The position numbers were made by a program, and so were the translations under genes. From Desulfobacter postgatei 2ac9 (GTDB lineage Bacteria; Desulfobacterota; Desulfobacteria; Desulfobacterales; Desulfobacteraceae), in assembly GCF_000233695.2 (NCBI RefSeq), contig NZ_CM001488.1, forward strand, positions 3,521,601-3,585,600: 64,000 bases of DNA. Direction: 5' to 3'. The notes under the pieces were generated by a model. That model worked only from the letters and a program-made list of their open reading frames with translations. It searched no databases and was not told where the DNA came from. Of this stretch, positions 1 through 64,000 are shown one piece after another. Numbering within the stretch: the first letter of the stretch is position 1; the number at the start of each line of letters is the position of its first letter.

Positions 1-818
1 ACACTTTTGTGTCCACAGCGAATCAATCTAACGCTTTCAGTATTCTGGGCCAGGATAAGCCAACCATCCAAAGATTCTTTACGTAAATTGCGCTTAACCA
101 AGACATCAACACCTTCGCTATGTTTTTATTACTTCAAAATTATCCTGACTGTCATTTCCTGAATCAAGACGGATAAGAAGAGGTTCCTGGGTAATCTGCC
201 TGGTTAATTTTAATATTCTTGAATGAATTCCGGGGTGTTTTTTGACAATGCTGGCTGCCTTCTCTAAGCTCTACATTGATTAAGTATCCTTCAGTTCCTA
301 AATATCCGAACATTGGTGCATAGCCATCACAGCCTTTGTATGTCCTGGAAACTCCCTCTTTTCGTTTTTGAATTGTCAAAAGGGCTAACGTCCAGATCTA
401 AGGGAATATAATTGCCGACACTCGTCTGAACCGGTGAAATGGCGGGTGCTTTGCCTCGAATCATTTCAACTGAAGCCTCCTTGATAAGTTCATTGGCAGA
501 TTCCCCGATCAGGTCAATGCGTTCACGCAATGTTGATTGAGAAGGACAATTGCTGATTCCCAGAGATTGTGTAAAGAAAAATGGATCCTGCCTGAAAATT
601 TCAATAGCGATATAGTCTGGCTTACCAACACAAATAAGTCCCAACATGGACGAAAGGATCTCTCCATGAGAAATATTAGGATCAACACAATGTACATCCG
701 GTAAATTTTTGAACCGCTGGGCAAAATTAATCGACTTAAGCAATGCACCTACAGGGAGCAATCCGCTTTGACTGACAAGGTTTTCATTTCCATGTTTTAC
801 ATTGATAGTGGTCGGCAT
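1..818 (-). pseudogene. Degenerate IS1380-like DDE transposase, runs off left edge
   Basis: The N-terminal part (818 down to about 380) reads as one frame of about 150 residues with the start of an IS1380-like transposase, ending near PLDLDVSPFDNSKT. The protein then continues in another frame (about 379-164, RTYKGCDGYAPMFGYLGTEG, typical of the DDE core) and in a third one near 190-1 (LLIRLDSGNDSQDNFEVI). Several frameshifts and a stop near 145 mean it cannot make a full transposase. A ribosome-binding AGGTGAAGACC precedes the ATG at 818. The family assignment rests on recognised motifs; the terminal inverted repeats were not located. Confidence 0.75.
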
Positions 819-911
819 CGGTCTTCACCTCCGAAGTGAATGTTTTTTTAATGCCATTGTATTAATTTTATATTAAAATTTCAATATGTTATAATTAAAA
901 AAGCAATCTTT

Positions 912-1064
912 ATGCCGCTAACTCAGGTCAAACAATACGTTGGTCGATTAAAGACAAATAATATTCCGGTTGAAAAGGTGCTGTTATTCGGCTCATATAT
1001 CAAAGGAACACCAGGGGAGGATATTTTGCCTATATTTAAGGCGGCTAAAAGGAACAATACATGA
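912..1064 (+). pseudogene. Remnant of a minimal nucleotidyltransferase (MNT-type) gene
   Basis: A 50-residue reading frame contains VEKVLLFGSYIKGTPGED, the LFGSY-x-(R/K)G signature of Pol-beta-type minimal nucleotidyltransferases such as MntA antitoxins. The expected D-x-D metal-binding pair and the rest of the domain are missing because the frame runs into unrelated codons and a stop after about 20 more residues. Its TGA overlaps the ATG of the next gene (ATGA at 1061-1064), so it may act only as a translated leader for the glycosyltransferase. Too short to be active. Confidence 0.5.
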
Positions 1065-2212
1065 AAAAAAAAATAGCTTATATGAATTCTGGTTTTTTTG
1101 ATACAGATATTACAGTTATAAAAGAGCTTCAAAAATATTATCAGGTAGATTGGTTTGTGGTGAATAATGAATTGCGGTATTCAAATGAATTTTTTAGAAA
1201 TTATGTATGTGGTACAGATATTAAATTACACTTATATAAATATAAAAGGCTAAGGGATTTTAAGCTTATTTATATTTATTTAAAAATTGCTTTATTAATT
1301 CTTAAGAACAATATGGAGATTATTTTTACGGCTACATATGAACCATACTGGTGCTTCTGGGCTACTTTGTTAGTTAAGAGGAATCGTTTAGTTATGGGCG
1401 TTCATGATGTTTTGTTACATTCAGATTGGAAGATGCCAAGATTACTAAAATGGGGACGAGGATATTTGTTTTTTTGGCTTAAACACTTTGTTTTATATTC
1501 TCAAAGCCAAAAAAAAGAATTTGAAAATAAATATAAGAAAGATTGCCATTTAGTTTATATGAGTTCGAAAAATTTTGGTGTTCCAACTGTAGAAAGGCCA
1601 CCAATTGAAAATAAAGTAAGACTTTTGTTTTGGGGGAATATTCAGCGATATAAGGGCGTCGATTTATTGATAGATTCAGTTGAAGAGTTGTATCATCAAG
1701 GTTATAAGAATTTTGAAGTTTCCATATATGGAAATTTTAGAACTAACCTATCTATAGATGAACATTATCCAGAACTATGTAAAGAAAAAATTAAAACAAT
1801 ATCACTGTATAATCTACAATTTAGGTATCTCTTAAATGAAGAGATACCTGATTTGTTGATGAGTCATCACTTTTTTATATTACCTTATAGAGATGCAACG
1901 CAATCTGGCCCTATGATGGCAGCAATTAATTACTCACTGCCTATTATAGCTCCGGATTTTGGTTGTTTCTCTGAAATACTTGAGCATGGAACAAATAGCA
2001 TTTTGTACAATAGTAAAAAGGAAGATGGATTAACAAATAGTATTTTAAGAGCATTAGAGATGAATAGCAAAGAATATGGCCAGTTACTTAAAAAGTGCGA
2101 TGAGCTTAAAACTATATTTTCCGAAGAAAATATAGGTATGAATTATAAAAAATGCTTTGATAAAATAATTTACGCAAATTCCGTGCATGAAGGTGATGTT
2201 AAAATGGATTGA
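1061..2212 (+). CDS. Glycosyltransferase, GT-B fold (GT1/GT4-like)
   Basis: The 383-residue protein has the two-domain layout of GT-B glycosyltransferases, which transfer a sugar from a nucleotide donor to a growing lipid-linked glycan at the inner membrane. The C-terminal donor domain shows LLFWGNIQRYKGVDLLID near residue 190 and a QSGPMMAAINYSLPIIAPDFG stretch near residues 284-303, the usual nucleotide-sugar region. The classical E-x7-E is not clear, so the family is approximate. It is very AT-rich compared with genes after 8 kb, which suggests recent transfer. AAAGGA lies just upstream of the ATG. Sugar and linkage cannot be read from sequence. Confidence 0.75.
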   Translation: MKKKIAYMNSGFFDTDITVIKELQKYYQVDWFVVNNELRYSNEFFRNYVCGTDIKLHLYKYKRLRDFKLIYIYLKIALLILKNNMEIIFTATYEPYWCFWATLLVKRNRLVMGVHDVLLHSDWKMPRLLKWGRGYLFFWLKHFVLYSQSQKKEFENKYKKDCHLVYMSSKNFGVPTVERPPIENKVRLLFWGNIQRYKGVDLLIDSVEELYHQGYKNFEVSIYGNFRTNLSIDEHYPELCKEKIKTISLYNLQFRYLLNEEIPDLLMSHHFFILPYRDATQSGPMMAAINYSLPIIAPDFGCFSEILEHGTNSILYNSKKEDGLTNSILRALEMNSKEYGQLLKKCDELKTIFSEENIGMNYKKCFDKIIYANSVHEGDVKMD

Positions 2213-2281
2213 GCTATGCTCACACAATTTGGTTGGATTCTACTCCTGTTTGTGTTGTCAGACTGCCAGTTCTGGAAAAGC

Positions 2282-2380
2282 CTATGTCGCGATAAAACCA
2301 CAACCTTCCTTGAAATACAGTTCCATGCCCTCTTTCCAGGGGCTGTCGTACTCGTCTTGATTGTTGGCTGTCGTATTCAT
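2282..2380 (-). pseudogene. Remnant of an Rpn/PD-(D/E)XK nuclease-family gene (N-terminus only)
   Basis: Thirty-two codons from ATG at 2380 read as a peptide containing NNQDEYDSPWKEGMELYFKE, the usual N-terminus of the Rpn-like 'recombination-promoting nuclease/putative transposase' proteins common in Desulfobacterota. A TAG stops it just where the family's FMAFFFP segment should begin, and no continuation was recognised. It is a scrap beside the Y1-transposase relic that follows. Confidence 0.45.
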
Positions 2381-2399
2381 ATGGCTATTTTAATCATAA

Positions 2400-2682
2400 C
2401 CATAAAACAAGATTCAAAAATGATTGTGAAAGGCAGAGGGGCAAATCTTTTTTCTTGACAAAAAACTCCGATCCATGCAATAGGATCGCGAGAAAGAGGA
2501 TTACGAACTGTTTCTTGAACAGTTGTCGGAATCGTTGGAGGTACACAATGAATCTCTCTTTGGGAATGTGTGCGCGATAAATCATTTCCATCTGTTACTG
2601 ACAACCCCGGTGGAACGTGGAAAACTATATGCGTCATTTCAATAGTGGGTATCCCGGTGTTTTTAATCGTAAATTTATATGA
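2400..2682 (+). pseudogene. Relic of a REP-associated Y1 (HUH) transposase
   Basis: From 2483 a frame reads DREKEDYELFLEQLSESLEV and then INHFHLLLTTPVERGKLYAS, matching the centre of Y1_Tnp/RAYT transposases including the HxH metal site (HFH). A stop follows and the family's next segment continues in another frame as MRHFNSGYPGVFNRKF (to 2682). Upstream, VKGRG and QIFFLDKK in two frames resemble the RGN-R-xIF start. No intact frame remains. The catalytic tyrosine region was not found. Confidence 0.6.
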
Positions 2683-2761
2683 CATCAAACAAACCGCATC
2701 TAATTATCTTAAACAATATAAGACCGCATAATAACACTCAAAAAACAGCAATCCATAGACA

Positions 2762-4093
2762 ATGAATAAACAAATTTTAAAGAATATTCGTGATAATCTT
2801 CCAGAGCCATTAAAATTAATTTCAGCGCCACTTTTCCGAAACAAGCTACTAAAAAATATTCAATATCTCAGATATGAAGAAATGTTGGAAGAGCGGGAGA
2901 ATTTAAGCTTGGATGAAATTCAGGCCCATCAATTTAAAGAATTAAAAGCTATTCTAGTACACGCTTGCCAGAACGTCCCATTTTATAAAAAACTTTTCAA
3001 TGATTCGAATTTCAACCCTTATGAAATTAAATATTGCGATGATATTGATGTGCTTCCTTTTCTTACAAAAAATATTATACGGCAAAATTTTGACAAACTG
3101 ATTTCTGAAATAAAAATCCCTGGGGGATATTATATCGCCACTACGGGCGGATCAACAGGGGAACCCTTGAAGGTACTATTGGATTATGATTGTGTTTTTA
3201 CGGAAAATGCCTTTGTTAATTATTTCAGGAAAAAACTCGGGTACCAGAAGAGAAACCGTCTGGTCACTTTTCGAGGTGTCGAATTTGGTGAAAGATTATG
3301 GAAATTTAACCCGATGCAGAACGAATACATTTTCTCACCATTCAAAATCTCGAAAAAGACTCTTCAAATATACCTGTCCAAAATCGAAAGGATAAAACCC
3401 GATTTCTTAAATGGTTATTTGTCTGCGTTGCATTACTTTGCAAAGCTTTTATCAAATAATAATCTCAAGATTATGAATCCAATTAAAGGCATTTTTCTTA
3501 TCTCTGAAAATATTAATAAAACCCAGCGAGCTTTTTTAGAGGATTTTTTTCAGATAAAAACAAGTACATTCTATGGCCATAGTGAGCGGTGTATCATCGC
3601 AGAAGAAATACAACCCAATGAGTACAAGTTTGATCCCTATTACGGCTATACCGAACTTATTCAGAATAAAGACAGTTCTCTGGCTATTGTTGGCACAGGA
3701 TTTCTGAACAAAACAATGCCATTGATACGTTACAAAACTGATGACATCTGCCGCAGGGTTGGCGACTTATTTACTATAGATGGTAGACGGAAATCTACAG
3801 AGGGGCTATACGGCGTTAATGGAGAATTTTTCAGCCATGCTGCCTTTAATTTTCACAGCGAAATTTTTAAGAATGTGACCAGCTACCAATTTGTACAACG
3901 ACAAAAAGGAAAGGCTGATCTGCTGATAATAGTAAATAATGATTTTAAAACCCACGAGATTGATCTAATGAAAAAAGAGATCGACAAAAAAACCAAGGGG
4001 GTTATGGAATTCGATATTCGAATTGTTGAGAATTTAATTTTATCTCAAAGAGGAAAATTTAAAATGTTTGTCTCAAATCACATCGATAAATAA
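2762..4093 (+). CDS. CapK/PaaK-like adenylate-forming enzyme
   Basis: This 443-residue protein belongs to the phenylacetate-CoA ligase/CapK family, ANL-type enzymes that activate a carboxylate with ATP. The phosphate-binding TTGGSTGEP is at residues 127-135, and a YGHSE motif followed by a conserved RYKTDD segment marks the rest of the adenylation site. Members in capsule and exopolysaccharide loci probably activate an acyl or amino-acid decoration, but the substrate is unknown. Here it sits between glycosyltransferases and a methyltransferase, all AT-rich. The ATG follows 80 bp after the transposase relic. Length is normal for the family. Confidence 0.8.
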   Translation: MNKQILKNIRDNLPEPLKLISAPLFRNKLLKNIQYLRYEEMLEERENLSLDEIQAHQFKELKAILVHACQNVPFYKKLFNDSNFNPYEIKYCDDIDVLPFLTKNIIRQNFDKLISEIKIPGGYYIATTGGSTGEPLKVLLDYDCVFTENAFVNYFRKKLGYQKRNRLVTFRGVEFGERLWKFNPMQNEYIFSPFKISKKTLQIYLSKIERIKPDFLNGYLSALHYFAKLLSNNNLKIMNPIKGIFLISENINKTQRAFLEDFFQIKTSTFYGHSERCIIAEEIQPNEYKFDPYYGYTELIQNKDSSLAIVGTGFLNKTMPLIRYKTDDICRRVGDLFTIDGRRKSTEGLYGVNGEFFSHAAFNFHSEIFKNVTSYQFVQRQKGKADLLIIVNNDFKTHEIDLMKKEIDKKTKGVMEFDIRIVENLILSQRGKFKMFVSNHIDK

Positions 4094-4239
4094 TTATGAA
4101 ACACCATATTTGTATTATCGACTGTATATCATCATCAGTTTCATATGACTGTCTGGATATTGAAAGCTACAGTGTTATCAGATTTACTCTTTCCTTTGGT
4201 AGAGTAACTATCTAATATCATAGATAATGGAGAATAAGA

Positions 4240-4938
4240 ATGATCAGTTTGACAAAAACACTAAGAAAATATACACAAAAAAATAGAGCACATTTTTTCT
4301 TTTCATTAATAGAAAAAATGAACCGCCCTATAAATATAATAGATTTAGGTGGAACTGCAACCTTTTGGGCTAGTTGGGGCTTGTCAGAAACAGATCATAT
4401 TCATGTCACTTTGATTAATAACCACCATGTGGATAAGACAAATATTGGCTATGATAATTCAATCCCTTATATTACTGAGATTATCAAGGATGTTAACGAA
4501 TTAGCTGTTGAAGACTTTCAGGGATACGATCTGATTTTTTCCAATTCAATGATCGAACACTTGGATAGCAGGCAGAAACAAAGCAATCTCGCCCAGACAA
4601 TTGAAAAATCTAAACGTCCATATTTCATACAAGTGCCAAATAAATATTTTATAATTGATCCGCATTTCCCTCACCCTTGTGTACCATTTTTTGCCTTATA
4701 TCCAAAAAACCTGCAAGCAAGACTGCTAACTGTTTATCGATTTGGGAGTGGTTCAAAAAGTAACTCATTTGAAGAGGCTCAAAGAAGGTTGAAATTTTAT
4801 AACCCTCTATCTTTGAAAGAGCTTAAAAAACTTTTCCCTTCTTCGGAAATAATAAAAAAAGAATCTCATTTGTTTTCCATCTCGCTGATTGCAATAAAAG
4901 GGGGTGTGTACCACCTTTTACATGGCAATAATCATTAA
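4240..4938 (+). CDS. Class I SAM-dependent methyltransferase
   Basis: A 232-residue protein. NIIDLGGTATFWASWG (from residue 32) is a motif-I-like SAM-binding loop, and DLIFSNSMIEHL (97-108) is the post-II/III segment typical of Methyltransf_11/23 enzymes. The C-terminal half (IQVPNKYFIIDPHFPHPCVPFF) resembles methyltransferases of polysaccharide clusters that act on sugars. GGAG (4229) precedes the ATG. It probably methylates a sugar of the polymer; the target is not known. Confidence 0.7.
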   Translation: MISLTKTLRKYTQKNRAHFFFSLIEKMNRPINIIDLGGTATFWASWGLSETDHIHVTLINNHHVDKTNIGYDNSIPYITEIIKDVNELAVEDFQGYDLIFSNSMIEHLDSRQKQSNLAQTIEKSKRPYFIQVPNKYFIIDPHFPHPCVPFFALYPKNLQARLLTVYRFGSGSKSNSFEEAQRRLKFYNPLSLKELKKLFPSSEIIKKESHLFSISLIAIKGGVYHLLHGNNH

Positions 4939-4941
4939 ATA

Positions 4942-5141
4942 CTCGACTATCAAGTTTTTTTTAATTCACTGAAATTATTAAAGATTCATGGTGGTTGGTG
5001 GCGAAATAAAAAGCAATGGCATGAATTTTAAAATTGAATAATATCAATTACTTGTGGTTTTCTAACTGGTTTTAGACTGCAAAAACAGTCATTTTTAAGT
5101 CCAGTGTTTACAAGGGTTGTGGAAAAAACTTGATAGTCGAG
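4942..5141. mobile_element. 200-bp MITE-like element with perfect 19-bp inverted repeats
   Basis: The ends CTCGACTATCAAGTTTTTT (4942-4960) and its exact reverse complement (5123-5141) bracket 162 bp with no coding capacity. The termini resemble those of the 157-bp elements at 15797 and 20233 (CTCGATGATCCAGTTTTT), so all are probably non-autonomous elements moved by related transposases. No convincing target duplication is visible. It lies between the methyltransferase and the next glycosyltransferase and does not break a gene. Confidence 0.7.
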
Positions 5142-5180
5142 GATTAAAAAACAAAATTTGAAAAACCTTAAGATCCGGTA

Positions 5181-6260
5181 TTGAAAAGAATAAAAAATAA
5201 AAAAACAGTATTAATGATAGGCACCCATCTTGAAACAAAAGGCGGTATATCATCCGTTGTTAATGTTTACAGAGCCACGACGCTTTTTGAAAAATGGAAT
5301 GTCAAATATATTCCAACCAGTTGTGATGGATCTTTCCTTAAAAAATTTGGCACTGCTTTTCGCTCTTTTTTACTTTACACTACAGGCGGTCTGATTACCC
5401 GTGCAGATTTAGTCCATATACATATGGCTTCACGTTTTAGTTTTTGGCGCAAACTTTTTTTCATCCTGGTCGCATTTTCGATGAAAGTGCCCGTCATAAT
5501 TCACCTGCATGGGGGTGAGTTCAATATTTTTTACGATCAAGAGTGTTCAGAATGGAAAAGAAGAATTATTCGTTACACATTTGAGCGGTCAAAAAATGTT
5601 ATAACGCTTTCGACTTTTTGGTCTAATTGGGTGAGACTCCGGTTTCCAGCCGCGGATGTAAGAGTCGTTTTCAATCCGGTTCTATATGCCAAAAAATATA
5701 TTGTTGATATTCGTCGCGTGGACACTATACTTTTCCTTGGCCGTATTGGACAAAAAAAAGGAGTTTTTGACTTAATTGATGCTATTTTACGTCTTGTGCC
5801 CCTCCACCCAAACCTTAAGCTGCTGCTGGGTGGGGATGGAGCGATAGAGGAGACAAAATCACGGGCACATAAAATTGAAGTTGGTCTTCATGTTGAAACG
5901 TTGGGCTGGATAGCTGGCGATATGAAAAACAAATTGCTCTCTCAATCAACTCTTTACGTACTCCCGTCTTATAATGAAGGCCTTCCCATGAGTATCCTGG
6001 AGGCAATGGCAGCAGGATTGCCAATTGTAAGCACAAAAGTTGGTGGGATACCGGAAGCAGTCACCGATGGAGTTGAAGGTTTTTTAATCGAGCCTGGAGA
6101 TGTAGAAGCACTTGCAAAATGTATTGATGTATTATTATCAGACTTGGATTTACGACATCGAATGGGAGCAGCGGGTAGGAAAAAAATCCAAACCGTTTTT
6201 TCTGCTGATATTATCGTGCCGAAAATAGAAGCATTATATTCAGAGATTACTGGAAGATAA
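5181..6260 (+). CDS. Glycosyltransferase family 4
   Basis: A 359-residue GT-B enzyme of family GT4. Seen: a KGGISSVV acceptor-side loop near residue 20, HLHGGEF near 108, FLGRIGQKKGVFDLIDAI near 184-201, and EGLPMSILEAMAAGLPIV (the E-x7-E donor-phosphate motif) near 265-282. It should transfer a sugar to the lipid-linked repeat unit on the cytoplasmic face. The frame opens with TTG at 5181; the first ATG in frame is 12 codons later but would cut into the first beta-strand, so TTG was chosen. Heparinase and algD follow in the same direction. Confidence 0.85.
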   Translation: MKRIKNKKTVLMIGTHLETKGGISSVVNVYRATTLFEKWNVKYIPTSCDGSFLKKFGTAFRSFLLYTTGGLITRADLVHIHMASRFSFWRKLFFILVAFSMKVPVIIHLHGGEFNIFYDQECSEWKRRIIRYTFERSKNVITLSTFWSNWVRLRFPAADVRVVFNPVLYAKKYIVDIRRVDTILFLGRIGQKKGVFDLIDAILRLVPLHPNLKLLLGGDGAIEETKSRAHKIEVGLHVETLGWIAGDMKNKLLSQSTLYVLPSYNEGLPMSILEAMAAGLPIVSTKVGGIPEAVTDGVEGFLIEPGDVEALAKCIDVLLSDLDLRHRMGAAGRKKIQTVFSADIIVPKIEALYSEITGR

Positions 6261-6280
6261 CAAATCTGAAAATCTTTGGC

Positions 6281-8245
6281 ATGATAAAAAATCCTTCCTG
6301 GTTTATAAATCGCCTTTCGAAAATGCTCTTACCGGAAATCCCCTGGCGAATCTTGGAAAAAGCAAAAAAAATTACAGACAAACGCAAGTCTTTCAAGTAT
6401 CCTGAAAGGTCTACTTTGTTTGCAAAAACCATATATCTACTTTCAAAATATGCAGACGCAGAACAACTAAAAGAACAATTCCCTGATACGTTAGAAAAGC
6501 ATTTTGCCTGGGCTAATGCAGCCCTTACGAATCGATTTGTTACCTTTGGTTTGGATGTGATCTTTGGAAAAAAGGTTGACTGGCATTTTGACCTGGCATC
6601 CCAGAAGAGTTGGCCCAGCAAATTCTGGGGAGATATAAATATCAGGGATAAGTCCAAGGGAGGGGTCAAGTTCGTATGGGAATTTAACCGGTTGTATTTT
6701 CTATTTTCCATGGGACTCTGTTATAAACTGACCCAGGAAAAAAAATACGCCAATCATATCGGTAAAACAATACGATCCTGGAATAAAGATAACCCCTACC
6801 CGATTGGTGTGAATTGGACTAGCGGGATTGAAGCGGGTGTGAGGCTGGCAAATCTGGTATGGTCATTGTCTTTTCTAGAAAATTACGATCTCCCAGAAAA
6901 TGACCTCAAAGCGGTTAACATATTTGTCTGGTTTCATGCCAGTCATCTGCACAGATACCCATCAAAATATTCCTCGGCTAACAATCATCTCTTGGCTGAG
7001 GCTTTCGGCTTGTTTTTGGCCGGAGTTTATTTTCCTCACCTGCCCGGGGCAGCCAAATGGCTTGAGCATGGCAAAAGAATACTGGATGCAGAAGTGGGCC
7101 GTCAAATTCTTCCGGATGGTGGCAGTTTTGAATATTCCACCACCTATCTTTCATTTGTTTTTGATTTTTTTCTGCTCTACCGGCAGATGTGTATTTGCTG
7201 TGGTCTAAAATACGAGGCCTTGATTGATGAACGTCTTAAAAAATCTTGCGATTTTATAAATTCCATCATGGATGAAAAATATAACATACCCAACATCGGG
7301 GATCAGGATAGTGCAGTATTGGTTCATTTCGGCCTTTCAAACCTTGAAAATTTTATTTCAATATTAAACACGGGTTCTGTTCTATTTAACGAACCAGGGA
7401 TGGCAAGGTCATCTACAGATCTAAAGACATGGCTTTTGACCGGTAAGGATAGTTCTTTTTCCAGAGATACCTCCCCAAAAAACGAACAGATAGCCCTGCA
7501 CAAGCCCAGCGGTCTCTCTGTCATCCGCGACCATATTAATAGCAAAGAAGTTCTATTCATAGGGAATGGAACAAAAATGGGGATGGCCCCACTCTATGCC
7601 CACGGCCATCTGGATGCTTTATCTTTTACCCTGTCCGTGGCAGGGAAATCGATATTTATGGATACAGGGACTTATCTCTACCATAATAGTGGCAAATGGA
7701 GGGAATATTTCCGGTCCACAGCAGCGCACAACACCATCCGGCTCAATAAGACCGACTTATCAAAGCAAATCGGAGATTTCATGTTCGGCAAACCCTATGA
7801 AATTACGAAAAACACCCTCAAAAAAACAGACAGTCACATAACCTGGAATGCAAGCCACGACGCATATTTAAGAAAATCGCCCTTTACAGAAATTGGGCGT
7901 GAAGTTGTATGGCGTAAACAAGATCAAAAATTTACAATTACGGATAATGTTAATGCTAAAAGCCTGTCTCCCATTGAACTTTTTTTCCACTTTCATCCGG
8001 ATTGCCTTGTTGAAAAAGAGAATGGAAGTGTCTTTATCACAAGGGGCAATATAAAAATCAGTCTTGAGCATGATCCACTGTTCAACGCTGATCTGTTTTT
8101 CGGGTCTGATGATCCCCTTTTTGGCTGGTATTCCCCTGAATTTAATAAAATCTCCCCTTGTTTCACCATTCGGCTTCAGGGTATATGTTCCAAAAATTTT
8201 AAATGCACGACCACTATTCATATTCATTCTTCAGAAGAACAATAA
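6281..8245 (+). CDS. Heparinase II/III-family (alginate lyase-like) protein
   Basis: The 654-residue protein has an N-terminal helical toroid (roughly residues 50-380, with SANNHLLAEAFGLFLAGVY) followed by a heparinase II/III-like beta-sandwich (about 395-640). Conserved catalytic-region residues are seen in YAHGHLDALSF near 434-446 and in TAAHNTIRLN near 480. The family cleaves or edits uronic-acid polymers. No signal peptide is obvious, so the site of action is uncertain. Directly followed by algD after 18 bp, it supports the idea that the polymer contains uronate and needs trimming, editing or release. Length is typical. Confidence 0.85.
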   Translation: MIKNPSWFINRLSKMLLPEIPWRILEKAKKITDKRKSFKYPERSTLFAKTIYLLSKYADAEQLKEQFPDTLEKHFAWANAALTNRFVTFGLDVIFGKKVDWHFDLASQKSWPSKFWGDINIRDKSKGGVKFVWEFNRLYFLFSMGLCYKLTQEKKYANHIGKTIRSWNKDNPYPIGVNWTSGIEAGVRLANLVWSLSFLENYDLPENDLKAVNIFVWFHASHLHRYPSKYSSANNHLLAEAFGLFLAGVYFPHLPGAAKWLEHGKRILDAEVGRQILPDGGSFEYSTTYLSFVFDFFLLYRQMCICCGLKYEALIDERLKKSCDFINSIMDEKYNIPNIGDQDSAVLVHFGLSNLENFISILNTGSVLFNEPGMARSSTDLKTWLLTGKDSSFSRDTSPKNEQIALHKPSGLSVIRDHINSKEVLFIGNGTKMGMAPLYAHGHLDALSFTLSVAGKSIFMDTGTYLYHNSGKWREYFRSTAAHNTIRLNKTDLSKQIGDFMFGKPYEITKNTLKKTDSHITWNASHDAYLRKSPFTEIGREVVWRKQDQKFTITDNVNAKSLSPIELFFHFHPDCLVEKENGSVFITRGNIKISLEHDPLFNADLFFGSDDPLFGWYSPEFNKISPCFTIRLQGICSKNFKCTTTIHIHSSEEQ

Positions 8246-8263
8246 TGTATTAAAGGATTTCAA

Positions 8264-9577
8264 ATGAAAATCAGCATATTCGGGATGGGCTATGTCGGTG
8301 CGGTGTCCGCTGGTTGCCTAGCTGGCGAGGGGCATGAGATTATTGGCGTTGATTCGGTGCAGGCCAAGGTGGACCTGATCAATAAGGGGCTTACACCCAT
8401 TATTGAAAAAGATATTGGAGAGCTGATTCAGGCCGCGGTAAAAGAAGGAAGGCTCCAGGCCACTACAGATGCGGCTGAAGCTGTTGCTGCAACTGATATT
8501 TCCTTTGTGTGTGTGGGTACACCTAGCCAGTTAAACGGCAATCTGGATCTTAAATATATTCGCCGGGTTTGTGAAAAAATAGGCTCTGCCTTGCAGGAGA
8601 AGAACGGCCACCATGTGGTGGTGATTCGCAGCACAATTCTTCCCGGAACCATGCGTAGCGTGGTCATTCCCACTTTGGAAACAGCTTCCGGCAAAAAGGC
8701 TGGTAAAGGGTTTGGGGTTTGCAACAATCCTGAATTCCTTAGGGAAGGAACAGCAGTCTATGATTTTCATAACCCTCCCAAGACAGTGATCGGGGAGATT
8801 GATGCCGCAAGTGGTGATATATTGGCAGAACTTTACCAAAAGATGGATGCCCCCATAATCCGCACTGATCTGGAGACAGCGGAAATGGTGAAATATGTGG
8901 ACAATTGCTGGCATGCTTTAAAGGTTGGGTTTGCCAACGAGGTGGGCAACATCTGCAAGGCGGTCGGGACAGACGGCCACCGGGTCATGGACATTTTCTG
9001 TAAGGATACCAAACTCAATCTTTCACCCTATTATCTTAAACCGGGGTTTGCCTTTGGCGGCTCATGTCTGCCTAAAGATCTGAGAGCTTTGACATATAAG
9101 GGAAAAAGCCTTGATCTGGAGCTACCGATTTTGAACAGCATTATCCCCAGCAACCTGCTTCAGATCGAACGGGGCTTGAACATGATCCTGACGCGACCCG
9201 GCCGCAAAGTTGGTGTGCTGGGGTTCAGCTTTAAGGCTGGAACCGATGATCTTCGCGAAAGCCCCATGGTTGAAGTGATTGAGCGTTTGCTCGGCAAAGG
9301 CTATGACATCCGGATTTATGATAAAAATGTCAACCTGGCGCGCCTGGTGGGAGCCAACCGGGATTATATCCTTAACCTTATTCCCCACATTGCCAAAATG
9401 ATGGTTCAATCCGTGGATGATATTCTGGCCCATGCCGATACTATCGTGATCGGCAATAATGATCCTGAATTTGAGGCTGCCATGGAGCGAATTTCAGGCA
9501 ACCAGATCGTAATTGATTTAGTCAGGGTTGCTCAGAAACAAAGCCACGAAGGGGTCTATGATGGCATCTGTTGGTAA
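8264..9577 (+). CDS. algD: GDP-mannose 6-dehydrogenase
   Basis: The protein (437 residues) oxidises GDP-mannose twice with NAD to GDP-mannuronate, the committed precursor of alginate-type polymers. It matches Pseudomonas AlgD over its whole length: N-terminal GMGYVGAVSAGCLAGEGHE NAD loop, FVCVGTPSQLNG, NNPEFLREGTAVYDF, the catalytic Cys at about residue 268 in FGGSCLPKD, LGFSFKAGTDDLRESPMVE, and a terminal GICW as in AlgD. Length is also that of AlgD rather than the UDP-glucose dehydrogenases. RBS AAAGGA precedes the ATG. No other alginate polymerisation genes (alg8, alg44) are in the window, so the mannuronate probably enters a heteropolymer made by the Wzx/Wzy-like machinery. Confidence 0.9.
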   Translation: MKISIFGMGYVGAVSAGCLAGEGHEIIGVDSVQAKVDLINKGLTPIIEKDIGELIQAAVKEGRLQATTDAAEAVAATDISFVCVGTPSQLNGNLDLKYIRRVCEKIGSALQEKNGHHVVVIRSTILPGTMRSVVIPTLETASGKKAGKGFGVCNNPEFLREGTAVYDFHNPPKTVIGEIDAASGDILAELYQKMDAPIIRTDLETAEMVKYVDNCWHALKVGFANEVGNICKAVGTDGHRVMDIFCKDTKLNLSPYYLKPGFAFGGSCLPKDLRALTYKGKSLDLELPILNSIIPSNLLQIERGLNMILTRPGRKVGVLGFSFKAGTDDLRESPMVEVIERLLGKGYDIRIYDKNVNLARLVGANRDYILNLIPHIAKMMVQSVDDILAHADTIVIGNNDPEFEAAMERISGNQIVIDLVRVAQKQSHEGVYDGICW

Positions 9578-9615
9578 CGGATTACTTGGTGTGCAAACAA
9601 AAGGAGATGTATGAT

Positions 9616-10283
9616 ATGATATTTGATAAAAAGACAGCGGCAATCTGCCACATCGTTTTGGGCCGTATTTCTTGCCCTTCAAAGACCTTGGTCGTCGGAT
9701 GCGGGGGGGGGGGGAGGCAGCCACTATTAGCCGTGTATTCGGGACCAAGGTAATAGGAATAGATATGGAGTCTAATTTTTCGGCTGAGGCAGCACAAGAA
9801 GTTGAATTACAGGTTGCTGATGCTACTAAAATGCCGTTTTCCGACAGCTCATTTGACTTCGTATATTCATACCATGCTCTTGAACATATCCCAAACTTCA
9901 GAAAAGCTCTGCAGGAAATCAAGCGTGTGTTATCCTCTGGAGGACATTGGATGATCGGCGTTCCAAACCAATCCAGATTGTTAGGGTATATAGGTAGTAA
10001 AGGCGCTACTCTTACCCAAAAGATGATATGGAACTATACGGATTGGAAAATGAAATTTATGGGTCGTTTCACCAATGAAAATGGTGCGCATGCTGGCTTC
10101 GCAATTGAGCAATTATCAAAAGAGTTGTCGAACAACTTAGGTAGGCCTGTAGATATTAGCTTGGAATATTACAAAACAATATATCCTAATCACACAAGAA
10201 AATTGACCGTTGTTTCATTTACCGGATGCAGTAGATTCCTCTTCCCCTCAATTTATTATTATGGATCAGTAAATGGAGTATAA
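9616..10283 (+). pseudogene. SAM-dependent methyltransferase interrupted at a 12-G tract (possibly phase-variable)
   Basis: Translation from ATG 9616 (AAAGGAG 10 bases upstream) gives a short N-terminus reaching KTLVVGCGGGG and then leaves frame. The remainder of a Methyltransf_11 enzyme continues in another frame from the same point (GEAATISRVFGTKVIGIDME, then FDFVYSYHALEHIPN and RVLSSGGHWMIGVPNQ). The switch falls inside 12 consecutive G (9703-9714), which encode the glycines of SAM motif I. Ten G would give VVGCGGGEAATIS, a perfect motif; 13 would also restore the frame. As sequenced the gene is off. This is either a contingency tract or a sequencing error. The 3' end overlaps the next gene by 11 bp. 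Confidence 0.8.
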
Positions 10284-11469
10284 AAAAAAGTGCCGGGTTC
10301 TGATTATCATTGAAAACCTCCCTGCCCCATTTGATCGGCGGGTATGGCAGGAGGCCACGACTCTGAGGGACGCCGGATATACAGTTGCCATTGCCTGCCC
10401 TACCAGCAAAGGCTATGAATTGCGATATGAAGTGGTTGAACAAATTCCCATTTACCGCTACCGGTTGCCCACAGAAGGCCACGGGGCCATGGGATATCTG
10501 GCAGAGTATTCTGCCGCACTTTTCTGGCAGTTTGTTATCTGCTGGCGGGTTTTGTTATTCGGTCCCGGATTTGATATCATTCATGCCTGCAATCCGCCGG
10601 ATAATATCTTTTTGATCGGTGGTTTTTTCAAATTATTTTTTGGTAAAAAATTCCTCTTTGATCATCACGACATCAACCCTGAGTTGTATGAAGCCAAATT
10701 CGGCCGTAAGGATTTTTTTTACCGGGTTATGCTGGCCTGGGAACGATGGACATTCAAGACTGCTGACATTTCCATTGCTACGAACGAATCCTATAAAAAA
10801 ATAGCCATTGAACGGGGGAACATGTCTCCGGAAAAAATTTTTGTAGTCCGGAGTGGGCCGAAACTGGATCGTTTGCGGATTATTCCGCCGATGCCAGCTT
10901 TGAAAAAGGGACGTCAATATATGGTCGGCTATGTAGGGGTCATGGGGGCGCAGGAAGGGATTGACTATTTGCTTAAGGCTGCCCGGCATATTGTAAGGGG
11001 GATGGGTAGGGATGACATTCACTTCGGCCTTGTGGGAGGAGGTACCGATCTGGAGCGGTTGAAGCATATGGCAGATGAACTGGGGGTGGCAGAGTATGTG
11101 ACATTCACCGGCCGGGTTTCAGACCAGGACTTGCTGGAAATGCTGAACACTGCTGATGTATGTGTGAATCCGGATGTGGCGAATGAAATGAATGACAAAT
11201 CCACCATGAATAAAATCATGGAATATATGGCACTGGGCAAACCCATTGTTCAGTTTGATCTTACCGAAGGAAAATTTTCAGCCCGGGAAGCTTCATTGTA
11301 TGCCCGGCAGAATGACGCGGTTGATCTGGCAGAAAAAATTGTTTTTTTGCTGGATGATCCAAAAGCCCGAAAGCAGATGGGAGAATATGGCCGCAATCGG
11401 GTAATCAACGAACTGGAATGGAGATATGAGGCCCCGAAACTTCTTGCAGCTTATAGAGCTTTGGAATGA
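10273..11469 (+). CDS. Glycosyltransferase family 4
   Basis: A 398-residue GT4 enzyme of the type often beside polyprenyl glycosylphosphotransferases. Seen: LIIIENLPAPFDRRVWQEA acceptor-binding start (residues 9-27), FDHHDINPELYEAKFG, VGYVGVMGAQEGIDYLLKA donor-domain start, and a KIMEYMALGKPIV motif that replaces the E-x7-E region. It probably adds the second sugar to the undecaprenyl-PP-sugar made by the adjacent glycosylphosphotransferase. It overlaps the methyltransferase gene by 11 bp, so the two are translationally coupled. No signs of damage. Confidence 0.85.
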   Translation: MEYKKKCRVLIIIENLPAPFDRRVWQEATTLRDAGYTVAIACPTSKGYELRYEVVEQIPIYRYRLPTEGHGAMGYLAEYSAALFWQFVICWRVLLFGPGFDIIHACNPPDNIFLIGGFFKLFFGKKFLFDHHDINPELYEAKFGRKDFFYRVMLAWERWTFKTADISIATNESYKKIAIERGNMSPEKIFVVRSGPKLDRLRIIPPMPALKKGRQYMVGYVGVMGAQEGIDYLLKAARHIVRGMGRDDIHFGLVGGGTDLERLKHMADELGVAEYVTFTGRVSDQDLLEMLNTADVCVNPDVANEMNDKSTMNKIMEYMALGKPIVQFDLTEGKFSAREASLYARQNDAVDLAEKIVFLLDDPKARKQMGEYGRNRVINELEWRYEAPKLLAAYRALE

Positions 11470-11609
11470 AAATTGGAAATCAGTGAAACGTTGGGTCATG
11501 CCTGGCTTATCGGCGTTTTAATGGGGTGAAGTATGTTGAACATGCAACCGGTATCATACATGAAATATTTTGAAACAATTCGGCTGATCTTTCCCCCATC
11601 CCTTCTATT

Positions 11610-12618
11610 ATGCTAAGAGAAAAAAATAAAATCCTTGTAAGAGCGCAGCGAGCCATTGATATGGCCATCACTGCAGCAAGTTTTATTGCGGCCTATTTTA
11701 TCAAGCGGGATCTGTTGCCAGAAGGGCTCAGCGGGCTGACAACCGGTCTCAATTATTATATTGTGTTCCTCTCCATCATCATTATCTGGTATGTCTGCTT
11801 CAGTTGGGTGGGGATCTACCAGTCCTTCCGGGAGCGTCCTCTCTCCTGGTTTTTTATTCACATTGTCAAGGCATGTCTGGCCGGACTATTGATACTGAAT
11901 CTTTTTCTGTTCCTCTTCCATATCAGGGGCATGAGCCGATTGCTGCTCGGTATCTTTTTTGTTCTCAACGTGACTGGCCTGACACTGTTCAAATGGTTTG
12001 TGATCCTGATACTTGAACGGATGCGATCATTAGGATACAATACCCGTAATATCCTCATTGTGGGCAGTCAGACCAGGGCTGCGGGCGTGATCCGCTCCAT
12101 TGACGAAACCCGTGGTGGCGGATATCGTATATTAGGGTGTTTTGACACTGAGCCTGACCGGGTGGGGGCAAATGTGGTCAACGGCTACCGGGTGGTGGGC
12201 AGTATGGCTGACCTCAGTGCTTTTCTTGAACATAACGTGGTGGACGAGCTGATTTTTGCCATGCCCCTGCGTAAGATCCAGGATCCAGGATGCTGGCCGT
12301 TATATAGCCATGGCCGAAACCATGGGGGTGAAAGTCAGGATCATTCCGGACTGGCAACTGCATTATCTGGACTATGCCCCGGATGTGGCAACCATCCGGG
12401 TGACAGATTTTGTAGGGGTACCCACGCTGACTCTTCAGAGTATCTCTCTGAACGAGGGGATGCTGCTGATTAAGGCATTCATGGATTATGGCCTTGCTCT
12501 GGTATTTCTTGCCCTGTTCTCCCCGCTATTTCTTCTCATTGCGCTTGCCATTGTTGTGATATCACCGGGGCCGGTCTTTTATCGTCAGAAACGGCTGGGT
12601 CAGGGGGGCCGAGTGAGA
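11610..12618 (+). pseudogene. Broken polyprenyl glycosylphosphotransferase (first copy)
   Basis: This is a diverged paralogue of the intact gene at 18201. It has the same N-terminal membrane block (IDMAITAASFIAAYFIKRDL versus ITAFSFIAAYFIKRHL), the same central nucleotide-binding fold (NILIVGSQTRAAGVIRSIDE) and the start of the Bac_transf catalytic domain (ISPGPVFYRQKRLGQGGR). Two lesions kill it. A 7-bp tandem duplication (CCAGGAT twice, 12278-12291) shifts the frame after KIQD, and deleting one unit restores AGRYIAMAETMG. The gene is then cut off near 12612, losing the whole catalytic segment with the FRTM and DELPQ motifs. The downstream sequence is the toxin-antitoxin module. Confidence 0.85.
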
Positions 12619-12789
12619 TAAGCGGGGTCTGACCCCAATAACAAAATTTTTTTAAAAACTTCGGAATCGAGTTATAGATTTCAAGAAATGTAAGAAAGCT
12701 CTCAGCCAGCGTGAGTTTGCAAAACAAGGCGGAGTTCCCCGCACGCTGAAATAGAACTTGAGGTGAAAGCTTCCTACTCCGTTAAAAAT

Positions 12790-12818
12790 TTGACAAAAGT
12801 GCTTGCATTGCGTATATT
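12790..12818 (+). promoter_or_regulatory. Sigma-70-type promoter of the fitAB-like module
   Basis: TTGACA (12790-12795), a 17-base spacer and TATATT (12813-12818) match the sigma-70 consensus almost perfectly. Transcription should start near 12825, which argues for the antitoxin start at 12857 and against an in-frame ATG at 12821. Confidence 0.7.
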
Positions 12819-12856
12819 GATTGCAAAATTTAATTTTCAATGAGGAGTTGAAACCC

Positions 12857-13114
12857 ATGGCGAGTTTAACAATCCGAAATATTGATGATTCTCTTAAAGC
12901 AACCTTACGGATGAGTGCTGCGGCAAACCAAAGATCAATGGAGGAGGAGGCCCGACAAATCCTCAAACGTTTTTTATTGCAAAAAAAATGCGCTGAGGGA
13001 ATCGGGACTCGTATTGCAAAACGCTTTTCAGAGGCTGGAGGCATTGAACTCTCCCCTGTGTCTCGTTCTTTGCCTCGTCAATCTTCCATCTCATCAAGTG
13101 ATTCATATCAATGA
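12857..13114 (+). CDS. FitA-like ribbon-helix-helix antitoxin
   Basis: An 85-residue DNA-binding antitoxin. ASLTIRNIDDSLKATLRMSA is the FitA/Arc-type ribbon-helix-helix N-terminus, followed by the SMEEEARQILKR helix and a toxin-neutralising tail (GTRIAKRFSEAGGIEL). The extreme C-terminus is Ser-rich and differs from typical FitA. The start at 12857 has GAGGAG seven bases upstream. The stop overlaps the toxin start as ATGA (13111-13114), so the pair is coupled. The complex normally represses its own promoter. Confidence 0.85.
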   Translation: MASLTIRNIDDSLKATLRMSAAANQRSMEEEARQILKRFLLQKKCAEGIGTRIAKRFSEAGGIELSPVSRSLPRQSSISSSDSYQ

Positions 13115-13533
13115 TCCTTCTCGATACAAATGTTCTTTCCGAATTGATGCGCCCAAATCCCAACAACGGTGTTGTCGCGTGGATTGATGCCCTGCCGGAT
13201 GATGATGTCTGGATTAGCGCGATCACAGTGGGGGAAATTCGCCTGGGTCTTGCCCTGCTGCCCCAGGGAGGTCGCAGGCAAACACTGAGTGGACTGGCAG
13301 AAGAGATGTTCCAGGAGGAGTTTTTTGAAAAATGTCTGCCTTTCGACTATCAAGCCGCTGAAGTGTACGCACAGATCGTTTCGTCACGAAGTCGGCAAGG
13401 GCGGCCCATTACGGTTGAAGATGCACAAATTGCTGCAATCGCCCTGAGTTCGGACCTTGAGCTATCAACTCGGAATGTCAAGGATTTTCTGGGCATTGAA
13501 GAGTTAAAACTGGTTAATCCGTGGGAATTATAG
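13111..13533 (+). CDS. FitB/VapC-like PIN-domain toxin
   Basis: A 140-residue PIN-domain ribonuclease toxin. LLDTNVLSELMRP carries the first acidic residue (D5), ISAITVGEIRLGLALLPQG the conserved Glu, and ITVEDAQIAAIALSSDLELS followed by STRNVKDF the remaining acidic cluster. All catalytic positions look intact, and the length is normal for FitB. It is coupled to the antitoxin at 12857. The module sits exactly where the first glycosylphosphotransferase copy is truncated, so it may stabilise the locus or simply have inserted there. Confidence 0.85.
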   Translation: MILLDTNVLSELMRPNPNNGVVAWIDALPDDDVWISAITVGEIRLGLALLPQGGRRQTLSGLAEEMFQEEFFEKCLPFDYQAAEVYAQIVSSRSRQGRPITVEDAQIAAIALSSDLELSTRNVKDFLGIEELKLVNPWEL

Positions 13534-13691
13534 AGCGATGTGGGGTCAGGCCTGCTTTATTCTCGTTATTGGGGATGGGTATTGGGTGCCATTTGGGTTG
13601 CAAAATATCTGGCTGAGCAGATGATGAAGGCCCAGTCATAAATAGGCACTTGACTGTATAGATTAAAATCAAATGGGTATCGATAGGCCCA

Positions 13692-13790
13692 AATGTTCCT
13701 TTGGTCATTTTTGGCAAGGTTGAAAAGTCCCTTCTGAAAAACCGGGTTATTCAAATCCAGTAGTATGAGCTGTTCTGTTATTTCAGTTAT
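13692..13790 (-). pseudogene. Remnant of a RelE/ParE-like toxin gene
   Basis: Directly after the antitoxin relic on the same strand a frame reads QLILLDLNNPVFQKGLFNLA and then KNDQRN, the N-terminus of toxins that pair with this antitoxin type. The expected overlapping ATG is ATA here, and the sequence becomes unrelated after about 33 codons. The pair is dead. Confidence 0.45.
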
Positions 13791-14043
13791 TATTTAATCC
13801 GGGCTGCCAACTGTTCAATATCACTATTGCCCGGAGGATTTTTTTCTGCCCAGGCAATAGCTTCGTTCAGTTCTGTCTGAACTTCCGGCATATGAATCCA
13901 TTTTTCATTATCAGGGATGAATCTTCCCAGCTTGACGAGAGCCAGACACCTGTATCGACTTTGCTTAACATGACAGTTTGTCCTGCAAATTTTTTGCCGG
14001 GGGAGATCTGGCCACTGCTTCCCATTGTTTTGATGATATCCAT
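13790..14043 (-). pseudogene. Frameshifted AbrB-like/small antitoxin gene
   Basis: From ATG 14043 (GAGGGAG eight bases upstream) the frame reads MGSSGQISPGKKFAGQTVML and on to DTGVWL. The family's second half (VKLGRFIPDNEKWIHMPEVQ, then NEAIAWAEKNPPG) continues in another frame to a TAA at 13790. Removing one CT of CTCTCGTC near 13945 restores one protein of about 83 residues. The SSGQISLGKK start is typical of AbrB-like antitoxins partnered with small RelE-like toxins. Confidence 0.6.
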
Positions 14044-14126
14044 AATGTACTCCCTCTGAGGTGAATCAGTATGAGATGTGGCAGCGCTTTCCATGAAACC
14101 GGGTCTTACCTGCTTCTGGCAGCCAG

Positions 14127-14160
14127 GTAGGGTGGGCAAAAGCAACGCGTTGCCCACCGT
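14127..14160. repeat. Palindromic hairpin repeat
   Basis: GGTGGGCAA and TTGCCCACC flank a short AT/GC spacer, giving a strong hairpin. Elements of this type are common dispersed repeats in proteobacteria. It lies upstream of the antitoxin relic and follows no gene on the + strand. Confidence 0.4.
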
Positions 14161-14246
14161 TGTATGTATAAACATTTCATACCGGATTTGTGCAGAATTT
14201 GAGAAAAATTCATTCAAAGCCTGTTTTAGATCGGTTGTAAGGGCAA

Positions 14247-14580
14247 ATTAAGCTGGAAATATTACGGCAGATAAAAGCGATACCAGAATTTAATTTTATT
14301 CTTTTATGTTCTTTTTTCCGGCCCTGCCCGGAAAAGATGATTAAAATCAAGAATATTGCTGCACATCCGCTTGACTGGAATGTGATATTTGAAGAGTCTT
14401 TGTATCAAAAGGTCTTTCCCCTTGTATATAAAAATATTATAACCATTGTTCCCGACGCTCCTCCCGTCGGAATTTTAAAAAAATATCAGGTAATCTATGC
14501 AAAAAACGCAACAAAAAATCTCTACTATTCTGCCTTTTTGGTCAGGATTAGTAAATTATTCAATGAACGCAATATTAAAA
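14247..14580 (+). pseudogene. N-terminal part of an NTP_transf_5 nucleotidyltransferase, cut by an IS
   Basis: The frame reads KLEILRQIKAIPEFNFILLC and then PLDWNVIFEESLYQKVFPLV and YAKNATKNLYYSAFLVRISK, matching the helical N-terminus of the 'uncharacterised nucleotidyltransferase' family PF14907 found in polysaccharide loci. It is broken by the IS end at 14581, just before the LKG/DxD catalytic region. There is no ATG at the family's usual start; the frame opens at an ATT after a TAA, so the start may also be lost. The C-terminal piece lies at 15954-16099 beyond the insertion. Confidence 0.6.
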
Positions 14581-15796
14581 CTCGATGATCCAGTTTTTTG
14601 GGATTAGACAATGTCACAATATTGGGAAATGTAAAGGCTGGTCAAGTCGATGGTATAATGCCAACTATTCCAGCTGATATCTCACCCATCGGTTGGCCAG
14701 CCTCCACTGAGCAGAATAAAATAAGTTTTACTTGAATACAAGGGTTCCATTGCGATATATGCTTCATTTCTGCAAATAATAAATGAGGCGGATGTGTTAA
14801 TAGAGAAGCTGTTGCCGTTTGTTGAAAATTATACCGAGTCACTGAATACTGAGTTAACAGAGTCTTCCCCTGGGATGACCTTAAGTAAATCACAAAAATT
14901 CTGGCTGGGTTTCTGCATCACTGGAATCATTTTAACCAACAGCATCAATTGGACTGCTTTTTCCCGTATCAGCATAGGACGGTATAAAAAAACAGCACTT
15001 TCCTGGATGTTTCGCCATTCTAAAATTGCTTGGGAGCATCTGTTCCACTTCAGTCTCAAAATTATTTTCAAAGTATATGGTATCACCAAAGGCGTTGTCA
15101 GTATTGATGATTCCGATAAAAAGCGCAGTAAATGCACAACAAAAATTTTTGGCGTCAACAAAATAAAAGACAAATCAACAGGCGGTTTTTGCATGGGGCA
15201 AGGTTTGGTATTTTTGGTATTGGTAACACCGAAAATAACCATTCCAATAGGCTACGCCTTTCATGTTCCTGATCCAAAAATCAGCGAATGGGTCAAGGAG
15301 AATAAAAGGTTAAAAAAGGCTGGAGTACCAAAATCAAAACGCCCGAAAAAGCCGGTGCGATCAGATGAATATCCAACTATTTCAAGTATTTCTATAGCTC
15401 TTTTAAAAACCTTTGTACAGCAACACCCTGAAATAAAAATAGAAGCAATTGTTGCAGATGCCTTGTATGGTAATGCTGAGTTCATGGATGAAGCTTCAAA
15501 AATTGCAGGAAGCGCTCAAGTCATTAGTCAAATAAGGTACAATCAAAATATTTCATTCAAAAACAGTAAAAAATCAGTGGAAAAATATTTTGAAAATATT
15601 CAACCGATTCAAAAAACCATACATATACGCGGAGGCAAAGGGGTTGTTGTACTTATTAAAAGTGCCAGAATACATGTGTGTGCCCATAGAAAAAAACGAT
15701 TTGTCATTGCAATAAAATACACTGGAGAAGAGGACTATCGGTACCTTGTCGCTTCGGACCTGACCTGGCGATATGCTGATATAATAGATGCTTTTA
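14581..15796 (+). mobile_element. Truncated IS with DDE transposase (IS4/IS701-like)
   Basis: The left end CTCGATGATCCAGTTTTTTGGG starts at 14581. The transposase frame opens at GTG 14794 and carries GVVSIDDSDKKRSK (first catalytic Asp) and IEAIVADALYGNAEFMDEAS (second Asp). It stops after about 334 residues at YADIIDAF, exactly where the family normally continues with the RWLVE-FFE segment containing the last catalytic Glu. At that point the 157-bp element begins. The transposase therefore lacks its C-terminus and its own right end and is presumably inactive. Confidence 0.7.
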
Positions 15797-15953
15797 CTCG
15801 ATGATCCAGTTTTTAGAGCTTGACTTTAAGAAATGCCCAAATAACAGGCATTTCGGTAGATACCATGAAGCCGTCATATAAATCATTAAACCCTCAAAAG
15901 CATTGATAAATGGGCTTATTAAAAATGCAACACAAAAAAACTGGATCATCGAG
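15797..15953 (-). mobile_element. 157-bp MITE-like element, copy A
   Basis: It has terminal inverted repeats CTCGATGATCCAGTTTTT with one irregular base at the other end, and no coding capacity. It is the reverse complement of the element at 20233-20389 with a single mismatch in 157 bases. A possible 5-bp target duplication TTTTA flanks it (15792-15796 and 15954-15958). Its termini match the left end of the adjacent IS, so it is probably mobilised by that transposase type. Confidence 0.8.
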
Positions 15954-16099
15954 TTTTATAAATAAACTCCAATATGTTTTCAGGCTTATTTTCAGACCCA
16001 CTGATAAAGATTGGCTGTGTTGTCCTGTGCCGGGAAGCTTTGGGTTTATTCATTATGTTATAACCCACATTGAGCAGGTGATTTTTTTAAAAAAATAAT
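15954..16099 (+). pseudogene. C-terminal fragment of the NTP_transf_5 nucleotidyltransferase
   Basis: After the miniature element the frame reads INKLQYVFRLIFRPTDKDWL and then PVPGSFGFIHYVI to a TAA at 16097. This is the conserved end of PF14907 proteins (R-x-lF-x-PT-x-DW followed by a proline-rich turn). Together with 14247-14580 it shows one gene split by mobile elements, with about 200 central codons, including the catalytic site, deleted. Confidence 0.5.
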
Positions 16100-16134
16100 T
16101 TACATTATCTTCATCTTAAAGCACTACAGAGAAA

Positions 16135-17787
16135 GTGAGAAGGATGGAATTAGAAATAAGTCGGTTAGATCATTATGGTATCGTAGCAGGTGTTATCAAA
16201 GATCTAAAGCTGATAGAACAAATTGATAGCCTGCTGGGAGTACATGAACAGTCGGAGATAACCCATGGAGAAGCCATTGCCGGTATGATTATCAATGGCC
16301 TTGGGTTTACTGACAGACCTCTTTCGTTGACGCCTCAGTTTTTCGAAAATAAACCGCTGGAGCTTCTATTCCGTCCGGGGGTTCGAGCCGAATATTTCAA
16401 CCGTTTTAAACTGGGGCGTACTCTGGACGCCGCTCATAATTATGGCCTTGAGTCACTATTTGGCACTCTATCCGCATCCGTATGCAGGCAAGAACAGGTT
16501 GATTGTAGTTTTGGATGTGAAGACACCACCAGTTTTTCTACCACGGGTGAGCATTTGCCGGATGAAGACACCGAGGCAGTCATTATTACCCATGGGTATT
16601 CCAAAGATCACAGGCCTGATTTGAAACAAGTAGTCCTGGAGCTTATGGTCTCTCAAGACGGGGGAATTCCACTTTTAATGAAATGCTGGAATGGCAATGA
16701 TGATGATAATAGTATTTTCAAGCATCGAGCCAAAGAACTCATAGAAGCCTGGAAGGATGCGGAGAGCCCACGATACCTTATTATGGATTCAAAGGGGTAT
16801 AGCCAAAAAAATGCGATCAATCTGAAATCGTTGGATTTTATCACTCGAATTCCGGAAACAAATGCCCCGGCCAAGGCAACCATTCGGGATGCTTTAAAGC
16901 AGGATAACTGGGAAACTTGGGATGAACAAAGAAAATATACCTGCTTTGAAGTAGAGCATTATGGTATCCGGCAACGCTGGATTGTTGTTTTTTCTGAAGC
17001 CGCTTTAAATCGCTCTAAAAACACAGGGGAAAAAGCGAGTATCAAAGAAAAAACCGGGATTGACAAGGATCTTTATCATTTACAAGCACAAAGTTTTAAA
17101 AGTGAGACAGAAGCCTTGGATGCCCTGAAAAAAATGTGTAACGCGTGGAAATATTACGTACTTCAAGAGGTTGAAATTGAAGAACATAAAAAGTATTTGA
17201 ACAAAGGCAGGCCTGGTAAAAACAGTCCATTTGAGCTTGAATACAAGATTAAGTGTATAGTGGAAAAAAAATTGGCACAAATTGATCAAATCGTGAAAGA
17301 AAAGGCTTGTTTTATAATTGGGAGCAATGTTCCACAACCTGAGTTAGGCGATCTTGAGGTACTTCAAGCCTATCAAGGCCAGGATCATGTTGAAAAAGGT
17401 TTCGGATTCATGAAAAGCCCACTATGCTTTGCCTCTTCGTTCTTTCTGGAAAAAGTATCCAGAATCGAAGGATTGATAATGGTAATGACGCTATCGCTAC
17501 TTGTTTACACTACGGCACAGAGGCGTTTGAGAAAGGCACTGGAGTATGTAGATGAGACTATTCCCAATCAGATTAAGCAACCCAGTAAACGTCCCACTAT
17601 GAGATGGATTTTTCAACTTTTGGAGGGGATCAATCATGTTGTGGTAAGAGACGGACAGCAGGCTAAAGTGATGTTAGAAGGTCTCAATGGACTACGCCGA
17701 AGAATACTATCGCTGTTGGGAGCTTCTGTCGCAAAAATATATCAACTAAAGCCATCGATTGGCGATGGCTTCGTAAAGAGGCTATGA
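16135..17787 (+). CDS. IS1634-family transposase
   Basis: A full-length transposase of about 550 residues. Family landmarks are DHYGIVAGVIKDLKLIEQID, MIINGLGFTDRPLSLTPQFF, GRTLDAAHNYG, CEDTTSFSTTGEH (first Asp) and a C-terminal FGFMKSPLCFASSFFLEKVS followed by RIEGLIMVMTLSLL. The frame can start at GTG 16135 or ATG 16144; the second fits the family better but has its AGAAGG immediately next to the ATG. No frameshift is seen, so the element may still be active. The terminal inverted repeats could not be fixed by eye. Confidence 0.85.
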   Translation: MRRMELEISRLDHYGIVAGVIKDLKLIEQIDSLLGVHEQSEITHGEAIAGMIINGLGFTDRPLSLTPQFFENKPLELLFRPGVRAEYFNRFKLGRTLDAAHNYGLESLFGTLSASVCRQEQVDCSFGCEDTTSFSTTGEHLPDEDTEAVIITHGYSKDHRPDLKQVVLELMVSQDGGIPLLMKCWNGNDDDNSIFKHRAKELIEAWKDAESPRYLIMDSKGYSQKNAINLKSLDFITRIPETNAPAKATIRDALKQDNWETWDEQRKYTCFEVEHYGIRQRWIVVFSEAALNRSKNTGEKASIKEKTGIDKDLYHLQAQSFKSETEALDALKKMCNAWKYYVLQEVEIEEHKKYLNKGRPGKNSPFELEYKIKCIVEKKLAQIDQIVKEKACFIIGSNVPQPELGDLEVLQAYQGQDHVEKGFGFMKSPLCFASSFFLEKVSRIEGLIMVMTLSLLVYTTAQRRLRKALEYVDETIPNQIKQPSKRPTMRWIFQLLEGINHVVVRDGQQAKVMLEGLNGLRRRILSLLGASVAKIYQLKPSIGDGFVKRL

Positions 17788-18200
17788 TGTTTCACGGATA
17801 CCTGATTTACAAAGGTCATATTTTATACATTTAACTAACTATAAAAACAAGTAATTTTTTATGATTATAATCCAAGAATACCTGTTTAATTAATCTGAAG
17901 GAGACCTAAATTAGATTTGAAAAAGTTTATTTTTATATGAAAGTCTCGTTAAGTTGTTGAGATACTTTCATTCTTTGTTGTGGGTCGAAGCCTGGCAGCT
18001 GATATGTCAGGTCGGCCCGTGGCCGTTATATGAAAGAGTAGCGAAACTGACTGGTTTCTTTCATGGTTTGTTGTGCCCACCAGGGCATGGTCGTTTATTT
18101 AAAAAAAATGATCGAACAATTCAGAAAAAGAGTAAGGCTACCTGCTCAATCTGGGTTATAAGGCCTTTTCGATTAATTTACATACAATTGAGTAAATTAT
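17788..18200. other. Intergenic stretch between the IS and the intact glycosylphosphotransferase
   Basis: No convincing gene, terminator or riboswitch was seen. The part 17788-17940 is AT-rich and probably still IS end. The part from 17950 is more GC-rich, and an open frame there (17954-18208) has no family features. It probably holds the promoter or 5' leader of the gene at 18201. Confidence 0.4.
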
Positions 18201-19643
18201 ATGCTTAGAGAACAGCGTTCATTAATACTGGATTGCGAGAAGTTCCTTGATATTACAATCACGGCCTTCTCATTCATTGCCGCATATTTTATCAAAAGGC
18301 ACCTGGTACCGGGTCGTTTGGCTTGTCTGTCTACGGATTCTAACTACTATCTGATCCTTACCCTCATCATTATTTCCTGGTATATCGCCTTCAAATGGAT
18401 GAACATGTATATGTCATACAGGGAGAGGCCGTTCTGGCCGTTTTTTACCGGCATCGTAAAGTCAAACCTGCTGGGGATGATCCTGCTTACCATTATTATG
18501 TATGTTATGCATATCCATGCCATCAGTCGTCTTTTAATGGGTATATTCATTGCCTTGAATATTGGGCTGCTTACCCTGTCTAAGTTTATAATTTTCACGA
18601 CTCTGGAGAAGCTCAGGACAGATGGATTTAACACCCGCAGTGTGCTTATTATTGGCAGCAAAGAGCGGGCAAGGGAGGTCATCCGGGCTATTGAAAAATA
18701 CAAGGCATCCGGGTACCGGGTGGCTGGCTGTTTTGATATCAAAGAGGAGCTGTTGGGGCAGACTGTTGAGAACGGACACAAGGTAATTGGCCTGGTCAAG
18801 GATCTGGAAGCGTATCTGAGGCACAATATCGTGGATGAGCTGATCTTTGCCATGCCCTTGAAAATTATTCAACGCGGGGATCGCTATCTGGCCCTGGCAG
18901 AAAGTATGGGTATCAAGATCAGGATTATACCGGACTGGGATATTCATTATTTTATGTACCATCCCAATATTGCGGTCATCCGGTTTGAATCTTTTCTGGG
19001 CGTTTACAATATGACCCTCCAGTCCACGCCGGCCAATGAAGGCAAACTCCTGATTAAACATGTTGCTGGTTATCTGACAGCCCTGGTGCTGACCCTGGTG
19101 CTGATGCCGGTATTTATTGCCGTGGCCGTTGCCATTAAGCGAACTTCACCAGGGCCTGTGTTTTATACACAGGAGCGGCTGGGCTTGAACGGCAGGAAAT
19201 TCAAGCTCTATAAGTTCCGCACCATGGTGAACAATGCCGATGAAATTCGCAAAGAGCTGGAAGAGATGAACGAGATGGACGGCCCGGTGTTCAAGATCAA
19301 GGATGACCCCCGGATCATTCCCGGGATTGGTCAGTTTTTGCGCAAAACCTCTTTGGATGAACTGCCCCAGTTGTTTAATGTTCTCAGGGGGGAGATGTGC
19401 CTGGTGGGGCCAAGACCCCCAATTCCCAAAGAGGTGGATGAGTATGCGGTCCGGCACCGGCGGCGGCTCTCCATGAAGCCGGGCATGACCTGCCTGTGGC
19501 AGATTGCACCCAACCGTAATGATTTGAGCTTTGAAGAGTGGATGAAATTGGATTTAAAGTACATTGACAACTGGTCCCTGTTCAATGACGTTAAAATTCT
19601 GGTGCTGACAGCCCGGGCTGTGCTGACCCGGTCTGGCAGGTAG
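18201..19643 (+). CDS. Undecaprenyl-phosphate glycosylphosphotransferase (WcaJ/EpsE-like)
   Basis: A 480-residue polyisoprenyl-phosphate hexose-1-phosphate transferase that starts repeat-unit synthesis by moving sugar-1-phosphate onto undecaprenyl phosphate. It has an N-terminal block of about four membrane segments (residues 12-135), a Rossmann-like domain (SVLIIGSKERAREVIRAIEK, ~150), a further membrane segment near 295, and a complete Bac_transf catalytic domain: TSPGPVFYTQERLG, YKFRTM, DPRIIPGIGQFLRKTSLDEL and GPRPPIPKEVDEY. Length is normal. It is the functional paralogue of the broken copy at 11610. The VanZ relic follows in the same direction. Confidence 0.9.
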   Translation: MLREQRSLILDCEKFLDITITAFSFIAAYFIKRHLVPGRLACLSTDSNYYLILTLIIISWYIAFKWMNMYMSYRERPFWPFFTGIVKSNLLGMILLTIIMYVMHIHAISRLLMGIFIALNIGLLTLSKFIIFTTLEKLRTDGFNTRSVLIIGSKERAREVIRAIEKYKASGYRVAGCFDIKEELLGQTVENGHKVIGLVKDLEAYLRHNIVDELIFAMPLKIIQRGDRYLALAESMGIKIRIIPDWDIHYFMYHPNIAVIRFESFLGVYNMTLQSTPANEGKLLIKHVAGYLTALVLTLVLMPVFIAVAVAIKRTSPGPVFYTQERLGLNGRKFKLYKFRTMVNNADEIRKELEEMNEMDGPVFKIKDDPRIIPGIGQFLRKTSLDELPQLFNVLRGEMCLVGPRPPIPKEVDEYAVRHRRRLSMKPGMTCLWQIAPNRNDLSFEEWMKLDLKYIDNWSLFNDVKILVLTARAVLTRSGR

Positions 19644-19644
19644 A

Positions 19645-19905
19645 TTCAAAGCCTGTATTTTCATCGTTTTGGGTCTTGCTTTTGCGGGCATTATTATCGG
19701 CACGACCATGCCGGCGGGAATGAAAAAATCAAATATGATTGCGGCCGGCACGGAGTTGGCCCAGATATATATTGACAGGCGTTCAGGGCATTTGAGTGAT
19801 TTTTTCATTGATGCTGCCGGGGGGTGCCTGGGGATAATGATCGCTCTCCTGGGCCAGAGACTGAATAACAAAAGAATCAAAGGAGGTGGAAATGACTGGG
19901 TTTAA
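19645..19905 (+). pseudogene. Internally deleted VanZ-like membrane protein
   Basis: The frame reads IVLGLAFAGIIIGTTMPAGM and then AAGTELAQIYIDRRSGHLSD and FFIDAAGGCLGIMIALLGQR. The ends match VanZ-like proteins of exopolysaccharide loci (first helix with the (T/S)-MP turn, and the ELxQ...R-x-(S/G)-DxxxDxxG signature). The middle two helices are missing, as if by an in-frame deletion. No ATG starts the frame; TTG 19669 is the first plausible start, inside the first helix. Probably non-functional. Confidence 0.55.
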
Positions 19906-20026
19906 AAAGGAACTTATCACTATCGTTATTCTCGCAGTTATGGCGGTAACCGGCATCTATATCGCAAATGCTGTTCCGGTTGAGGAGGAGATTTCTTCAA
20001 TCCCTTCTATTAACGTCTCTGACTAA
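19892..20026 (+). CDS. 44-residue single-span membrane peptide
   Basis: The reading frame begins at ATG 19892 behind a perfect AAAGGAGGTGG and ends at TAA 20024-20026. It encodes a Lys-Glu start, a hydrophobic segment LITIVILAVMAVTGIYIA (residues 8-25) and an acidic/polar tail. It may be a membrane peptide, or a secreted one if ANA acts as a signal-peptidase site. It overlaps the VanZ frame by 14 bp. The strong RBS and codon pattern support it; no family was recognised. Confidence 0.55.
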   Translation: MTGFKKELITIVILAVMAVTGIYIANAVPVEEEISSIPSINVSD

Positions 20027-20048
20027 TCGTTGACATAATAATATTAAG

Positions 20049-20236
20049 TTGCAAATCGCAGAAGATATATTTGAGCTGGTGATTTCAAAAATGGAAAAAG
20101 AATGCGGGATAAAATATTTTAAAGCTGCCGATATCACTGTTCAGGTTCAATCTGATTATCCGATTGGAAAGAATACATTCCATTCAAAATTTGAGCGATT
20201 TGAAGTTTTTGAAAAAAATAAAGATTCTATTACTCG
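20049..20236 (+). pseudogene. N-terminal fragment of an unrecognised small protein, cut by the MITE
   Basis: From TTG 20049 the frame encodes about 61 residues (QIAEDIFELVISKMEKECGI, then DYPIGKNTFHSKFERFEVFE) and stops where the 157-bp element begins at 20233. The last residues (ITR) come from the element's inverted repeat, just as in the frames broken at 14581 and 15797. The family was not identified. Confidence 0.5.
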
Positions 20237-20389
20237 ATGATCCAATTTTTTTGTGTTGCATTTTTAATAAGCCCATTTATCAATGCTTTTGAGGGTTTAA
20301 TGATTTATATGACGGCTTCATGGTATCTACCGAAATGCCTGTTATTTGGGCATTTCTTAAAGTCAAGCTCTAAAAACTGGATCATCGAG
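20233..20389 (+). mobile_element. 157-bp MITE-like element, copy B
   Basis: It is identical to the reverse complement of 15797-15953 except for one base (A for G at position 13). Left flank TATTA and right flank TTTTA agree at four of five bases, a possible target duplication. It separates the truncated frame at 20049 from the 5'-truncated ABC transporter. An open frame of 51 hydrophobic codons runs through the element into the transporter, but is encoded by the element and is not part of the ABC family. Confidence 0.8.
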
Positions 20390-22030
20390 TTTTATGGATC
20401 CGGCATTTTTTTTGTTGCCCAACTCATTACAGTTGCGTGCGGCATTGGATTGCTGGCTGCGTTGCTCGGTTTTGCTGCGGACTACATCAAAAAGTCACAA
20501 GCCCAGACCGTTGCCGATTATATGTATGCCATCCTCCATGAGCAGTCCTGCCGGGTGGACCTTGCATTTTTTGAATCACCTGAATGCCGGGATACGCTGT
20601 TCCGGGCCCAGCAGGAAGGACCGTACCGGCCGACTAAAATTGTCAACGGGCTCTTTGCCGCAGGTCAGGCAGGGGCATCTTTTTTAGCTGTCGCCTGGTT
20701 GCTGGCGGTGTTTAATCCGCTGCTGCCGCTGATCATTGTTGCTGCGGCTGTACCTGGTATCCTTTTGAGGTTGAGCTATTCAAAGAAAATTTATGAATGG
20801 CAGGAAAAGAAGACTGAAGATGAGCGGCGTGCCTATTATTTCCATTGGATGCTGACCGGCGATGCCCATGCCAAAGAGTTCAGGCTGTTCAACCTGGGGC
20901 CGTATTTTATAGAACGATTCCGGCAGATCCGGTCAACGCTTAAAGAGGAAAAACTCTGGTTTGAGCGGCGAAGGGTCATGGGGGACTTTATTGCCCAGGC
21001 AAGCACCATCGTCTGCGTATTTGCTTCTTTTGCCTATATCTCTTTAAAAGCGGCCAATGGCGAAATTACACAATAGGTGACCTGATCATGTATTTTCAGG
21101 CCTTTCAGCGGGGCCTCGGCTATTTGAAAACGCTGTTGGAAACCGGTGCGGAAATGTATGAGGATAATTTATTCTTATCCCATTTCTATCAGTTTTTAAA
21201 AGTTAAACCGGATATTAAATCTCCCCATCATCCTCTCCCGGTTCCTCAAAAAATAGAAGCAGGTATTGAATTTAGAGATGTGGATTTTTTTACCAGAAAG
21301 ATGGAAAAAAATGTGCTTAATTGTGTAAATTTTTCCATAGGACCCGGTGAGATTGTTGCCTTGGTCGGTAAAAACGGTTCAGGAAAATCTACCATAGTAA
21401 AAATTTTAACCCGCCTTTATGATCCCCAAAAAGGGGGGGGGCTATCTGGATGGTATGAATATAAACAAATTTGATATAGGTTTGTTTAGAAAAAAAATCA
21501 GTGTCGTATTTCAGGACCATATTAAATATTACTTAAAGGCCGGTGAAAATATTCTGCTGGGCGATATCGATCGAGACGCTGATACGGAAAGTATCCGGGC
21601 CGCAGCAGTAGAATCGGGCATTGATAAAAAAAATTGCCTTCTGCCCGGTGGATATGATACGCTTCTTGGTCGCTGGTTTAAAAACGGAGAAGAGTTGAGT
21701 ATCGGTCAATGGCAGATGCTTGCAATTGCCAGGGCGTTTTATAGGGATGCCGAAATTGTTGTTCTGGATGAACCGTCCAGCGCGCTTGATCCCGAGGCCG
21801 AAAAAAAATTGTTTGTTTCGTTAAGGCGGTTAATACAAAACCGTTCGGCCCTGATCATCAGCCATCGCTATTCAACTGTCCGGCAGGCGGACAGGATACT
21901 GGTCATGGATCAAGGCAGGATAATAGAGCAGGGCAGCCATAACGACTTGATGGGGCTTGACGGTGAGTATGCCCGTCTTTACAATGCCCAGGCAAAGGGA
22001 TACACCACGATAAAAGAGGACGTCAATTGA
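20390..22030 (+). pseudogene. ABC transporter (fused membrane and ATPase domains), interrupted three times
   Basis: This is an ABC exporter half-transporter. The transmembrane region begins at about 20390 (FFVAQLITVACGIGLLAALL, EFRLFNLGPYFIERF). The ATPase has Walker A LVGKNGSGKSTIVKIL near 21363, Q-loop VVFQDH, a degenerate signature LSIGQWQML, Walker B AEIVVLDEPSSALDPEAE and H-loop ISHRYST. Three lesions are seen: the 5' end is replaced by the miniature element; an extra CA in ACACAATAGGTGACC (about 21072) causes a shift before IGDLIMYFQAFQRG; and nine G at 21433-21441, where eight would keep the frame (DPQKGGGYLDG), cause a second shift. It probably exported a cell-surface precursor. Confidence 0.85.
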
Positions 22031-22431
22031 AAAAAAGAAGCTGTAACAGATTTTATATTCCAGGGGCAACGCTTCACTATCGGGAATCGTCATTTTTTTT
22101 CTTAAAAGGAAAATTTACACAAGACCATTTTCCCGTGATCAATTTGAGTAAGGGCGGGGCAAAATTTTTATCCCACAAGCGACTGACGCCTGGAAAGGAC
22201 ATTTTAATCAGGCTGAATATTCCCGGCCGGGAAAATTCATGTGAGATCCTGGCCGATGTCCGGTGGATATCAAGGAATCCTGAACAAAGTTATAAGTACC
22301 AGACCGGAATATCATTCAAATCCTTTGGAAACGGCAGGAAAAAAAATTCTAAAACGATTCTGGATTTTCTTACAAACCTTGAAAATTCAGCCGGGCAGTT
22401 GGAACATCCGCAGGTATCTTTATTGCAATGA
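22027..22431 (+). CDS. PilZ-domain c-di-GMP receptor
   Basis: A 134-residue single-domain PilZ protein. The c-di-GMP-binding motifs are RSCNR (R4-x3-R8) and NLSKGG (residues 39-44), followed by a PilZ barrel with ILADVRWI. PilZ proteins in polysaccharide loci usually couple c-di-GMP level to polymer synthesis or export. It overlaps the 3' end of the ABC transporter by 4 bp (ATTGA region), so it is in the same transcript. The start is TTG at 22027; no ATG lies nearby. Confidence 0.8.
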   Translation: MKKRSCNRFYIPGATLHYRESSFFFLKGKFTQDHFPVINLSKGGAKFLSHKRLTPGKDILIRLNIPGRENSCEILADVRWISRNPEQSYKYQTGISFKSFGNGRKKNSKTILDFLTNLENSAGQLEHPQVSLLQ

Positions 22432-22506
22432 CTTTGTTTTCATTGAGTTACTGCGCAACAGAAAATAAAAACAATTTATATTTATACATTAAATAAAGGA
22501 GGTAGC

Positions 22507-23085
22507 ATGAAGTATCTTGTGTCAATCCTGGCTGCTGCTTTGTTGACAGCAGTATGCGTTACCATCGGTACAGCCCAGACCGCAAGCGAGGAAAACCAGC
22601 CCTGGCATCTTGTCTTTGCATCTGATCTTGCGAAAATCGCCGATCCCCAGAAAACCGATGGGCTTGGGGATACACTGACTGAAGAGGAGGCCCTGGACCA
22701 GGCCATTAAAAAGGCGATCATAGACAACAAAGCACCTGCCTGGCAGGTTCTAAAAGTGGCGGTTGGGATGAATTTTAATCCCTATTCCGTGCTTTCCGCC
22801 ATTTTTAAATCCAGTGAGAACGTTGACTTGGGCCAGTTGTATACATATGCAACTGAGACCGGAGGGAGTGATTCATTGCTCAGCGAGCTGAATCTTAATG
22901 ATATCCCCATTGACAAAACGGTAATGCAACAGGCGGTCAATGATGCTCTCTCCGCCGGCCTGCTCACCCAGAACGAAGTTTCCAAGGTCCAGCAGCTGAT
23001 CGATCAGGGCCTGGCGTTTACTGAGCAGATCACTCCCATTGAACGGAATGATCCAGCTGAAAGCAACACCGATTATTCGCCCTAA
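22507..23085 (+). CDS. Secreted protein of unknown function in the polysaccharide locus
   Basis: A 192-residue protein with a clear Sec signal peptide (KYLVSILAAALLTAVCVTIG, cleavage probably after GTAQ). The mature part has two similar helical halves: EEEALDQAIKKAIIDNKAPA ... YSVLSAIFKSSENVD, and KTVMQQAVNDALSAGLLTQN. This pattern suggests an internal duplication. AAAGGAGGT lies six bases before the ATG. It is followed by a terminator. I do not recognise the family. Location suggests a periplasmic helper for export. Confidence 0.65.
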   Translation: MKYLVSILAAALLTAVCVTIGTAQTASEENQPWHLVFASDLAKIADPQKTDGLGDTLTEEEALDQAIKKAIIDNKAPAWQVLKVAVGMNFNPYSVLSAIFKSSENVDLGQLYTYATETGGSDSLLSELNLNDIPIDKTVMQQAVNDALSAGLLTQNEVSKVQQLIDQGLAFTEQITPIERNDPAESNTDYSP

Positions 23086-23130
23086 CACCCCGATTTTAAG
23101 CTTTTCCAGTTCATTTTATGGTTCAACAGT

Positions 23131-23159
23131 AAAAACCCTGCTTGACAACAGGGTTTTTA
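23131..23159 (+). terminator. Rho-independent terminator
   Basis: AAAAACCCTG, an 8-base loop and CAGGGTTTTT form a stem ending in T residues, 45 bp after the secreted protein. It separates the upstream unit from the outer-membrane/export unit. TTGACA at 23163 may be the -35 element of the next promoter. Confidence 0.8.
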
Positions 23160-23238
23160 TTGTTGACACATTCATTTAGTTCCATTAAGCAATGCTTTGG
23201 TAAATCTCTTTTTCTCTTTTAAACAATAAGGTGTCACC

Positions 23239-24594
23239 ATGATGAAAAAAATTTTAAGAGTTTTATCCGTCTCGATTATGATATTGGGAATATCCGGCTC
23301 GGCTCTTTATGCCGAAGATATTCCTGCCGGACAATCCGAAATTGTTCCAGCCGAAACTCTCCCCGCAGGCCAGAGTGATTCCATTCCCGCCGGCCAGACC
23401 GAAGCGGGGGCAGAAGAGGGGCAGGGGGTTACTTCCGATATTTTCGGACAAGAGGGCGGGATTGTCCATCCCTACATTATTGTCCAAGAAAAATGGACGG
23501 ACAACCTGTTCACCACACAGTCCGATGAAAAATCCGATTTTGTAACGACTATTGCACCGGGGATCTGGCTGGCGTTCCCTGCCAACCGTGAAAAACTGTT
23601 GTCACTGGACACCACAACAAGCGCATCCGGCGGCATGAAATTGAGCAGGATCAAGCCTGAAGGGCTTAGGCGTTTCCAGACCTACTTTTTGTACTCTCCT
23701 GAAGTGGAGTTGTATGCCGACCATTCGGACCAAGATCATTTTAATCATAATGCCCAGGGATTGTTCCAGTATAACCTGAATAACGGACTTTCCTTTGATA
23801 TCATAGATATTTTCAAGGATAGAGAAGATATTTCCGATGACGGTACCAGTGATACCCTTTACAGGTATAGTAGCAACCTGGCTGACTTCATCACCACCTA
23901 TGATCCTTCTGAAAAACTGACCCTGAGATTTGATTATTCAAATTATTATCTTGACTATAACGAGGATGTTAACGATTATCGGAACAGGATGGATAATGGG
24001 TTTGACTTTTATCTCTTTTACAAGTTCACACCTAAAACCTCTGTATTTGCCCAGTATGCCTATACCCTTATTGATTATGACGATAACGACGATTACGACA
24101 ATACGGAAAATAAATACTTTGCAGGTATAAACTGGGCCATGACCACCAAATCCCGCGGCCGGTTTAAAGTCGGTTACATGGAAAAGAGTTTTGACGGTGC
24201 CGGTATCGACACCGAAGACGGACTCTCCTTTGAACTCCAGGCCCAGCACAATTTTTCAGCCAAGCGGGCTATCCAGGCCAATGCCTACAGGATGTTCAAC
24301 GAATCTGACATGGCATCTGCATCAGGCTATTATAATACCGGCATTGATGTGGGACTGACGCAAAAATTTACTGAAAAAATATCAGCTACATTGAATATGA
24401 CTTATGAAAAACACGAGTACAACGAAAGTGACCGGGAGGATGATTACATCAGACTCGGTCCTGCAATGCGTTGGACTCCCAGGGAATGGGGCTTTTTTGA
24501 TCTTGCATACTACTGGACCAATAAAGATTCAAATGAAAATTATTACGATTACACCAGCAACATGGTTATACTCAGGTTCACCATGACCCTTTAA
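23239..24594 (+). CDS. Outer-membrane beta-barrel protein of the exopolysaccharide system
   Basis: A 451-residue protein with a signal peptide (VLSVSIMILGISGSALYA) and a short linker holding three PAGQ repeats (residues 28-60). A domain of alternating aromatic/polar strands rich in D-Y-N follows and ends with an aromatic-terminated strand (VILRFTMTL), typical of outer-membrane beta barrels that accompany Wza/Wzc systems. The adjacent genes encode Wza- and Wzc-like proteins. It may form the secretion pore or anchor the polymer. The short spacing (3 bp) to the wza-like gene shows they are one operon. Confidence 0.8.
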   Translation: MMKKILRVLSVSIMILGISGSALYAEDIPAGQSEIVPAETLPAGQSDSIPAGQTEAGAEEGQGVTSDIFGQEGGIVHPYIIVQEKWTDNLFTTQSDEKSDFVTTIAPGIWLAFPANREKLLSLDTTTSASGGMKLSRIKPEGLRRFQTYFLYSPEVELYADHSDQDHFNHNAQGLFQYNLNNGLSFDIIDIFKDREDISDDGTSDTLYRYSSNLADFITTYDPSEKLTLRFDYSNYYLDYNEDVNDYRNRMDNGFDFYLFYKFTPKTSVFAQYAYTLIDYDDNDDYDNTENKYFAGINWAMTTKSRGRFKVGYMEKSFDGAGIDTEDGLSFELQAQHNFSAKRAIQANAYRMFNESDMASASGYYNTGIDVGLTQKFTEKISATLNMTYEKHEYNESDREDDYIRLGPAMRWTPREWGFFDLAYYWTNKDSNENYYDYTSNMVILRFTMTL

Positions 24595-24597
24595 AAA

Positions 24598-25398
24598 ATG
24601 AATATAATGAATTTCTTACACCGGTTTGTTTTTGTCTTTTTGGTTGCGCTGATTCCCTTTACCGCATCTGCCCAGGATTACAGCGTCGGGGAGGGGGATA
24701 TACTTGAAATCAGAGTATATGAAAATGAGGATCTGGATACAACGTCACGTGTGTCATCCGAGGGGACCATCCGGGTCCCCTTGATCGGTGAGATCCGTGT
24801 TGAGGAGATGACCGTATCCCAAGTGTCCACCCTTATTGAAAAAATGCTGGCTGACGGATATCTGATCTCCCCTCAGGTGGATGTATTTATTAAAGAGCAT
24901 CGAAGCAAACAGGCGGTGATTCTAGGCCAGATCCATAAGCCCGGCCAATATGAGGTACGGGGGCAGGTCACGTTGCTTGAATTCATATCTACGGCCGGAG
25001 GACTGACTGATGATGCCGGGAGCACGGCAATCATTAAAAGAACGGGCGAAGGTGTGGATCAAAAAGATAAAATAGTCATTAATCTTGAAAATCTCATTGA
25101 AAAAGGCGACGCCTCTTTGAATATCAATATCCAGGGTAATGATTCAATTTATATCTCCAAGGCAGAGACCTATTATGTGTCAGGGGAAGTGAACAAACCT
25201 GATTCCTACAAATACGAAACCGATGTGACGGTGATCAAGGCGGTGACTATGGCCGGCGGTTTCTCCAAAATTGCCGCAAAAAATAAAGTCAACATTATTC
25301 GTACCGTTAACGGGGAAAAGCAAATTTTTGAACGGGTGAACATGGACGAACCTGTGCTTCCCGGTGATGTTATCGTTGTTCCCGAAGGCTTGTGGTAA
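24598..25398 (+). CDS. Polysaccharide export protein, Wza-like (Poly_export + SLBB)
   Basis: A 266-residue periplasmic/outer-membrane export protein. The signal peptide ends near TASAQD (about residue 25). The Poly_export domain starts with YSVGEGDILEIRVYENEDL and includes IRVPLIGEIRV. Two SLBB domains follow, VILGQIHKPGQYEVRG (about 105) and YYVSGEVNKPDSYKYE (about 195). There is no lipobox Cys, unlike E. coli Wza, and the protein is shorter, lacking the C-terminal amphipathic pore helix. The neighbouring beta barrel may therefore provide the outer-membrane pore. Confidence 0.9.
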   Translation: MNIMNFLHRFVFVFLVALIPFTASAQDYSVGEGDILEIRVYENEDLDTTSRVSSEGTIRVPLIGEIRVEEMTVSQVSTLIEKMLADGYLISPQVDVFIKEHRSKQAVILGQIHKPGQYEVRGQVTLLEFISTAGGLTDDAGSTAIIKRTGEGVDQKDKIVINLENLIEKGDASLNINIQGNDSIYISKAETYYVSGEVNKPDSYKYETDVTVIKAVTMAGGFSKIAAKNKVNIIRTVNGEKQIFERVNMDEPVLPGDVIVVPEGLW

Positions 25399-25400
25399 AC

Positions 25401-27608
25401 ATGACAGAAAATATTCAGGAAAAAGAAATTCATCTCAAGGACTATCTAAGGGTCCTTAAAAAGCGCCGCGGCACCATCATTACCTTTTTTATACTGACAT
25501 TTGTAACGGTTGTCATTGCAACATATACGGCCACGCCCATGTTCCGGGCAGGCACCAAGGTCATGATCGAAAAGAACACCAGCTCGGACCTGACCTCGGC
25601 ATACCGGTATACCCCCTATGATCCGGAATTTCTGGAAACCCAGTACCAGCTTATCAAGAGTGCGGCTGTGATGGAAAAAGTGGTCAATAACCTGGGGCCT
25701 GAACAATTTTACGACCTTATCTTTAAACCCGATGAGAAGCCCTCTTTGATTGCAATTGCCAAAGCCTGGGTTAATGATCGGGTTGTCGATATTAAAGATG
25801 TTCTAGGAATTGACCGTCTGCTCAGCTCAGAAGATGAAGATGTTTCCGGCGAATCCGGCATTGAGACAGTTCCCCTGACCAAGGCTGAGCAATTGGAAGA
25901 AGTCATTAAGAATGGGATTTCAGCTGAACCGGTATCCAACTCCAGGGTGGTGCAGATCAGTTTTATGGCCGACAATCCTGCCGTAGCCGCCAAAATTGTT
26001 AATTCCGTTGCCCAGGCCTATATTGAAGAACTGGTGGAGATGCAGATGGAGGCGTCCGGGTACAGTATCGGTTGGATGAAAAAAAAGGCCGATCTCCAGA
26101 GAAAAAGCCTGGAAGAGTCCGAACGGATTCTCCATGCCTATAAAAAAGAACACGATATTATAACGATTGAAGACAGATTGACGGTGTTGCCCGAAAGACT
26201 TTCGGATCTGTCCAGAAAAATGACCCAGGCTGAAACAGAGAGAAAAGAACTTGAATCTGTTTACAGCCAGGTTAAAAACATATCCAGAGATAAGTTGGAA
26301 ACCATCCCTGCCATTGTAGAAAATACTTCTGTGGATTCCATCAACAGGGCCATACTTGCTGCTGAGCAGAAAATATCCGAACTGTCGAAAAAATACGGTT
26401 CTAAACATCCCAGGATGATGACGGCGAAAAACGAACTGGCTGATCTGAAGAAAAAGAAATACACCGAACTGGACAAGGCGGTGCAGACCATTAAAAACAA
26501 GTACCAGCTTGCCATATCCAATGAAAAGAGCTTCAAAGAACTTTTGGATCAGAGCAAATTCCAGACATCGCAGCTTGGGGAAAAGTCCATCCAGCTTGAA
26601 ATTCTGAAAAGAAAGGTTGAAACCAACCGCTTTCTTTACGATGCACTGATTAAAAAGATGAAGGAAGAAGGAATCACCGAGCAGAGCCAGTCTGTCAATG
26701 TCTGGGTCATTGAAGATGCAAGGGTTCCTGAGTTTCCGGCAACGCCCAATAAGAAGAGAAATATTCTGCTGGGGATTGTTTTGGGGCTTTTCGGCGGGAT
26801 CGGTCTTGCCTTTTTCCTGGAGTACCTTGATACCACCATTAAAACGCCCGAGGATATTGAAGAAAAATTTAATATTCCAGTGATTGCAACCGTGGATCTT
26901 TTCAAAAACAAGGACAAAACGATTGTCGAACATGTGTTTGATGATCCCTCTTCCATGGTGTCGGAAAATTTTAAAAGCATGCGGACATCCATTCTTCTCT
27001 CTTCACCAGACCATCCCCCTAAAATCATACTGGTTACCTCCATGACTTCGGGTGATGGCAAGTCTTCTGTGTGCGCCTGCCTGGCATCAGCCATTGCCCA
27101 GACCGGTAAAAAGGTGTTGGTGATTGACGGTGATATGCGGCGGCCCACCCAGCATAAAATTTTCGGGTTGGATAATTCAGCCGGGTTGAGTTCTCTGTTG
27201 GCCGGCATGGATGTGTCAGGAGATGCGCTGATCAACAGGAAAGTTGATGCCACCGGGCTTATTGACATCATTACCTCAGGTCCCATTCCGCCCAACCCTT
27301 CCGAACTGTTAAGTTCAACCATGGCCGGAACACTGATCGATAACGCAGCCGGGTCCTATGATTTCATCATCGTGGACACACCGCCCCTGGCCAGTGTCAC
27401 CGATCCTCTGATCACGAGCCGGCATGTGGACGGAGTGATTATTGTTACCTGGGCCGGGAAAACCAATTATGAATTGATGGGAAAAGGAATACGGCAGTTC
27501 AAGGATATCTCCGTTCCGATCATGGGTGTGGTACTCAACCGCTTCAATGCTAAAAAGAGTGGATATTATTATAATTACGGAGATTATTACTACGCGTCGG
27601 AATCCTGA
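25401..27608 (+). CDS. Wzc-like co-polymerase with BY-type tyrosine autokinase
   Basis: A 735-residue inner-membrane protein controlling polymer length and export. It has a Wzz domain with TM1 at about residues 26-45, a long periplasmic coiled coil (about 225-430), TM2 (NILLGIVLGLFGGIGLAFFL, ~455-475) and a cytoplasmic BY-kinase. The kinase shows Walker A TSGDGKSS (~548), Walker A' VIDGDMRRP (~573) and Walker B FIIVDTPP (~654). The tail GYYYNYGDYYYASES is the Tyr cluster that is autophosphorylated. ATG 25401 was chosen over GTG 25392 because the latter lies inside the upstream stop region. The intact kinase suggests the export system itself still works. Confidence 0.93.
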   Translation: MTENIQEKEIHLKDYLRVLKKRRGTIITFFILTFVTVVIATYTATPMFRAGTKVMIEKNTSSDLTSAYRYTPYDPEFLETQYQLIKSAAVMEKVVNNLGPEQFYDLIFKPDEKPSLIAIAKAWVNDRVVDIKDVLGIDRLLSSEDEDVSGESGIETVPLTKAEQLEEVIKNGISAEPVSNSRVVQISFMADNPAVAAKIVNSVAQAYIEELVEMQMEASGYSIGWMKKKADLQRKSLEESERILHAYKKEHDIITIEDRLTVLPERLSDLSRKMTQAETERKELESVYSQVKNISRDKLETIPAIVENTSVDSINRAILAAEQKISELSKKYGSKHPRMMTAKNELADLKKKKYTELDKAVQTIKNKYQLAISNEKSFKELLDQSKFQTSQLGEKSIQLEILKRKVETNRFLYDALIKKMKEEGITEQSQSVNVWVIEDARVPEFPATPNKKRNILLGIVLGLFGGIGLAFFLEYLDTTIKTPEDIEEKFNIPVIATVDLFKNKDKTIVEHVFDDPSSMVSENFKSMRTSILLSSPDHPPKIILVTSMTSGDGKSSVCACLASAIAQTGKKVLVIDGDMRRPTQHKIFGLDNSAGLSSLLAGMDVSGDALINRKVDATGLIDIITSGPIPPNPSELLSSTMAGTLIDNAAGSYDFIIVDTPPLASVTDPLITSRHVDGVIIVTWAGKTNYELMGKGIRQFKDISVPIMGVVLNRFNAKKSGYYYNYGDYYYASES

Positions 27609-27628
27609 TCTGATAATAGAGATTTGAT

Positions 27629-29983
27629 TTGAAAACAGCTCGCTTTTCTATTTTTTTTCTGATTTTCTTTACGCCTCTGGCCTTTGGTACCAAGGCACCA
27701 TGGTCATACGGAATCATGGAGGGGATGATTGGTGCAGGGCTGTTTTTTTTTGCCCTGGCCGTGATTAAAAAACAGGTGCAGCCGGTTGAGGTGCCCGCAC
27801 TTGTGCCCCTGCTTATTTTCCTGGTTTATATCCTTTTCCAGGTGGTGCCCCTGCCGCCTGGATTGGTCAAATTTGTGTCTCCCCATGCCTATGCCATCCA
27901 TTCCAGGGCGTATGAACTTTTTGATGCCCAGGGGTGGATGACCCTCTCCATTCATCCCCACTCCACGGTGTTCCAGTTTTTCCGGTATGCCTCCTATACC
28001 GCTTTTTACCTCCTTACCATCCAGGTATTAAAAGAAAAGGGGGCACTTCAGTCCATTGCTTTGTCCATTGCAGCATACGGCGGACTTCTGGCTTTATCAT
28101 CCATTCTTCAGCTTTACCTGACCGAGGATATGGCCCTTTGGTTCTGGTACACCCCGGAAAATTCCATGGTCATGGGGCCCTACAGCAACCATAACCATTA
28201 TGCCGGGCTCATGGAAATGATTTTTCCACTGGTGCTTGGACTGTTCTTTTTTTACCGGCCCAGGATCGGGGAGACCTCTTTTATCCGGGGGATCATTGAA
28301 ATCCTGAACCAGGAAAAGGCCAATATTCATATTCTTATCGGGACCTCGGCCTTACTGGTCATTGTCTCTATTTTTGTGAGCCTCTCCCGGGGGGCCATCA
28401 TTTCTACCTGTCTTGCGTTATCCGTGTTTTCCTTTTTGCTCGTAAGGCGTAAAACGAACCGGAGAAACAGCCTGTTAATCATTGGTGTGATTATGGCTGT
28501 TGCCCTTGCCATGGGATGGTTCGGGTGGGATCAGGTGTTTGAGCGGTTTGCCAAGATGAAAAATCCCGAAGGCGTTCTGTATAATACCCGGCTTGAATTC
28601 TGGAAGGACAGTTTTCAGATTATCAAGGATTTTTTTCTGACAGGGGCGGGTTTTGGCGGGTTTGTTCACATCTATCCACCGTATAAAAGTCTGATTGACA
28701 ACCGGGTGCTGAACTATGCCCATAACGATTATATCCAATTGCTGGTTGAAGGCGGGATTATCGGGTTTTCAATTATTGCCGTTTTCATGGCTGTCTTCTT
28801 TTTCAAGTCCTTCAAGGCGTTTTCAAAACGGCGGGACGCCTTTTGTGTTTATCTGTATATGGGCAGCATCACCGGGATGGTCTCCATCCTTTTTCACAGT
28901 TTTACGGATTTTAATCTGCATATCGGGGCCAACGGCCTGTGGTTTGCATTTCTGGCCGGACTTGCGGTTTCCGCCGCCAATACCAATATCCGGGGAGAGC
29001 ACAGCCCCACAAGACTGGTTTCTGTTGAGGGAATCTTTAAGCGTCGGGTGTTTACCGGGGTGTCCATGGGGTTCGTGGTTGCCGTGGCACTCTTCCTGGC
29101 CTCTCATCTGGGAGGTGCTTTTTATCTGGCCCATATCAAAGATAAAGTGATTACATCACAAACCAGCCGGGCGGAGCTTGATGCCATCCAATCGATTGCA
29201 CGGACGGCTTCGGCATTTGATCCGCTGCTGTCACGGTCCAGGTATTTTGAAGCGGTTTCCGCGATCCGCAAAAATAACATGGATCAGGCCGAACTTTTGT
29301 TTCGAACCGCAATCCATCTGGCGCCTTTAAATTCATGGTATTTGATGCGGTTCGGACGCTTTGCCGCCCGTAATGGGCAGGCGGAAAAGGCTGAAACAGC
29401 ATTTTCCCTGGCCGTTCAATACCGGCCGACCCTGCCGGCATACACCCTGCAGTACGGTACCTGGCTGCTGTCAACGGATCGGATTGATCAGGGGCTTGCG
29501 CTGTTAAAGACCACCCTTGAGCTTGATGATGAATACTCGGATACGGTCATTCGAACCCTTCTTGTGGCCAATGTGGACCATGAAAGGATATTGACGGCCA
29601 TTCCAAGAGCCCCAGGCCCCATGTTTGCCTATGCAGACTTCTTGTATACCGTTGGACGGCAGAGCCAGGGGCAGGAAATTTACAGGGAGATGCTGGCTAT
29701 TTTGGGAGAGCTGGATAATCCCAAAATATCGAACTATTGGCGGGTTTATCGATTTTTTATCCGGCAGAAAAATATTAAAGATGCGATAGCGGCCCTGGAA
29801 AAAGCTGAAACCGCTATACCCGGTTATCCTGAATTTAAGATTGAGCTGGGCGATTTGTACCGGCGTCAGGGTATTTTGTTCAAGGCCCGGGAAAAGTATG
29901 AGCAGGCACTCTATGTTGATCCAAATAATAAAAAAGCGCGTCAGCGCCTGGAGAAAATGGATTCTCAATCAACAGAAGGGTAA
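27629..29983 (+). CDS. O-antigen ligase/Wzy-type polymerase with C-terminal TPRs
   Basis: A 784-residue membrane protein. About 12 membrane segments fill residues 5-500, with the Wzy_C core around SLSRGAIISTCLALSVFSFL (~250) and a periplasmic loop containing YNTRLEFWKDSFQIIKDFFL and NRVLNYAHNDYIQLLVEGG (conserved H and R). Residues 535-780 form TPR repeats (AELLFRTAIHLAPLNSWYLM; AREKYEQALYVDPNNKKARQ). It should polymerise or ligate the polysaccharide in the periplasm. TTG 27629 is used as start. It is the last gene of the operon and converges with the metalloprotease gene. Confidence 0.88.
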   Translation: MKTARFSIFFLIFFTPLAFGTKAPWSYGIMEGMIGAGLFFFALAVIKKQVQPVEVPALVPLLIFLVYILFQVVPLPPGLVKFVSPHAYAIHSRAYELFDAQGWMTLSIHPHSTVFQFFRYASYTAFYLLTIQVLKEKGALQSIALSIAAYGGLLALSSILQLYLTEDMALWFWYTPENSMVMGPYSNHNHYAGLMEMIFPLVLGLFFFYRPRIGETSFIRGIIEILNQEKANIHILIGTSALLVIVSIFVSLSRGAIISTCLALSVFSFLLVRRKTNRRNSLLIIGVIMAVALAMGWFGWDQVFERFAKMKNPEGVLYNTRLEFWKDSFQIIKDFFLTGAGFGGFVHIYPPYKSLIDNRVLNYAHNDYIQLLVEGGIIGFSIIAVFMAVFFFKSFKAFSKRRDAFCVYLYMGSITGMVSILFHSFTDFNLHIGANGLWFAFLAGLAVSAANTNIRGEHSPTRLVSVEGIFKRRVFTGVSMGFVVAVALFLASHLGGAFYLAHIKDKVITSQTSRAELDAIQSIARTASAFDPLLSRSRYFEAVSAIRKNNMDQAELLFRTAIHLAPLNSWYLMRFGRFAARNGQAEKAETAFSLAVQYRPTLPAYTLQYGTWLLSTDRIDQGLALLKTTLELDDEYSDTVIRTLLVANVDHERILTAIPRAPGPMFAYADFLYTVGRQSQGQEIYREMLAILGELDNPKISNYWRVYRFFIRQKNIKDAIAALEKAETAIPGYPEFKIELGDLYRRQGILFKAREKYEQALYVDPNNKKARQRLEKMDSQSTEG

Positions 29984-30013
29984 GATTCATAACAGGGCAG
30001 GCAGCTTAATCGT

Positions 30014-30544
30014 TTATGTGCTTTTCCACGTATTGGGCCATGACCTCATGTATCCGCTGGGGGGGGAGATTTTAAAATAACTTTCAACCACCACATGTCC
30101 GATTTCGTGACAGGTAACCCTCAGCCGTCCGTTGTTTGAGGAGTAAAATACCCGATTCAGCCGGGGGGAATAAAAGGCAATATAATCTACATTGACGTTG
30201 TAAATCTGCTTAAAGGCATGGGCAACTTCATCTCTGCCGGGCAGGATTTTAATTGAATAGTTAAGGGGTCTTGGATACATATCCAGGACCCTCATTGCTT
30301 TTTCTGTGATGACATCTATTTTTGCAACGACTTCCTGTTCGACGGTGTCGGTTTTATATTGCCTGACCTGGGAGCGCAGCCGTCCAGCGAGGTACAGCTC
30401 TTTGTTGTACCGCCTGAGATCCTCAGGGTTATCATAAATGATTGTTGCATATTTGCTCCTGAGCTCATATGCGGTACAGGGCGACAGCAGGCCGTCTGCC
30501 TGCATCACCACAACGCTCAAAAGTACTGCTGCAATAAACCGCAT
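30014..30544 (-). CDS. Secreted HExxH metalloprotease-like protein, C-terminus shifted at a C8 tract
   Basis: A 176-residue protein with a signal peptide (MRFIAAVLLSVVVMQADG) and the zinc motif CHEIGHVVVESYF near residues 145-157. The frame ends with residues from a wrong frame. The coding strand has eight C (plus-strand G 30059-30066); nine would give ISPPQRIHEVMAQYVEKHIN, supplying the downstream Glu expected of a gluzincin, and would end at 30006. As sequenced the third zinc ligand is lost. It is the last gene of a three-gene unit with an isomerase and a HAMP protein, probably in the cell envelope. Confidence 0.65.
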   Translation of the reverse strand: MRFIAAVLLSVVVMQADGLLSPCTAYELRSKYATIIYDNPEDLRRYNKELYLAGRLRSQVRQYKTDTVEQEVVAKIDVITEKAMRVLDMYPRPLNYSIKILPGRDEVAHAFKQIYNVNVDYIAFYSPRLNRVFYSSNNGRLRVTCHEIGHVVVESYFKISPPSGYMRSWPNTWKST

Positions 30545-30551
30545 TGTGAGA

Positions 30552-31169
30552 TTAACCTTTTACCTGACTGCTGCGGTCTGTATATTCTTTGACTACGGCG
30601 TCAATGTCTTTGCGGCTCCTTTCAATGTTTTCCACCAGTTTCAAAATCTCTTCCCGACAATCCTTTTTCAATACCGCCGTTATCTTTTCGACAGACACAC
30701 CGATACCGGCGTTTAGGTCCTGTATCCGGTTCAGGTTCTGTAAAAGTTTTGAATTAAACAGGTTTATCTTTTCAGCCAGCTCTTTTCCCTCATCCTTTTC
30801 CCTTAAACCAACCTCAACCGAAAGATCTCCTTTGATCATCTCATCAACGGTTTTTTCAAACCTGTAAAAGGGACCGGCCACACGATGGGTGAGTCTCATG
30901 GTGATAAAGCAGATAAAAATGCCGCCCAGAACGATAAACATCCACTGGGTACTCAAAATTTTTTTAAAAAGAATCCCAGGTGTGGTGCCCAGTTGCAGGT
31001 GATAATTGTCATAGACAATGGAGAGGGTGTTTGACGAAAAAAAACTGAAAATAGCGATAAAAAGAATGCTTCCCAGGGTTAAAAGAATAAAGTAGTTGAA
31101 AATAAATTTCCCCTGAAGTTCTTTGTTAATGAAATATATTTTGCGTTTATAGGGGGTAGGACGGTTCAT
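30552..31169 (-). CDS. HAMP-domain membrane protein
   Basis: A 205-residue protein with TM1 (YFILLTLGSILFIAIFSFFS, about 25-45), a short periplasmic loop, TM2 (WMFIVLGGIFICFITMRLT, about 75-95), a HAMP domain (HRVAGPFYRFEKTVDEMIKG) and a C-terminal coiled coil. There is no methyl-accepting signalling tip or kinase, so it can only relay or scaffold. ATG 31169 is preferred because GGAGGG lies five bases upstream and it overlaps the upstream stop as ATGA; a more upstream ATG at 31181 overlaps the neighbour by 16 bp. Function unknown. Confidence 0.75.
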   Translation of the reverse strand: MNRPTPYKRKIYFINKELQGKFIFNYFILLTLGSILFIAIFSFFSSNTLSIVYDNYHLQLGTTPGILFKKILSTQWMFIVLGGIFICFITMRLTHRVAGPFYRFEKTVDEMIKGDLSVEVGLREKDEGKELAEKINLFNSKLLQNLNRIQDLNAGIGVSVEKITAVLKKDCREEILKLVENIERSRKDIDAVVKEYTDRSSQVKG

Positions 31170-31894
31170 TTTTCCCTCCATATTTCTGCGTTCGCTTTTA
31201 ATTCCCGTATCCAGTCGGCCATGAGTTGTTCCTGTTTATAGCCGGCAATAAAGTTTCTGATCTGTTCATCATCCGTGTCCCCTGTCTTTGGGGCCTCAAG
31301 GGGAATGATCTGATCAATACGGTATGACAGAACGCCCATTCCCGATTCAACGGGTGGGGACATCTCTCCTTTCTTCAGGTTTAAAAGCGTAAACTTCAGC
31401 TCGTCTGAAAGATCCACAAAATCGGAATCTATTTTTTGCGGTGTCTGGGATACACTGTTTTGCGCTTCATTCAATGATTTATAACCGAATTTTGATATGA
31501 TCAGGCGGCTTGCCGACAATATTTTATATTTTTGAATTTCATTGTCGGACACGCTTGTCTTAAGGGAGGAAAGTTTCCTGTCCACTAAAATTTTGATCAA
31601 GGACTGCTCGTAATATTGCTGGACAGACTGGCGGAATGATTCTTCTTTGTGGATCTCCTTGTTGAGCGCTTCCTGGATAAGCAGTTGTTCATCAATCAGG
31701 GAATCAATGTATTCATTACGGTTCATGTAGTAAGGTTTTAATTTGATCCGTGTTTCAAGTTCGGATTCGGAAATGATTCTGTCGTTGATCACAACCGCAG
31801 GCTTGGATATTTCAACCTTTGTCTTGAACACACCGTATGCGGCAAGAATGGAAAACAGGACAATTATCCCGCCGATATAATAAAGGTATCTCAT
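31166..31894 (-). CDS. SurA/PpiC-like peptidyl-prolyl isomerase-related protein
   Basis: A 242-residue protein anchored by one N-terminal helix (YYIGGIIVLFSILAAYGVF). It has a SurA-N-like part (VVINDRIISESELETRIKLK; SLIDEQLLIQEALNKEIHKE) and a rotamase-like region with DELKFTLLNLKKGEMSPPVE followed by SGMGVLSYRIDQIIPLE. The parvulin domain looks shortened. Similar proteins occur in exopolysaccharide loci as periplasmic chaperones. It heads the unit with the HAMP protein and the metalloprotease. Confidence 0.75.
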   Translation of the reverse strand: MRYLYYIGGIIVLFSILAAYGVFKTKVEISKPAVVINDRIISESELETRIKLKPYYMNRNEYIDSLIDEQLLIQEALNKEIHKEESFRQSVQQYYEQSLIKILVDRKLSSLKTSVSDNEIQKYKILSASRLIISKFGYKSLNEAQNSVSQTPQKIDSDFVDLSDELKFTLLNLKKGEMSPPVESGMGVLSYRIDQIIPLEAPKTGDTDDEQIRNFIAGYKQEQLMADWIRELKANAEIWREK

Positions 31895-31912
31895 AATTTT
31901 GAATCCTTAAAT

Positions 31913-32335
31913 TTATTTGTCAACGATCAGACGGCCGGTGTTTGTTTCAACTTGTATGCACCTGTCATCATAAAGTCTGACCATACTATAGTCTTTCACA
32001 TTTGTTATTTCAAGGTCGGGCAAGCCTTGGTTTTTCAACCATTTTTGTATAATGGGCAGCTGCTCCGGATCACTTGCCCGGGCAGTGAAAATTTTAACCC
32101 GTCTGCCCTTGTCGATCATATCCTTTAACAGGGTCATCATTGCAGGTACAGGTTCTCCAACGGTTTCAACCGAGGAATGTTTGTCATAAAAAGCAAGGGT
32201 GCCGTCAAGATCAACGCCTATCCATGGTTCAATAGCGCTATTGTTTTCTTCCGAACTGCGTCGCGGGGCAATGGTATATTCCTTTGATGCTTCTTCACCG
32301 GCTTTTTTAAGATATTGTTTAATGGATTTTAACAT
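31913..32335 (-). CDS. HAD-superfamily hydrolase
   Basis: A protein of about 140 residues with HAD motif I GVDLDGTLAF (near residue 39), motif II in KIFTARAS and the late acidic motif VRLYDDRCIQV. It has no cap domain, so it probably acts on a large or phosphorylated macromolecular substrate, or is a short polynucleotide-5'-phosphatase-type enzyme. ATG 32335 is used; a longer frame back to 32389 would overlap the upstream flavoprotein gene. Confidence 0.75.
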   Translation of the reverse strand: MLKSIKQYLKKAGEEASKEYTIAPRRSSEENNSAIEPWIGVDLDGTLAFYDKHSSVETVGEPVPAMMTLLKDMIDKGRRVKIFTARASDPEQLPIIQKWLKNQGLPDLEITNVKDYSMVRLYDDRCIQVETNTGRLIVDK

Positions 32336-32349
32336 AGAAGATTGCAGTA

Positions 32350-33906
32350 TCAAATAAATTGCGCAAATTTTGCGGCGGCGGCAGCACAATTCTCACCGTC
32401 AATGGCTGCCGATACGATACCGCCTGCATGACCGGCCCCTTCTGCGCAGGGGAAGAGCCCGTGAATATCCGGATGCATAAAGGTCGTTTTGTCCCTGGGA
32501 ATTCTTATCGGTGAACTGGTCCTTGTCTCCACCCCGATGAGTTGGGCATCATTGGAGCAAAACCCGGGCATTTTTCTGTTAAAAATGGTTAATGCCTCTC
32601 CAAGGCCTTTGACCATAAACCTGGGCAGGCGCTCATGCAGGGGCGCAGATATGATGCCCGGGATATACGAGCTTGGATTCAGGGTTGTACTGGTTTTCTC
32701 GTTTACAAAATCAGCGGCTTTCTGGGCCGGGGCGATCTGGGAATGTCCGCCCAGTTCAAATGCCAGTTTCTCAAGGGCCATGCGAAGTTTTAATCCGGCA
32801 AATTCATTTTCACATCTGTAATTTATCCACTCTTTTTCCCCGACACTGACCACAAAACCGGCGTTGGCAAAGGGAGAGTTGCGCTTGGAAACGGACATGC
32901 CGTTGACCACCTGTTCACCGGGAGAGGTGGCTGTCGGTACAATAATGCCGCCCGGGCACATACAGAATGAAAACGCGGCCCGTTCACTGGTCTGGCAGGT
33001 CAGGGAATAGCCGGCTGCCGGCAGGTTGCTGCTATAGTTTTTTGAATGGTACTGGATTTCATTGATCAGCTTTTGGGGGTGTTCAATTCTTACCCCCATG
33101 GCAAATTGCTTTGCCTCAAGCCGGATATTATGTTTTTTAAGCATATAATAAACATCCACGGCGGAATGGCCCGTGGCAAGTATGAGTTCTTGCCCAGGCA
33201 TTTCAAGGCAATCATTTACCACCACCCCTTCAAGCCTGTTGTCTTGGACTATAAGGTCTGTTATCCGGCTGTTGAAATGTATCTCACCGCCATTGGACAG
33301 GACCGTCTCCCTTATGGCTGAAACGATCTTCGGCAGTTTGTTGGAACCGATATGGGGGTGGGCATCTATCAGTATATCCGGGTCTGCGCCGTGCTGTACA
33401 AGGATGTTTAATATCCTTTTGACATCACCGCGTTTTGTTGAGCGGGTAAAAAGCTTGCCGTCACTATAGGCTCCGGCACCACCCTCCCCGAAACAATAGT
33501 TGGAGTCCGGATTGACGGAATGGTTTCTTTGTATGGCGCTGATGTCAAACCGCCGGTCCCTGACATTTTTTCCCCGCTCCAGAACAACGGGTTTGATGCC
33601 GGCTTCAATCAGTTTCAGGGCTGCAAACATCCCTGCCGGGCCGAATCCTGCAATGAGTACATCTCTGCCCGGTTTGACCGGTTTGTATGAAATTTCATCT
33701 TTTGTGGAAAGATAGGGTTCATTAATATATGCTTCATACCGTATCCGGAATACCGCAGATTTCCGGGCATCAATGGAGCGTTTCAATGGTATAAGGGCAG
33801 TAATATCATTGACATCCGCCCGTAATTTTTTTGCGGCCAGTTTTTTATGAAGAGTTCTGTTATACAGGCCGTCCGGGTGAACGGTCAGTTCAATCTGTTT
33901 TTTCAT
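32350..33906 (-). CDS. FAD-dependent dehydrogenase (COG2509 family)
   Basis: A 518-residue flavoprotein. An N-terminal extension of about 85 residues precedes VLIAGFGPAGMFAALKLIEA (FAD-binding GxGxxG). YCFGEGGAGAYSDGKLFTRS, the glycine-rich family signature, is near residue 142, and the closing FAD motif is FPCAEGAGHAGGIVSAAIDG. COG2509 proteins are uncharacterised oxidoreductases common in anaerobes. The stop lies 15 bp before the HAD gene start, so the two may be cotranscribed. Confidence 0.9.
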   Translation of the reverse strand: MKKQIELTVHPDGLYNRTLHKKLAAKKLRADVNDITALIPLKRSIDARKSAVFRIRYEAYINEPYLSTKDEISYKPVKPGRDVLIAGFGPAGMFAALKLIEAGIKPVVLERGKNVRDRRFDISAIQRNHSVNPDSNYCFGEGGAGAYSDGKLFTRSTKRGDVKRILNILVQHGADPDILIDAHPHIGSNKLPKIVSAIRETVLSNGGEIHFNSRITDLIVQDNRLEGVVVNDCLEMPGQELILATGHSAVDVYYMLKKHNIRLEAKQFAMGVRIEHPQKLINEIQYHSKNYSSNLPAAGYSLTCQTSERAAFSFCMCPGGIIVPTATSPGEQVVNGMSVSKRNSPFANAGFVVSVGEKEWINYRCENEFAGLKLRMALEKLAFELGGHSQIAPAQKAADFVNEKTSTTLNPSSYIPGIISAPLHERLPRFMVKGLGEALTIFNRKMPGFCSNDAQLIGVETRTSSPIRIPRDKTTFMHPDIHGLFPCAEGAGHAGGIVSAAIDGENCAAAAAKFAQFI

Positions 33907-33951
33907 TGATCTCCCCTGTTATGGAGAAACTTTATTGTGACCGGTCCCAGA

Positions 33952-35628
33952 TCAAAACTTATGATAAATTTGTTCCTGTTCATCCAGGATATCGTCCAGG
34001 ATGGCTTGGGTGGTATAGGGGTTCATGATAACGCTCCGAAGTACTACCACCATGAAGTCATCCTCCGGCACAAGTTTAAGCCGGGTTCTGGAGACAAAAC
34101 TTTTTCCTGCTTCCCGCTGGATGCGCTGGATGCGGATATTGATCTCATCAAGTTCCTGGTTTAAGCGTTTGCGCTCCTCCCCCCGGGCGGTTGCCAGTTT
34201 CTGCCGAAAGGACATGGGCACCAACCGGTAGGTCAGAATATTAAGCACAGGCCGGGTCACCAGTTCAAATTCCGGCCGCTCTTCTATTTTTTCGGCAAAT
34301 GCCCTGGCCGTTTCAATACCATGATCAATCATCAGGGCATACCCTTTGGCACCCATTATTTTTAAGGATGCATCCAGGATAAGGCAGGCGGCCTCCCTGG
34401 AACCTTCAAGGGTTTTGATGCCTAAATCCACAGAGCCCTTTCGGTTTACGTATCGGGCATGGTAGGCAATGGCGTCAAGGGCATTGGCGTTTTTAAAATA
34501 GACCATGCCCGCTCCCATGGGCATGTAAAATTGTTTGTGGCCGTCAATGGTGACGGAATCTGCCCGTTCAATGCCTGAAAGCAGATGGGCATAGGTGTGT
34601 GATAACAGTATCGGCCCGCCCCATGCCGCATCCACGTGGAAATGGATCTGCTCCTGTTCACAGATATCGGCCATCTGTTGCAATGGATCAATGGTCCCTG
34701 TTTCAGTGGCCCCGGCAATGCCCACGATTGCGGCAATTTTTGTACGCCCTTCCTGCTTCAGGTCCTTGATCGTTTGTTTAAGTTTGTCTATATCAATGGT
34801 GTGATCCGGTTTAACATCTACGGCAATAATGTTTTTATTGCCCAGGCCCAGAATCCCGCTTGCTTTTCTCAAAGAGTAGTGCGCCCGACGGGACACGAGG
34901 ATAACCACCCGGTCCGTGTGGTGAACGCTCATGGCCTTGAACAGGCCGTCTTCTTCAATAGTTGAAAAATCATCTTTGGGCGGAAAAAGTTTATTTCTGG
35001 CCACCCACATGGCGGTTATGTTGGCCGTGGTGCCGCCGGATGTAAATGCGCCCAAAGCCGTACGGGTATTCTGGACATGCGCCCGGTAGAAGGCCTGGCT
35101 TTGTTTGAAAATCAGGCAGTGGATTTTGGCCAGCACCTGCCTTTCAATGACAGCCAGCACCTTGGAAGTTTCCATTTTAATGAGATTTTGGTTCAAGGCT
35201 GCGGTAATGGCTTTAAGGTGCACCATGAAAAAGGGCAGGGCGGATGTCATGTGGCCGATGAAGTAAGGCGATGCCACATTGACGGCTTTAGGGGCAATGT
35301 CTTTAATGATATCTTCGATAACCTGGCCCAGATTTTTCTGGGGATGATCACTGATTTGAACGTCCATGTAATTTTTAGCCAGTTCAGTGATACTGATCTC
35401 TTCGGTGACGCCCACGTGCCGGTTAAGAAAATCGTGCAGACCGAACAGGATCTGCTCCATGTATTTAACCAGGGTCTTTTTGCTGTTTTCATCATAGGGA
35501 CGGATGAAAACCCGGTCCAGGGATTTGCGGTCTGCGATCAACTGTCCATCAGTTTTTCGTATATTTTTATCTCCTTGGGTCCAGGTGCTGTTTCCAGGCA
35601 ATGAAAAAAATGAAAAAGAGGATGACAT
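33952..35628 (-). CDS. PLP-dependent decarboxylase, glutamate/aspartate type (PanP-like)
   Basis: A 558-residue group II decarboxylase using pyridoxal phosphate. The cofactor lysine lies in TIDGHKQFYMP near residue 363, preceded by HFHVDAAWGGPILLSH (the Asp that pairs with PLP). FTSGGTTANITAMWVARNKL marks the PLP-phosphate region. The length and the C-terminal NPYTTQAILDDILDEQEQIY fit the putative aspartate 1-decarboxylase PanP family, which makes beta-alanine for pantothenate in bacteria lacking PanD. A glutamate or other amino-acid decarboxylase cannot be excluded. Confidence 0.8.
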   Translation of the reverse strand: MSSSFSFFSLPGNSTWTQGDKNIRKTDGQLIADRKSLDRVFIRPYDENSKKTLVKYMEQILFGLHDFLNRHVGVTEEISITELAKNYMDVQISDHPQKNLGQVIEDIIKDIAPKAVNVASPYFIGHMTSALPFFMVHLKAITAALNQNLIKMETSKVLAVIERQVLAKIHCLIFKQSQAFYRAHVQNTRTALGAFTSGGTTANITAMWVARNKLFPPKDDFSTIEEDGLFKAMSVHHTDRVVILVSRRAHYSLRKASGILGLGNKNIIAVDVKPDHTIDIDKLKQTIKDLKQEGRTKIAAIVGIAGATETGTIDPLQQMADICEQEQIHFHVDAAWGGPILLSHTYAHLLSGIERADSVTIDGHKQFYMPMGAGMVYFKNANALDAIAYHARYVNRKGSVDLGIKTLEGSREAACLILDASLKIMGAKGYALMIDHGIETARAFAEKIEERPEFELVTRPVLNILTYRLVPMSFRQKLATARGEERKRLNQELDEINIRIQRIQREAGKSFVSRTRLKLVPEDDFMVVVLRSVIMNPYTTQAILDDILDEQEQIYHKF

Positions 35629-35970
35629 ATTGTGAAGGTCTTTCCTTCAATTTAAAAATTGTGTTATCCGGCCTGTGCTATCCGGCATCAATCTGTCGCC
35701 TTTTGCCTTACGAGGTTGTCATGTTTTTAATTTAACTTGAAAACCGTCTTAAAGTATGGCAGGTCTACCTTAAAATAAAGAGAAAATCAAATGGAACTTA
35801 ATTTTAAGGATATTTTAACACGGGTTACCCGCTACAATTTGATCCGCAACGGCGCAATGACCTATATTGATGTTCAAGATTTATTTTAATTATCTATCGT
35901 TCTATCATTGAGTCGTAACAGGTATTGTGTTATTTTTGAATCATCATCTCACCAATAAAAAGGAGAGCCT
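35629..35970. other. Intergenic region between the decarboxylase and hpf
   Basis: Divergent promoters for both neighbours must lie here. A 32-codon frame with ATG 35791 to TAA 35889 (MELNFKDILTRVTRYNLI start) is the only coding candidate and has a weak RBS, so it was not called. No terminator or strong -35/-10 pair was recognised. Confidence 0.4.
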
Positions 35971-36336
35971 ATGAACATCTCAATCACTTTCAAAAACATC
36001 CCTTCATCTGATGCTGTAAAATCCCATGTTGAAAAGAAATTAAGTAAATTAGATAAAATGCTGGATGGCCCGGCCGAGGCCCAGGTTGTCTTGGCAGATG
36101 AAAAATTGCGCAGCATTGCTGAAATCAATCTGACTTGCAACAAACTGAAAATTCATGCCAGTGGTGAGGCTGAAGAAAACAACATGTACGCAGCCATTGA
36201 TAGTCTGGCCGAAAAAATTAAAATCCAAATCAATAAATTCAAAGAGAAGCAAAAACGGCACCTGGCTGGTGACAAACAAAGTATCAAAAAAGAGGCGCTG
36301 GAATATGAAGTGCTGGATGACACAGATAGCGAATAA
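35971..36336 (+). CDS. hpf: Ribosome hibernation-promoting factor, short form
   Basis: A 121-residue HPF/YfiA-family protein that inactivates ribosomes in stationary phase. The beta-alpha-beta-beta-beta-alpha fold is clear: MNISITFKNIPSSDAVKSHV, EAQVVLADEKLRSIAEIN, LKIHASGEAEENNMYAAIDS and LAEKIKIQINKFKEKQKRH. It lacks the C-terminal dimerisation domain of long HPF, so it is the short form. A strong AAGGAGAG sits seven bases upstream, and the gene has its own terminator. Confidence 0.93.
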   Translation: MNISITFKNIPSSDAVKSHVEKKLSKLDKMLDGPAEAQVVLADEKLRSIAEINLTCNKLKIHASGEAEENNMYAAIDSLAEKIKIQINKFKEKQKRHLAGDKQSIKKEALEYEVLDDTDSE

Positions 36337-36363
36337 ATTTTTGCCTGAAACCTAATTTAACCG

Positions 36364-36400
36364 GATCCCAGTTCCGAAAAGAACTGGGATCTTTTTTTTT
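36364..36400 (+). terminator. Rho-independent terminator of hpf
   Basis: GATCCCAGTTC, loop CGAAAA and GAACTGGGATC form a perfect 11-bp stem followed by nine T. It lies 27 bp after the hpf stop. Confidence 0.95.
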
Positions 36401-36423
36401 ATATGATACTTGAACAAAAACCC

Positions 36424-36481
36424 GTGTTTGAACGCAAATTTTTCTGCAACGCCGCAGATGGGTGACTTTGCGTTCAAACAC
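36424..36481. repeat. Perfect 15-bp inverted repeat at the end of the arginine kinase gene
   Basis: GTGTTTGAACGCAAA (36424-36438) and its exact reverse complement (36467-36481) flank 28 bases. The right arm reaches the stop codon of the minus-strand kinase gene. With no T-run it is a poor intrinsic terminator; an attenuator, RNA-processing hairpin or small mobile remnant is possible. Confidence 0.6.
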
Positions 36482-37512
36482 TATAAATTCCTTTCCGCCT
36501 GGATAATGGCCTCCAATCCTTTGTGAAGATCCTTTACAATGGTATTGGCGCTGATATCTAACCTGCGGGCATTGGAGATATCAAACACTGCTTTTTCAAC
36601 AGCCGTTTTTTCTCCGTCTGTACCCCGGATCTGGAGGTGGTACGCCCTGGTTATGGCTTCGAGAAGAGATCTCTTTTTCTCCAGTTGTTTAAGATGGATA
36701 TGTACCCCTGCCCGCATGGCTGTTCCAATATTGGTGGGGCAGGCTGTAAGAAAGCCCTTTTTCCGGTCAAAAGCAAAATCAAGTTTATCCTCCAATGCCC
36801 TGACTATCTGTATCAACCGGTTAAAGACATAAGCAAGGTCACCGCCCTGGGACTGGGCTATGATGCGCAGATGATCTTCCTCATTGACCCATATTCTGAG
36901 CACCTTGTCCCGGCTTATGAATATGCCGCGTCCCAAAGGGTAATCGCGGTTTATGCCGGCCGACGCCATGAATCGGTCGCCTTTCCGGAAAGCCAGCCCT
37001 TTTTCTAACAGGGCATTGAACTGTTTTTCATCCAAATCAGTAAAAGAGGTATAGGTGCCGGATAATTTTTCAGGTAAATTTTTGAAGAGATGTTTTACCG
37101 TATTTTCCAGGGCCAGCCGCTGATCCGGGTTCATGTTGCCTGAAAAAGGAAACCTGCATAGATTTCTTGCCACCCGTATCCGGGATGAACGTATAAATGT
37201 CTGTTCCGGGTCCAGGTCCGGCAGAACGGCTTCCTGCAGGCCTGGCTTATGAGACCAGCCCGGATTAAGACGATGGTAATCCTCAATGATGGGCAGCAGC
37301 ACCGGTGCAAAGCAGTCATAGCTTTCCATATCCCCGGCATAGATCCCAATGCTGGAGTCGGGATTTTCAATTCCGGAGGTGATGGCTTGATCAAGCGTGT
37401 ATCCCGACGGGGTGCGGATTGTTTTAAGATCGTTATAAAGTGCAATGGTCAGGTACTGCTTTATTTTGGAGCGGGATGAGGCGTGAAACGGCAGTTCCTG
37501 ATCAGCTTTCAT
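36481..37512 (-). CDS. Arginine (phosphagen) kinase
   Basis: A 343-residue ATP:guanido phosphotransferase that stores energy by reversible phosphorylation of arginine. Unlike McsB it has the phosphagen-kinase N-terminal domain: SGYTLDQAITSGIENPDSSI (36-55) and GIYAGDMESYDCFAP (56-70). The catalytic domain has RSSRIRVARN (108-117), NEEDHLRI (210-217), the reactive Cys258 in TACPTNIGTAMRAGVHI, and RGTDGE (296-301) in the flexible loop. All key residues are present. Bacterial arginine kinases are rare but known in deltaproteobacteria. The start overlaps the Cys-rich protein by 11 bp. Confidence 0.92.
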   Translation of the reverse strand: MKADQELPFHASSRSKIKQYLTIALYNDLKTIRTPSGYTLDQAITSGIENPDSSIGIYAGDMESYDCFAPVLLPIIEDYHRLNPGWSHKPGLQEAVLPDLDPEQTFIRSSRIRVARNLCRFPFSGNMNPDQRLALENTVKHLFKNLPEKLSGTYTSFTDLDEKQFNALLEKGLAFRKGDRFMASAGINRDYPLGRGIFISRDKVLRIWVNEEDHLRIIAQSQGGDLAYVFNRLIQIVRALEDKLDFAFDRKKGFLTACPTNIGTAMRAGVHIHLKQLEKKRSLLEAITRAYHLQIRGTDGEKTAVEKAVFDISNARRLDISANTIVKDLHKGLEAIIQAERNL

Positions 37513-37690
37513 AGCCCGAGGACTGGGAAGATATGCCCCGGGCCAGCCGGGTCTGGATCTGGTCTAAAATAATGCAGTCCGCATGGCATTTGGGCAGGTG
37601 TTCCCTGAATTCACAGTTGACGCATGGGCTTTGGGTCAGATACCCCACTTCGAAATCAAATAAATCTCTTTTTATCGTTTGATTGTCCAT
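37502..37690 (-). CDS. Small Cys-rich protein coupled to the arginine kinase
   Basis: A 62-residue protein with Cys at 23, 26, 35 and 39 (CVNCEFREHLPKCHADC), i.e. C-x2-C-x8-C-x3-C, which could bind Zn or an Fe-S cluster. Its last 11 bp overlap the kinase start, implying translational coupling. McsA, the zinc-finger activator encoded next to McsB in Firmicutes, is a functional analogy only; the spacing and sequence differ. Function unknown. Confidence 0.75.
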   Translation of the reverse strand: MDNQTIKRDLFDFEVGYLTQSPCVNCEFREHLPKCHADCIILDQIQTRLARGISSQSSGYES

Positions 37691-38025
37691 ATTCTTTAAA
37701 TATTATACTACAGGTTGAAATGTCAGCTTTTATATCATTTAATTTAGGTCCGGGTCAATATCCTGTGTTCGGGGTAAATCCTGTATTCTTTACTGAGATT
37801 CTCCGTATTGCCCTGTCAAGCGATTCCGGGTGATCTTAGTGCCCTAACTAATGATCTTGGGTTGGCAGCTGTTCAATAAACCGAACATAACCTTTTTGTC
37901 ATTTGACACCACATTTGCCCGCGCTATATTAGATCGAAATATTGTTCTTTCAGGGCCGGCCCTCTTTTATGGCCGTCTACAGTAACGGCCCAAAATAAAG
38001 GCCGGAACATAAGGATTGACAAATT
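37691..38025. other. Divergent promoter region between the kinase unit and the moxR-bat operon
   Basis: The right half holds the strong sigma-70 promoter listed separately. A frame across 37624-37833 has no family features and overlaps the Cys-rich gene, so it was not called. Nothing else was recognised. Confidence 0.5.
37903..37930 (+). promoter_or_regulatory. Sigma-70-type promoter of the moxR-bat operon
   Basis: TTGACA (37903-37908), a 16-base spacer and TATATT (37925-37930) match consensus. The start site would be about 90 bp before the moxR start codon. Confidence 0.65.
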
Positions 38026-39000
<975 letters not shown>

Positions 39001-39024
39001 GCAATAGTTACAGGTGATCATGAA

Positions 39025-39900
39025 ATGATTCCTGCCCATATCATAAAAAAAATTAAGCAAATTCATATAAAGTCCCGCAAAACAGTCAACACCCTGATGG
39101 CAGGGCAATACCGCTCTGTCTTCAAAGGCTCGGGCATTGAATTTGAAGAGGTGCGCGAGTACGCCCCGGGTGACGATGTCAAGTCTATTGACTGGAATGT
39201 CTCTGCGCGTACGGGAAAGGTGTTTGTCAAGCTGTTCAGGGAAGAGCGCGAATCCATTGTCATGTTGCTCATTGACATGAGCGCGTCTTTAAATTTCGGC
39301 ACCCATTCGGGCAGCAAACTTGAAAAGGTGGCCGAACTTGCATCGGTTCTGGCATTTAATGCCATTAAAAATAATGACAAGGTGGGTGTGATTTTTTTCA
39401 CGGACCAGGTGGAAAAGTATATCCCGCCTAAAAAGGGCTCTGCCCATATCTGGCGGGTGATCAAGGAAATTTTTACCTTTGCGCCCAGAGGCGTGGGCAC
39501 GGATATCGCCTGTGCCCTGGATTTCATGGCAAAAATCAGTAAAAAGCGCAGTTTTGCCTTTGTGATTTCCGATTATCTCTCTCCGGAGTACGAAAAAAAC
39601 CTGCGCCTTTTAAACCGGCGGCATGAGGTGGTGGGCCTGCGTGTGTTTGATGAGGGGGCTTTTCACCTGCCCTTTGCCGGTATTGTGCGGGTAAAGGATT
39701 TTGAAACCGGGGAAGAGACGCTCATGGATGCGGGCAGCAAAAAGATGCGGCAATGGTATACGGATCAGCGGCAGAAAATCCATTCTTTGACCGAATCGGT
39801 GTTTACCAAAGCCCGGGTGGATCTTGTGGATGTCACCACGGCTGAGAGTGTGTCCGACGTATTGACCCGGTATTTCATGCTGCGGGAGAGCAGACGCTGA
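39025..39900 (+). CDS. DUF58 protein of the bat operon
   Basis: A 291-residue DUF58 protein with the family signature VFKGSGIEFEEVREYAPGDD (residues 32-51) and IDWNVSARTGKVFVKLFREE. A VWA-like fold follows with the MIDAS start LLIDMSASLNFG (DxSxS). DUF58 proteins partner MoxR ATPases. The stop overlaps the next start by one base (TGATG), so it is tightly coupled. Confidence 0.9.
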   Translation: MIPAHIIKKIKQIHIKSRKTVNTLMAGQYRSVFKGSGIEFEEVREYAPGDDVKSIDWNVSARTGKVFVKLFREERESIVMLLIDMSASLNFGTHSGSKLEKVAELASVLAFNAIKNNDKVGVIFFTDQVEKYIPPKKGSAHIWRVIKEIFTFAPRGVGTDIACALDFMAKISKKRSFAFVISDYLSPEYEKNLRLLNRRHEVVGLRVFDEGAFHLPFAGIVRVKDFETGEETLMDAGSKKMRQWYTDQRQKIHSLTESVFTKARVDLVDVTTAESVSDVLTRYFMLRESRR

Positions 39901-40463
39901 TGCTTGAGGATATTCATGATATACGGCCGCCGGTGATGACAGGCATTGATCCGGGATTGATCCGGGCTCTTCTTTGGGGAGCCGGGACCGTTGTTCTTTG
40001 TGCGCTGATTGTCCTGCTTGTACGGTACTGGTTAAAAAAAAGAAAAAACAGGATCATAGATCTTCAGGCTCTGCCTCTGCTTTCGCCATACGAAACAGCC
40101 GTAAGGGACCTGGAACGGTGTATGGCCGATTTCGGCCACGATGCCAAAATTTTTTATTTTGAACTGGGCCGCATTATGAAAGCCTATGTTTCAGCCACCT
40201 TTCAAATCAACTGTTCCGAGATGACCTCCCAGGAGATGGCCCGAGCCGTAAAAAAATTTAAGTATCTTGATTCTAAGGTGAAAACAGAATTGATCCGGTT
40301 CCAGGAGCAGTGCGATCCCATCCGCTATATGCCAGTGGATGCTCAAGGGCCTTTGGATGCCGGGCGGATGCAGCAGGATCTGACCTTTGCCGGCAGCCTT
40401 GTGACAAGCATTGAGCAGATTGTCGCAGATGCGATGGTCAGAGAAAAAGCGGAGAGTGCCTGA
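39900..40463 (+). CDS. DUF4381-like membrane protein of the bat operon
   Basis: A 187-residue protein with one membrane helix (LWGAGTVVLCALIVLLVRYW, about 29-50) followed by a basic KKRKNR stop-transfer and a cytoplasmic domain (LPLLSPYETAVRDLERCMAD). This layout matches the DUF4381 member between DUF58 and batA in many moxR loci. It overlaps both neighbours by a few bases. Molecular function unknown. Confidence 0.8.
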   Translation: MLEDIHDIRPPVMTGIDPGLIRALLWGAGTVVLCALIVLLVRYWLKKRKNRIIDLQALPLLSPYETAVRDLERCMADFGHDAKIFYFELGRIMKAYVSATFQINCSEMTSQEMARAVKKFKYLDSKVKTELIRFQEQCDPIRYMPVDAQGPLDAGRMQQDLTFAGSLVTSIEQIVADAMVREKAESA

Positions 40464-41494
40464 TGTTTCGATTTGCCTCACCCTGGTTTCTGCTGCTGCT
40501 TATTCTGCCCTGGCTCTGGCTGCTGGTTCACACGGTTAAGAGTACCAAACGGTTTTCATTCAAGTGGCTGCCCAAGCCTTCTGGCCACACGATCCGGGTG
40601 TCAAGCCTGACCGGTACTTCCCACGTGCCGTTCAGTTTTGCTGTAATGGGGGCCCGTCTCATGCCCCTGGTGAAGGTGCTGGGCTTGAGTCTTATGATTC
40701 TTGCCCTTGCCCGGCCCCAGGCCGGCGAGCGCAAAATCAATGTAGATACCGAAGGGATAAATATTGTTCTGGCCCTTGACCTGTCCGGGTCCATGAAAGC
40801 CCTTGATTTCAAACGAGACGACAAGATCGTCACCCGTCTTGACGCGGTCAAGGGGGTGATTTCCGATTTCATCATGAAAAGGGAAGGGGACCGCATCGGC
40901 CTTGTGGTGTTCGGCACCCATGCCTTTACCCAGGTGCCGTTGACCCGGGACTACAACACCATTGCATTTATGCTGGATCATTTAAAGATCGGGGCTGCCG
41001 GACCCAACACCGCCATTGGCGATGCCATGGGTATTTCGCTCAAGCGCCTGGAAGACATTCCGGCCAAATCGAACATCATTATTCTGCTCACCGATGGTAA
41101 GAGCAATGCCGGAGAATTGTCCTGGCAGGAGGCCGCCAAGATCGCGGCCCAAAAAAAGATTAAAATCCACACGATCGGCGTGGGCTCTACGGGCAAAGCC
41201 CCTTTCCTTGTGGACGGACTTTTTGGCCAGCAGTATGTGTACCGCCAGGTGGATATGGACTGGGACGCCCTTGACGCCATTGCCAAGCAAACCGGGGGAA
41301 CCTTTTTTAAGGCCAAGGATACCGACAGCCTTGCATCCATTTATAAAATGATTGATTCAATGGAAAAGACAACGGTTAAGGTGGACAAATGGGTGGATTA
41401 CAGGGAGCTTTATACCCTGTTCCTGATCCCGGGACTGCTGCTTTACCTTACATGCCTGGGCCTTGGCAGCACAAGACTTCTGGAGTTGCCTTAA
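40463..41494 (+). CDS. batA: BatA-like VWA membrane protein
   Basis: A 343-residue protein with two N-terminal helices (FLLLLILPWLWLLVHTVKS; PLVKVLGLSLMILALARP), a VWA domain with intact MIDAS (LALDLSGSMKA near 107, GPNTAIGDAMG, LLTDGKSNAG) and a C-terminal helix. The metal-binding VWA is presumably exposed to the periplasm. The family was named for Bacteroides aerotolerance, but its real role appears to be envelope stress. Coupled to the gene before it. Confidence 0.9.
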   Translation: MFRFASPWFLLLLILPWLWLLVHTVKSTKRFSFKWLPKPSGHTIRVSSLTGTSHVPFSFAVMGARLMPLVKVLGLSLMILALARPQAGERKINVDTEGINIVLALDLSGSMKALDFKRDDKIVTRLDAVKGVISDFIMKREGDRIGLVVFGTHAFTQVPLTRDYNTIAFMLDHLKIGAAGPNTAIGDAMGISLKRLEDIPAKSNIIILLTDGKSNAGELSWQEAAKIAAQKKIKIHTIGVGSTGKAPFLVDGLFGQQYVYRQVDMDWDALDAIAKQTGGTFFKAKDTDSLASIYKMIDSMEKTTVKVDKWVDYRELYTLFLIPGLLLYLTCLGLGSTRLLELP

Positions 41495-41516
41495 GCGGTG
41501 AAATAAGGATGCACAT

Positions 41517-43427
41517 ATGAAATTTGATCATCCACAAATTCTGTTTTTTCTGTGGGGGCTTTTGCCCCTTTCAGGATTGCTGGTGTACGGCATTTACCGG
41601 CACAAAAAGATCCTTGCCCGGTATGCAAAAGCGCCAATGTTTGAGCATATCCTGCCGGGCTTCTCCTATGGCCCCAAATGGGTGAAAGCTATTTTATCCG
41701 TGATGGCCACAGGATTTGCCGTGGTGGCCCTGGCAGGGCCACTTGCCGGATACCGCTGGGAAAAAATCACCCGGAAAGGGGTGGATATCATGATTGCCTT
41801 AGATTGCTCCCGCAGCATGCTCGCCCAGGATGTTTCCCCCACACGGCTGACCCGGGCCAAACGGGAAATCATCGACCTGACCCGCCTGATGCATTCGGAC
41901 CGGGCAGGACTTGTGGCCTTTTCAGGCGCTGCGGTGCTGCAATGTCCGTTAACCCTGGATTATAATGCGTTCGGCATTTTCCTTGATGCTCTGGACCCTG
42001 ATTATCTGCCTGTGGGAGGTACGGATTTGACCGCAGCCCTTGAGTCTTGTTACAATGGATTTGATCCTTCATCCACTGCGGGAAAAGCCGTTATTCTCAT
42101 CACCGACGGCGAGGATACCGCCGATGATGAAGCCGCCCTTACTGAGGTTGTGGAAAAATTTGCCAAGGAAAAAATCCGTATTTTCGCCATCGGGGTAGGC
42201 GATCGGGCCGGAGCCCCGATCCCGGCCAAGGGCGGGGGATTTAAAAAGGATGGGGCAGGCAATATCATTTTGTCAAAAGTGAACGAGACCATGCTTAAAA
42301 AAATTACTGCCATGACCCAGGGCCGCTATGTACGATCCGTGGCTGGGGACATGGACCTTGAACAAATTTATTCCGGGGATATCCTGGGCACCATGGAACA
42401 AACGGAACTGACCCAGGGTCGCAAAAAAGTCTGGGAAAAACGGTTTCAGTGGGCCTTGCTTCCCTGTGTACTGCTGCTGATTGCCGAAATTTGTTTTCCA
42501 CAGGGATCGGGCCGCAAGCACGGTGTTAAAAGTGGGCGTTCGCTGATTTGCCTGGTCATTGCCCTGGGCCTTATGACACCGGGACTTGCCAGGGCAGGTT
42601 TTTGGACTTCTCCGGTAAAGCAGGGCATGCAGGCCTGGGACGACAAGCAGTTCGAGCAGGCAAAAAAGCATTTTATTGACGCCCAGCTTGAAAATCCGGA
42701 CGACCCGCGTCTTTATTATAATATCGGTGCTGCGGCCTATGCAGCCGGTGAATATGACCTGGCTGAATCCAATTTTGCCCAGGCTGTGAATGCAAAGGAC
42801 GGGGAACTTAAACACAATGCCCTGTATAACCTTGCCAATACCCGTTATCGTCAAAACCATCTGGAAAAGGCAATAGAGGATTACCAGAGCCTGATTAACG
42901 CGTTCCCCGATGATACCCAGGCCAAAGAAAATCTTGAATTTGTAAAGAAAAAGCTTGAAGAGCAGAAACAGCAACAGCAGGATCAAAAAAATCAAGATCA
43001 GAAAAATAAAGACGAGCAGAATAAGAATCAGGGGGATCAAAACCAAAAGGACCCGAATAACCACGATCAGAATCAGAACCCGCAGGGCAGCGAGGATAAG
43101 AAAAATCCGTCCGAAAAACAGAATCAGAATCAGGCGCAGGGAAAGGATCAGAAAGACCAGGGAGATAAAAACCGGCAAAATAAACCTGAAAAAAATACCC
43201 AGCAGCCAAACCAACCCCAAACGGACCGGCATCAGGATATGTCAGCACAAGAGTCCCAAGACCCGACTGCCCAGACAGGGAAGGCCGGGCAGGGGCAAAA
43301 GGGAGAGGATAACATGCAGCAGGCACAGTCAAAAATGCTTGAAAATCGTCTCAACCGCCTCGAAGACAAACCCGGCATGGCCCTGATTCCGCAAACCGGA
43401 GTACGAAACAATGATAAAGACTGGTAA
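41517..43427 (+). CDS. BatB-BatC fusion: VWA membrane protein with TPRs and Q/N/K-rich tail
   Basis: A 636-residue protein. Residues 1-330 are BatB-like: two helices, MIDAS MIALDCSRSMLAQD (~92-105), LPVGGTDLTAALES, VILITDGEDTADDE and a C-terminal helix. Residues 370-475 are BatC-like TPRs (DPRLYYNIGAAAYAAGEYDL; KAIEDYQSLINAFPDDTQAK). Residues 475-600 are a low-complexity run of Q, N, K, D and E, and the last 30 residues (SKMLENRLNRLEDKPGMALI) match the BatC C-terminus. The tail is probably a flexible linker reaching across the periplasm. Confidence 0.88.
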   Translation: MKFDHPQILFFLWGLLPLSGLLVYGIYRHKKILARYAKAPMFEHILPGFSYGPKWVKAILSVMATGFAVVALAGPLAGYRWEKITRKGVDIMIALDCSRSMLAQDVSPTRLTRAKREIIDLTRLMHSDRAGLVAFSGAAVLQCPLTLDYNAFGIFLDALDPDYLPVGGTDLTAALESCYNGFDPSSTAGKAVILITDGEDTADDEAALTEVVEKFAKEKIRIFAIGVGDRAGAPIPAKGGGFKKDGAGNIILSKVNETMLKKITAMTQGRYVRSVAGDMDLEQIYSGDILGTMEQTELTQGRKKVWEKRFQWALLPCVLLLIAEICFPQGSGRKHGVKSGRSLICLVIALGLMTPGLARAGFWTSPVKQGMQAWDDKQFEQAKKHFIDAQLENPDDPRLYYNIGAAAYAAGEYDLAESNFAQAVNAKDGELKHNALYNLANTRYRQNHLEKAIEDYQSLINAFPDDTQAKENLEFVKKKLEEQKQQQQDQKNQDQKNKDEQNKNQGDQNQKDPNNHDQNQNPQGSEDKKNPSEKQNQNQAQGKDQKDQGDKNRQNKPEKNTQQPNQPQTDRHQDMSAQESQDPTAQTGKAGQGQKGEDNMQQAQSKMLENRLNRLEDKPGMALIPQTGVRNNDKDW

Positions 43428-46002
43428 ATTCAATAGGATGACCAAAACGCATCGGTATATGGCAGGACCGGCAATTGCAGCACTGCTCTTTTTCATTCCC
43501 TGCACAGCCCTTGCCTTTACCGCCACGGCCCAGGTGGATCAGACCCGTGTTACGCCCCAGGATGTTATTTCATTGCAGGTCATTGTGGACGGCGGTGAGG
43601 CCGACGTTGACACCTCTTCCATAACCGGGTTCCAGGTCAATCCCGCCGGGACCCAGTCGAGCAGAAGCTATATCAACGGCACATGGGGCCATAAGGTCAT
43701 ATACCGGTACATGCTGATTCCCTTAAAAACCGGCGTACTGACCATTCCGCCCATTACCTGTGTCCGGGACGGCGAATCGGTATTGACCAGGGAGATTAAA
43801 ATTCTGGTGTCGGAACCATCGGCCCGGATTGATGATGACAAGGGCGATTTTTTTGCCCAAGCTTTCGTGAGCAGTGACGGGATCGTGCCGGGACAACAGG
43901 TTGTGTATACCCTGAAACTATGCACGGCACAACAGATCAAAGGCGCCTCTTTTGATCCCCCCCGGTTTGAGGGCCTGACTGCCAAACAGTTGACGGACTG
44001 GTCCAAATATACCCGGACCATCAACGGCCGGGTCTTTATGGTCAATGAGACAAAATATCTGGTCCAGGCGGACGCACCCGGACAGGTTACCATTCCCCCG
44101 GCTGTTTTTGTGGCCCAGGTGCCCATACAGCGAACCAGACAACGTGATCCGTTTAATTCCGTATTCAATGATTCGTTTATTCGGGATTCATTCTTCGATA
44201 CCACACCGGCAAAGCCCGTGCGTGTAGTGTCCAATTCCGTGAATCTGACGGTCTCTCCTTTGCCGGAATATAAGGGGGATCAACCCTTTTCAGGCCTTGT
44301 GGGCCAATTTTCCATATCAAGTGAGCTGGACAAAAACAGGGTGAAAACAGGTGAATCCGCCACATTGACCGTTGTTATCAAAGGAACTGGGAACATTATG
44401 GATGCGGCGTTGCCTGCCCTGAACCTGAATACGGATCAGTTTAAAGTATATGAAGATACACCGGTTCAGGATGTGCAGGTTACCGAACAAGGATTTGAGG
44501 GACACAAAGTGTTCAAGCAAGCGTTGGTGGCTTCTGTTCCTGGAAAAGCCCTTATTCCCGAGCTTTGCCTGGTCTTCTTTGATACGGAATCAAAAACGTA
44601 TAAACTCACTACCACAACGCCTTTAACACTTGATGTCCAACCGGGCGGCCCTGTGACCTTGGTGGATGCGGCTTCTGCCGTAAATACGGATGCGCAAACC
44701 CAGGCGGCAGTCAAAAACGAAAAATCCGAAGTGAGGCTTCAGAACAGGGATATTCTGGATATTAAAGAAAACATTGCGAGTATCCACTCACGCCCCTGTC
44801 TTTCCATGGGCTGGTTTGTCTTTCTGGTCTGCCTGCCGGCCTTGGGGTTTGGGGCGGCAGGCACGGTCATGCAGTTTGGCGCCAGGGAAAAATCTTTGAA
44901 AGCGCAATACCGTAAAAAAGCATGTGATTATCTAAAACAAGCGCGTAAAACCTCACCGGAGGATCCCGGGTTTCTGCCGGGTTTATCTTCAGCTCTTACC
45001 TATGCCGTCCTGGCCCGGGGCGGCAAGGGGGGCGAAAGCCTGACCCGGGATGAGGTCCGGCAGATTCTCTCCTGCAACGGCCGGAACCAGGAAACCGTCA
45101 ACAAGGTTACCCAGCTGATGGATGCCATGGATGCCGCCCGTTTCGGAGGAAAACCCATGGATGAGAACACCGCAAGAAGCTGCCTGGGCCAGGTTTCATC
45201 CCTGATTCGTACGCTTATGGTTGTGGTCTGTGTGGGATTCTCCCTTTTTATGTTCCGGAGCGCGGGTCTGGCTGCCCAGGATAGTGCCGGGATAATCGCC
45301 TCAAAACAAGTTCACGCTGTAAAAGACACGGCGGGTGTATTTGTGGATGCGGTGCGTGCATATAAGGCAGGGGATTATGCGGCGGCGGCGGCACAGTTTG
45401 AGTCCATCGCTGAAACCCGCGTCGATAATCCGGATCTTTTTTATAATATCGGTAATGCATATTTGAAAAGCAACGATCTGGGCCGAGCCATCCTGTGGTA
45501 TGAGCGGGCCAGAAAACTTGCACCCTCGGATCCGGATTTAAGATTTAATTTGGCCTATGCCCAAAGCCTTTTAAAAGATAAAAAAGATACCAGCTTCTCC
45601 TTTGCCGGTATCATTTATTTCTGGCAGGGTCTGATTTCTTTGAAATGGCTTCAGTATGCCTCGATCACGCTTTCTTTTTGTTTTTTTATCTGGGCAACGG
45701 TTCAAAAATTCAGGGGCAGACAGATTTTTTCAGGTGTGGGCATTTTTATTTTTTTATTTTTTGCCGGCACAACTCTGGCTGCGGGACTTGAATACAACCG
45801 GATTAACTCGAATGTAAAAGCTGTTATTCTTGCTGAAAAAGCCGGTGTTCGTTCCGGAACCATGGATAATGCCACTCTCTTGTTTGACCTGCATGCCGGT
45901 ACACGGGTTCGGGTGCTGGAAAAGAAAGATAACTACATGAAAATCCGTTTTGCCAAAGACAAGGTGGGGTGGGTGGCATGCAAAAATGTAGAAATAATAT
46001 AG
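43411..46002 (+). CDS. BatD-BatE fusion: oxygen-tolerance protein with TPR and SH3 domains
   Basis: An 863-residue protein. After a signal peptide (GPAIAALLFFIPCTALA) come BatD Ig-like repeats (about 40-440: VTPQDVISLQVIVDGGEADV; FSISSELDKNRVKTGESATL). A membrane helix (~463), a cytoplasmic segment and another helix (~600) follow, then a BatE part with TPRs (AYKAGDYAAAAAQFESIAET; NPDLFYNIGNAYLKSNDLGR), two helices and a C-terminal SH3-like domain (VRVLEKKDNYMKIRFAKDKV). It starts 17 bp inside the previous gene. In many bacteria BatD and BatE are separate proteins. Confidence 0.88.
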   Translation: MIKTGKFNRMTKTHRYMAGPAIAALLFFIPCTALAFTATAQVDQTRVTPQDVISLQVIVDGGEADVDTSSITGFQVNPAGTQSSRSYINGTWGHKVIYRYMLIPLKTGVLTIPPITCVRDGESVLTREIKILVSEPSARIDDDKGDFFAQAFVSSDGIVPGQQVVYTLKLCTAQQIKGASFDPPRFEGLTAKQLTDWSKYTRTINGRVFMVNETKYLVQADAPGQVTIPPAVFVAQVPIQRTRQRDPFNSVFNDSFIRDSFFDTTPAKPVRVVSNSVNLTVSPLPEYKGDQPFSGLVGQFSISSELDKNRVKTGESATLTVVIKGTGNIMDAALPALNLNTDQFKVYEDTPVQDVQVTEQGFEGHKVFKQALVASVPGKALIPELCLVFFDTESKTYKLTTTTPLTLDVQPGGPVTLVDAASAVNTDAQTQAAVKNEKSEVRLQNRDILDIKENIASIHSRPCLSMGWFVFLVCLPALGFGAAGTVMQFGAREKSLKAQYRKKACDYLKQARKTSPEDPGFLPGLSSALTYAVLARGGKGGESLTRDEVRQILSCNGRNQETVNKVTQLMDAMDAARFGGKPMDENTARSCLGQVSSLIRTLMVVVCVGFSLFMFRSAGLAAQDSAGIIASKQVHAVKDTAGVFVDAVRAYKAGDYAAAAAQFESIAETRVDNPDLFYNIGNAYLKSNDLGRAILWYERARKLAPSDPDLRFNLAYAQSLLKDKKDTSFSFAGIIYFWQGLISLKWLQYASITLSFCFFIWATVQKFRGRQIFSGVGIFIFLFFAGTTLAAGLEYNRINSNVKAVILAEKAGVRSGTMDNATLLFDLHAGTRVRVLEKKDNYMKIRFAKDKVGWVACKNVEII

Positions 46003-46127
46003 AAGAGAAAGGGAAGACTGAAGTTGAATCTCTTTGAAAATTAATATATAACGACTAACCTAATTTTAACAAATCATTGATCCGCCCGGACAAAATTTTA
46101 CCGGGACGGTCAGGAATAAAATCTTCT

Positions 46128-47153
46128 ATGGATATCATGAATACAAAAATCGGCGTTGTCGGGGCAGGTGCCTGGGGAACAGCACTTGCCAAACTACTTG
46201 CGGATAAAGGGTTTACCCTGGATCATTGGGCTTTTGAAACCGAAGTAAAAGAAGAAATTACCCTTCACAGGGAAAACAGAAGTTTTCTGCCCGGATTCAG
46301 TCTGCCCCCAGGGCTTGTACCTACCAATGACATTGAAAAGGCCGTGTCCGGAAAAGATCTTGTGCTCATGGTGGTGCCTTCCCATTGTATGCGCGCGGTG
46401 GCCACACAGATGAAACCTTTTGTCTCCCCGGGCACTGTTATCGTCAGTGCTTCCAAGGGGATTGAAAATAAAACGCACATGATTATGACCGATATCCTGT
46501 CCGAAATTATTGATTTTTTGCCTGATCACAATTTTGGTGTGCTGTCGGGCCCAAGTTTTGCCAAGGAAGTGGCTGCCGGAATACCAACTGTGGTGGCAGC
46601 GGCAGCGTTGAAAAACGAAGTGGCCAAATTTATTCAGAAGGTGTTTTCTTCGCCCAATTTCCGGGTCTATGTTAACCATGATATTATAGGCACCCAGATC
46701 GGCGGTGCCATGAAAAACGTGATTGCGATTGCCGCTGGTGCTTGTGACGGAATGAATATGGGACTTAATCCCAGGGCTGCTCTGATCACCCGGGGCCTGA
46801 CGGAAATGAACCGTTTGGGCACCCGCCTGGGTGCAGACCCCTTAACCCTTTCCGGACTGGCCGGTGTCGGAGATCTGTTGTTGACCTGCACAGGGTTTCT
46901 CAGCAGAAATTACACTGTCGGCAAGCAGATCGGCCAAGGCAAGTGCCTGGATGATATTATTTCTGAAATGCGCATGGTGGCCGAAGGTGTTAAAACCACC
47001 CGGTCCGTTTACAACATGTCAAAAAAGCTTAATGTCGATCTGCCCATCTGTGCTGAAGTCTATTCTGTCCTGTTTGAAAACAGCCCTGTGGAAAGATCTG
47101 TTGAGCGGCTCATGGGCCGGTCCCTGAAACACGAGTTGGCAGGCGTGATCTGA
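46128..47153 (+). CDS. gpsA: Glycerol-3-phosphate dehydrogenase [NAD(P)+]
   Basis: The protein makes sn-glycerol 3-phosphate for phospholipids. It has the Rossmann start KIGVVGAGAWGTALAKLLAD, the SKGIENKTHMIMTDIL and VLSGPSFAKEVAAGIPTVVA segments, and the catalytic Lys in GTQIGGAMKNVIAIAAG. GLAGVGDLLLTCTGFLSRNY and the terminal LKHELAG are also typical. ATG 46128 is used; the upstream extension to 46077 has no family counterpart, and a second ATG at 46137 is possible. Length normal (about 340). Confidence 0.93.
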   Translation: MDIMNTKIGVVGAGAWGTALAKLLADKGFTLDHWAFETEVKEEITLHRENRSFLPGFSLPPGLVPTNDIEKAVSGKDLVLMVVPSHCMRAVATQMKPFVSPGTVIVSASKGIENKTHMIMTDILSEIIDFLPDHNFGVLSGPSFAKEVAAGIPTVVAAAALKNEVAKFIQKVFSSPNFRVYVNHDIIGTQIGGAMKNVIAIAAGACDGMNMGLNPRAALITRGLTEMNRLGTRLGADPLTLSGLAGVGDLLLTCTGFLSRNYTVGKQIGQGKCLDDIISEMRMVAEGVKTTRSVYNMSKKLNVDLPICAEVYSVLFENSPVERSVERLMGRSLKHELAGVI

Positions 47154-47179
47154 TTTTCTTTTGATTAACAGGAAAGAAT

Positions 47180-48256
47180 ATGACGACCATAGAAAAAAGA
47201 CAGGGCGAGGAAACCATTGCCAATGCCATAGCATTGGATATTTTAAACGCTAAATTCAAAATACCTCCCATGCCGGCCAATGGGGCAAAATTGATCTCCC
47301 TAATCAGAAAACCGATTGATGATATAGAAGTCGATGATTTTGTAAAGATCATTGATTCGGATCCAGGGCTTTTATCCATGATTCTTCAATTGGCAAATTC
47401 CATCTATTTCAAGGGAGTTAATGAGATTTACAGTTTGCGGTCAGCCATTGTCCGTGTTGGACTTCAAGAGACCATCAATACAACCAATTTGTATTTTTTC
47501 AAGCGTATGTTCCCAAAGATTCCTGAAATAAAGGGGTTTCAACCCCAAGCGTATTGGGCTTTTTCCTGGGCTTGCGCTAATGCGGCAAGACGTCTGGGGC
47601 ATCCGAACCTGGACATGAATGTCAATCCGGGTGAACTTTATATCGCAGGATTGCTTCATGGTATTGGAAAATTAATTCTTGCAATTCAATATCCTTTTGA
47701 GTTTTCAAAATGCATTCAAACAGCCGCTAAATTAAAATTACCAATTCATACTGTTGAGCTGGATGAATTTGGAACTACAGACGCTCATATCGCATCAAAA
47801 TTGTTGCGGATCTGGCATATCCCTTCCCGGATTTGTACGAGTATAGAATTTTACCGGAATCCGGATTTGGCACCGGAAAAGGAGAGACATATTGCGGCAT
47901 TAATTCAGTTCGCCTATGCCGTTGCCTCAATGTCCGGTATTGGGAAAAACGGCGATGGCTGTGTCACTTCGCTGGAATCCACCTGGATCGACGGACAATC
48001 GGGATTACCATTGTCCAAAAAGGAAATTCAGGAAACGGTTGTCAAGGAGATCCAAAGGTCTCTGGAGAAAAAATCAGAAAGCATCACCGGTATCGCTCCC
48101 CCAAAACAAGATACGGTATCTGAGCCTAAAAATGCGCTTTCTCAACATCGGCAGATTGATAATATAAAAAATTCAATGCCGGCCAAGCTGGATTCAACTA
48201 AAGCCGACTCGTCTAAAACTCGATTTTTTACCTGGATACGGTCATTGTTTCATTGA
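47180..48256 (+). CDS. HDOD-domain signalling protein
   Basis: A 358-residue protein. An HDOD domain spans about residues 25-230 (IPPMPANGAKLISLIRKPID; IIDSDPGLLSMILQLANSIY; LYIAGLLHGIGKLILAIQYP). Despite the HGIGK near-HD motif, HDOD domains are usually not catalytic and act as regulatory modules. The last 100 residues are low-complexity and probably flexible. AGGAAAG precedes the ATG. Target unknown. Confidence 0.85.
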   Translation: MTTIEKRQGEETIANAIALDILNAKFKIPPMPANGAKLISLIRKPIDDIEVDDFVKIIDSDPGLLSMILQLANSIYFKGVNEIYSLRSAIVRVGLQETINTTNLYFFKRMFPKIPEIKGFQPQAYWAFSWACANAARRLGHPNLDMNVNPGELYIAGLLHGIGKLILAIQYPFEFSKCIQTAAKLKLPIHTVELDEFGTTDAHIASKLLRIWHIPSRICTSIEFYRNPDLAPEKERHIAALIQFAYAVASMSGIGKNGDGCVTSLESTWIDGQSGLPLSKKEIQETVVKEIQRSLEKKSESITGIAPPKQDTVSEPKNALSQHRQIDNIKNSMPAKLDSTKADSSKTRFFTWIRSLFH

Positions 48257-48297
48257 CAAAACAAAATAAAAGATCTTTTTAGTTTTTGCCAAGTCCT

Positions 48298-49014
48298 TTA
48301 TGCGCTCTCTTTGCGGCTTTTAAGATAACCTGTGTCATCCGGCAGGCCGGGCATGCGTGCTGTTGAATTGGCAAGGTGATCGCAGGCTTCGTTCAAGGGG
48401 TTACCGGCATGGCCTTTTACCCAGATGAACCGAATATCAAGACCCGGCAGCAGATCCAGAAGACGCTGCCACAGATCAGGATTCATGGCCGGGCTGCCGT
48501 CGGATTTTTTCCAGCCCTTACGTTTCCATGACTTTGCCCAGTTTTTGGTAATACCGTTGACAACATACCGGGAATCCGAATACAGGCAGATGGGACGGGT
48601 TTCCCCTTTTAATGCTTCAAGGGCCACGATCACAGCCAAAAGTTCCATGCGGTTGTTGGTGGTCAGGTTAAATCCGCCGGAAAAAGTTTCCCCTGTTTCA
48701 AATACTACGCCATATCCGCCGGGGCCAGGGTTTCCGATGGCCCCACCGTCCGTATACACTATCACCGCATTTTCCGGATATTCATAATTGGCCGGCTGCT
48801 GCCCGGTCTTATTTTGCTTTGGGGCACTATCAAACTTTTTAGTTAAAGATGCAGAATTTGTGTAGGAAGGATCCTCCAGAAAGGCCAAGGCCTGCTGTTT
48901 TGTTTTAAAGCTTTTGAATCGGGCGCCTGCAAATCCTTTGACCTGGCACTCGGCATCCGGCCATGATGTGAATATACCTGTTTTTCGGCCCCTGGCCACT
49001 GCGTAGAATTTCAT
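48298..49014 (-). CDS. rnhA: Ribonuclease HI with N-terminal hybrid-binding domain
   Basis: A 238-residue enzyme that degrades RNA in RNA-DNA hybrids. The N-terminal RNHI/caulimovirus-type domain reads KFYAVARGRKTGIFTSWPDA, FAGARFKSFKTKQQALAFLE. After a linker comes RNase HI with all four acidic residues: VYTDGG (D), NRMELLAVI (E), LYSDSRYVVNG (D) and NEACDHLAN (D). ATG 49014 is used because the upstream extension to 49068 is a hydrophobic run unrelated to the family. Confidence 0.92.
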   Translation of the reverse strand: MKFYAVARGRKTGIFTSWPDAECQVKGFAGARFKSFKTKQQALAFLEDPSYTNSASLTKKFDSAPKQNKTGQQPANYEYPENAVIVYTDGGAIGNPGPGGYGVVFETGETFSGGFNLTTNNRMELLAVIVALEALKGETRPICLYSDSRYVVNGITKNWAKSWKRKGWKKSDGSPAMNPDLWQRLLDLLPGLDIRFIWVKGHAGNPLNEACDHLANSTARMPGLPDDTGYLKSRKESA

Positions 49015-49241
49015 GCCCAGGAATATAAGGGCAAAAAAAAGGAATGTAAAGAAACATCTGTGTATCAAAATTAGGCTATTTCTTGAAATAAATATGCAGT
49101 CGGTGTAGAGTATTGAAACAATAACGGATCAATTGCAACATGTTGCCGCCGGTTTCAGGTGCCCCATAACCTAAAAAAAAGGGGAGAGAGCCAGGCTAAA
49201 TAGGCGGCTAAGCAGTTTGCATCAACCATAAAGGAGGTAAA

Positions 49242-49805
49242 ATGGAACCCAGTAAATTCCGTGAATCAAGAGTGTCCATCAACCGTTTGTGTGACCAAAT
49301 GGATCAACTTATAGAACAAGAGGAGGTGGATGAGTCAAGAGCCTGCTTTGAGCAGGCATTCGGTGAACTGGACGAGTTGAAGCCAAAGGTTTCAGGAGAT
49401 ATTCAGGAACGTTCGGTTAAAAATCTGGCAATGAAGCTCAAGGGCATGAAAGAGAGGATTTCCAAGTTAAAAACCAAGGGAACTGCATCATCCGGCTCTG
49501 GATCTCGGGTAAAAAATAATATTGAATGGGACATTGACCGGGTGGCACAATTAGCAAGAACTTTTCTTGAAAAAGTACTGAAAAACATGGCTGGTGATCC
49601 AGAATCAAAAGTTTTTTTCGGCACTACGGGCAAAGGTATCCGTCCCAACTACCAGATTCAGTTCAAAGAGGGTCAAATAGCTTCGTTTACAGGATCAGGC
49701 CATAAACCGAAGACTGTCTCCCCAGGTCAGGGTGCAAAAAATTTATCTGCACCTTTTTCCTTTCAGGAGGTTGACGCCATTTTGAACAAGACAGGCAATA
49801 TTTGA
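49242..49805 (+). CDS. Unrecognised coiled-coil protein
   Basis: A 187-residue protein with a strong AAAGGAGGT six bases before the ATG. The first 90 residues are charged helices, probably coiled coil (CDQMDQLIEQEEVDESRACF; MKLKGMKERISKLKTKGTAS). The rest holds DIDRVAQLARTFLEKVLKNM and a Gly-rich end. No family was recognised. It is 13 bp before the MlaC-like gene and likely in one transcript with it. Confidence 0.6.
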   Translation: MEPSKFRESRVSINRLCDQMDQLIEQEEVDESRACFEQAFGELDELKPKVSGDIQERSVKNLAMKLKGMKERISKLKTKGTASSGSGSRVKNNIEWDIDRVAQLARTFLEKVLKNMAGDPESKVFFGTTGKGIRPNYQIQFKEGQIASFTGSGHKPKTVSPGQGAKNLSAPFSFQEVDAILNKTGNI

Positions 49806-49818
49806 AGGATTAAAACGG

Positions 49819-50448
49819 ATGAAAACAATCAGAGCACTGTTTTTATTTGCCATCATGTTTTCTGCAATGCATGTTTTGACCCAACAGGCACTGGCTGAAT
49901 ATGCCTCATCAGCCACTCAGTCCCTTAAGGTCAGGATTGATGCTATCCTTGATGTACTTAATGCTCCTGAATTTCAGGGAGATGAGAAAAAAGAGAGCCG
50001 CAGGCAGAAAATCCGTGACATTGTCCTGAATGGTTTCGATTTTGGTCGTATGGCCCAGTCCTCTCTTGGGAAACATTGGAGAGGACGAACCCCGCAGGAA
50101 AAGCAGGTGTTTACGGTCCGGTTCCAGCGTTTGATTGAAAATACATATATATCAAAGCTGGAAACCTATACCAATGAAAAGGTTGTCTATCTTGATGAGC
50201 AGCTCAAAAGGAAAAAAGACCGGGAATACGCAAAAGTTCAGACCCAGATTATTGCCACCGATGGTACTGAAGTCCCCATTGTCTATATGATGCACAGGCA
50301 GGGCACAGATCCCTGGCTGGTATTTGATATCAACATTGAAGGGGTAAGTATGGTTAATAATTACCGCTCTCAGTTTGGTGAATTCCTCGGCCAAAAACCG
50401 TTTTCAGAGCTGCTCAACGATATTGATGCAAAAAACAGCTCTGAATAA
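49819..50448 (+). CDS. MlaC/Ttg2D-like phospholipid-binding protein
   Basis: A 209-residue periplasmic protein with signal peptide (ALFLFAIMFSAMHVLTQQAL) and the MlaC fold: ILNGFDF-like VLNGFDFGRMAQSSLGKHWR, KQVFTVRFQRLIENTYISKL, and VFDINIEGVSMVNNYRSQFG near the end. MlaC carries phospholipid between an outer-membrane complex and the MlaFEDB ABC transporter. No mlaDEF genes are in the window, so the partner must be elsewhere. Confidence 0.88.
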   Translation: MKTIRALFLFAIMFSAMHVLTQQALAEYASSATQSLKVRIDAILDVLNAPEFQGDEKKESRRQKIRDIVLNGFDFGRMAQSSLGKHWRGRTPQEKQVFTVRFQRLIENTYISKLETYTNEKVVYLDEQLKRKKDREYAKVQTQIIATDGTEVPIVYMMHRQGTDPWLVFDINIEGVSMVNNYRSQFGEFLGQKPFSELLNDIDAKNSSE

Positions 50449-50826
50449 CAGCCATGGGCTGATCTGGTCTATCAACACCCAGAGTCAACCCACAACAAGA
50501 CATGAAAGTAATTTAACAACTTATTAAAACTTTGATATAAAATAAAAAAAAGTCATTGCATCTTTCAAACTTATGCCGGTCTGTGATTCAACAGACCGGC
50601 ATATTATATTCATCTTCCGTTTCTTTCTGCCGACCGGCAATTGCTTTAGTCTGTATGAATTCCCACCAACATCTAATACAATTTTAATGTTTATATATTA
50701 TCATTGAGAATCATAGTGCTTTCCGATTAGATGTGCGGTGAACCATTTGGGTATGGCAAAAGCGCTCGATTAATATAATATTAAACTGAATCTAATGAAT
50801 TTGAACAAAATTTTTAAGGAACATAG
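50449..50826. other. Intergenic region upstream of pstC
   Basis: It contains a hairpin (50575-50600, listed separately) and AT-rich DNA before pstC. A Pho box was looked for; no two clear CTGTCAT-type repeats were found. No gene is apparent. Confidence 0.45.
50575..50600 (+). terminator. Hairpin, probable terminator after the mlaC-like gene
   Basis: GCCGGTCTGT and ACAGACCGGC form a perfect 10-bp stem with loop GATTCA. The tail (ATATTATATT) is AT-rich but lacks a T-run, so termination may be weak. Confidence 0.5.
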
Positions 50827-52215
50827 ATGACATTGATTCACGTGCTTATACTACTTTGGGTGCTGACCGTTGCAGGATTTTTTATAGGTCGCAGCAAGGC
50901 CTTTGCTGTTTGCTCCGGCATAGGCGGTCCAAAAGCACTTCATTCCAGGCCGTTATACTACGGAGCCCTGACCTCCATTTGGTGTGCGGTACCGGCTTTA
51001 ATCGTCTTTTCGTTCTGGCTTTTTTTCCAGTCCACCATCATCATGGATCTGGTGATGGCAGATCTTCCAGAGGATATCCGGTCCTTGCCCCAAGACCGCC
51101 TTAATCTTGTTGTCAATGATATCCGAAATATTGTATCCGGTAACATTGTGGGCAATGAAATCAGTCCTGTTATTCAAGCTGCAGTCGATCATTATAAAAG
51201 TCTTGAGATGATCACCCAGGCTGCGTTAAGCATAATCATAACGGCAATGTCCATAGTTGCCATTGCAGGTGTGTGTCTAAAAATTACACCAAAGCTTCGG
51301 GCCAGGAATCATGTAGAAAAGGTTGTTGAGATCCTGCTCATTGCCTGCGCCACTCTGGCTGTTCTCACCACCATCGGCATTGTACTTTCTGTATTTTATG
51401 AGGCAATTCGGTTTTTCAAGATTGTGCCGGTTCATAGATTTTTATTCGGACTTGAATGGAGCCCCCAGATGGCCATTCATGCGGATCAAATCGGATCTTC
51501 CGGTGCATTCGGGGCGGTTCCGGTTATATTGGGCACCATGCTCATTGCCGGCATTGCCATGTGTGTGGCCGTGCCGTTAGGCCTTATGGCTGCCATTTAC
51601 TTGTCTGAATATGCCAATGGAAAGTTTAGAAGTGTTGCCAAGCCGCTTTTGGAGATCCTGGCCGGCATTCCCACGGTAGTTTACGGTTTTTTTGCAGCCC
51701 TTGTTGTGGCCCCGGCTATCAAGGATGCGGGTAATATCCTGGGGTTTTCCGTATCTTCGGCAAGTGCTTTGTCTGTCGGAATCGTTATGGGAATCATGAT
51801 CATTCCCTTTGTTTCCTCTTTATCCGATGATGTAATCAATGCGGTACCACGCTCCTTGCGGGATGGCGCTCTGAGCCTTGGTTCCACCCGGAGTGAAACC
51901 ATTATCAATGTTGTGCTGCCCGCAGCCCTCCCCGGAATTGTGGGCGGAGTGCTGCTGGCCGTGTCCCGGGCCATTGGGGAGACCATGATTGTTGTGATGG
52001 CGGCCGGCCTGTCTGCAAACCTGACCGCCAATCCCTTCCAGGCAGTTACAACGGTTACGGCGCAGATTGTCACCCTGCTGGTGGGGGACCAGGAATTTGA
52101 CAGTGCCAAGACCCTGGCCGCCTTTGCTTTGGGGCTTTTGCTGTTTGTCGTTACCCTGATTTTAAACGTGGTGGCCTTAATGGTTGTCAGAAAGTACAGA
52201 GAGCAGTATGAATAA
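50827..52215 (+). CDS. pstC: Phosphate ABC transporter permease PstC (extended form)
   Basis: A 462-residue inner-membrane permease for high-affinity phosphate uptake. The core domain starts near residue 215 (FGAVPVILGTMLIAGIAMCV), with LLEILAGIPTVVYGFFAALV and the EAA loop AVPRSLRDGALSLGSTRSET. The extra N-terminal 200 residues with helices and a periplasmic loop are the extended type seen in several proteobacteria. Overlaps pstA by 8 bp. Confidence 0.93.
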   Translation: MTLIHVLILLWVLTVAGFFIGRSKAFAVCSGIGGPKALHSRPLYYGALTSIWCAVPALIVFSFWLFFQSTIIMDLVMADLPEDIRSLPQDRLNLVVNDIRNIVSGNIVGNEISPVIQAAVDHYKSLEMITQAALSIIITAMSIVAIAGVCLKITPKLRARNHVEKVVEILLIACATLAVLTTIGIVLSVFYEAIRFFKIVPVHRFLFGLEWSPQMAIHADQIGSSGAFGAVPVILGTMLIAGIAMCVAVPLGLMAAIYLSEYANGKFRSVAKPLLEILAGIPTVVYGFFAALVVAPAIKDAGNILGFSVSSASALSVGIVMGIMIIPFVSSLSDDVINAVPRSLRDGALSLGSTRSETIINVVLPAALPGIVGGVLLAVSRAIGETMIVVMAAGLSANLTANPFQAVTTVTAQIVTLLVGDQEFDSAKTLAAFALGLLLFVVTLILNVVALMVVRKYREQYE

Positions 52216-53494
52216 TTTAAATGATGCACAGAGCAGGGTTAGGACCATAGATATTGTCAAAAAGGGACTTAATAAACGCTACCGCAAAGAACGTTGGTTT
52301 TGTTTATTCGGGTGTACAGCCGTTATTATCAGCCTAAGTTTTTTGTCATTGCTGTTTATCTCGATTATTTTCAACGGGTATACTGCGTTTCAGCAGACCA
52401 TGGTCCGGCTGGATCTCTTTCTGGATACCAAGGTTATAGACAAGGATGACCTGGCAGGTGCCGATTATTCCAAACTTATTCATAATGCTTTGTTGTCTGT
52501 TTTTCCTGATGTGACAGAACACAAAGATAAACATAAATTGTACGGACTTGTCAGCATAAGCGCTACCTACATGCTCCAGGATTTTGTGGCCAAAAACCGA
52601 CATGAGATCGGAACAACGATTCAGATATGGGTACCGGCCGATGATGATGTGGACATGTTGATGAAAGGGCGCATTGATCGGGACAAGCCTGAGTCCCAAA
52701 GACGAATTAATGACCGGCAGCTTGCCTGGGTAGATCAACTGGTCAGGCAGGGACAGATCAAAAAGGTATTTAATATAACTTTTTTCACTGCAGGGGATTC
52801 CAGAGAGCCTGAACTTGCCGGGATCTGGGGAGCGGTTTGCGGCAGCTTTTACACGCTTCTTGTCACTCTTATCCTCTCTTTTCCCATTGGCGTGTCTGCT
52901 GCCGTATATCTGGAAGAGTTTGCTCCTCAAAACAGATGGACGGATATCATTGAGGTGAATATCAATAATTTGGCAGCCGTACCCTCCATTGTATTCGGGT
53001 TGCTGGGACTGGCTGTGTTTTTAAATTTTTTCGGCCTTCCCAGATCTGTTCCGCTTGTGGGTGGACTGGTTTTAACCCTGATGACGCTGCCCACCATTAT
53101 TATTTCCGGCCGATCCACACTTAAAGCGGTGCCGCATTCCATTCGTGAGGCAAGTCTTGGTATTGGTGCATCCAAAGTCCAGATGGTGACACATCATGTC
53201 CTGCCCCAGGCCATGCCGGGCATGCTTACCGGCACCATCATCGGTATGGCCCAGGCCCTTGGGGAAACCGCGCCGCTTCTGATGATCGGTATGGTGGCTT
53301 TTATTGTGGATATCCCCGCCGGTTTCACAGACCCTTCCACGGTGCTGCCCGTACAGATCTACCTGTGGGCAGATAGTCCGGAAAGGGCTTTTCTGGAAAA
53401 AACTTCCGCTGCCATCATGGTGCTTCTGTTTTTTTTAATGGTCATGAATGGAGCAGCCATTGTTTTAAGAAAAATATTTGAAAAAAACCGGTAA
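52208..53494 (+). CDS. pstA: Phosphate ABC transporter permease PstA (extended form)
   Basis: A 428-residue permease paired with PstC. An N-terminal extension (DUF3333-like, about residues 20-200) precedes the permease core: GSFYTLLVTLILSFPIGVSA, IEVNINNLAAVPSIVFGLLG and the EAA loop AVPHSIREASLGIGASKVQM. ATG 52208 is chosen because it lies just inside the pstC stop (ATGAATAA), giving translational coupling; an earlier in-frame start would overlap pstC further. Length fits the extended family. Confidence 0.92.
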   Translation: MNNLNDAQSRVRTIDIVKKGLNKRYRKERWFCLFGCTAVIISLSFLSLLFISIIFNGYTAFQQTMVRLDLFLDTKVIDKDDLAGADYSKLIHNALLSVFPDVTEHKDKHKLYGLVSISATYMLQDFVAKNRHEIGTTIQIWVPADDDVDMLMKGRIDRDKPESQRRINDRQLAWVDQLVRQGQIKKVFNITFFTAGDSREPELAGIWGAVCGSFYTLLVTLILSFPIGVSAAVYLEEFAPQNRWTDIIEVNINNLAAVPSIVFGLLGLAVFLNFFGLPRSVPLVGGLVLTLMTLPTIIISGRSTLKAVPHSIREASLGIGASKVQMVTHHVLPQAMPGMLTGTIIGMAQALGETAPLLMIGMVAFIVDIPAGFTDPSTVLPVQIYLWADSPERAFLEKTSAAIMVLLFFLMVMNGAAIVLRKIFEKNR

Positions 53495-53521
53495 GTAAAA
53501 AGTATATTTCAGGAGTTACCC

Positions 53522-54586
53522 ATGAAAAAATTTATTATCACTTCAATTGGCCTGGTTTATTTATTTATTTTTGGAATTGCCCAGGCCGGCACCGGTGCGG
53601 CAAGGGACTATATCTCCATTGTCGGATCCTCAACAGTTTATCCTTTTGCTACGGTTGTTGCGGAAAGTTTTGGAAAGAAAAACCGCTTTAAAACCCCGAA
53701 AGTTGAATCCACGGGATCCGGCGGCGGACATAAGCTTTTTGGTGCCGGCATTGGTATCGAGTACCCGGATATTACCAATTCCTCTGCCCGGATAACAAAA
53801 AATCAGCTGAAAAAAGATTTCAAAAATGGTGTCAAAGAAGTTGTTGAGGTGAAAATTGGCTATGACGGCATTGTTGTGGCAAATTCCAGGCAGGTCCGCG
53901 TGTTCAGGCTGACTAAAAAAGATCTGTTTCTCGCTTTGGCAAAACAGGTACCTGTGGTAGGGGATCAAGGCGTTTTTAAGCCAAACCACTATGAAACCTG
54001 GAAACAGATAAATCCATCACTTCCCGACATCCGAATTGAGGTGTTTGGCCCCCCCCCTACCTCCGGCACCCGTGATACCTTTGTGGAACTGGCCATGGAA
54101 GGCGGTGCAAATGCGTTTAAATGGATAGCAAAATTGAAAAAATCAGATCAAAAACGATACAAGGTGATATGCCATACCATGCGGGAAGACGGGGTATATA
54201 TTGAGGCTGGGGAAAATGATAACCTCATTGTGGATAAGTTGAGCAAAGCGCCTGAAGCTTTAGGAATTTTGGGGTATTCTTTTTTGGACCAGAATACCGA
54301 TAAGATCCAAGGCGCTTTTATTGACGGTGTGCAGCCGACATTTCAGGCCATTTCCGATGGAAGCTATCCCGTGTCCCGGCCCTTGTATTTTTATATTAAA
54401 AAGGCCCATGTTGACAACATCCCCGGTATGAGGGAATATTTGGCTGAGTTCACCAGTGAGATGGCCTGGGGTGATGAGGGATACCTGACAACTAAAGGGT
54501 TGATCCCCATGCCCCTGGAGGAACGCCAGCATTATAGAAAAGTTGTTCAAGAACTTATCCCCTTAACCTTGGATGATCTCAATTAA
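53522..54586 (+). CDS. pstS: Phosphate-binding protein PstS
   Basis: A 354-residue periplasmic binding protein with signal peptide (MKKFIITSIGLVYLFIFGIA, AQA cleavage). Phosphate-binding segments are IVGSSTVYPFATVVAE, VESTGSGGGHKLFGAGIG, DITNSSARI and PPPTSGTRDTFVELAM. In most pst operons pstS is first; here the order is pstC-pstA-pstS-pstB. AGGAGT precedes the ATG. Confidence 0.93.
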   Translation: MKKFIITSIGLVYLFIFGIAQAGTGAARDYISIVGSSTVYPFATVVAESFGKKNRFKTPKVESTGSGGGHKLFGAGIGIEYPDITNSSARITKNQLKKDFKNGVKEVVEVKIGYDGIVVANSRQVRVFRLTKKDLFLALAKQVPVVGDQGVFKPNHYETWKQINPSLPDIRIEVFGPPPTSGTRDTFVELAMEGGANAFKWIAKLKKSDQKRYKVICHTMREDGVYIEAGENDNLIVDKLSKAPEALGILGYSFLDQNTDKIQGAFIDGVQPTFQAISDGSYPVSRPLYFYIKKAHVDNIPGMREYLAEFTSEMAWGDEGYLTTKGLIPMPLEERQHYRKVVQELIPLTLDDLN

Positions 54587-54604
54587 GGATAAATAAAAAC
54601 AAAA

Positions 54605-55462
54605 ATGAATCAGGAACAAGCAACAGGTCATCCGCCCAGAAAAGTTGGGCGGCATCCGCTGATTGAGCGGACGGAACGGGCAACCGTGGGGCAGGCAACG
54701 GTTGAAAACCCCAGGATGAGCTGTCAGAATGTGGCTGTTTATTACGACTCCAAAAAAGCCATTAGCGATGTGACCCTGGATATTGGTCGCAACGAAGTGA
54801 TTGCCATGATCGGGCCTTCCGGGTGCGGTAAATCCACCTTTCTGCGCTGCCTGAACCGGATGAACGACACCATTGAAAGATGTGTTGTCACCGGGCAGAT
54901 TTTCATGGACGGCATCAATATATATGATAGGGACGTGGATGTGGTGCCGTTAAGGGCCCAGGTGGGCATGGTTTTCCAAAAGCCCAATCCATTCCCTAAA
55001 TCCATTTATAACAACATTGCCTATGGCCCAAGAATACACGGCCTTGTCCAGAACCGGGATGAGACCGACGAACTGGTTGTGAGTTCTTTGAAAAGAGCCG
55101 GTCTCTGGAGCGAAGTCAAGGACCGGCTGGAAATGCCGGGTACGAGTTTGTCCGGCGGGCAGCAACAGCGCCTGTGCATTGCAAGGGCCATTGCGGTGAA
55201 CCCGGAGGTGATTCTTATGGATGAACCCTGTTCTTCCCTGGACCCTATTGCTACGGCCATTATTGAGGAACTCATTGATGAACTCAAACAGGATTACACC
55301 ATCGCCATTGTGACCCACTCCATGCAGCAGGCATCCCGAATTTCCCAGCGTACGGCCTATTTTCACCAGGGAAATCTCATTGAAATCGGACCCACGGACC
55401 AGATATTTCTAAATCCGTTGCACCAGCTCACCGAAGATTATATCACCGGGCGGTTTGGATAG
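54605..55462 (+). CDS. pstB: Phosphate ABC transporter ATP-binding protein PstB
   Basis: A 285-residue ATPase. After an N-terminal extension of about 35 residues come Walker [22 protein letters not shown]-loop [17 protein letters not shown], signature [16 protein letters not shown], Walker [21 protein letters not shown] and H-loop [13 protein letters not shown], all specific to PstB. No phoU follows, unlike many operons. Confidence 0.95.
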
Positions 55463-55737
55463 TGATTGGCGTAAGTATCATAACGATTCAAGATTCCCAA
55501 ATTCGTGAGACAACTTTGCCTGAGACAAAATCGTATTAATATCTATTTGTTTTAATCACTATACAGTTTATCCGCCACGCTATGATATGATTGGCAAATG
55601 TGATACAGTGCAGGATACTATTTGACCTTTCCAAATTAGATGGTATAAAATTTTTTGATTTGGGTAAGAATCTGGCATGAAAATGATTTACTGGATATTG
55701 AATTAAAGCATAACACCCGCAAAGGAGGTAATACCAA

Positions 55738-56199
55738 ATGAATTTTAAATCCGTAGATGAGATCCTGCAATTTGCCATTGACAGAGAAAAGGAAGCTGTA
55801 AAATTTTATGCATCTTTGGGCCAGGAAGCCCCTTCCGAAGCACTGAAACAAACCTTCATGGATTTTTCCAAAGAAGAACAAAAACATGTAACGCTGCTTT
55901 CCGATATTTCCGGGAACAAAGCCATGATTGACAGCTATGAGCTCAAGAAGATTCCTGACCTTAAAATAAGCAACTACATGGTGGATACCAAATATGAAAA
56001 AGGTATGCCCATGCCTGACGTCTTGAAAGTGGCCATGAAAAGAGAGGAGAAATCAGTCAAGCTGTATCAGATTCTCGGAGACAAGACCGATAATGCCGAT
56101 GCAAAAAAGCTGTTTCAAATCCTTGTACAAGAAGAGTCCAAGCATAAACTTGGCCTGGAATCCATGTATGATGATTACCTGGCTGGCATGGACGGATAA
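55738..56199 (+). CDS. Rubrerythrin-like diiron protein without rubredoxin domain
   Basis: A 153-residue ferritin-like four-helix protein. The two diiron half-sites are visible: AIDREKEAVKFY with EEQKH, then MKREEKSVKLY with EESKH (paired ExxH and E ligands). The C-terminal rubredoxin domain of full rubrerythrin is absent. Such proteins reduce peroxide or store/oxidise iron in anaerobes. AAAGGAGGT precedes the ATG. Confidence 0.88.
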   Translation: MNFKSVDEILQFAIDREKEAVKFYASLGQEAPSEALKQTFMDFSKEEQKHVTLLSDISGNKAMIDSYELKKIPDLKISNYMVDTKYEKGMPMPDVLKVAMKREEKSVKLYQILGDKTDNADAKKLFQILVQEESKHKLGLESMYDDYLAGMDG

Positions 56200-56232
56200 T
56201 CTTAGATCCTGATCCATACTCAAAAAACGATT

Positions 56233-57024
56233 ATGAGTGAAAAAAAACGATTGAAACTGATTTCATGGAATGTTAACGGGTTTCGTGCGGTTTTGAAAAA
56301 GGATTTTTTTGATTCCGTGACCGGCATGGACCCGGACATTCTCATGCTCCAGGAGACGAAGCTTCAGGAGGATCAGCGCAGTGACCAGATGATTCGGTTT
56401 GGCGACTATGAAAGTTTCTGGAATTATTCAACCGTTAAAAAGGGTTACTCAGGTGTGGTATCCTACACGCGGATTGCTCCGGAAACTGTGACCACGCAGT
56501 TTGGAAAGCCAGAGTATGACGGTGAAGGCCGGATAATAAGAATGGATTTTGAACCGTTTATTCTGTTTAATATCTATTTTCCCAACGGCCAGATGAGCGA
56601 TGAAAGACTTTCCTATAAATTAGGGTTTTATGACTGGTTCCTTGATTATGCCCAGAAATTAAGAGATGAGGGAAACTCACTCATTGTTACCGGTGACTTT
56701 AATACGGCCCACAATGAAATTGATTTAAAAAATCCGGCACCTAACGCCAAACGATCCGGTTTCTTGCGGATCGAGCGGGATATACTGGATAAAATGGTGA
56801 ATATGGGATATGTAGACACCTTTCGCCATTTCTACCCTGAAGCGGTAGAATATTCATGGTGGTCCTACCGTTTTAATGCACGAAAAAATAATGCGGGGTG
56901 GCGCATTGACTACTTTTTTGTCACCCGAGATCTCATTGAAAACAATATTGTAAAAGACGCATTTATTGACAATGATATCTTTGGTTCTGATCACTGTCCG
57001 GTCGGATTAGTGGTTGAAGTGTAA
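56233..57024 (+). CDS. xth: Exodeoxyribonuclease III / AP endonuclease
   Basis: A 263-residue EEP-family repair nuclease. It shows KLISWNVNGFRAVLKKDFFD, ILMLQETKLQEDQ (catalytic Glu), YFPNGQ, VTGDFNTAHNEIDLKNP (Asp/Asn), WWSYRFNARKNNAGWRIDYF and GSDHCPVGLV (terminal Asp-His). It cuts at abasic sites in base-excision repair. Followed by its own terminator. Confidence 0.94.
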   Translation: MSEKKRLKLISWNVNGFRAVLKKDFFDSVTGMDPDILMLQETKLQEDQRSDQMIRFGDYESFWNYSTVKKGYSGVVSYTRIAPETVTTQFGKPEYDGEGRIIRMDFEPFILFNIYFPNGQMSDERLSYKLGFYDWFLDYAQKLRDEGNSLIVTGDFNTAHNEIDLKNPAPNAKRSGFLRIERDILDKMVNMGYVDTFRHFYPEAVEYSWWSYRFNARKNNAGWRIDYFFVTRDLIENNIVKDAFIDNDIFGSDHCPVGLVVEV

Positions 57025-57056
57025 TTGCTTTAAACCTTTTCCCTTTACGTTAAAAG

Positions 57057-57110
57057 GCCCTGTCCTCCGACACAGACGAAGTATTTGTTTCGGACAGGGC
57101 TCTTTTTTTT
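57057..57110 (+). terminator. Rho-independent terminator after the exonuclease III gene
   Basis: GCCCTGTCCG and CGGACAGGGC form a 10-bp stem around a 24-base loop, followed by CTTTTTTTT. It lies 33 bp after the xth stop and just before the convergent FTR gene end. Confidence 0.85.
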
Positions 57111-57119
57111 ACGCAAACA

Positions 57120-57449
57120 CTACACTATTTTTTCTACAGGTCTTCTTTCAGGGACATACTCAGGTACCATCTCAAGATTGTTCACCTTTTCCGATACATA
57201 AAGTCCGCAATAACAGGTCCCAAATTCTTCCATATCCGGCTTGCGGTATTCGCAGGGACAGATAATGTCTCTGTCGTGTTCCCTGTCTCCGGAGGCCAGG
57301 CGGCAGGGGCAGGCCATATAGCCGTATCTTTGTTTGTTGAGCTGCAGGCTTTCCAGCAACTCAAATACCAGATCCTTATCCTTGTTAAAATAAGCCCCTT
57401 TTTTCTCCTGAGAGGTCTTCAGTGTATCATAGAGTTGTTCTAAGTTCAT
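57120..57449 (-). CDS. Ferredoxin:thioredoxin reductase catalytic chain
   Basis: A 109-residue protein with the six cysteines of the FTR beta chain in three pairs: CPC (47-49), CPC (64-66) and CYC (79-81; CHC in plants and cyanobacteria). They hold a [4Fe-4S] cluster and an adjacent redox-active disulfide, passing electrons from ferredoxin to thioredoxin-like proteins. No variable (alpha) chain is present, as in other anaerobes. It overlaps the upstream glutaredoxin-like gene by 4 bp (ATGA), so that protein is the likely partner. Confidence 0.9.
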   Translation of the reverse strand: MNLEQLYDTLKTSQEKKGAYFNKDKDLVFELLESLQLNKQRYGYMACPCRLASGDREHDRDIICPCEYRKPDMEEFGTCYCGLYVSEKVNNLEMVPEYVPERRPVEKIV

Positions 57450-57709
57450 TTGATTATTCCCAATGCTTTTTTAATATCATTTTCCTTGTTGCCGACAATT
57501 ACGGTCTCTTTATTGATTTTAATGGTGGGAAAAGAGCACCTTGGGTTCAATATTTTTATTTCATTTAGAACCGCATTACGCTCATCACCTTGAAAGTCGT
57601 CGACCTGTATGTAATCATATTTAATATTGTGTTTGTCAAACAGTTTCCTAGTGGCCCTGCAGTGGCTGCAGGTGCTTAATCCGTATATTTTTGGGATACA
57701 CTCGCACAT
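57446..57709 (-). CDS. Glutaredoxin-like protein coupled to FTR
   Basis: An 87-residue thioredoxin-fold protein with active site CSHC (Cys14-Cys17) in IYGLSTCSHCRATRKLFDKH, and the cis-Pro loop in CSFPTIKINKETVIVG. The N-terminus adds a further C-x-C (MCEC). Overlap with the FTR catalytic chain suggests it is the FTR electron acceptor in place of a classic thioredoxin. GGAGAAAATTTTAA lies upstream of the ATG. Confidence 0.88.
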   Translation of the reverse strand: MCECIPKIYGLSTCSHCRATRKLFDKHNIKYDYIQVDDFQGDERNAVLNEIKILNPRCSFPTIKINKETVIVGNKENDIKKALGIIK

Positions 57710-58252
57710 TTAAAATTTTCTCCTTTAATATATCGATGTGTCAATCATCAACTTTATTTAAGCATATATTATGCCTGCACAAAATTTAATGTCAACTGTT
57801 TCGCATGGTTTTCTGATTGGTTGAGAAAAAATAGAGCGATGCGGTAGATTCAAGTCGTCTATGTGGATATTTTTGTTCTAAATCTGGCGGATTTTCGGGA
57901 TATAAAAAAAAGTAATTTTTTTCTTGCTTTTTATTTTTGTGTTGTTATATTCGTAAAAATTATCTTCGGTAAGTATCAAATAATAAAAATTGCGAAAAAA
58001 TATTTATAACCAGTTGTATTATGTATCGTCAATGATACGTCTTGTTGAGACATATATGTGCTTAACGCTTTCCTGGTAAGGTGAGTCTGGTAACTTAATT
58101 CTTCCGAACAAATATAATTATCTTTAATATACTTGTACTAATCGCAAATAATTAAATGTTGGTATTGTTTTTGCAAAAATTCTGCATTAGATTGAATCAT
58201 CGGGTTTGGGTATTTTTGATCAACCCCGGTTAACTTAAGGAGGGAAAAAAGG
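57710..58252. other. Long AT-rich intergenic region
   Basis: The region holds divergent promoters for the glutaredoxin gene and the 75-residue gene at 58253. A possible sigma-70 promoter TTGCTT-16-TATATT lies near 57925-57955 on the + strand, and a sigma-54-like element is at 58160-58175. No RNA gene or coding frame was recognised. Confidence 0.4.
58160..58175 (+). promoter_or_regulatory. Putative sigma-54 (-24/-12) promoter
   Basis: TGGTATTGTTTTTGCA has GG and GC ten bases apart and the TTGCA end typical of RpoN promoters (consensus TGGCAC-N5-TTGCW). It lies about 78 bp before the gene at 58253, with desulfoferrodoxin downstream. This is a one-site pattern match; no enhancer site was found. 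Confidence 0.4.
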
Positions 58253-58480
58253 ATGACTAAAGTAATTGCATATCAGAAAGTTAAAAGCCGTTCAGAAAAA
58301 AAACGGGCTCCTTTTTATGGTGCGATTAAGTCAGAAAATGAATTTTATTTTCAAATAGCCTCCTTGTTCCGGGAAGCGACCAAAGGCCGCAGGCAATTAT
58401 CAGGGCAAATGCTTGAGCAGATGCTCAAGGCAAAAGAAACACATTGCTCTGTGGAAACGTCTGTTTACAACCCATATTGA
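58253..58480 (+). CDS. Conserved-looking 75-residue protein upstream of desulfoferrodoxin
   Basis: A small basic, soluble protein (KVIAYQKVKSRSEKKRAPFY; SGQMLEQMLKAKETHCSVET) with a strong AAGGAGGG ahead of the ATG. No family recognised. It is 75 bp before the desulfoferrodoxin gene and probably shares its transcript. Confidence 0.6.
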   Translation: MTKVIAYQKVKSRSEKKRAPFYGAIKSENEFYFQIASLFREATKGRRQLSGQMLEQMLKAKETHCSVETSVYNPY

Positions 58481-58555
58481 TATTACTGCCAGGGTCAAAA
58501 ACTGGCGCTCACAGACAGTGTTTCATAAACTTTTAAAACAAAAGGAGTGTTATCA

Positions 58556-58936
58556 ATGGCTGAAAAAATGGGAATTTATAAATGTATAAAATGCGGAAAT
58601 ATTATTCAGGTTCTTCATGATGAACAACCTCCGGTAACCTGTTGCGGAAAACCCATGGATCGCCTGGTGGCAAATACGGTTGATGCCGCTAAAGAAAAGC
58701 ATGTTCCCGTAATAGAAAAAATTGAAGGTGGATACAAAGTGGCTGTGGGCAGCGTTGCCCATCCCATGACAAAAGAACATTGGATCGAATGGATTGAGCT
58801 TGTATCTTGTGACGGTGCGTATGTTCAACGTATGATGATGACCCCTGATTCGGCACCAGAAGCGGTTTTTAAATGTGATGCGGATAAGGTTGAGGCCATG
58901 GCTTACTGCAATCTTCACGGGTTGTGGAAAGCTTAA
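58556..58936 (+). CDS. dfx: Desulfoferrodoxin (class I superoxide reductase)
   Basis: A 126-residue enzyme that reduces superoxide to hydrogen peroxide without making oxygen. The N-terminal desulforedoxin centre I has Cys 10, 13, 29 and 30 (IYKCIKCGNI; VTCCGKPM). The catalytic His4Cys centre II is seen in KHVPVIE, VGSVAHPMTKEHWIEW and AYCNLHGLW. ATG 58556 is chosen over GTG 58547 because AAAGGAG lies eight bases before it. Electrons likely come from rubredoxin (62696). Terminator follows. Confidence 0.95.
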   Translation: MAEKMGIYKCIKCGNIIQVLHDEQPPVTCCGKPMDRLVANTVDAAKEKHVPVIEKIEGGYKVAVGSVAHPMTKEHWIEWIELVSCDGAYVQRMMMTPDSAPEAVFKCDADKVEAMAYCNLHGLWKA

Positions 58937-59013
58937 AATTATGTAGAATCAGAAATTGTTTTGGGTAGAAACCGGCAATGGGTAGAATATGTCGTTTTTA
59001 CCAAGTATAAAAA

Positions 59014-59053
59014 GCCCGTTGTCTTTATTCTGAAGACAACGGGCCTTTTTTTT
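59014..59053 (+). terminator. Rho-independent terminator of dfx
   Basis: GCCCGTTGTCTT, loop TATTCTG and AAGACAACGGGC form a 12-bp stem followed by eight T. Its position rules out upstream starts for the next gene, which begins at 59069. Confidence 0.95.
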
Positions 59054-59068
59054 AAGGGCTTAAATTTT

Positions 59069-60487
59069 ATGACTAAAAATCTATTTGTTCGAAAAACCAC
59101 AATCCATGCCCCGATTTCCACTGTCTTTTCCTGGCATGCGGCAGATGGTGCCATCAACCGACTCACGCCGCCATGGGCACCCCTGTCGTTGGTGGCAAGA
59201 AAAGGCAGGGGGATTGATCCCGGCGTTGAGGTTACATTCAGAATAAAAATTTTTGGGATTCCAATGATATGGGAGGCCCGACATATTGATTACAAAGAAA
59301 ACACAATGTTTCGCGACTGCCAGGTCAAAGGCCCTTTTGCCGAATGGGAGCACAGCCATTTGTTTTATGAAAAATCAACGGATGTAACCGTGATGGAGGA
59401 TCAGGTCAGATTCCGGCTTCCCTTTGGTATTTTCGGCCTTCCCTTTAACGGATATGCCCAAAGACAGCTTGAGCGTATTTTTTTCTATCGGCATCAGGTG
59501 CTCAAGTATGATATGGAGAACCGGGTAGGACAAATAAAAAAGCAACGGATTCTGATCTCAGGCGGATCAGGCACCCTTGGGAAGGCCCTGGTTTCTTTTT
59601 TAAAAACATGTGGTCATGAGGTGATTCGTCTGGTTCGGGATCCCCGAATGCATGCTCAAAATGACCGGTCAAAAGATGTGCTTTACTGGGACCCTTACAA
59701 AAATATTTTAAATATGGATGCGGTCGGGCCTGTGGATGCGGTAATCAATTTAAACGGGGTAGATATTTTAAAAGGAAGATGGAACAGGCGTCGGCGTGCC
59801 AAAATTTTAGATTCACGGGTGATTCCCACTCGGGTGCTTGTTGAGAAAATGAAACGTATGGCCCATCCCCCGTCTACCTTTATTTCCGCCTCTGCCATCG
59901 GGTTTTATGGTGATGGTGGAGACCGTATATTGACAGAGAAAAGCGGGCCCAGGGACTGTTTTATATCCCGGGTCTGTCGTCAATGGGAAGACGCTTCCTT
60001 TGGCGCCACGCAGGCAGGTATCCGTACGGTGCAACTGCGAATCGGGGTGGTGCTGACCCCTGCCGGCGGGGCGCTTGAACGTATGTACCTGCCCTTTTTG
60101 ATGGGGCTTGGCACACGACTGGCCCATGGTAGGCAGTACATGGGCTGGATTGGTATAGAAGATGTTCTGGGCGGCATTTTTCACATTCTTGCAAACAAAG
60201 GAATCACCGGACCGGTAAATCTTACGGCGCCTGAACCTGTGACCAATGGTGAATTTACCCGTACCCTGGCACGGGTGTTGGGTCGCCGTACTCCCTTTGT
60301 CCTGCCAGAGGCACTGGTGCTGGCCCTTTGGGGGGATATGGGAAAAGAGACTTTATTGGCTTCGACCAGGGTTATGCCTGAAAAATTAATTCAAAGCGGC
60401 TATCGCTTTGTGCATCCCCGACTGGAAATGGCCCTGGGCCATGTGCTGGGCAGGCCTGCTGCAAAAAATACTGATGGAACAATGTAA
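59069..60487 (+). CDS. SRPBCC-TIGR01777 epimerase fusion (YfcH-like)
   Basis: A 472-residue two-domain protein. Residues 1-150 are an SRPBCC/START-like ligand-binding domain (FVRKTTIHAPISTVFSWHAA; RFRLPFGIFGLPFNGYAQRQ). Residues 160-465 are a YfcH/TIGR01777 SDR with ILISGGSGTLGKALVSFLKT (NAD loop), VDAVINLNGVDILKGRWN, PPSTFISASAIGFYGDGG (Y-region) and GPVNLTAPEPVTNGEFTRTL. YfcH-type proteins were once called cell-division inhibitors; the reaction is unknown. ATG 59069 lies after the dfx terminator. Confidence 0.88.
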   Translation: MTKNLFVRKTTIHAPISTVFSWHAADGAINRLTPPWAPLSLVARKGRGIDPGVEVTFRIKIFGIPMIWEARHIDYKENTMFRDCQVKGPFAEWEHSHLFYEKSTDVTVMEDQVRFRLPFGIFGLPFNGYAQRQLERIFFYRHQVLKYDMENRVGQIKKQRILISGGSGTLGKALVSFLKTCGHEVIRLVRDPRMHAQNDRSKDVLYWDPYKNILNMDAVGPVDAVINLNGVDILKGRWNRRRRAKILDSRVIPTRVLVEKMKRMAHPPSTFISASAIGFYGDGGDRILTEKSGPRDCFISRVCRQWEDASFGATQAGIRTVQLRIGVVLTPAGGALERMYLPFLMGLGTRLAHGRQYMGWIGIEDVLGGIFHILANKGITGPVNLTAPEPVTNGEFTRTLARVLGRRTPFVLPEALVLALWGDMGKETLLASTRVMPEKLIQSGYRFVHPRLEMALGHVLGRPAAKNTDGTM

Positions 60488-61591
60488 ATGACAATCCGAT
60501 TAAAGATTTTATTTTCCTTTTTAATGATTTCAGCCCTGGGGCTGGGATATGCTGACATTTATTTCCCTGTGGAAGGTTTTAATTTTGAGCGTCTGCACAT
60601 ATTTTTATTCAATCTGTGCACCGGCGGCACGATTTTGCTTTATTATACTGAACAGCAGTCTGCAGTCTCCGGTCGTGTGAAGCTGTTTTTTGTGCTTTCC
60701 CTTGTCTATGCGTTTTCTGCATTCCTGAAGTGGTATTCGCTTACTTTAGCCGTGTCCGTGGTGCTCTGTGCCCTGGTAGAAAAAATACGTATTAACAAAT
60801 TTTCCATTGTGCCCTATCAGTTTTTTTTGTCAAGGGTGCCGGTGTCTGAAAAATTTCACCAAGCATCCTTATGGTGCCTGTCCATCGGCATTGCCATGGC
60901 GTCTGTGGTGATTATCAACAATGAATATGCCCATTGGGTGTACATGGAGAAGCTGACCCTGAATACTTTTTTTTTGGGGTATTCATTTCCCTTGTCTTTG
61001 ATTACCCTGTCCCTTGTTTTCGATATGCTTAAAAAAATTGAAGGCCCCCAGAGTAAAGCCATCATGGAATTATGCTTCTGGATCATCACCCTGGGGGTGA
61101 TTGTATTTTTTATATTCATTCTGTTTGAACAATTTTTACCCCAGATTTTTGTGACCGCTGCATTGTTCACAGCCGTTATCATGGTCTTCATGCTTTATTA
61201 CACATTTGCGGACAGCATGCAGCAAAAAAAGTTTTTAACCTCGGGCATTGGATTTCTCATTGTCACGGCAGTGACCGGTATTGCCTATATCTGTTTTCAG
61301 ATGCAGGACGGATATGATCCCATAAAGACCAAGTGGCTGCTCCATATTCATGTGTTTGCATCCCTTTACGGATGGAACCTGTGCGGCCTGGCTGTTATCT
61401 GCCGGTTTGACGATTTTCCCATCAGGCTTCACTCGGCAACCGTAATTCTGGTACACTGGCTGACGGCTCTGGTGCTGGCACCCATGGGTATTTTTCAAGG
61501 ATGGTTTGCGATAGTGGCCATTTTCGGTTATGCTTTTATTACCTTAACCCTGTTTTTTTCAGGAAACGGAAACATTAATTATGACCAGTAA
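60488..61591 (+). CDS. Polytopic membrane protein of unknown function
   Basis: A 367-residue protein with about 10-11 hydrophobic segments. Conserved-looking histidines lie in WLLHIHVFASLYGWNLCGLA and VILVHWLTALVLAP, loosely recalling haem-binding membrane proteins, but no family is recognised. It begins immediately after the upstream stop and overlaps the DHH gene by 11 bp, so all three genes form one operon. Confidence 0.65.
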   Translation: MTIRLKILFSFLMISALGLGYADIYFPVEGFNFERLHIFLFNLCTGGTILLYYTEQQSAVSGRVKLFFVLSLVYAFSAFLKWYSLTLAVSVVLCALVEKIRINKFSIVPYQFFLSRVPVSEKFHQASLWCLSIGIAMASVVIINNEYAHWVYMEKLTLNTFFLGYSFPLSLITLSLVFDMLKKIEGPQSKAIMELCFWIITLGVIVFFIFILFEQFLPQIFVTAALFTAVIMVFMLYYTFADSMQQKKFLTSGIGFLIVTAVTGIAYICFQMQDGYDPIKTKWLLHIHVFASLYGWNLCGLAVICRFDDFPIRLHSATVILVHWLTALVLAPMGIFQGWFAIVAIFGYAFITLTLFFSGNGNINYDQ

Positions 61592-62576
61592 CCGGGAAAA
61601 AATTAAGCAGCTTCTGTCTCATTTTTCAGGGACATCCAGGGTGCTTGTAATCATCAATGCAGACCCTGATGCCATTGCATCTGCCATGGCTGTGAAGCGC
61701 ATTTTGTGGCGACGGGTCAGTGAAGTCGTGATTGCCTATTTTAATCGGATCACCCGGCCGGACAACCTGGCCATGATTGAGTATACCGAAGCCGGAATGG
61801 TCCCATTGGCTGATGTGGACAAGTCCTTGTTTGACAAATTTGTGGTGGTGGATTCCCAGCCCGAGCATAATGAAAATTTTTCCTCTATTGAATATGACGC
61901 AATCATTGATCACCATCCATTGTCATTTTCCGGTAGTGGTCCTTTTGTGGATATCCGGCCGGATTACGGAGCATGTTCAACCATGTTCACCGAATATCTG
62001 CGCAGCCTGAAGGTAAAGCCGTCGGCTAGATTGGCATCCGCTCTGATGCTTGGGATAAAAACAGATACGGCCAATTTTACCCGCCAGGCCTCTTCCAGGG
62101 ATATCCGGGCTTTTCAGTTTCTGTACAAATATGCGAACATGAATATTGTCACTAAGGTGGAACGGGCATATATGACTGAATCTGACTTGGATTTTCTGGG
62201 TAACGCCATAAGACAAAGGATAATCCGGGACAACCGGGCCTTTTATCATGCCGGAACCATTCACAAACCCGATGAACTGGTGGTGGTTGCCGATTTTTTT
62301 CTATCCATTGCCGGGGTAAATTGGAGCGTGGTGTCGGGAGTGGTGGATAAAAAACTGATAGTAATCCTGCGCAACGACGGCCTGCGCAAAGGCGCCGGAA
62401 AGACTGCCCAGGAAGCATTCGGTAAATTCGGGTCTGCCGGGGGGCATAAAACCATGGCCAGGGCTGAGCTGGATATTTCTTTGATCCGTAAGGAGATCAA
62501 GCGGGTAAACCAAAAGGCCTTGACCCGGTGGGTGGTTGAACGGATCACCCAAACCGCCGGGAAAAAGATTGAATAG
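61581..62576 (+). CDS. DHH-family phosphoesterase (NrnA-like)
   Basis: A 331-residue DHH/DHHA1 protein. Motifs INADPDAIASAMAVKRIL (DxD), VVDSQPEHNEN (Asp) and DAIIDHHPLSFSG (DHH) form the two-metal site. The C-terminal DHHA1 part has GSAGGHKTMARAELDI. Similar enzymes degrade nano-RNA, pAp or c-di-AMP products. It overlaps the membrane-protein gene by 11 bp. Confidence 0.9.
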   Translation: MTSNREKIKQLLSHFSGTSRVLVIINADPDAIASAMAVKRILWRRVSEVVIAYFNRITRPDNLAMIEYTEAGMVPLADVDKSLFDKFVVVDSQPEHNENFSSIEYDAIIDHHPLSFSGSGPFVDIRPDYGACSTMFTEYLRSLKVKPSARLASALMLGIKTDTANFTRQASSRDIRAFQFLYKYANMNIVTKVERAYMTESDLDFLGNAIRQRIIRDNRAFYHAGTIHKPDELVVVADFFLSIAGVNWSVVSGVVDKKLIVILRNDGLRKGAGKTAQEAFGKFGSAGGHKTMARAELDISLIRKEIKRVNQKALTRWVVERITQTAGKKIE

Positions 62577-62603
62577 CCGGTACCGGTTTTAGGGGGAAGT
62601 GAA

Positions 62604-62636
62604 AACGCCGGTTGACAATCAAGTGCAACCGGCGTT
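62604..62636. terminator. Bidirectional hairpin between the DHH gene and rubredoxin
   Basis: AACGCCGGTTG and CAACCGGCGTT form an 11-bp stem with an 11-base loop. On the minus strand it is followed by TTTTC, so it can terminate rubredoxin; the plus-strand tail is weaker. It lies between convergent genes. Confidence 0.6.
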
Positions 62637-62695
62637 GAATGTTTTAGGCGATTCCCGGACCTGCCTACAATTTGTGACAGGGCCGGGAGAGGGCG

Positions 62696-62854
62696 TTACT
62701 CTTTTTCAAATTCGTCTTTGGATGCGCCGCAGACAGGACAGACCCAGTCTTCGGGAAGATCTTTAAAAGCGGTGCCGGGATCAATACCGCCATCTGCATC
62801 ACCTTCTGCCGGGTCATACACGTAACCACAGGGACCGCATACATATTTGTCCAT
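62696..62854 (-). CDS. rub: Rubredoxin
   Basis: A 52-residue rubredoxin, the small Fe(Cys)4 electron carrier. Its two knuckles are CGPC (6-9) followed by [10 protein letters not shown], and [15 protein letters not shown] (Cys39, 42), matching the family over its full length. AAGGAG precedes the ATG at 62854. It lies between cydB and the DHH gene and may give electrons to desulfoferrodoxin, rubrerythrin-type proteins or oxygen reductases. Confidence 0.96.
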
Positions 62855-62937
62855 ATTTTTCTCCTTATTTCTTTTTGTTGCTTTATAACTACAGGCTCAA
62901 TCCAATATTAAACCTGCGGGTAGATTTGATTATATAG

Positions 62938-63966
62938 CTAATACGCTTCGTCCATGTCCAGATCTTCGTCAGTAATAGGGTCTTTGAACAAATGGTAGGA
63001 CCAGGACTGGTATGCAATGACAATGGGAATGAAAATTGAAACCACGACCAGCATTATTTTAAGGGTCAGAGGGCTTGACGATGCGTTAAATGCAGTCAGG
63101 TTCCAGGCCGGGTTCATGCTTGAGGGAAACAAAGCCGGAAAAAGGCCGAAGATTCCGAAAAAAGTACATCCCATAATAGTCAGGGCCGATGCAAACCAGG
63201 CTTTGAACCATGCCTTTTTTGCGTTGAAATAACGTGCAAGAAACATAGCCGCCACAGCCAGGACAATCACTAAGAACAGGGCTGGGGATTTGATGTAATT
63301 GTCATAGAGACTTGTTGCAAAAAATGAGGCGATCAGAAACGCCACGGCTACAGGCACAAGCACCATCCATGTTTTGGCGGCAATTTGGGCAAAGCGTTCC
63401 TGCAGTTCTCCTGTGGCCTTGATGGTCATCCAGTTGGCCCCATGAAGAATGAACAGCAGGACAAACAATATACCGCCGAGAAGTCCGTAAGGGTTCAGCA
63501 GCTTCAAGGTATTGCCGTGGTACAGGCCCTGGTTGTCAAAGGGAATTCCTGCAAAAATGTTGGCAAAAGCCACCCCGAACAAGAGGGCCGGAAAAAAAGA
63601 TCCCAGAAAAATCAAGGTATCCCATGTTTTTTTCCAGCCTGGGCTTTCAATTTTTCCCCTGAAGTGCAGAGCCACACCCCTGAAGATCAATGCAAATAAA
63701 ATGAGCAGCAGCGGGGTGTAAAGGGATGAAAACATGGTGGCGTATACTTTTGGGAACGCTGCGAAGGTTACGCCGCCGGCTGTGATCAGCCATACTTCGT
63801 TTCCGTCCCATAAAGGGCCCTTGGCATTGAGCATAACCCGTTTGTCCCGATCTGTTTTTCCGGCAAACGGATATAGGATACCGATGCCGAAATCAAATCC
63901 GTCTGTCAGGAAAAAAATCGCCCAAAGAAGTCCCCATAGAAAAAACCAAATTGATTGAAGTTCCAT
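62938..63966 (-). CDS. cydB: Cytochrome bd oxidase subunit II
   Basis: A 342-residue subunit with eight or nine membrane helices. It starts MELQSIWFFLWGLLWAIFFL, with the family segments TDGFDFGIGILYPFAGKTDR and WDGNEVWLITAGGVTFAAFP (conserved W and E). Cytochrome bd reduces oxygen to water at high affinity and protects anaerobes. A GGAGG follows the cydA stop and precedes this ATG by 10 bases, so cydAB is an operon running leftward into the window. Confidence 0.95.
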   Translation of the reverse strand: MELQSIWFFLWGLLWAIFFLTDGFDFGIGILYPFAGKTDRDKRVMLNAKGPLWDGNEVWLITAGGVTFAAFPKVYATMFSSLYTPLLLILFALIFRGVALHFRGKIESPGWKKTWDTLIFLGSFFPALLFGVAFANIFAGIPFDNQGLYHGNTLKLLNPYGLLGGILFVLLFILHGANWMTIKATGELQERFAQIAAKTWMVLVPVAVAFLIASFFATSLYDNYIKSPALFLVIVLAVAAMFLARYFNAKKAWFKAWFASALTIMGCTFFGIFGLFPALFPSSMNPAWNLTAFNASSSPLTLKIMLVVVSIFIPIVIAYQSWSYHLFKDPITDEDLDMDEAY

Positions 63967-63980
63967 TTACTCTATCCTCC

Positions 63981-64000
63981 TTATGCGGTAACGGCCTCAG
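63981..64000 (-). CDS. cydA: Cytochrome bd subunit I, last codons only
   Basis: The window's right edge holds ...EAVTA-stop (TAA at 63981-63983) just upstream of cydB. Only five or six codons are visible. Identity is inferred from cydB position. Confidence 0.5.

Follow-up and report, generated by a model that had tools for sequence, protein, structure and literature searches.

The window, a 64,000-nucleotide stretch of the Desulfobacter postgatei 2ac9 genome, encodes an arginine kinase (AK) directly behind a gene for a 62-residue protein with four conserved cysteines (four-Cys protein). The two genes overlap, and their linkage is conserved in the host family Desulfobacteraceae. The four-Cys family is far more widespread than AK, and the four-Cys protein therefore probably serves a function apart from the kinase. 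We consider it probable that the AK gene was placed under the control of the promoter of a four-Cys gene that is older and conserved in its own right, giving rise to a compact operon, and that the main job of the four-Cys protein is separate from AK.

Arrangement of the two-gene unit

The unit is located on the minus strand and is composed of the following features:
37729..37758 (-): promoter-like TTGACC-18 nt-TATAAA, 68 nt upstream of the four-Cys start
37502..37690 (-): first gene of the pair, 62-residue four-Cys protein with an FDFE-x-GYL-x2-SPC-x2-C-x8-C-x3-C core
37502..37512 (-): 11-bp overlap ATGAAAGCTGA of the four-Cys gene end and the kinase gene start
36481..37512 (-): arginine (phosphagen) kinase, 343 residues, PF02807 and PF00217 domains
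36424..36481 (-): inverted repeat gtgtttgaacgcaaa / tttgcgttcaaacac, found by eye, reaching the kinase stop codon and followed by a short T run; possible 3' hairpin or terminator of the operon

By sequence, AK is a true phosphagen kinase, as the initial annotation had proposed from its N-terminal domain and motifs. The matches of the open reading frame to PF00217 (E 2.9e-61) and PF02807 (E 7.4e-25) are both above the curated Pfam cut-offs, and AK is the single PF00217 match in the host genome. The NEED motif is formed by residues 210–213, followed by Cys258 and the RGTxGE motif at residues 296–301. Residues R111, R113, R180, E211, E212, D213, R216, C258, R267, R296 and E301 are at least 98% conserved in 62 loci including that of the window. 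The catalytic roles of the arginine set, the NEED glutamates, the reactive cysteine and the RGTxGE glutamate are known from Limulus AK.

The best match of AK among PDB sequences is the arginine kinase 4rf6 (E 2.5e-157, two tandem copies), followed by the taurocyamine kinase 4wo8 and a series of arginine kinases. Creatine kinases rank lower (3b6r, E 2.6e-56), and McsB entries far lower (6fh1, E 1e-25). The alignment with PDB arginine kinases spans nearly the whole length of AK and is much poorer with McsB. The arginine kinases 4rf6, 7re6 and 1m15, which we take to be of eukaryotic origin, share with the window AK both this near-full-length alignment and the main catalytic motifs. Unlike McsB, AK has the PF02807 domain, and it scores far under the two NCBIfam McsB cut-offs (146 against 385 bits and 132 against 500 bits). 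The enzyme most likely catalyzes the reaction ATP + L-arginine <-> ADP + phosphoarginine, and it would serve as an energy or phosphate buffer via phosphoarginine.

Bacterial arginine kinases are already in print. The passages on them in a review describe them as identified in a few species and list Desulfotalea psychrophila, Myxococcus xanthus, Moritella and Sulfurovum; they name Desulfotalea psychrophila, not Desulfobacterium autotrophicum, as an AK bearer, and the reference list of the review includes the M. xanthus AK paper and a 2008 Desulfotalea paper (PMC6429109). As in the window, these are phosphagen kinases in a bacterium, and Desulfotalea and the host were both deltaproteobacteria in the older scheme. 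The window AK is set apart from them, as far as their descriptions go, by its position behind a four-Cys gene and its presence in the majority of the genomes sampled from one family. No report of the four-Cys/AK pair was among the open-licence papers listed, and the one paper among them found to join arginine kinase and Desulfobacter is a sea-urchin gut study (PMC6406795).

The cysteines of the four-Cys protein are spaced as C23-x2-C26-x8-C35-x3-C39, as first noted in the initial annotation, and the protein fits a Desulfobacterales family that we defined by the core FDFE-x-GYL-x2-SPC-x2-C-x8-C-x3-C. The four cysteines are invariant across a 74-row alignment of the family, and the motif is thus not due to chance. 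The N-terminal FDFExGYL core is invariant as well. No convincing family was found in Pfam (best E 0.17 for the window protein, 0.093 for seven relatives) or PHROGs (24 members, best E 0.0063 in one member), and the best match among PDB sequences had an E of 0.55. In NCBIfam, the window protein had no match, and the best E among 24 members was 0.011, in one member. The window had no Rfam match at gathering thresholds. AF2 modeled the protein with low confidence (mean pLDDT 58.8, pTM 0.32), too low to show metal-site geometry. The cysteine motif itself most likely forms a site for zinc or another metal on a small adaptor or regulator. Stop codons inside some four-Cys matches were considered as possible selenocysteine codons; in the nine loci inspected they are located at the C-terminal end of the match and at none of the four cysteines, and this reading was rejected for these loci.

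McsA is a small cysteine-rich protein that binds zinc and activates the protein-arginine kinase McsB. The gene of a superfamily-related kinase domain beside that of a small cysteine-rich protein is common to McsB/McsA and the window pair. The resemblance of the four-Cys protein to McsA is so far one of analogy: no McsA- or UVR-like match was among the Pfam and NCBIfam hits of the window protein, the NCBIfam hits of 24 family members (E up to 1) or the Pfam hits of seven relatives (E up to 5), in libraries that may or may not include McsA models.

The 11-bp overlap, also reported by the initial annotation, recurs in relatives. A candidate ATG of AK is located exactly at -11 relative to the four-Cys stop codon in 29 of 65 pairs. 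The nearest candidate start (ATG, GTG or TTG) is between -11 and +33 nt in 63 of the 65, and at +70 and +102 nt in the remaining two. Among the loci that were read, no fusion of the two proteins was met.

Neither the promoter-like site nor the inverted repeat was reported by an automated scan: the second hexamer of the former departs from the scan's rule, and the loop of the latter exceeds its limit. Among 64 AK-linked loci, 52 carry the pattern TTGAC-N15-20-TAT[AG] at 56–82 nt before the four-Cys start, against a mean of 0.6 and a maximum of 4 in mononucleotide shuffles; the pattern was picked by eye from upstream regions beforehand, and the count is inflated by relatedness. We propose that the pair is one operon, in which a sigma-70-type promoter would drive the four-Cys gene and then AK, and in which the translation of AK is probably coupled to that of the four-Cys gene.

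Conservation of the pair in Desulfobacteraceae

PF02807 was found in 69 of 86 genomes of the host GTDB family, at 70 places. At 65 of these places, the four-Cys gene immediately precedes AK on the same strand, and each of the 11 AK-bearing genera has at least one such place. The initial annotation had held that a lack of conservation would refute its proposal; conservation is what we found. Its description of such kinases as rare in bacteria fits the sample of the phylum, where one of 390 genomes has AK (that of the window), and the sample of the order, where 25 of 321 do, but not the host family. The frequency of AK in this family of sulfate reducers makes its use in anaerobes testable in culturable genera.

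AK is without an adjoining four-Cys gene in G003, G006, G009 and G010 (genus g3) and in G079, and a genome-wide search found no four-Cys gene in these five genomes (G009 is 96% complete). The four-Cys family is present in 67 of the 86 genomes, three of which lack AK (G041, G055 and G078). Thus 64 genomes have both genes, five AK alone, three the four-Cys gene alone and 14 neither (Fisher p 1.4e-9). For the 42 genomes with a completeness of at least 90% and a contamination of at most 5%, the corresponding numbers are 36, one, three and two (p 0.03). Both statistics are inflated by relatedness and incomplete assemblies, and since the number of first-look candidates scored per genome was capped, absences are not absolute.

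Three AK-less genomes of the family retain part of the arrangement. TTGAC-N15-20-TAT[AG] occurs in three of 47 AK-less upstream regions, a bare count within the range of shuffles (mean 0.4, maximum 4), and these three are exactly G041, G055 and G078. This fits a loss of AK with retention of the first gene and its promoter. In G055, a single contig that is 100% complete, and in G078, the four-Cys gene is still near the divergent MoxR operon, and another gene occupies the place of AK.

The pair is better kept than its surroundings, as judged from neighbor counts and from Desulfotignum. In 50 named-genome loci of the pair, some with short flanks, the neighbors include the MoxR gene in 24, HPF in five and PanP in five. 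Six Desulfotignum loci (L095, L101, L104 and L116–L118; 5 kb on both sides) keep the pair with none of 12 other window genes nearby.

Within the same genomes, the four-Cys protein is the more conserved of the two, with a mean pairwise identity of 69% against 53% for AK, and with the higher identity in 99.4% of pairs (62 loci; AK proteins shorter than 300 residues were excluded here and from the tree, and L001 and L030, which are one locus, were counted once). This is as expected if the main constraint on the four-Cys protein is not AK.

The four-Cys family beyond the pair

The initial annotation had suggested that the four-Cys protein is a dedicated partner of the kinase. The tight, conserved linkage in the host family agrees with this suggestion, which fails as a general rule. 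In the order sample, 232 of 321 genomes, from 108 of 140 genera, have the four-Cys family, and 25 genomes from six genera have AK; 21 genomes have both and 211 the four-Cys family without AK. The family, so strongly conserved, is without a convincing name in Pfam, NCBIfam and PHROGs. Among the best 80 of 140 four-Cys relatives from a scan of named genomes, 50 have AK directly behind and 30 have no AK in the DNA examined.

All five order-sample genomes with AK outside the host family belong to family f18. None of their AKs has a four-Cys gene within 700 nt upstream, and no P-C-x2-C-x7-9-C-x3-C motif was found in the 10–12 kb examined around them. In two of these genomes, G229 and G266, a four-Cys gene is on another contig.

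An AK tree of 73 rows was built from 62 AKs with a four-Cys gene, nine without and the PDB sequences 4rf6 and 7re6, and was rooted at its midpoint. The presence of an upstream four-Cys gene changes three times on this tree. Three g3 AKs that lack the gene nest beside a Desulfamplus AK that has it, and the AK of G079 sits among AKs with the gene. The five f18 AKs cluster with 4rf6 and 7re6 (100/95), and the window AK does not. So rooted, and with just two PDB sequences and none of the published bacterial AKs included, the tree does not reveal which way transfer went.

The gene that follows the four-Cys gene varies where AK is absent. Across 45 unique AK-less four-Cys loci with at least 350 bp downstream, the second gene encodes an MlaE permease in ten, phosphoglucose isomerase (PGI) in ten and a YfaZ-like protein in nine, and 16 have another gene or none. 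The Pfam names come from single cluster representatives, the YfaZ match is just under its curated cut-off, and one member of the YfaZ-like cluster has no hit. The three named counts are lower bounds, because the ORF picker skips neighbors whose longer start overlaps the four-Cys gene; it missed AK in Desulfotignum and others, MlaE in L145 and the YfaZ-like gene in L137, and AK linkage was taken from separate searches. The loci are those that the searches returned and not a random sample, and the second gene might follow lineage. Of the 45 loci, 35 have the next gene on the same strand and nine have it on the opposite strand; the previous gene is encoded on the opposite strand in 33 of 42 loci. 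Together with the second-gene counts, this indicates that the four-Cys gene is usually the first in its unit, with a varying second gene. In 18 of 30 AK-less loci (e.g., L131 and L133–L137), the four-Cys gene is preceded by a divergent gene from a cluster in which the one member tested matches DUF2760, and one or two Hsp70-like genes stand behind this divergent gene in 16 of the 30.

The four-Cys search of the phylum sample gave matches in 25 of 395 genomes: 13 strongly, all within the order, and 12 weakly, all outside it. A short four-Cys ORF is present in ten of the 12 (L221, L223–L226 and L228–L232). These ORFs are SPCxxCxxxxxDKNKCxxxCxxLxxxQ-like and share the C-x2-C-x8-C-x3-C half of the family, but have no FDFExGYL part (E 1.4e-4 to 8.3e-4). 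They are likely related to the Desulfobacterales family. Their open frames are 46–102 residues long, and they perhaps belong to a wider unannotated four-Cys superfamily. Separately, G156, G157, G247, G252, G302 and G348 each contain four to five divergent four-Cys paralogues (among L245–L270), some of which start with MISSPC and are without the FDFE part.

Origin and function of the pair

We hypothesize that the four-Cys proteins, about 60 residues long, are an older family distributed across the order, whose main partner would be something common to Desulfobacterales and not AK. The AK gene would have landed behind the four-Cys gene early in Desulfobacteraceae and taken over its promoter, and elsewhere in the order other genes hold the second place. 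Against a separate job of the four-Cys protein stand the association of the two genes in the family and the persistence of the pair in the six Desulfotignum loci. Since the presence of the two genes is associated over the 86 genomes, the four-Cys protein may have an AK-specific role within the host family alone.

In its strictest form, such a role would make the four-Cys protein of Desulfobacteraceae a dedicated regulatory subunit of AK that senses zinc or redox state, comparable by analogy to McsA for McsB, with kinship not implied. The linkage across all 11 genera, the short spacing with its frequent ATG at -11 and the co-occurrence argue for it, as does the correlation of AK and four-Cys pairwise identities (r 0.74), which common descent alone would give likewise. 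We nevertheless regard it as unlikely, given that the four-Cys gene is kept in three AK-less genomes of the same family and in 211 of the order, and that AK occurs without it in five genomes of the family.

A broader role, to which we give little credence, is that the family senses metal or redox state throughout the order and acts on the gene behind it, through either its product or its expression, and that in Desulfobacteraceae it became coupled to a captured AK. If this is true, phosphoarginine energy storage would answer to metal or oxygen stress.

The four-Cys gene could also be a regulatory leader cistron, whose translation or metal-bound product would control the following gene, be it AK, MlaE, PGI or the YfaZ-like gene. 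Its usual first position before a changing second gene and its overlap with the AK start codon are consistent with this. The strong constraint at the protein level, which includes the invariant N-terminal FDFExGYL, is unlike that of a mere leader, and nine of 45 AK-less loci have the next gene on the opposite strand and hence nothing to control, which makes this explanation improbable. A merely inherited neighborhood, with a common promoter and no functional or regulatory tie between the two genes, would agree with the partial synteny of the wider locus around the MoxR gene, but is very improbable given that the pair is kept without the tested neighbors, for example in Desulfotignum. Our preferred reading remains the capture of the AK gene by the promoter of an older four-Cys gene.

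Several other features of the window were observed. A MoxR-DUF58-vWA-type operon (38026–46002(+)) is divergent from the pair; MoxR was assigned by profile match, and the DUF58 and vWA identities are presumed. A PanP-type pyridoxal-dependent aspartate 1-decarboxylase (33952–35628(-); TIGR03799 above cut-off) is encoded close to the kinase, and a short HPF/RaiA ribosome hibernation factor (35971–36336(+)) is convergent with the kinase gene and has a terminator-like hairpin beside it (36363–36392). The stretches 1–6000 and 14001–16000 are AT-rich, with G+C of 0.35 and 0.38 compared with 0.40–0.52 in the other 2-kb bins, and are possibly acquired DNA.
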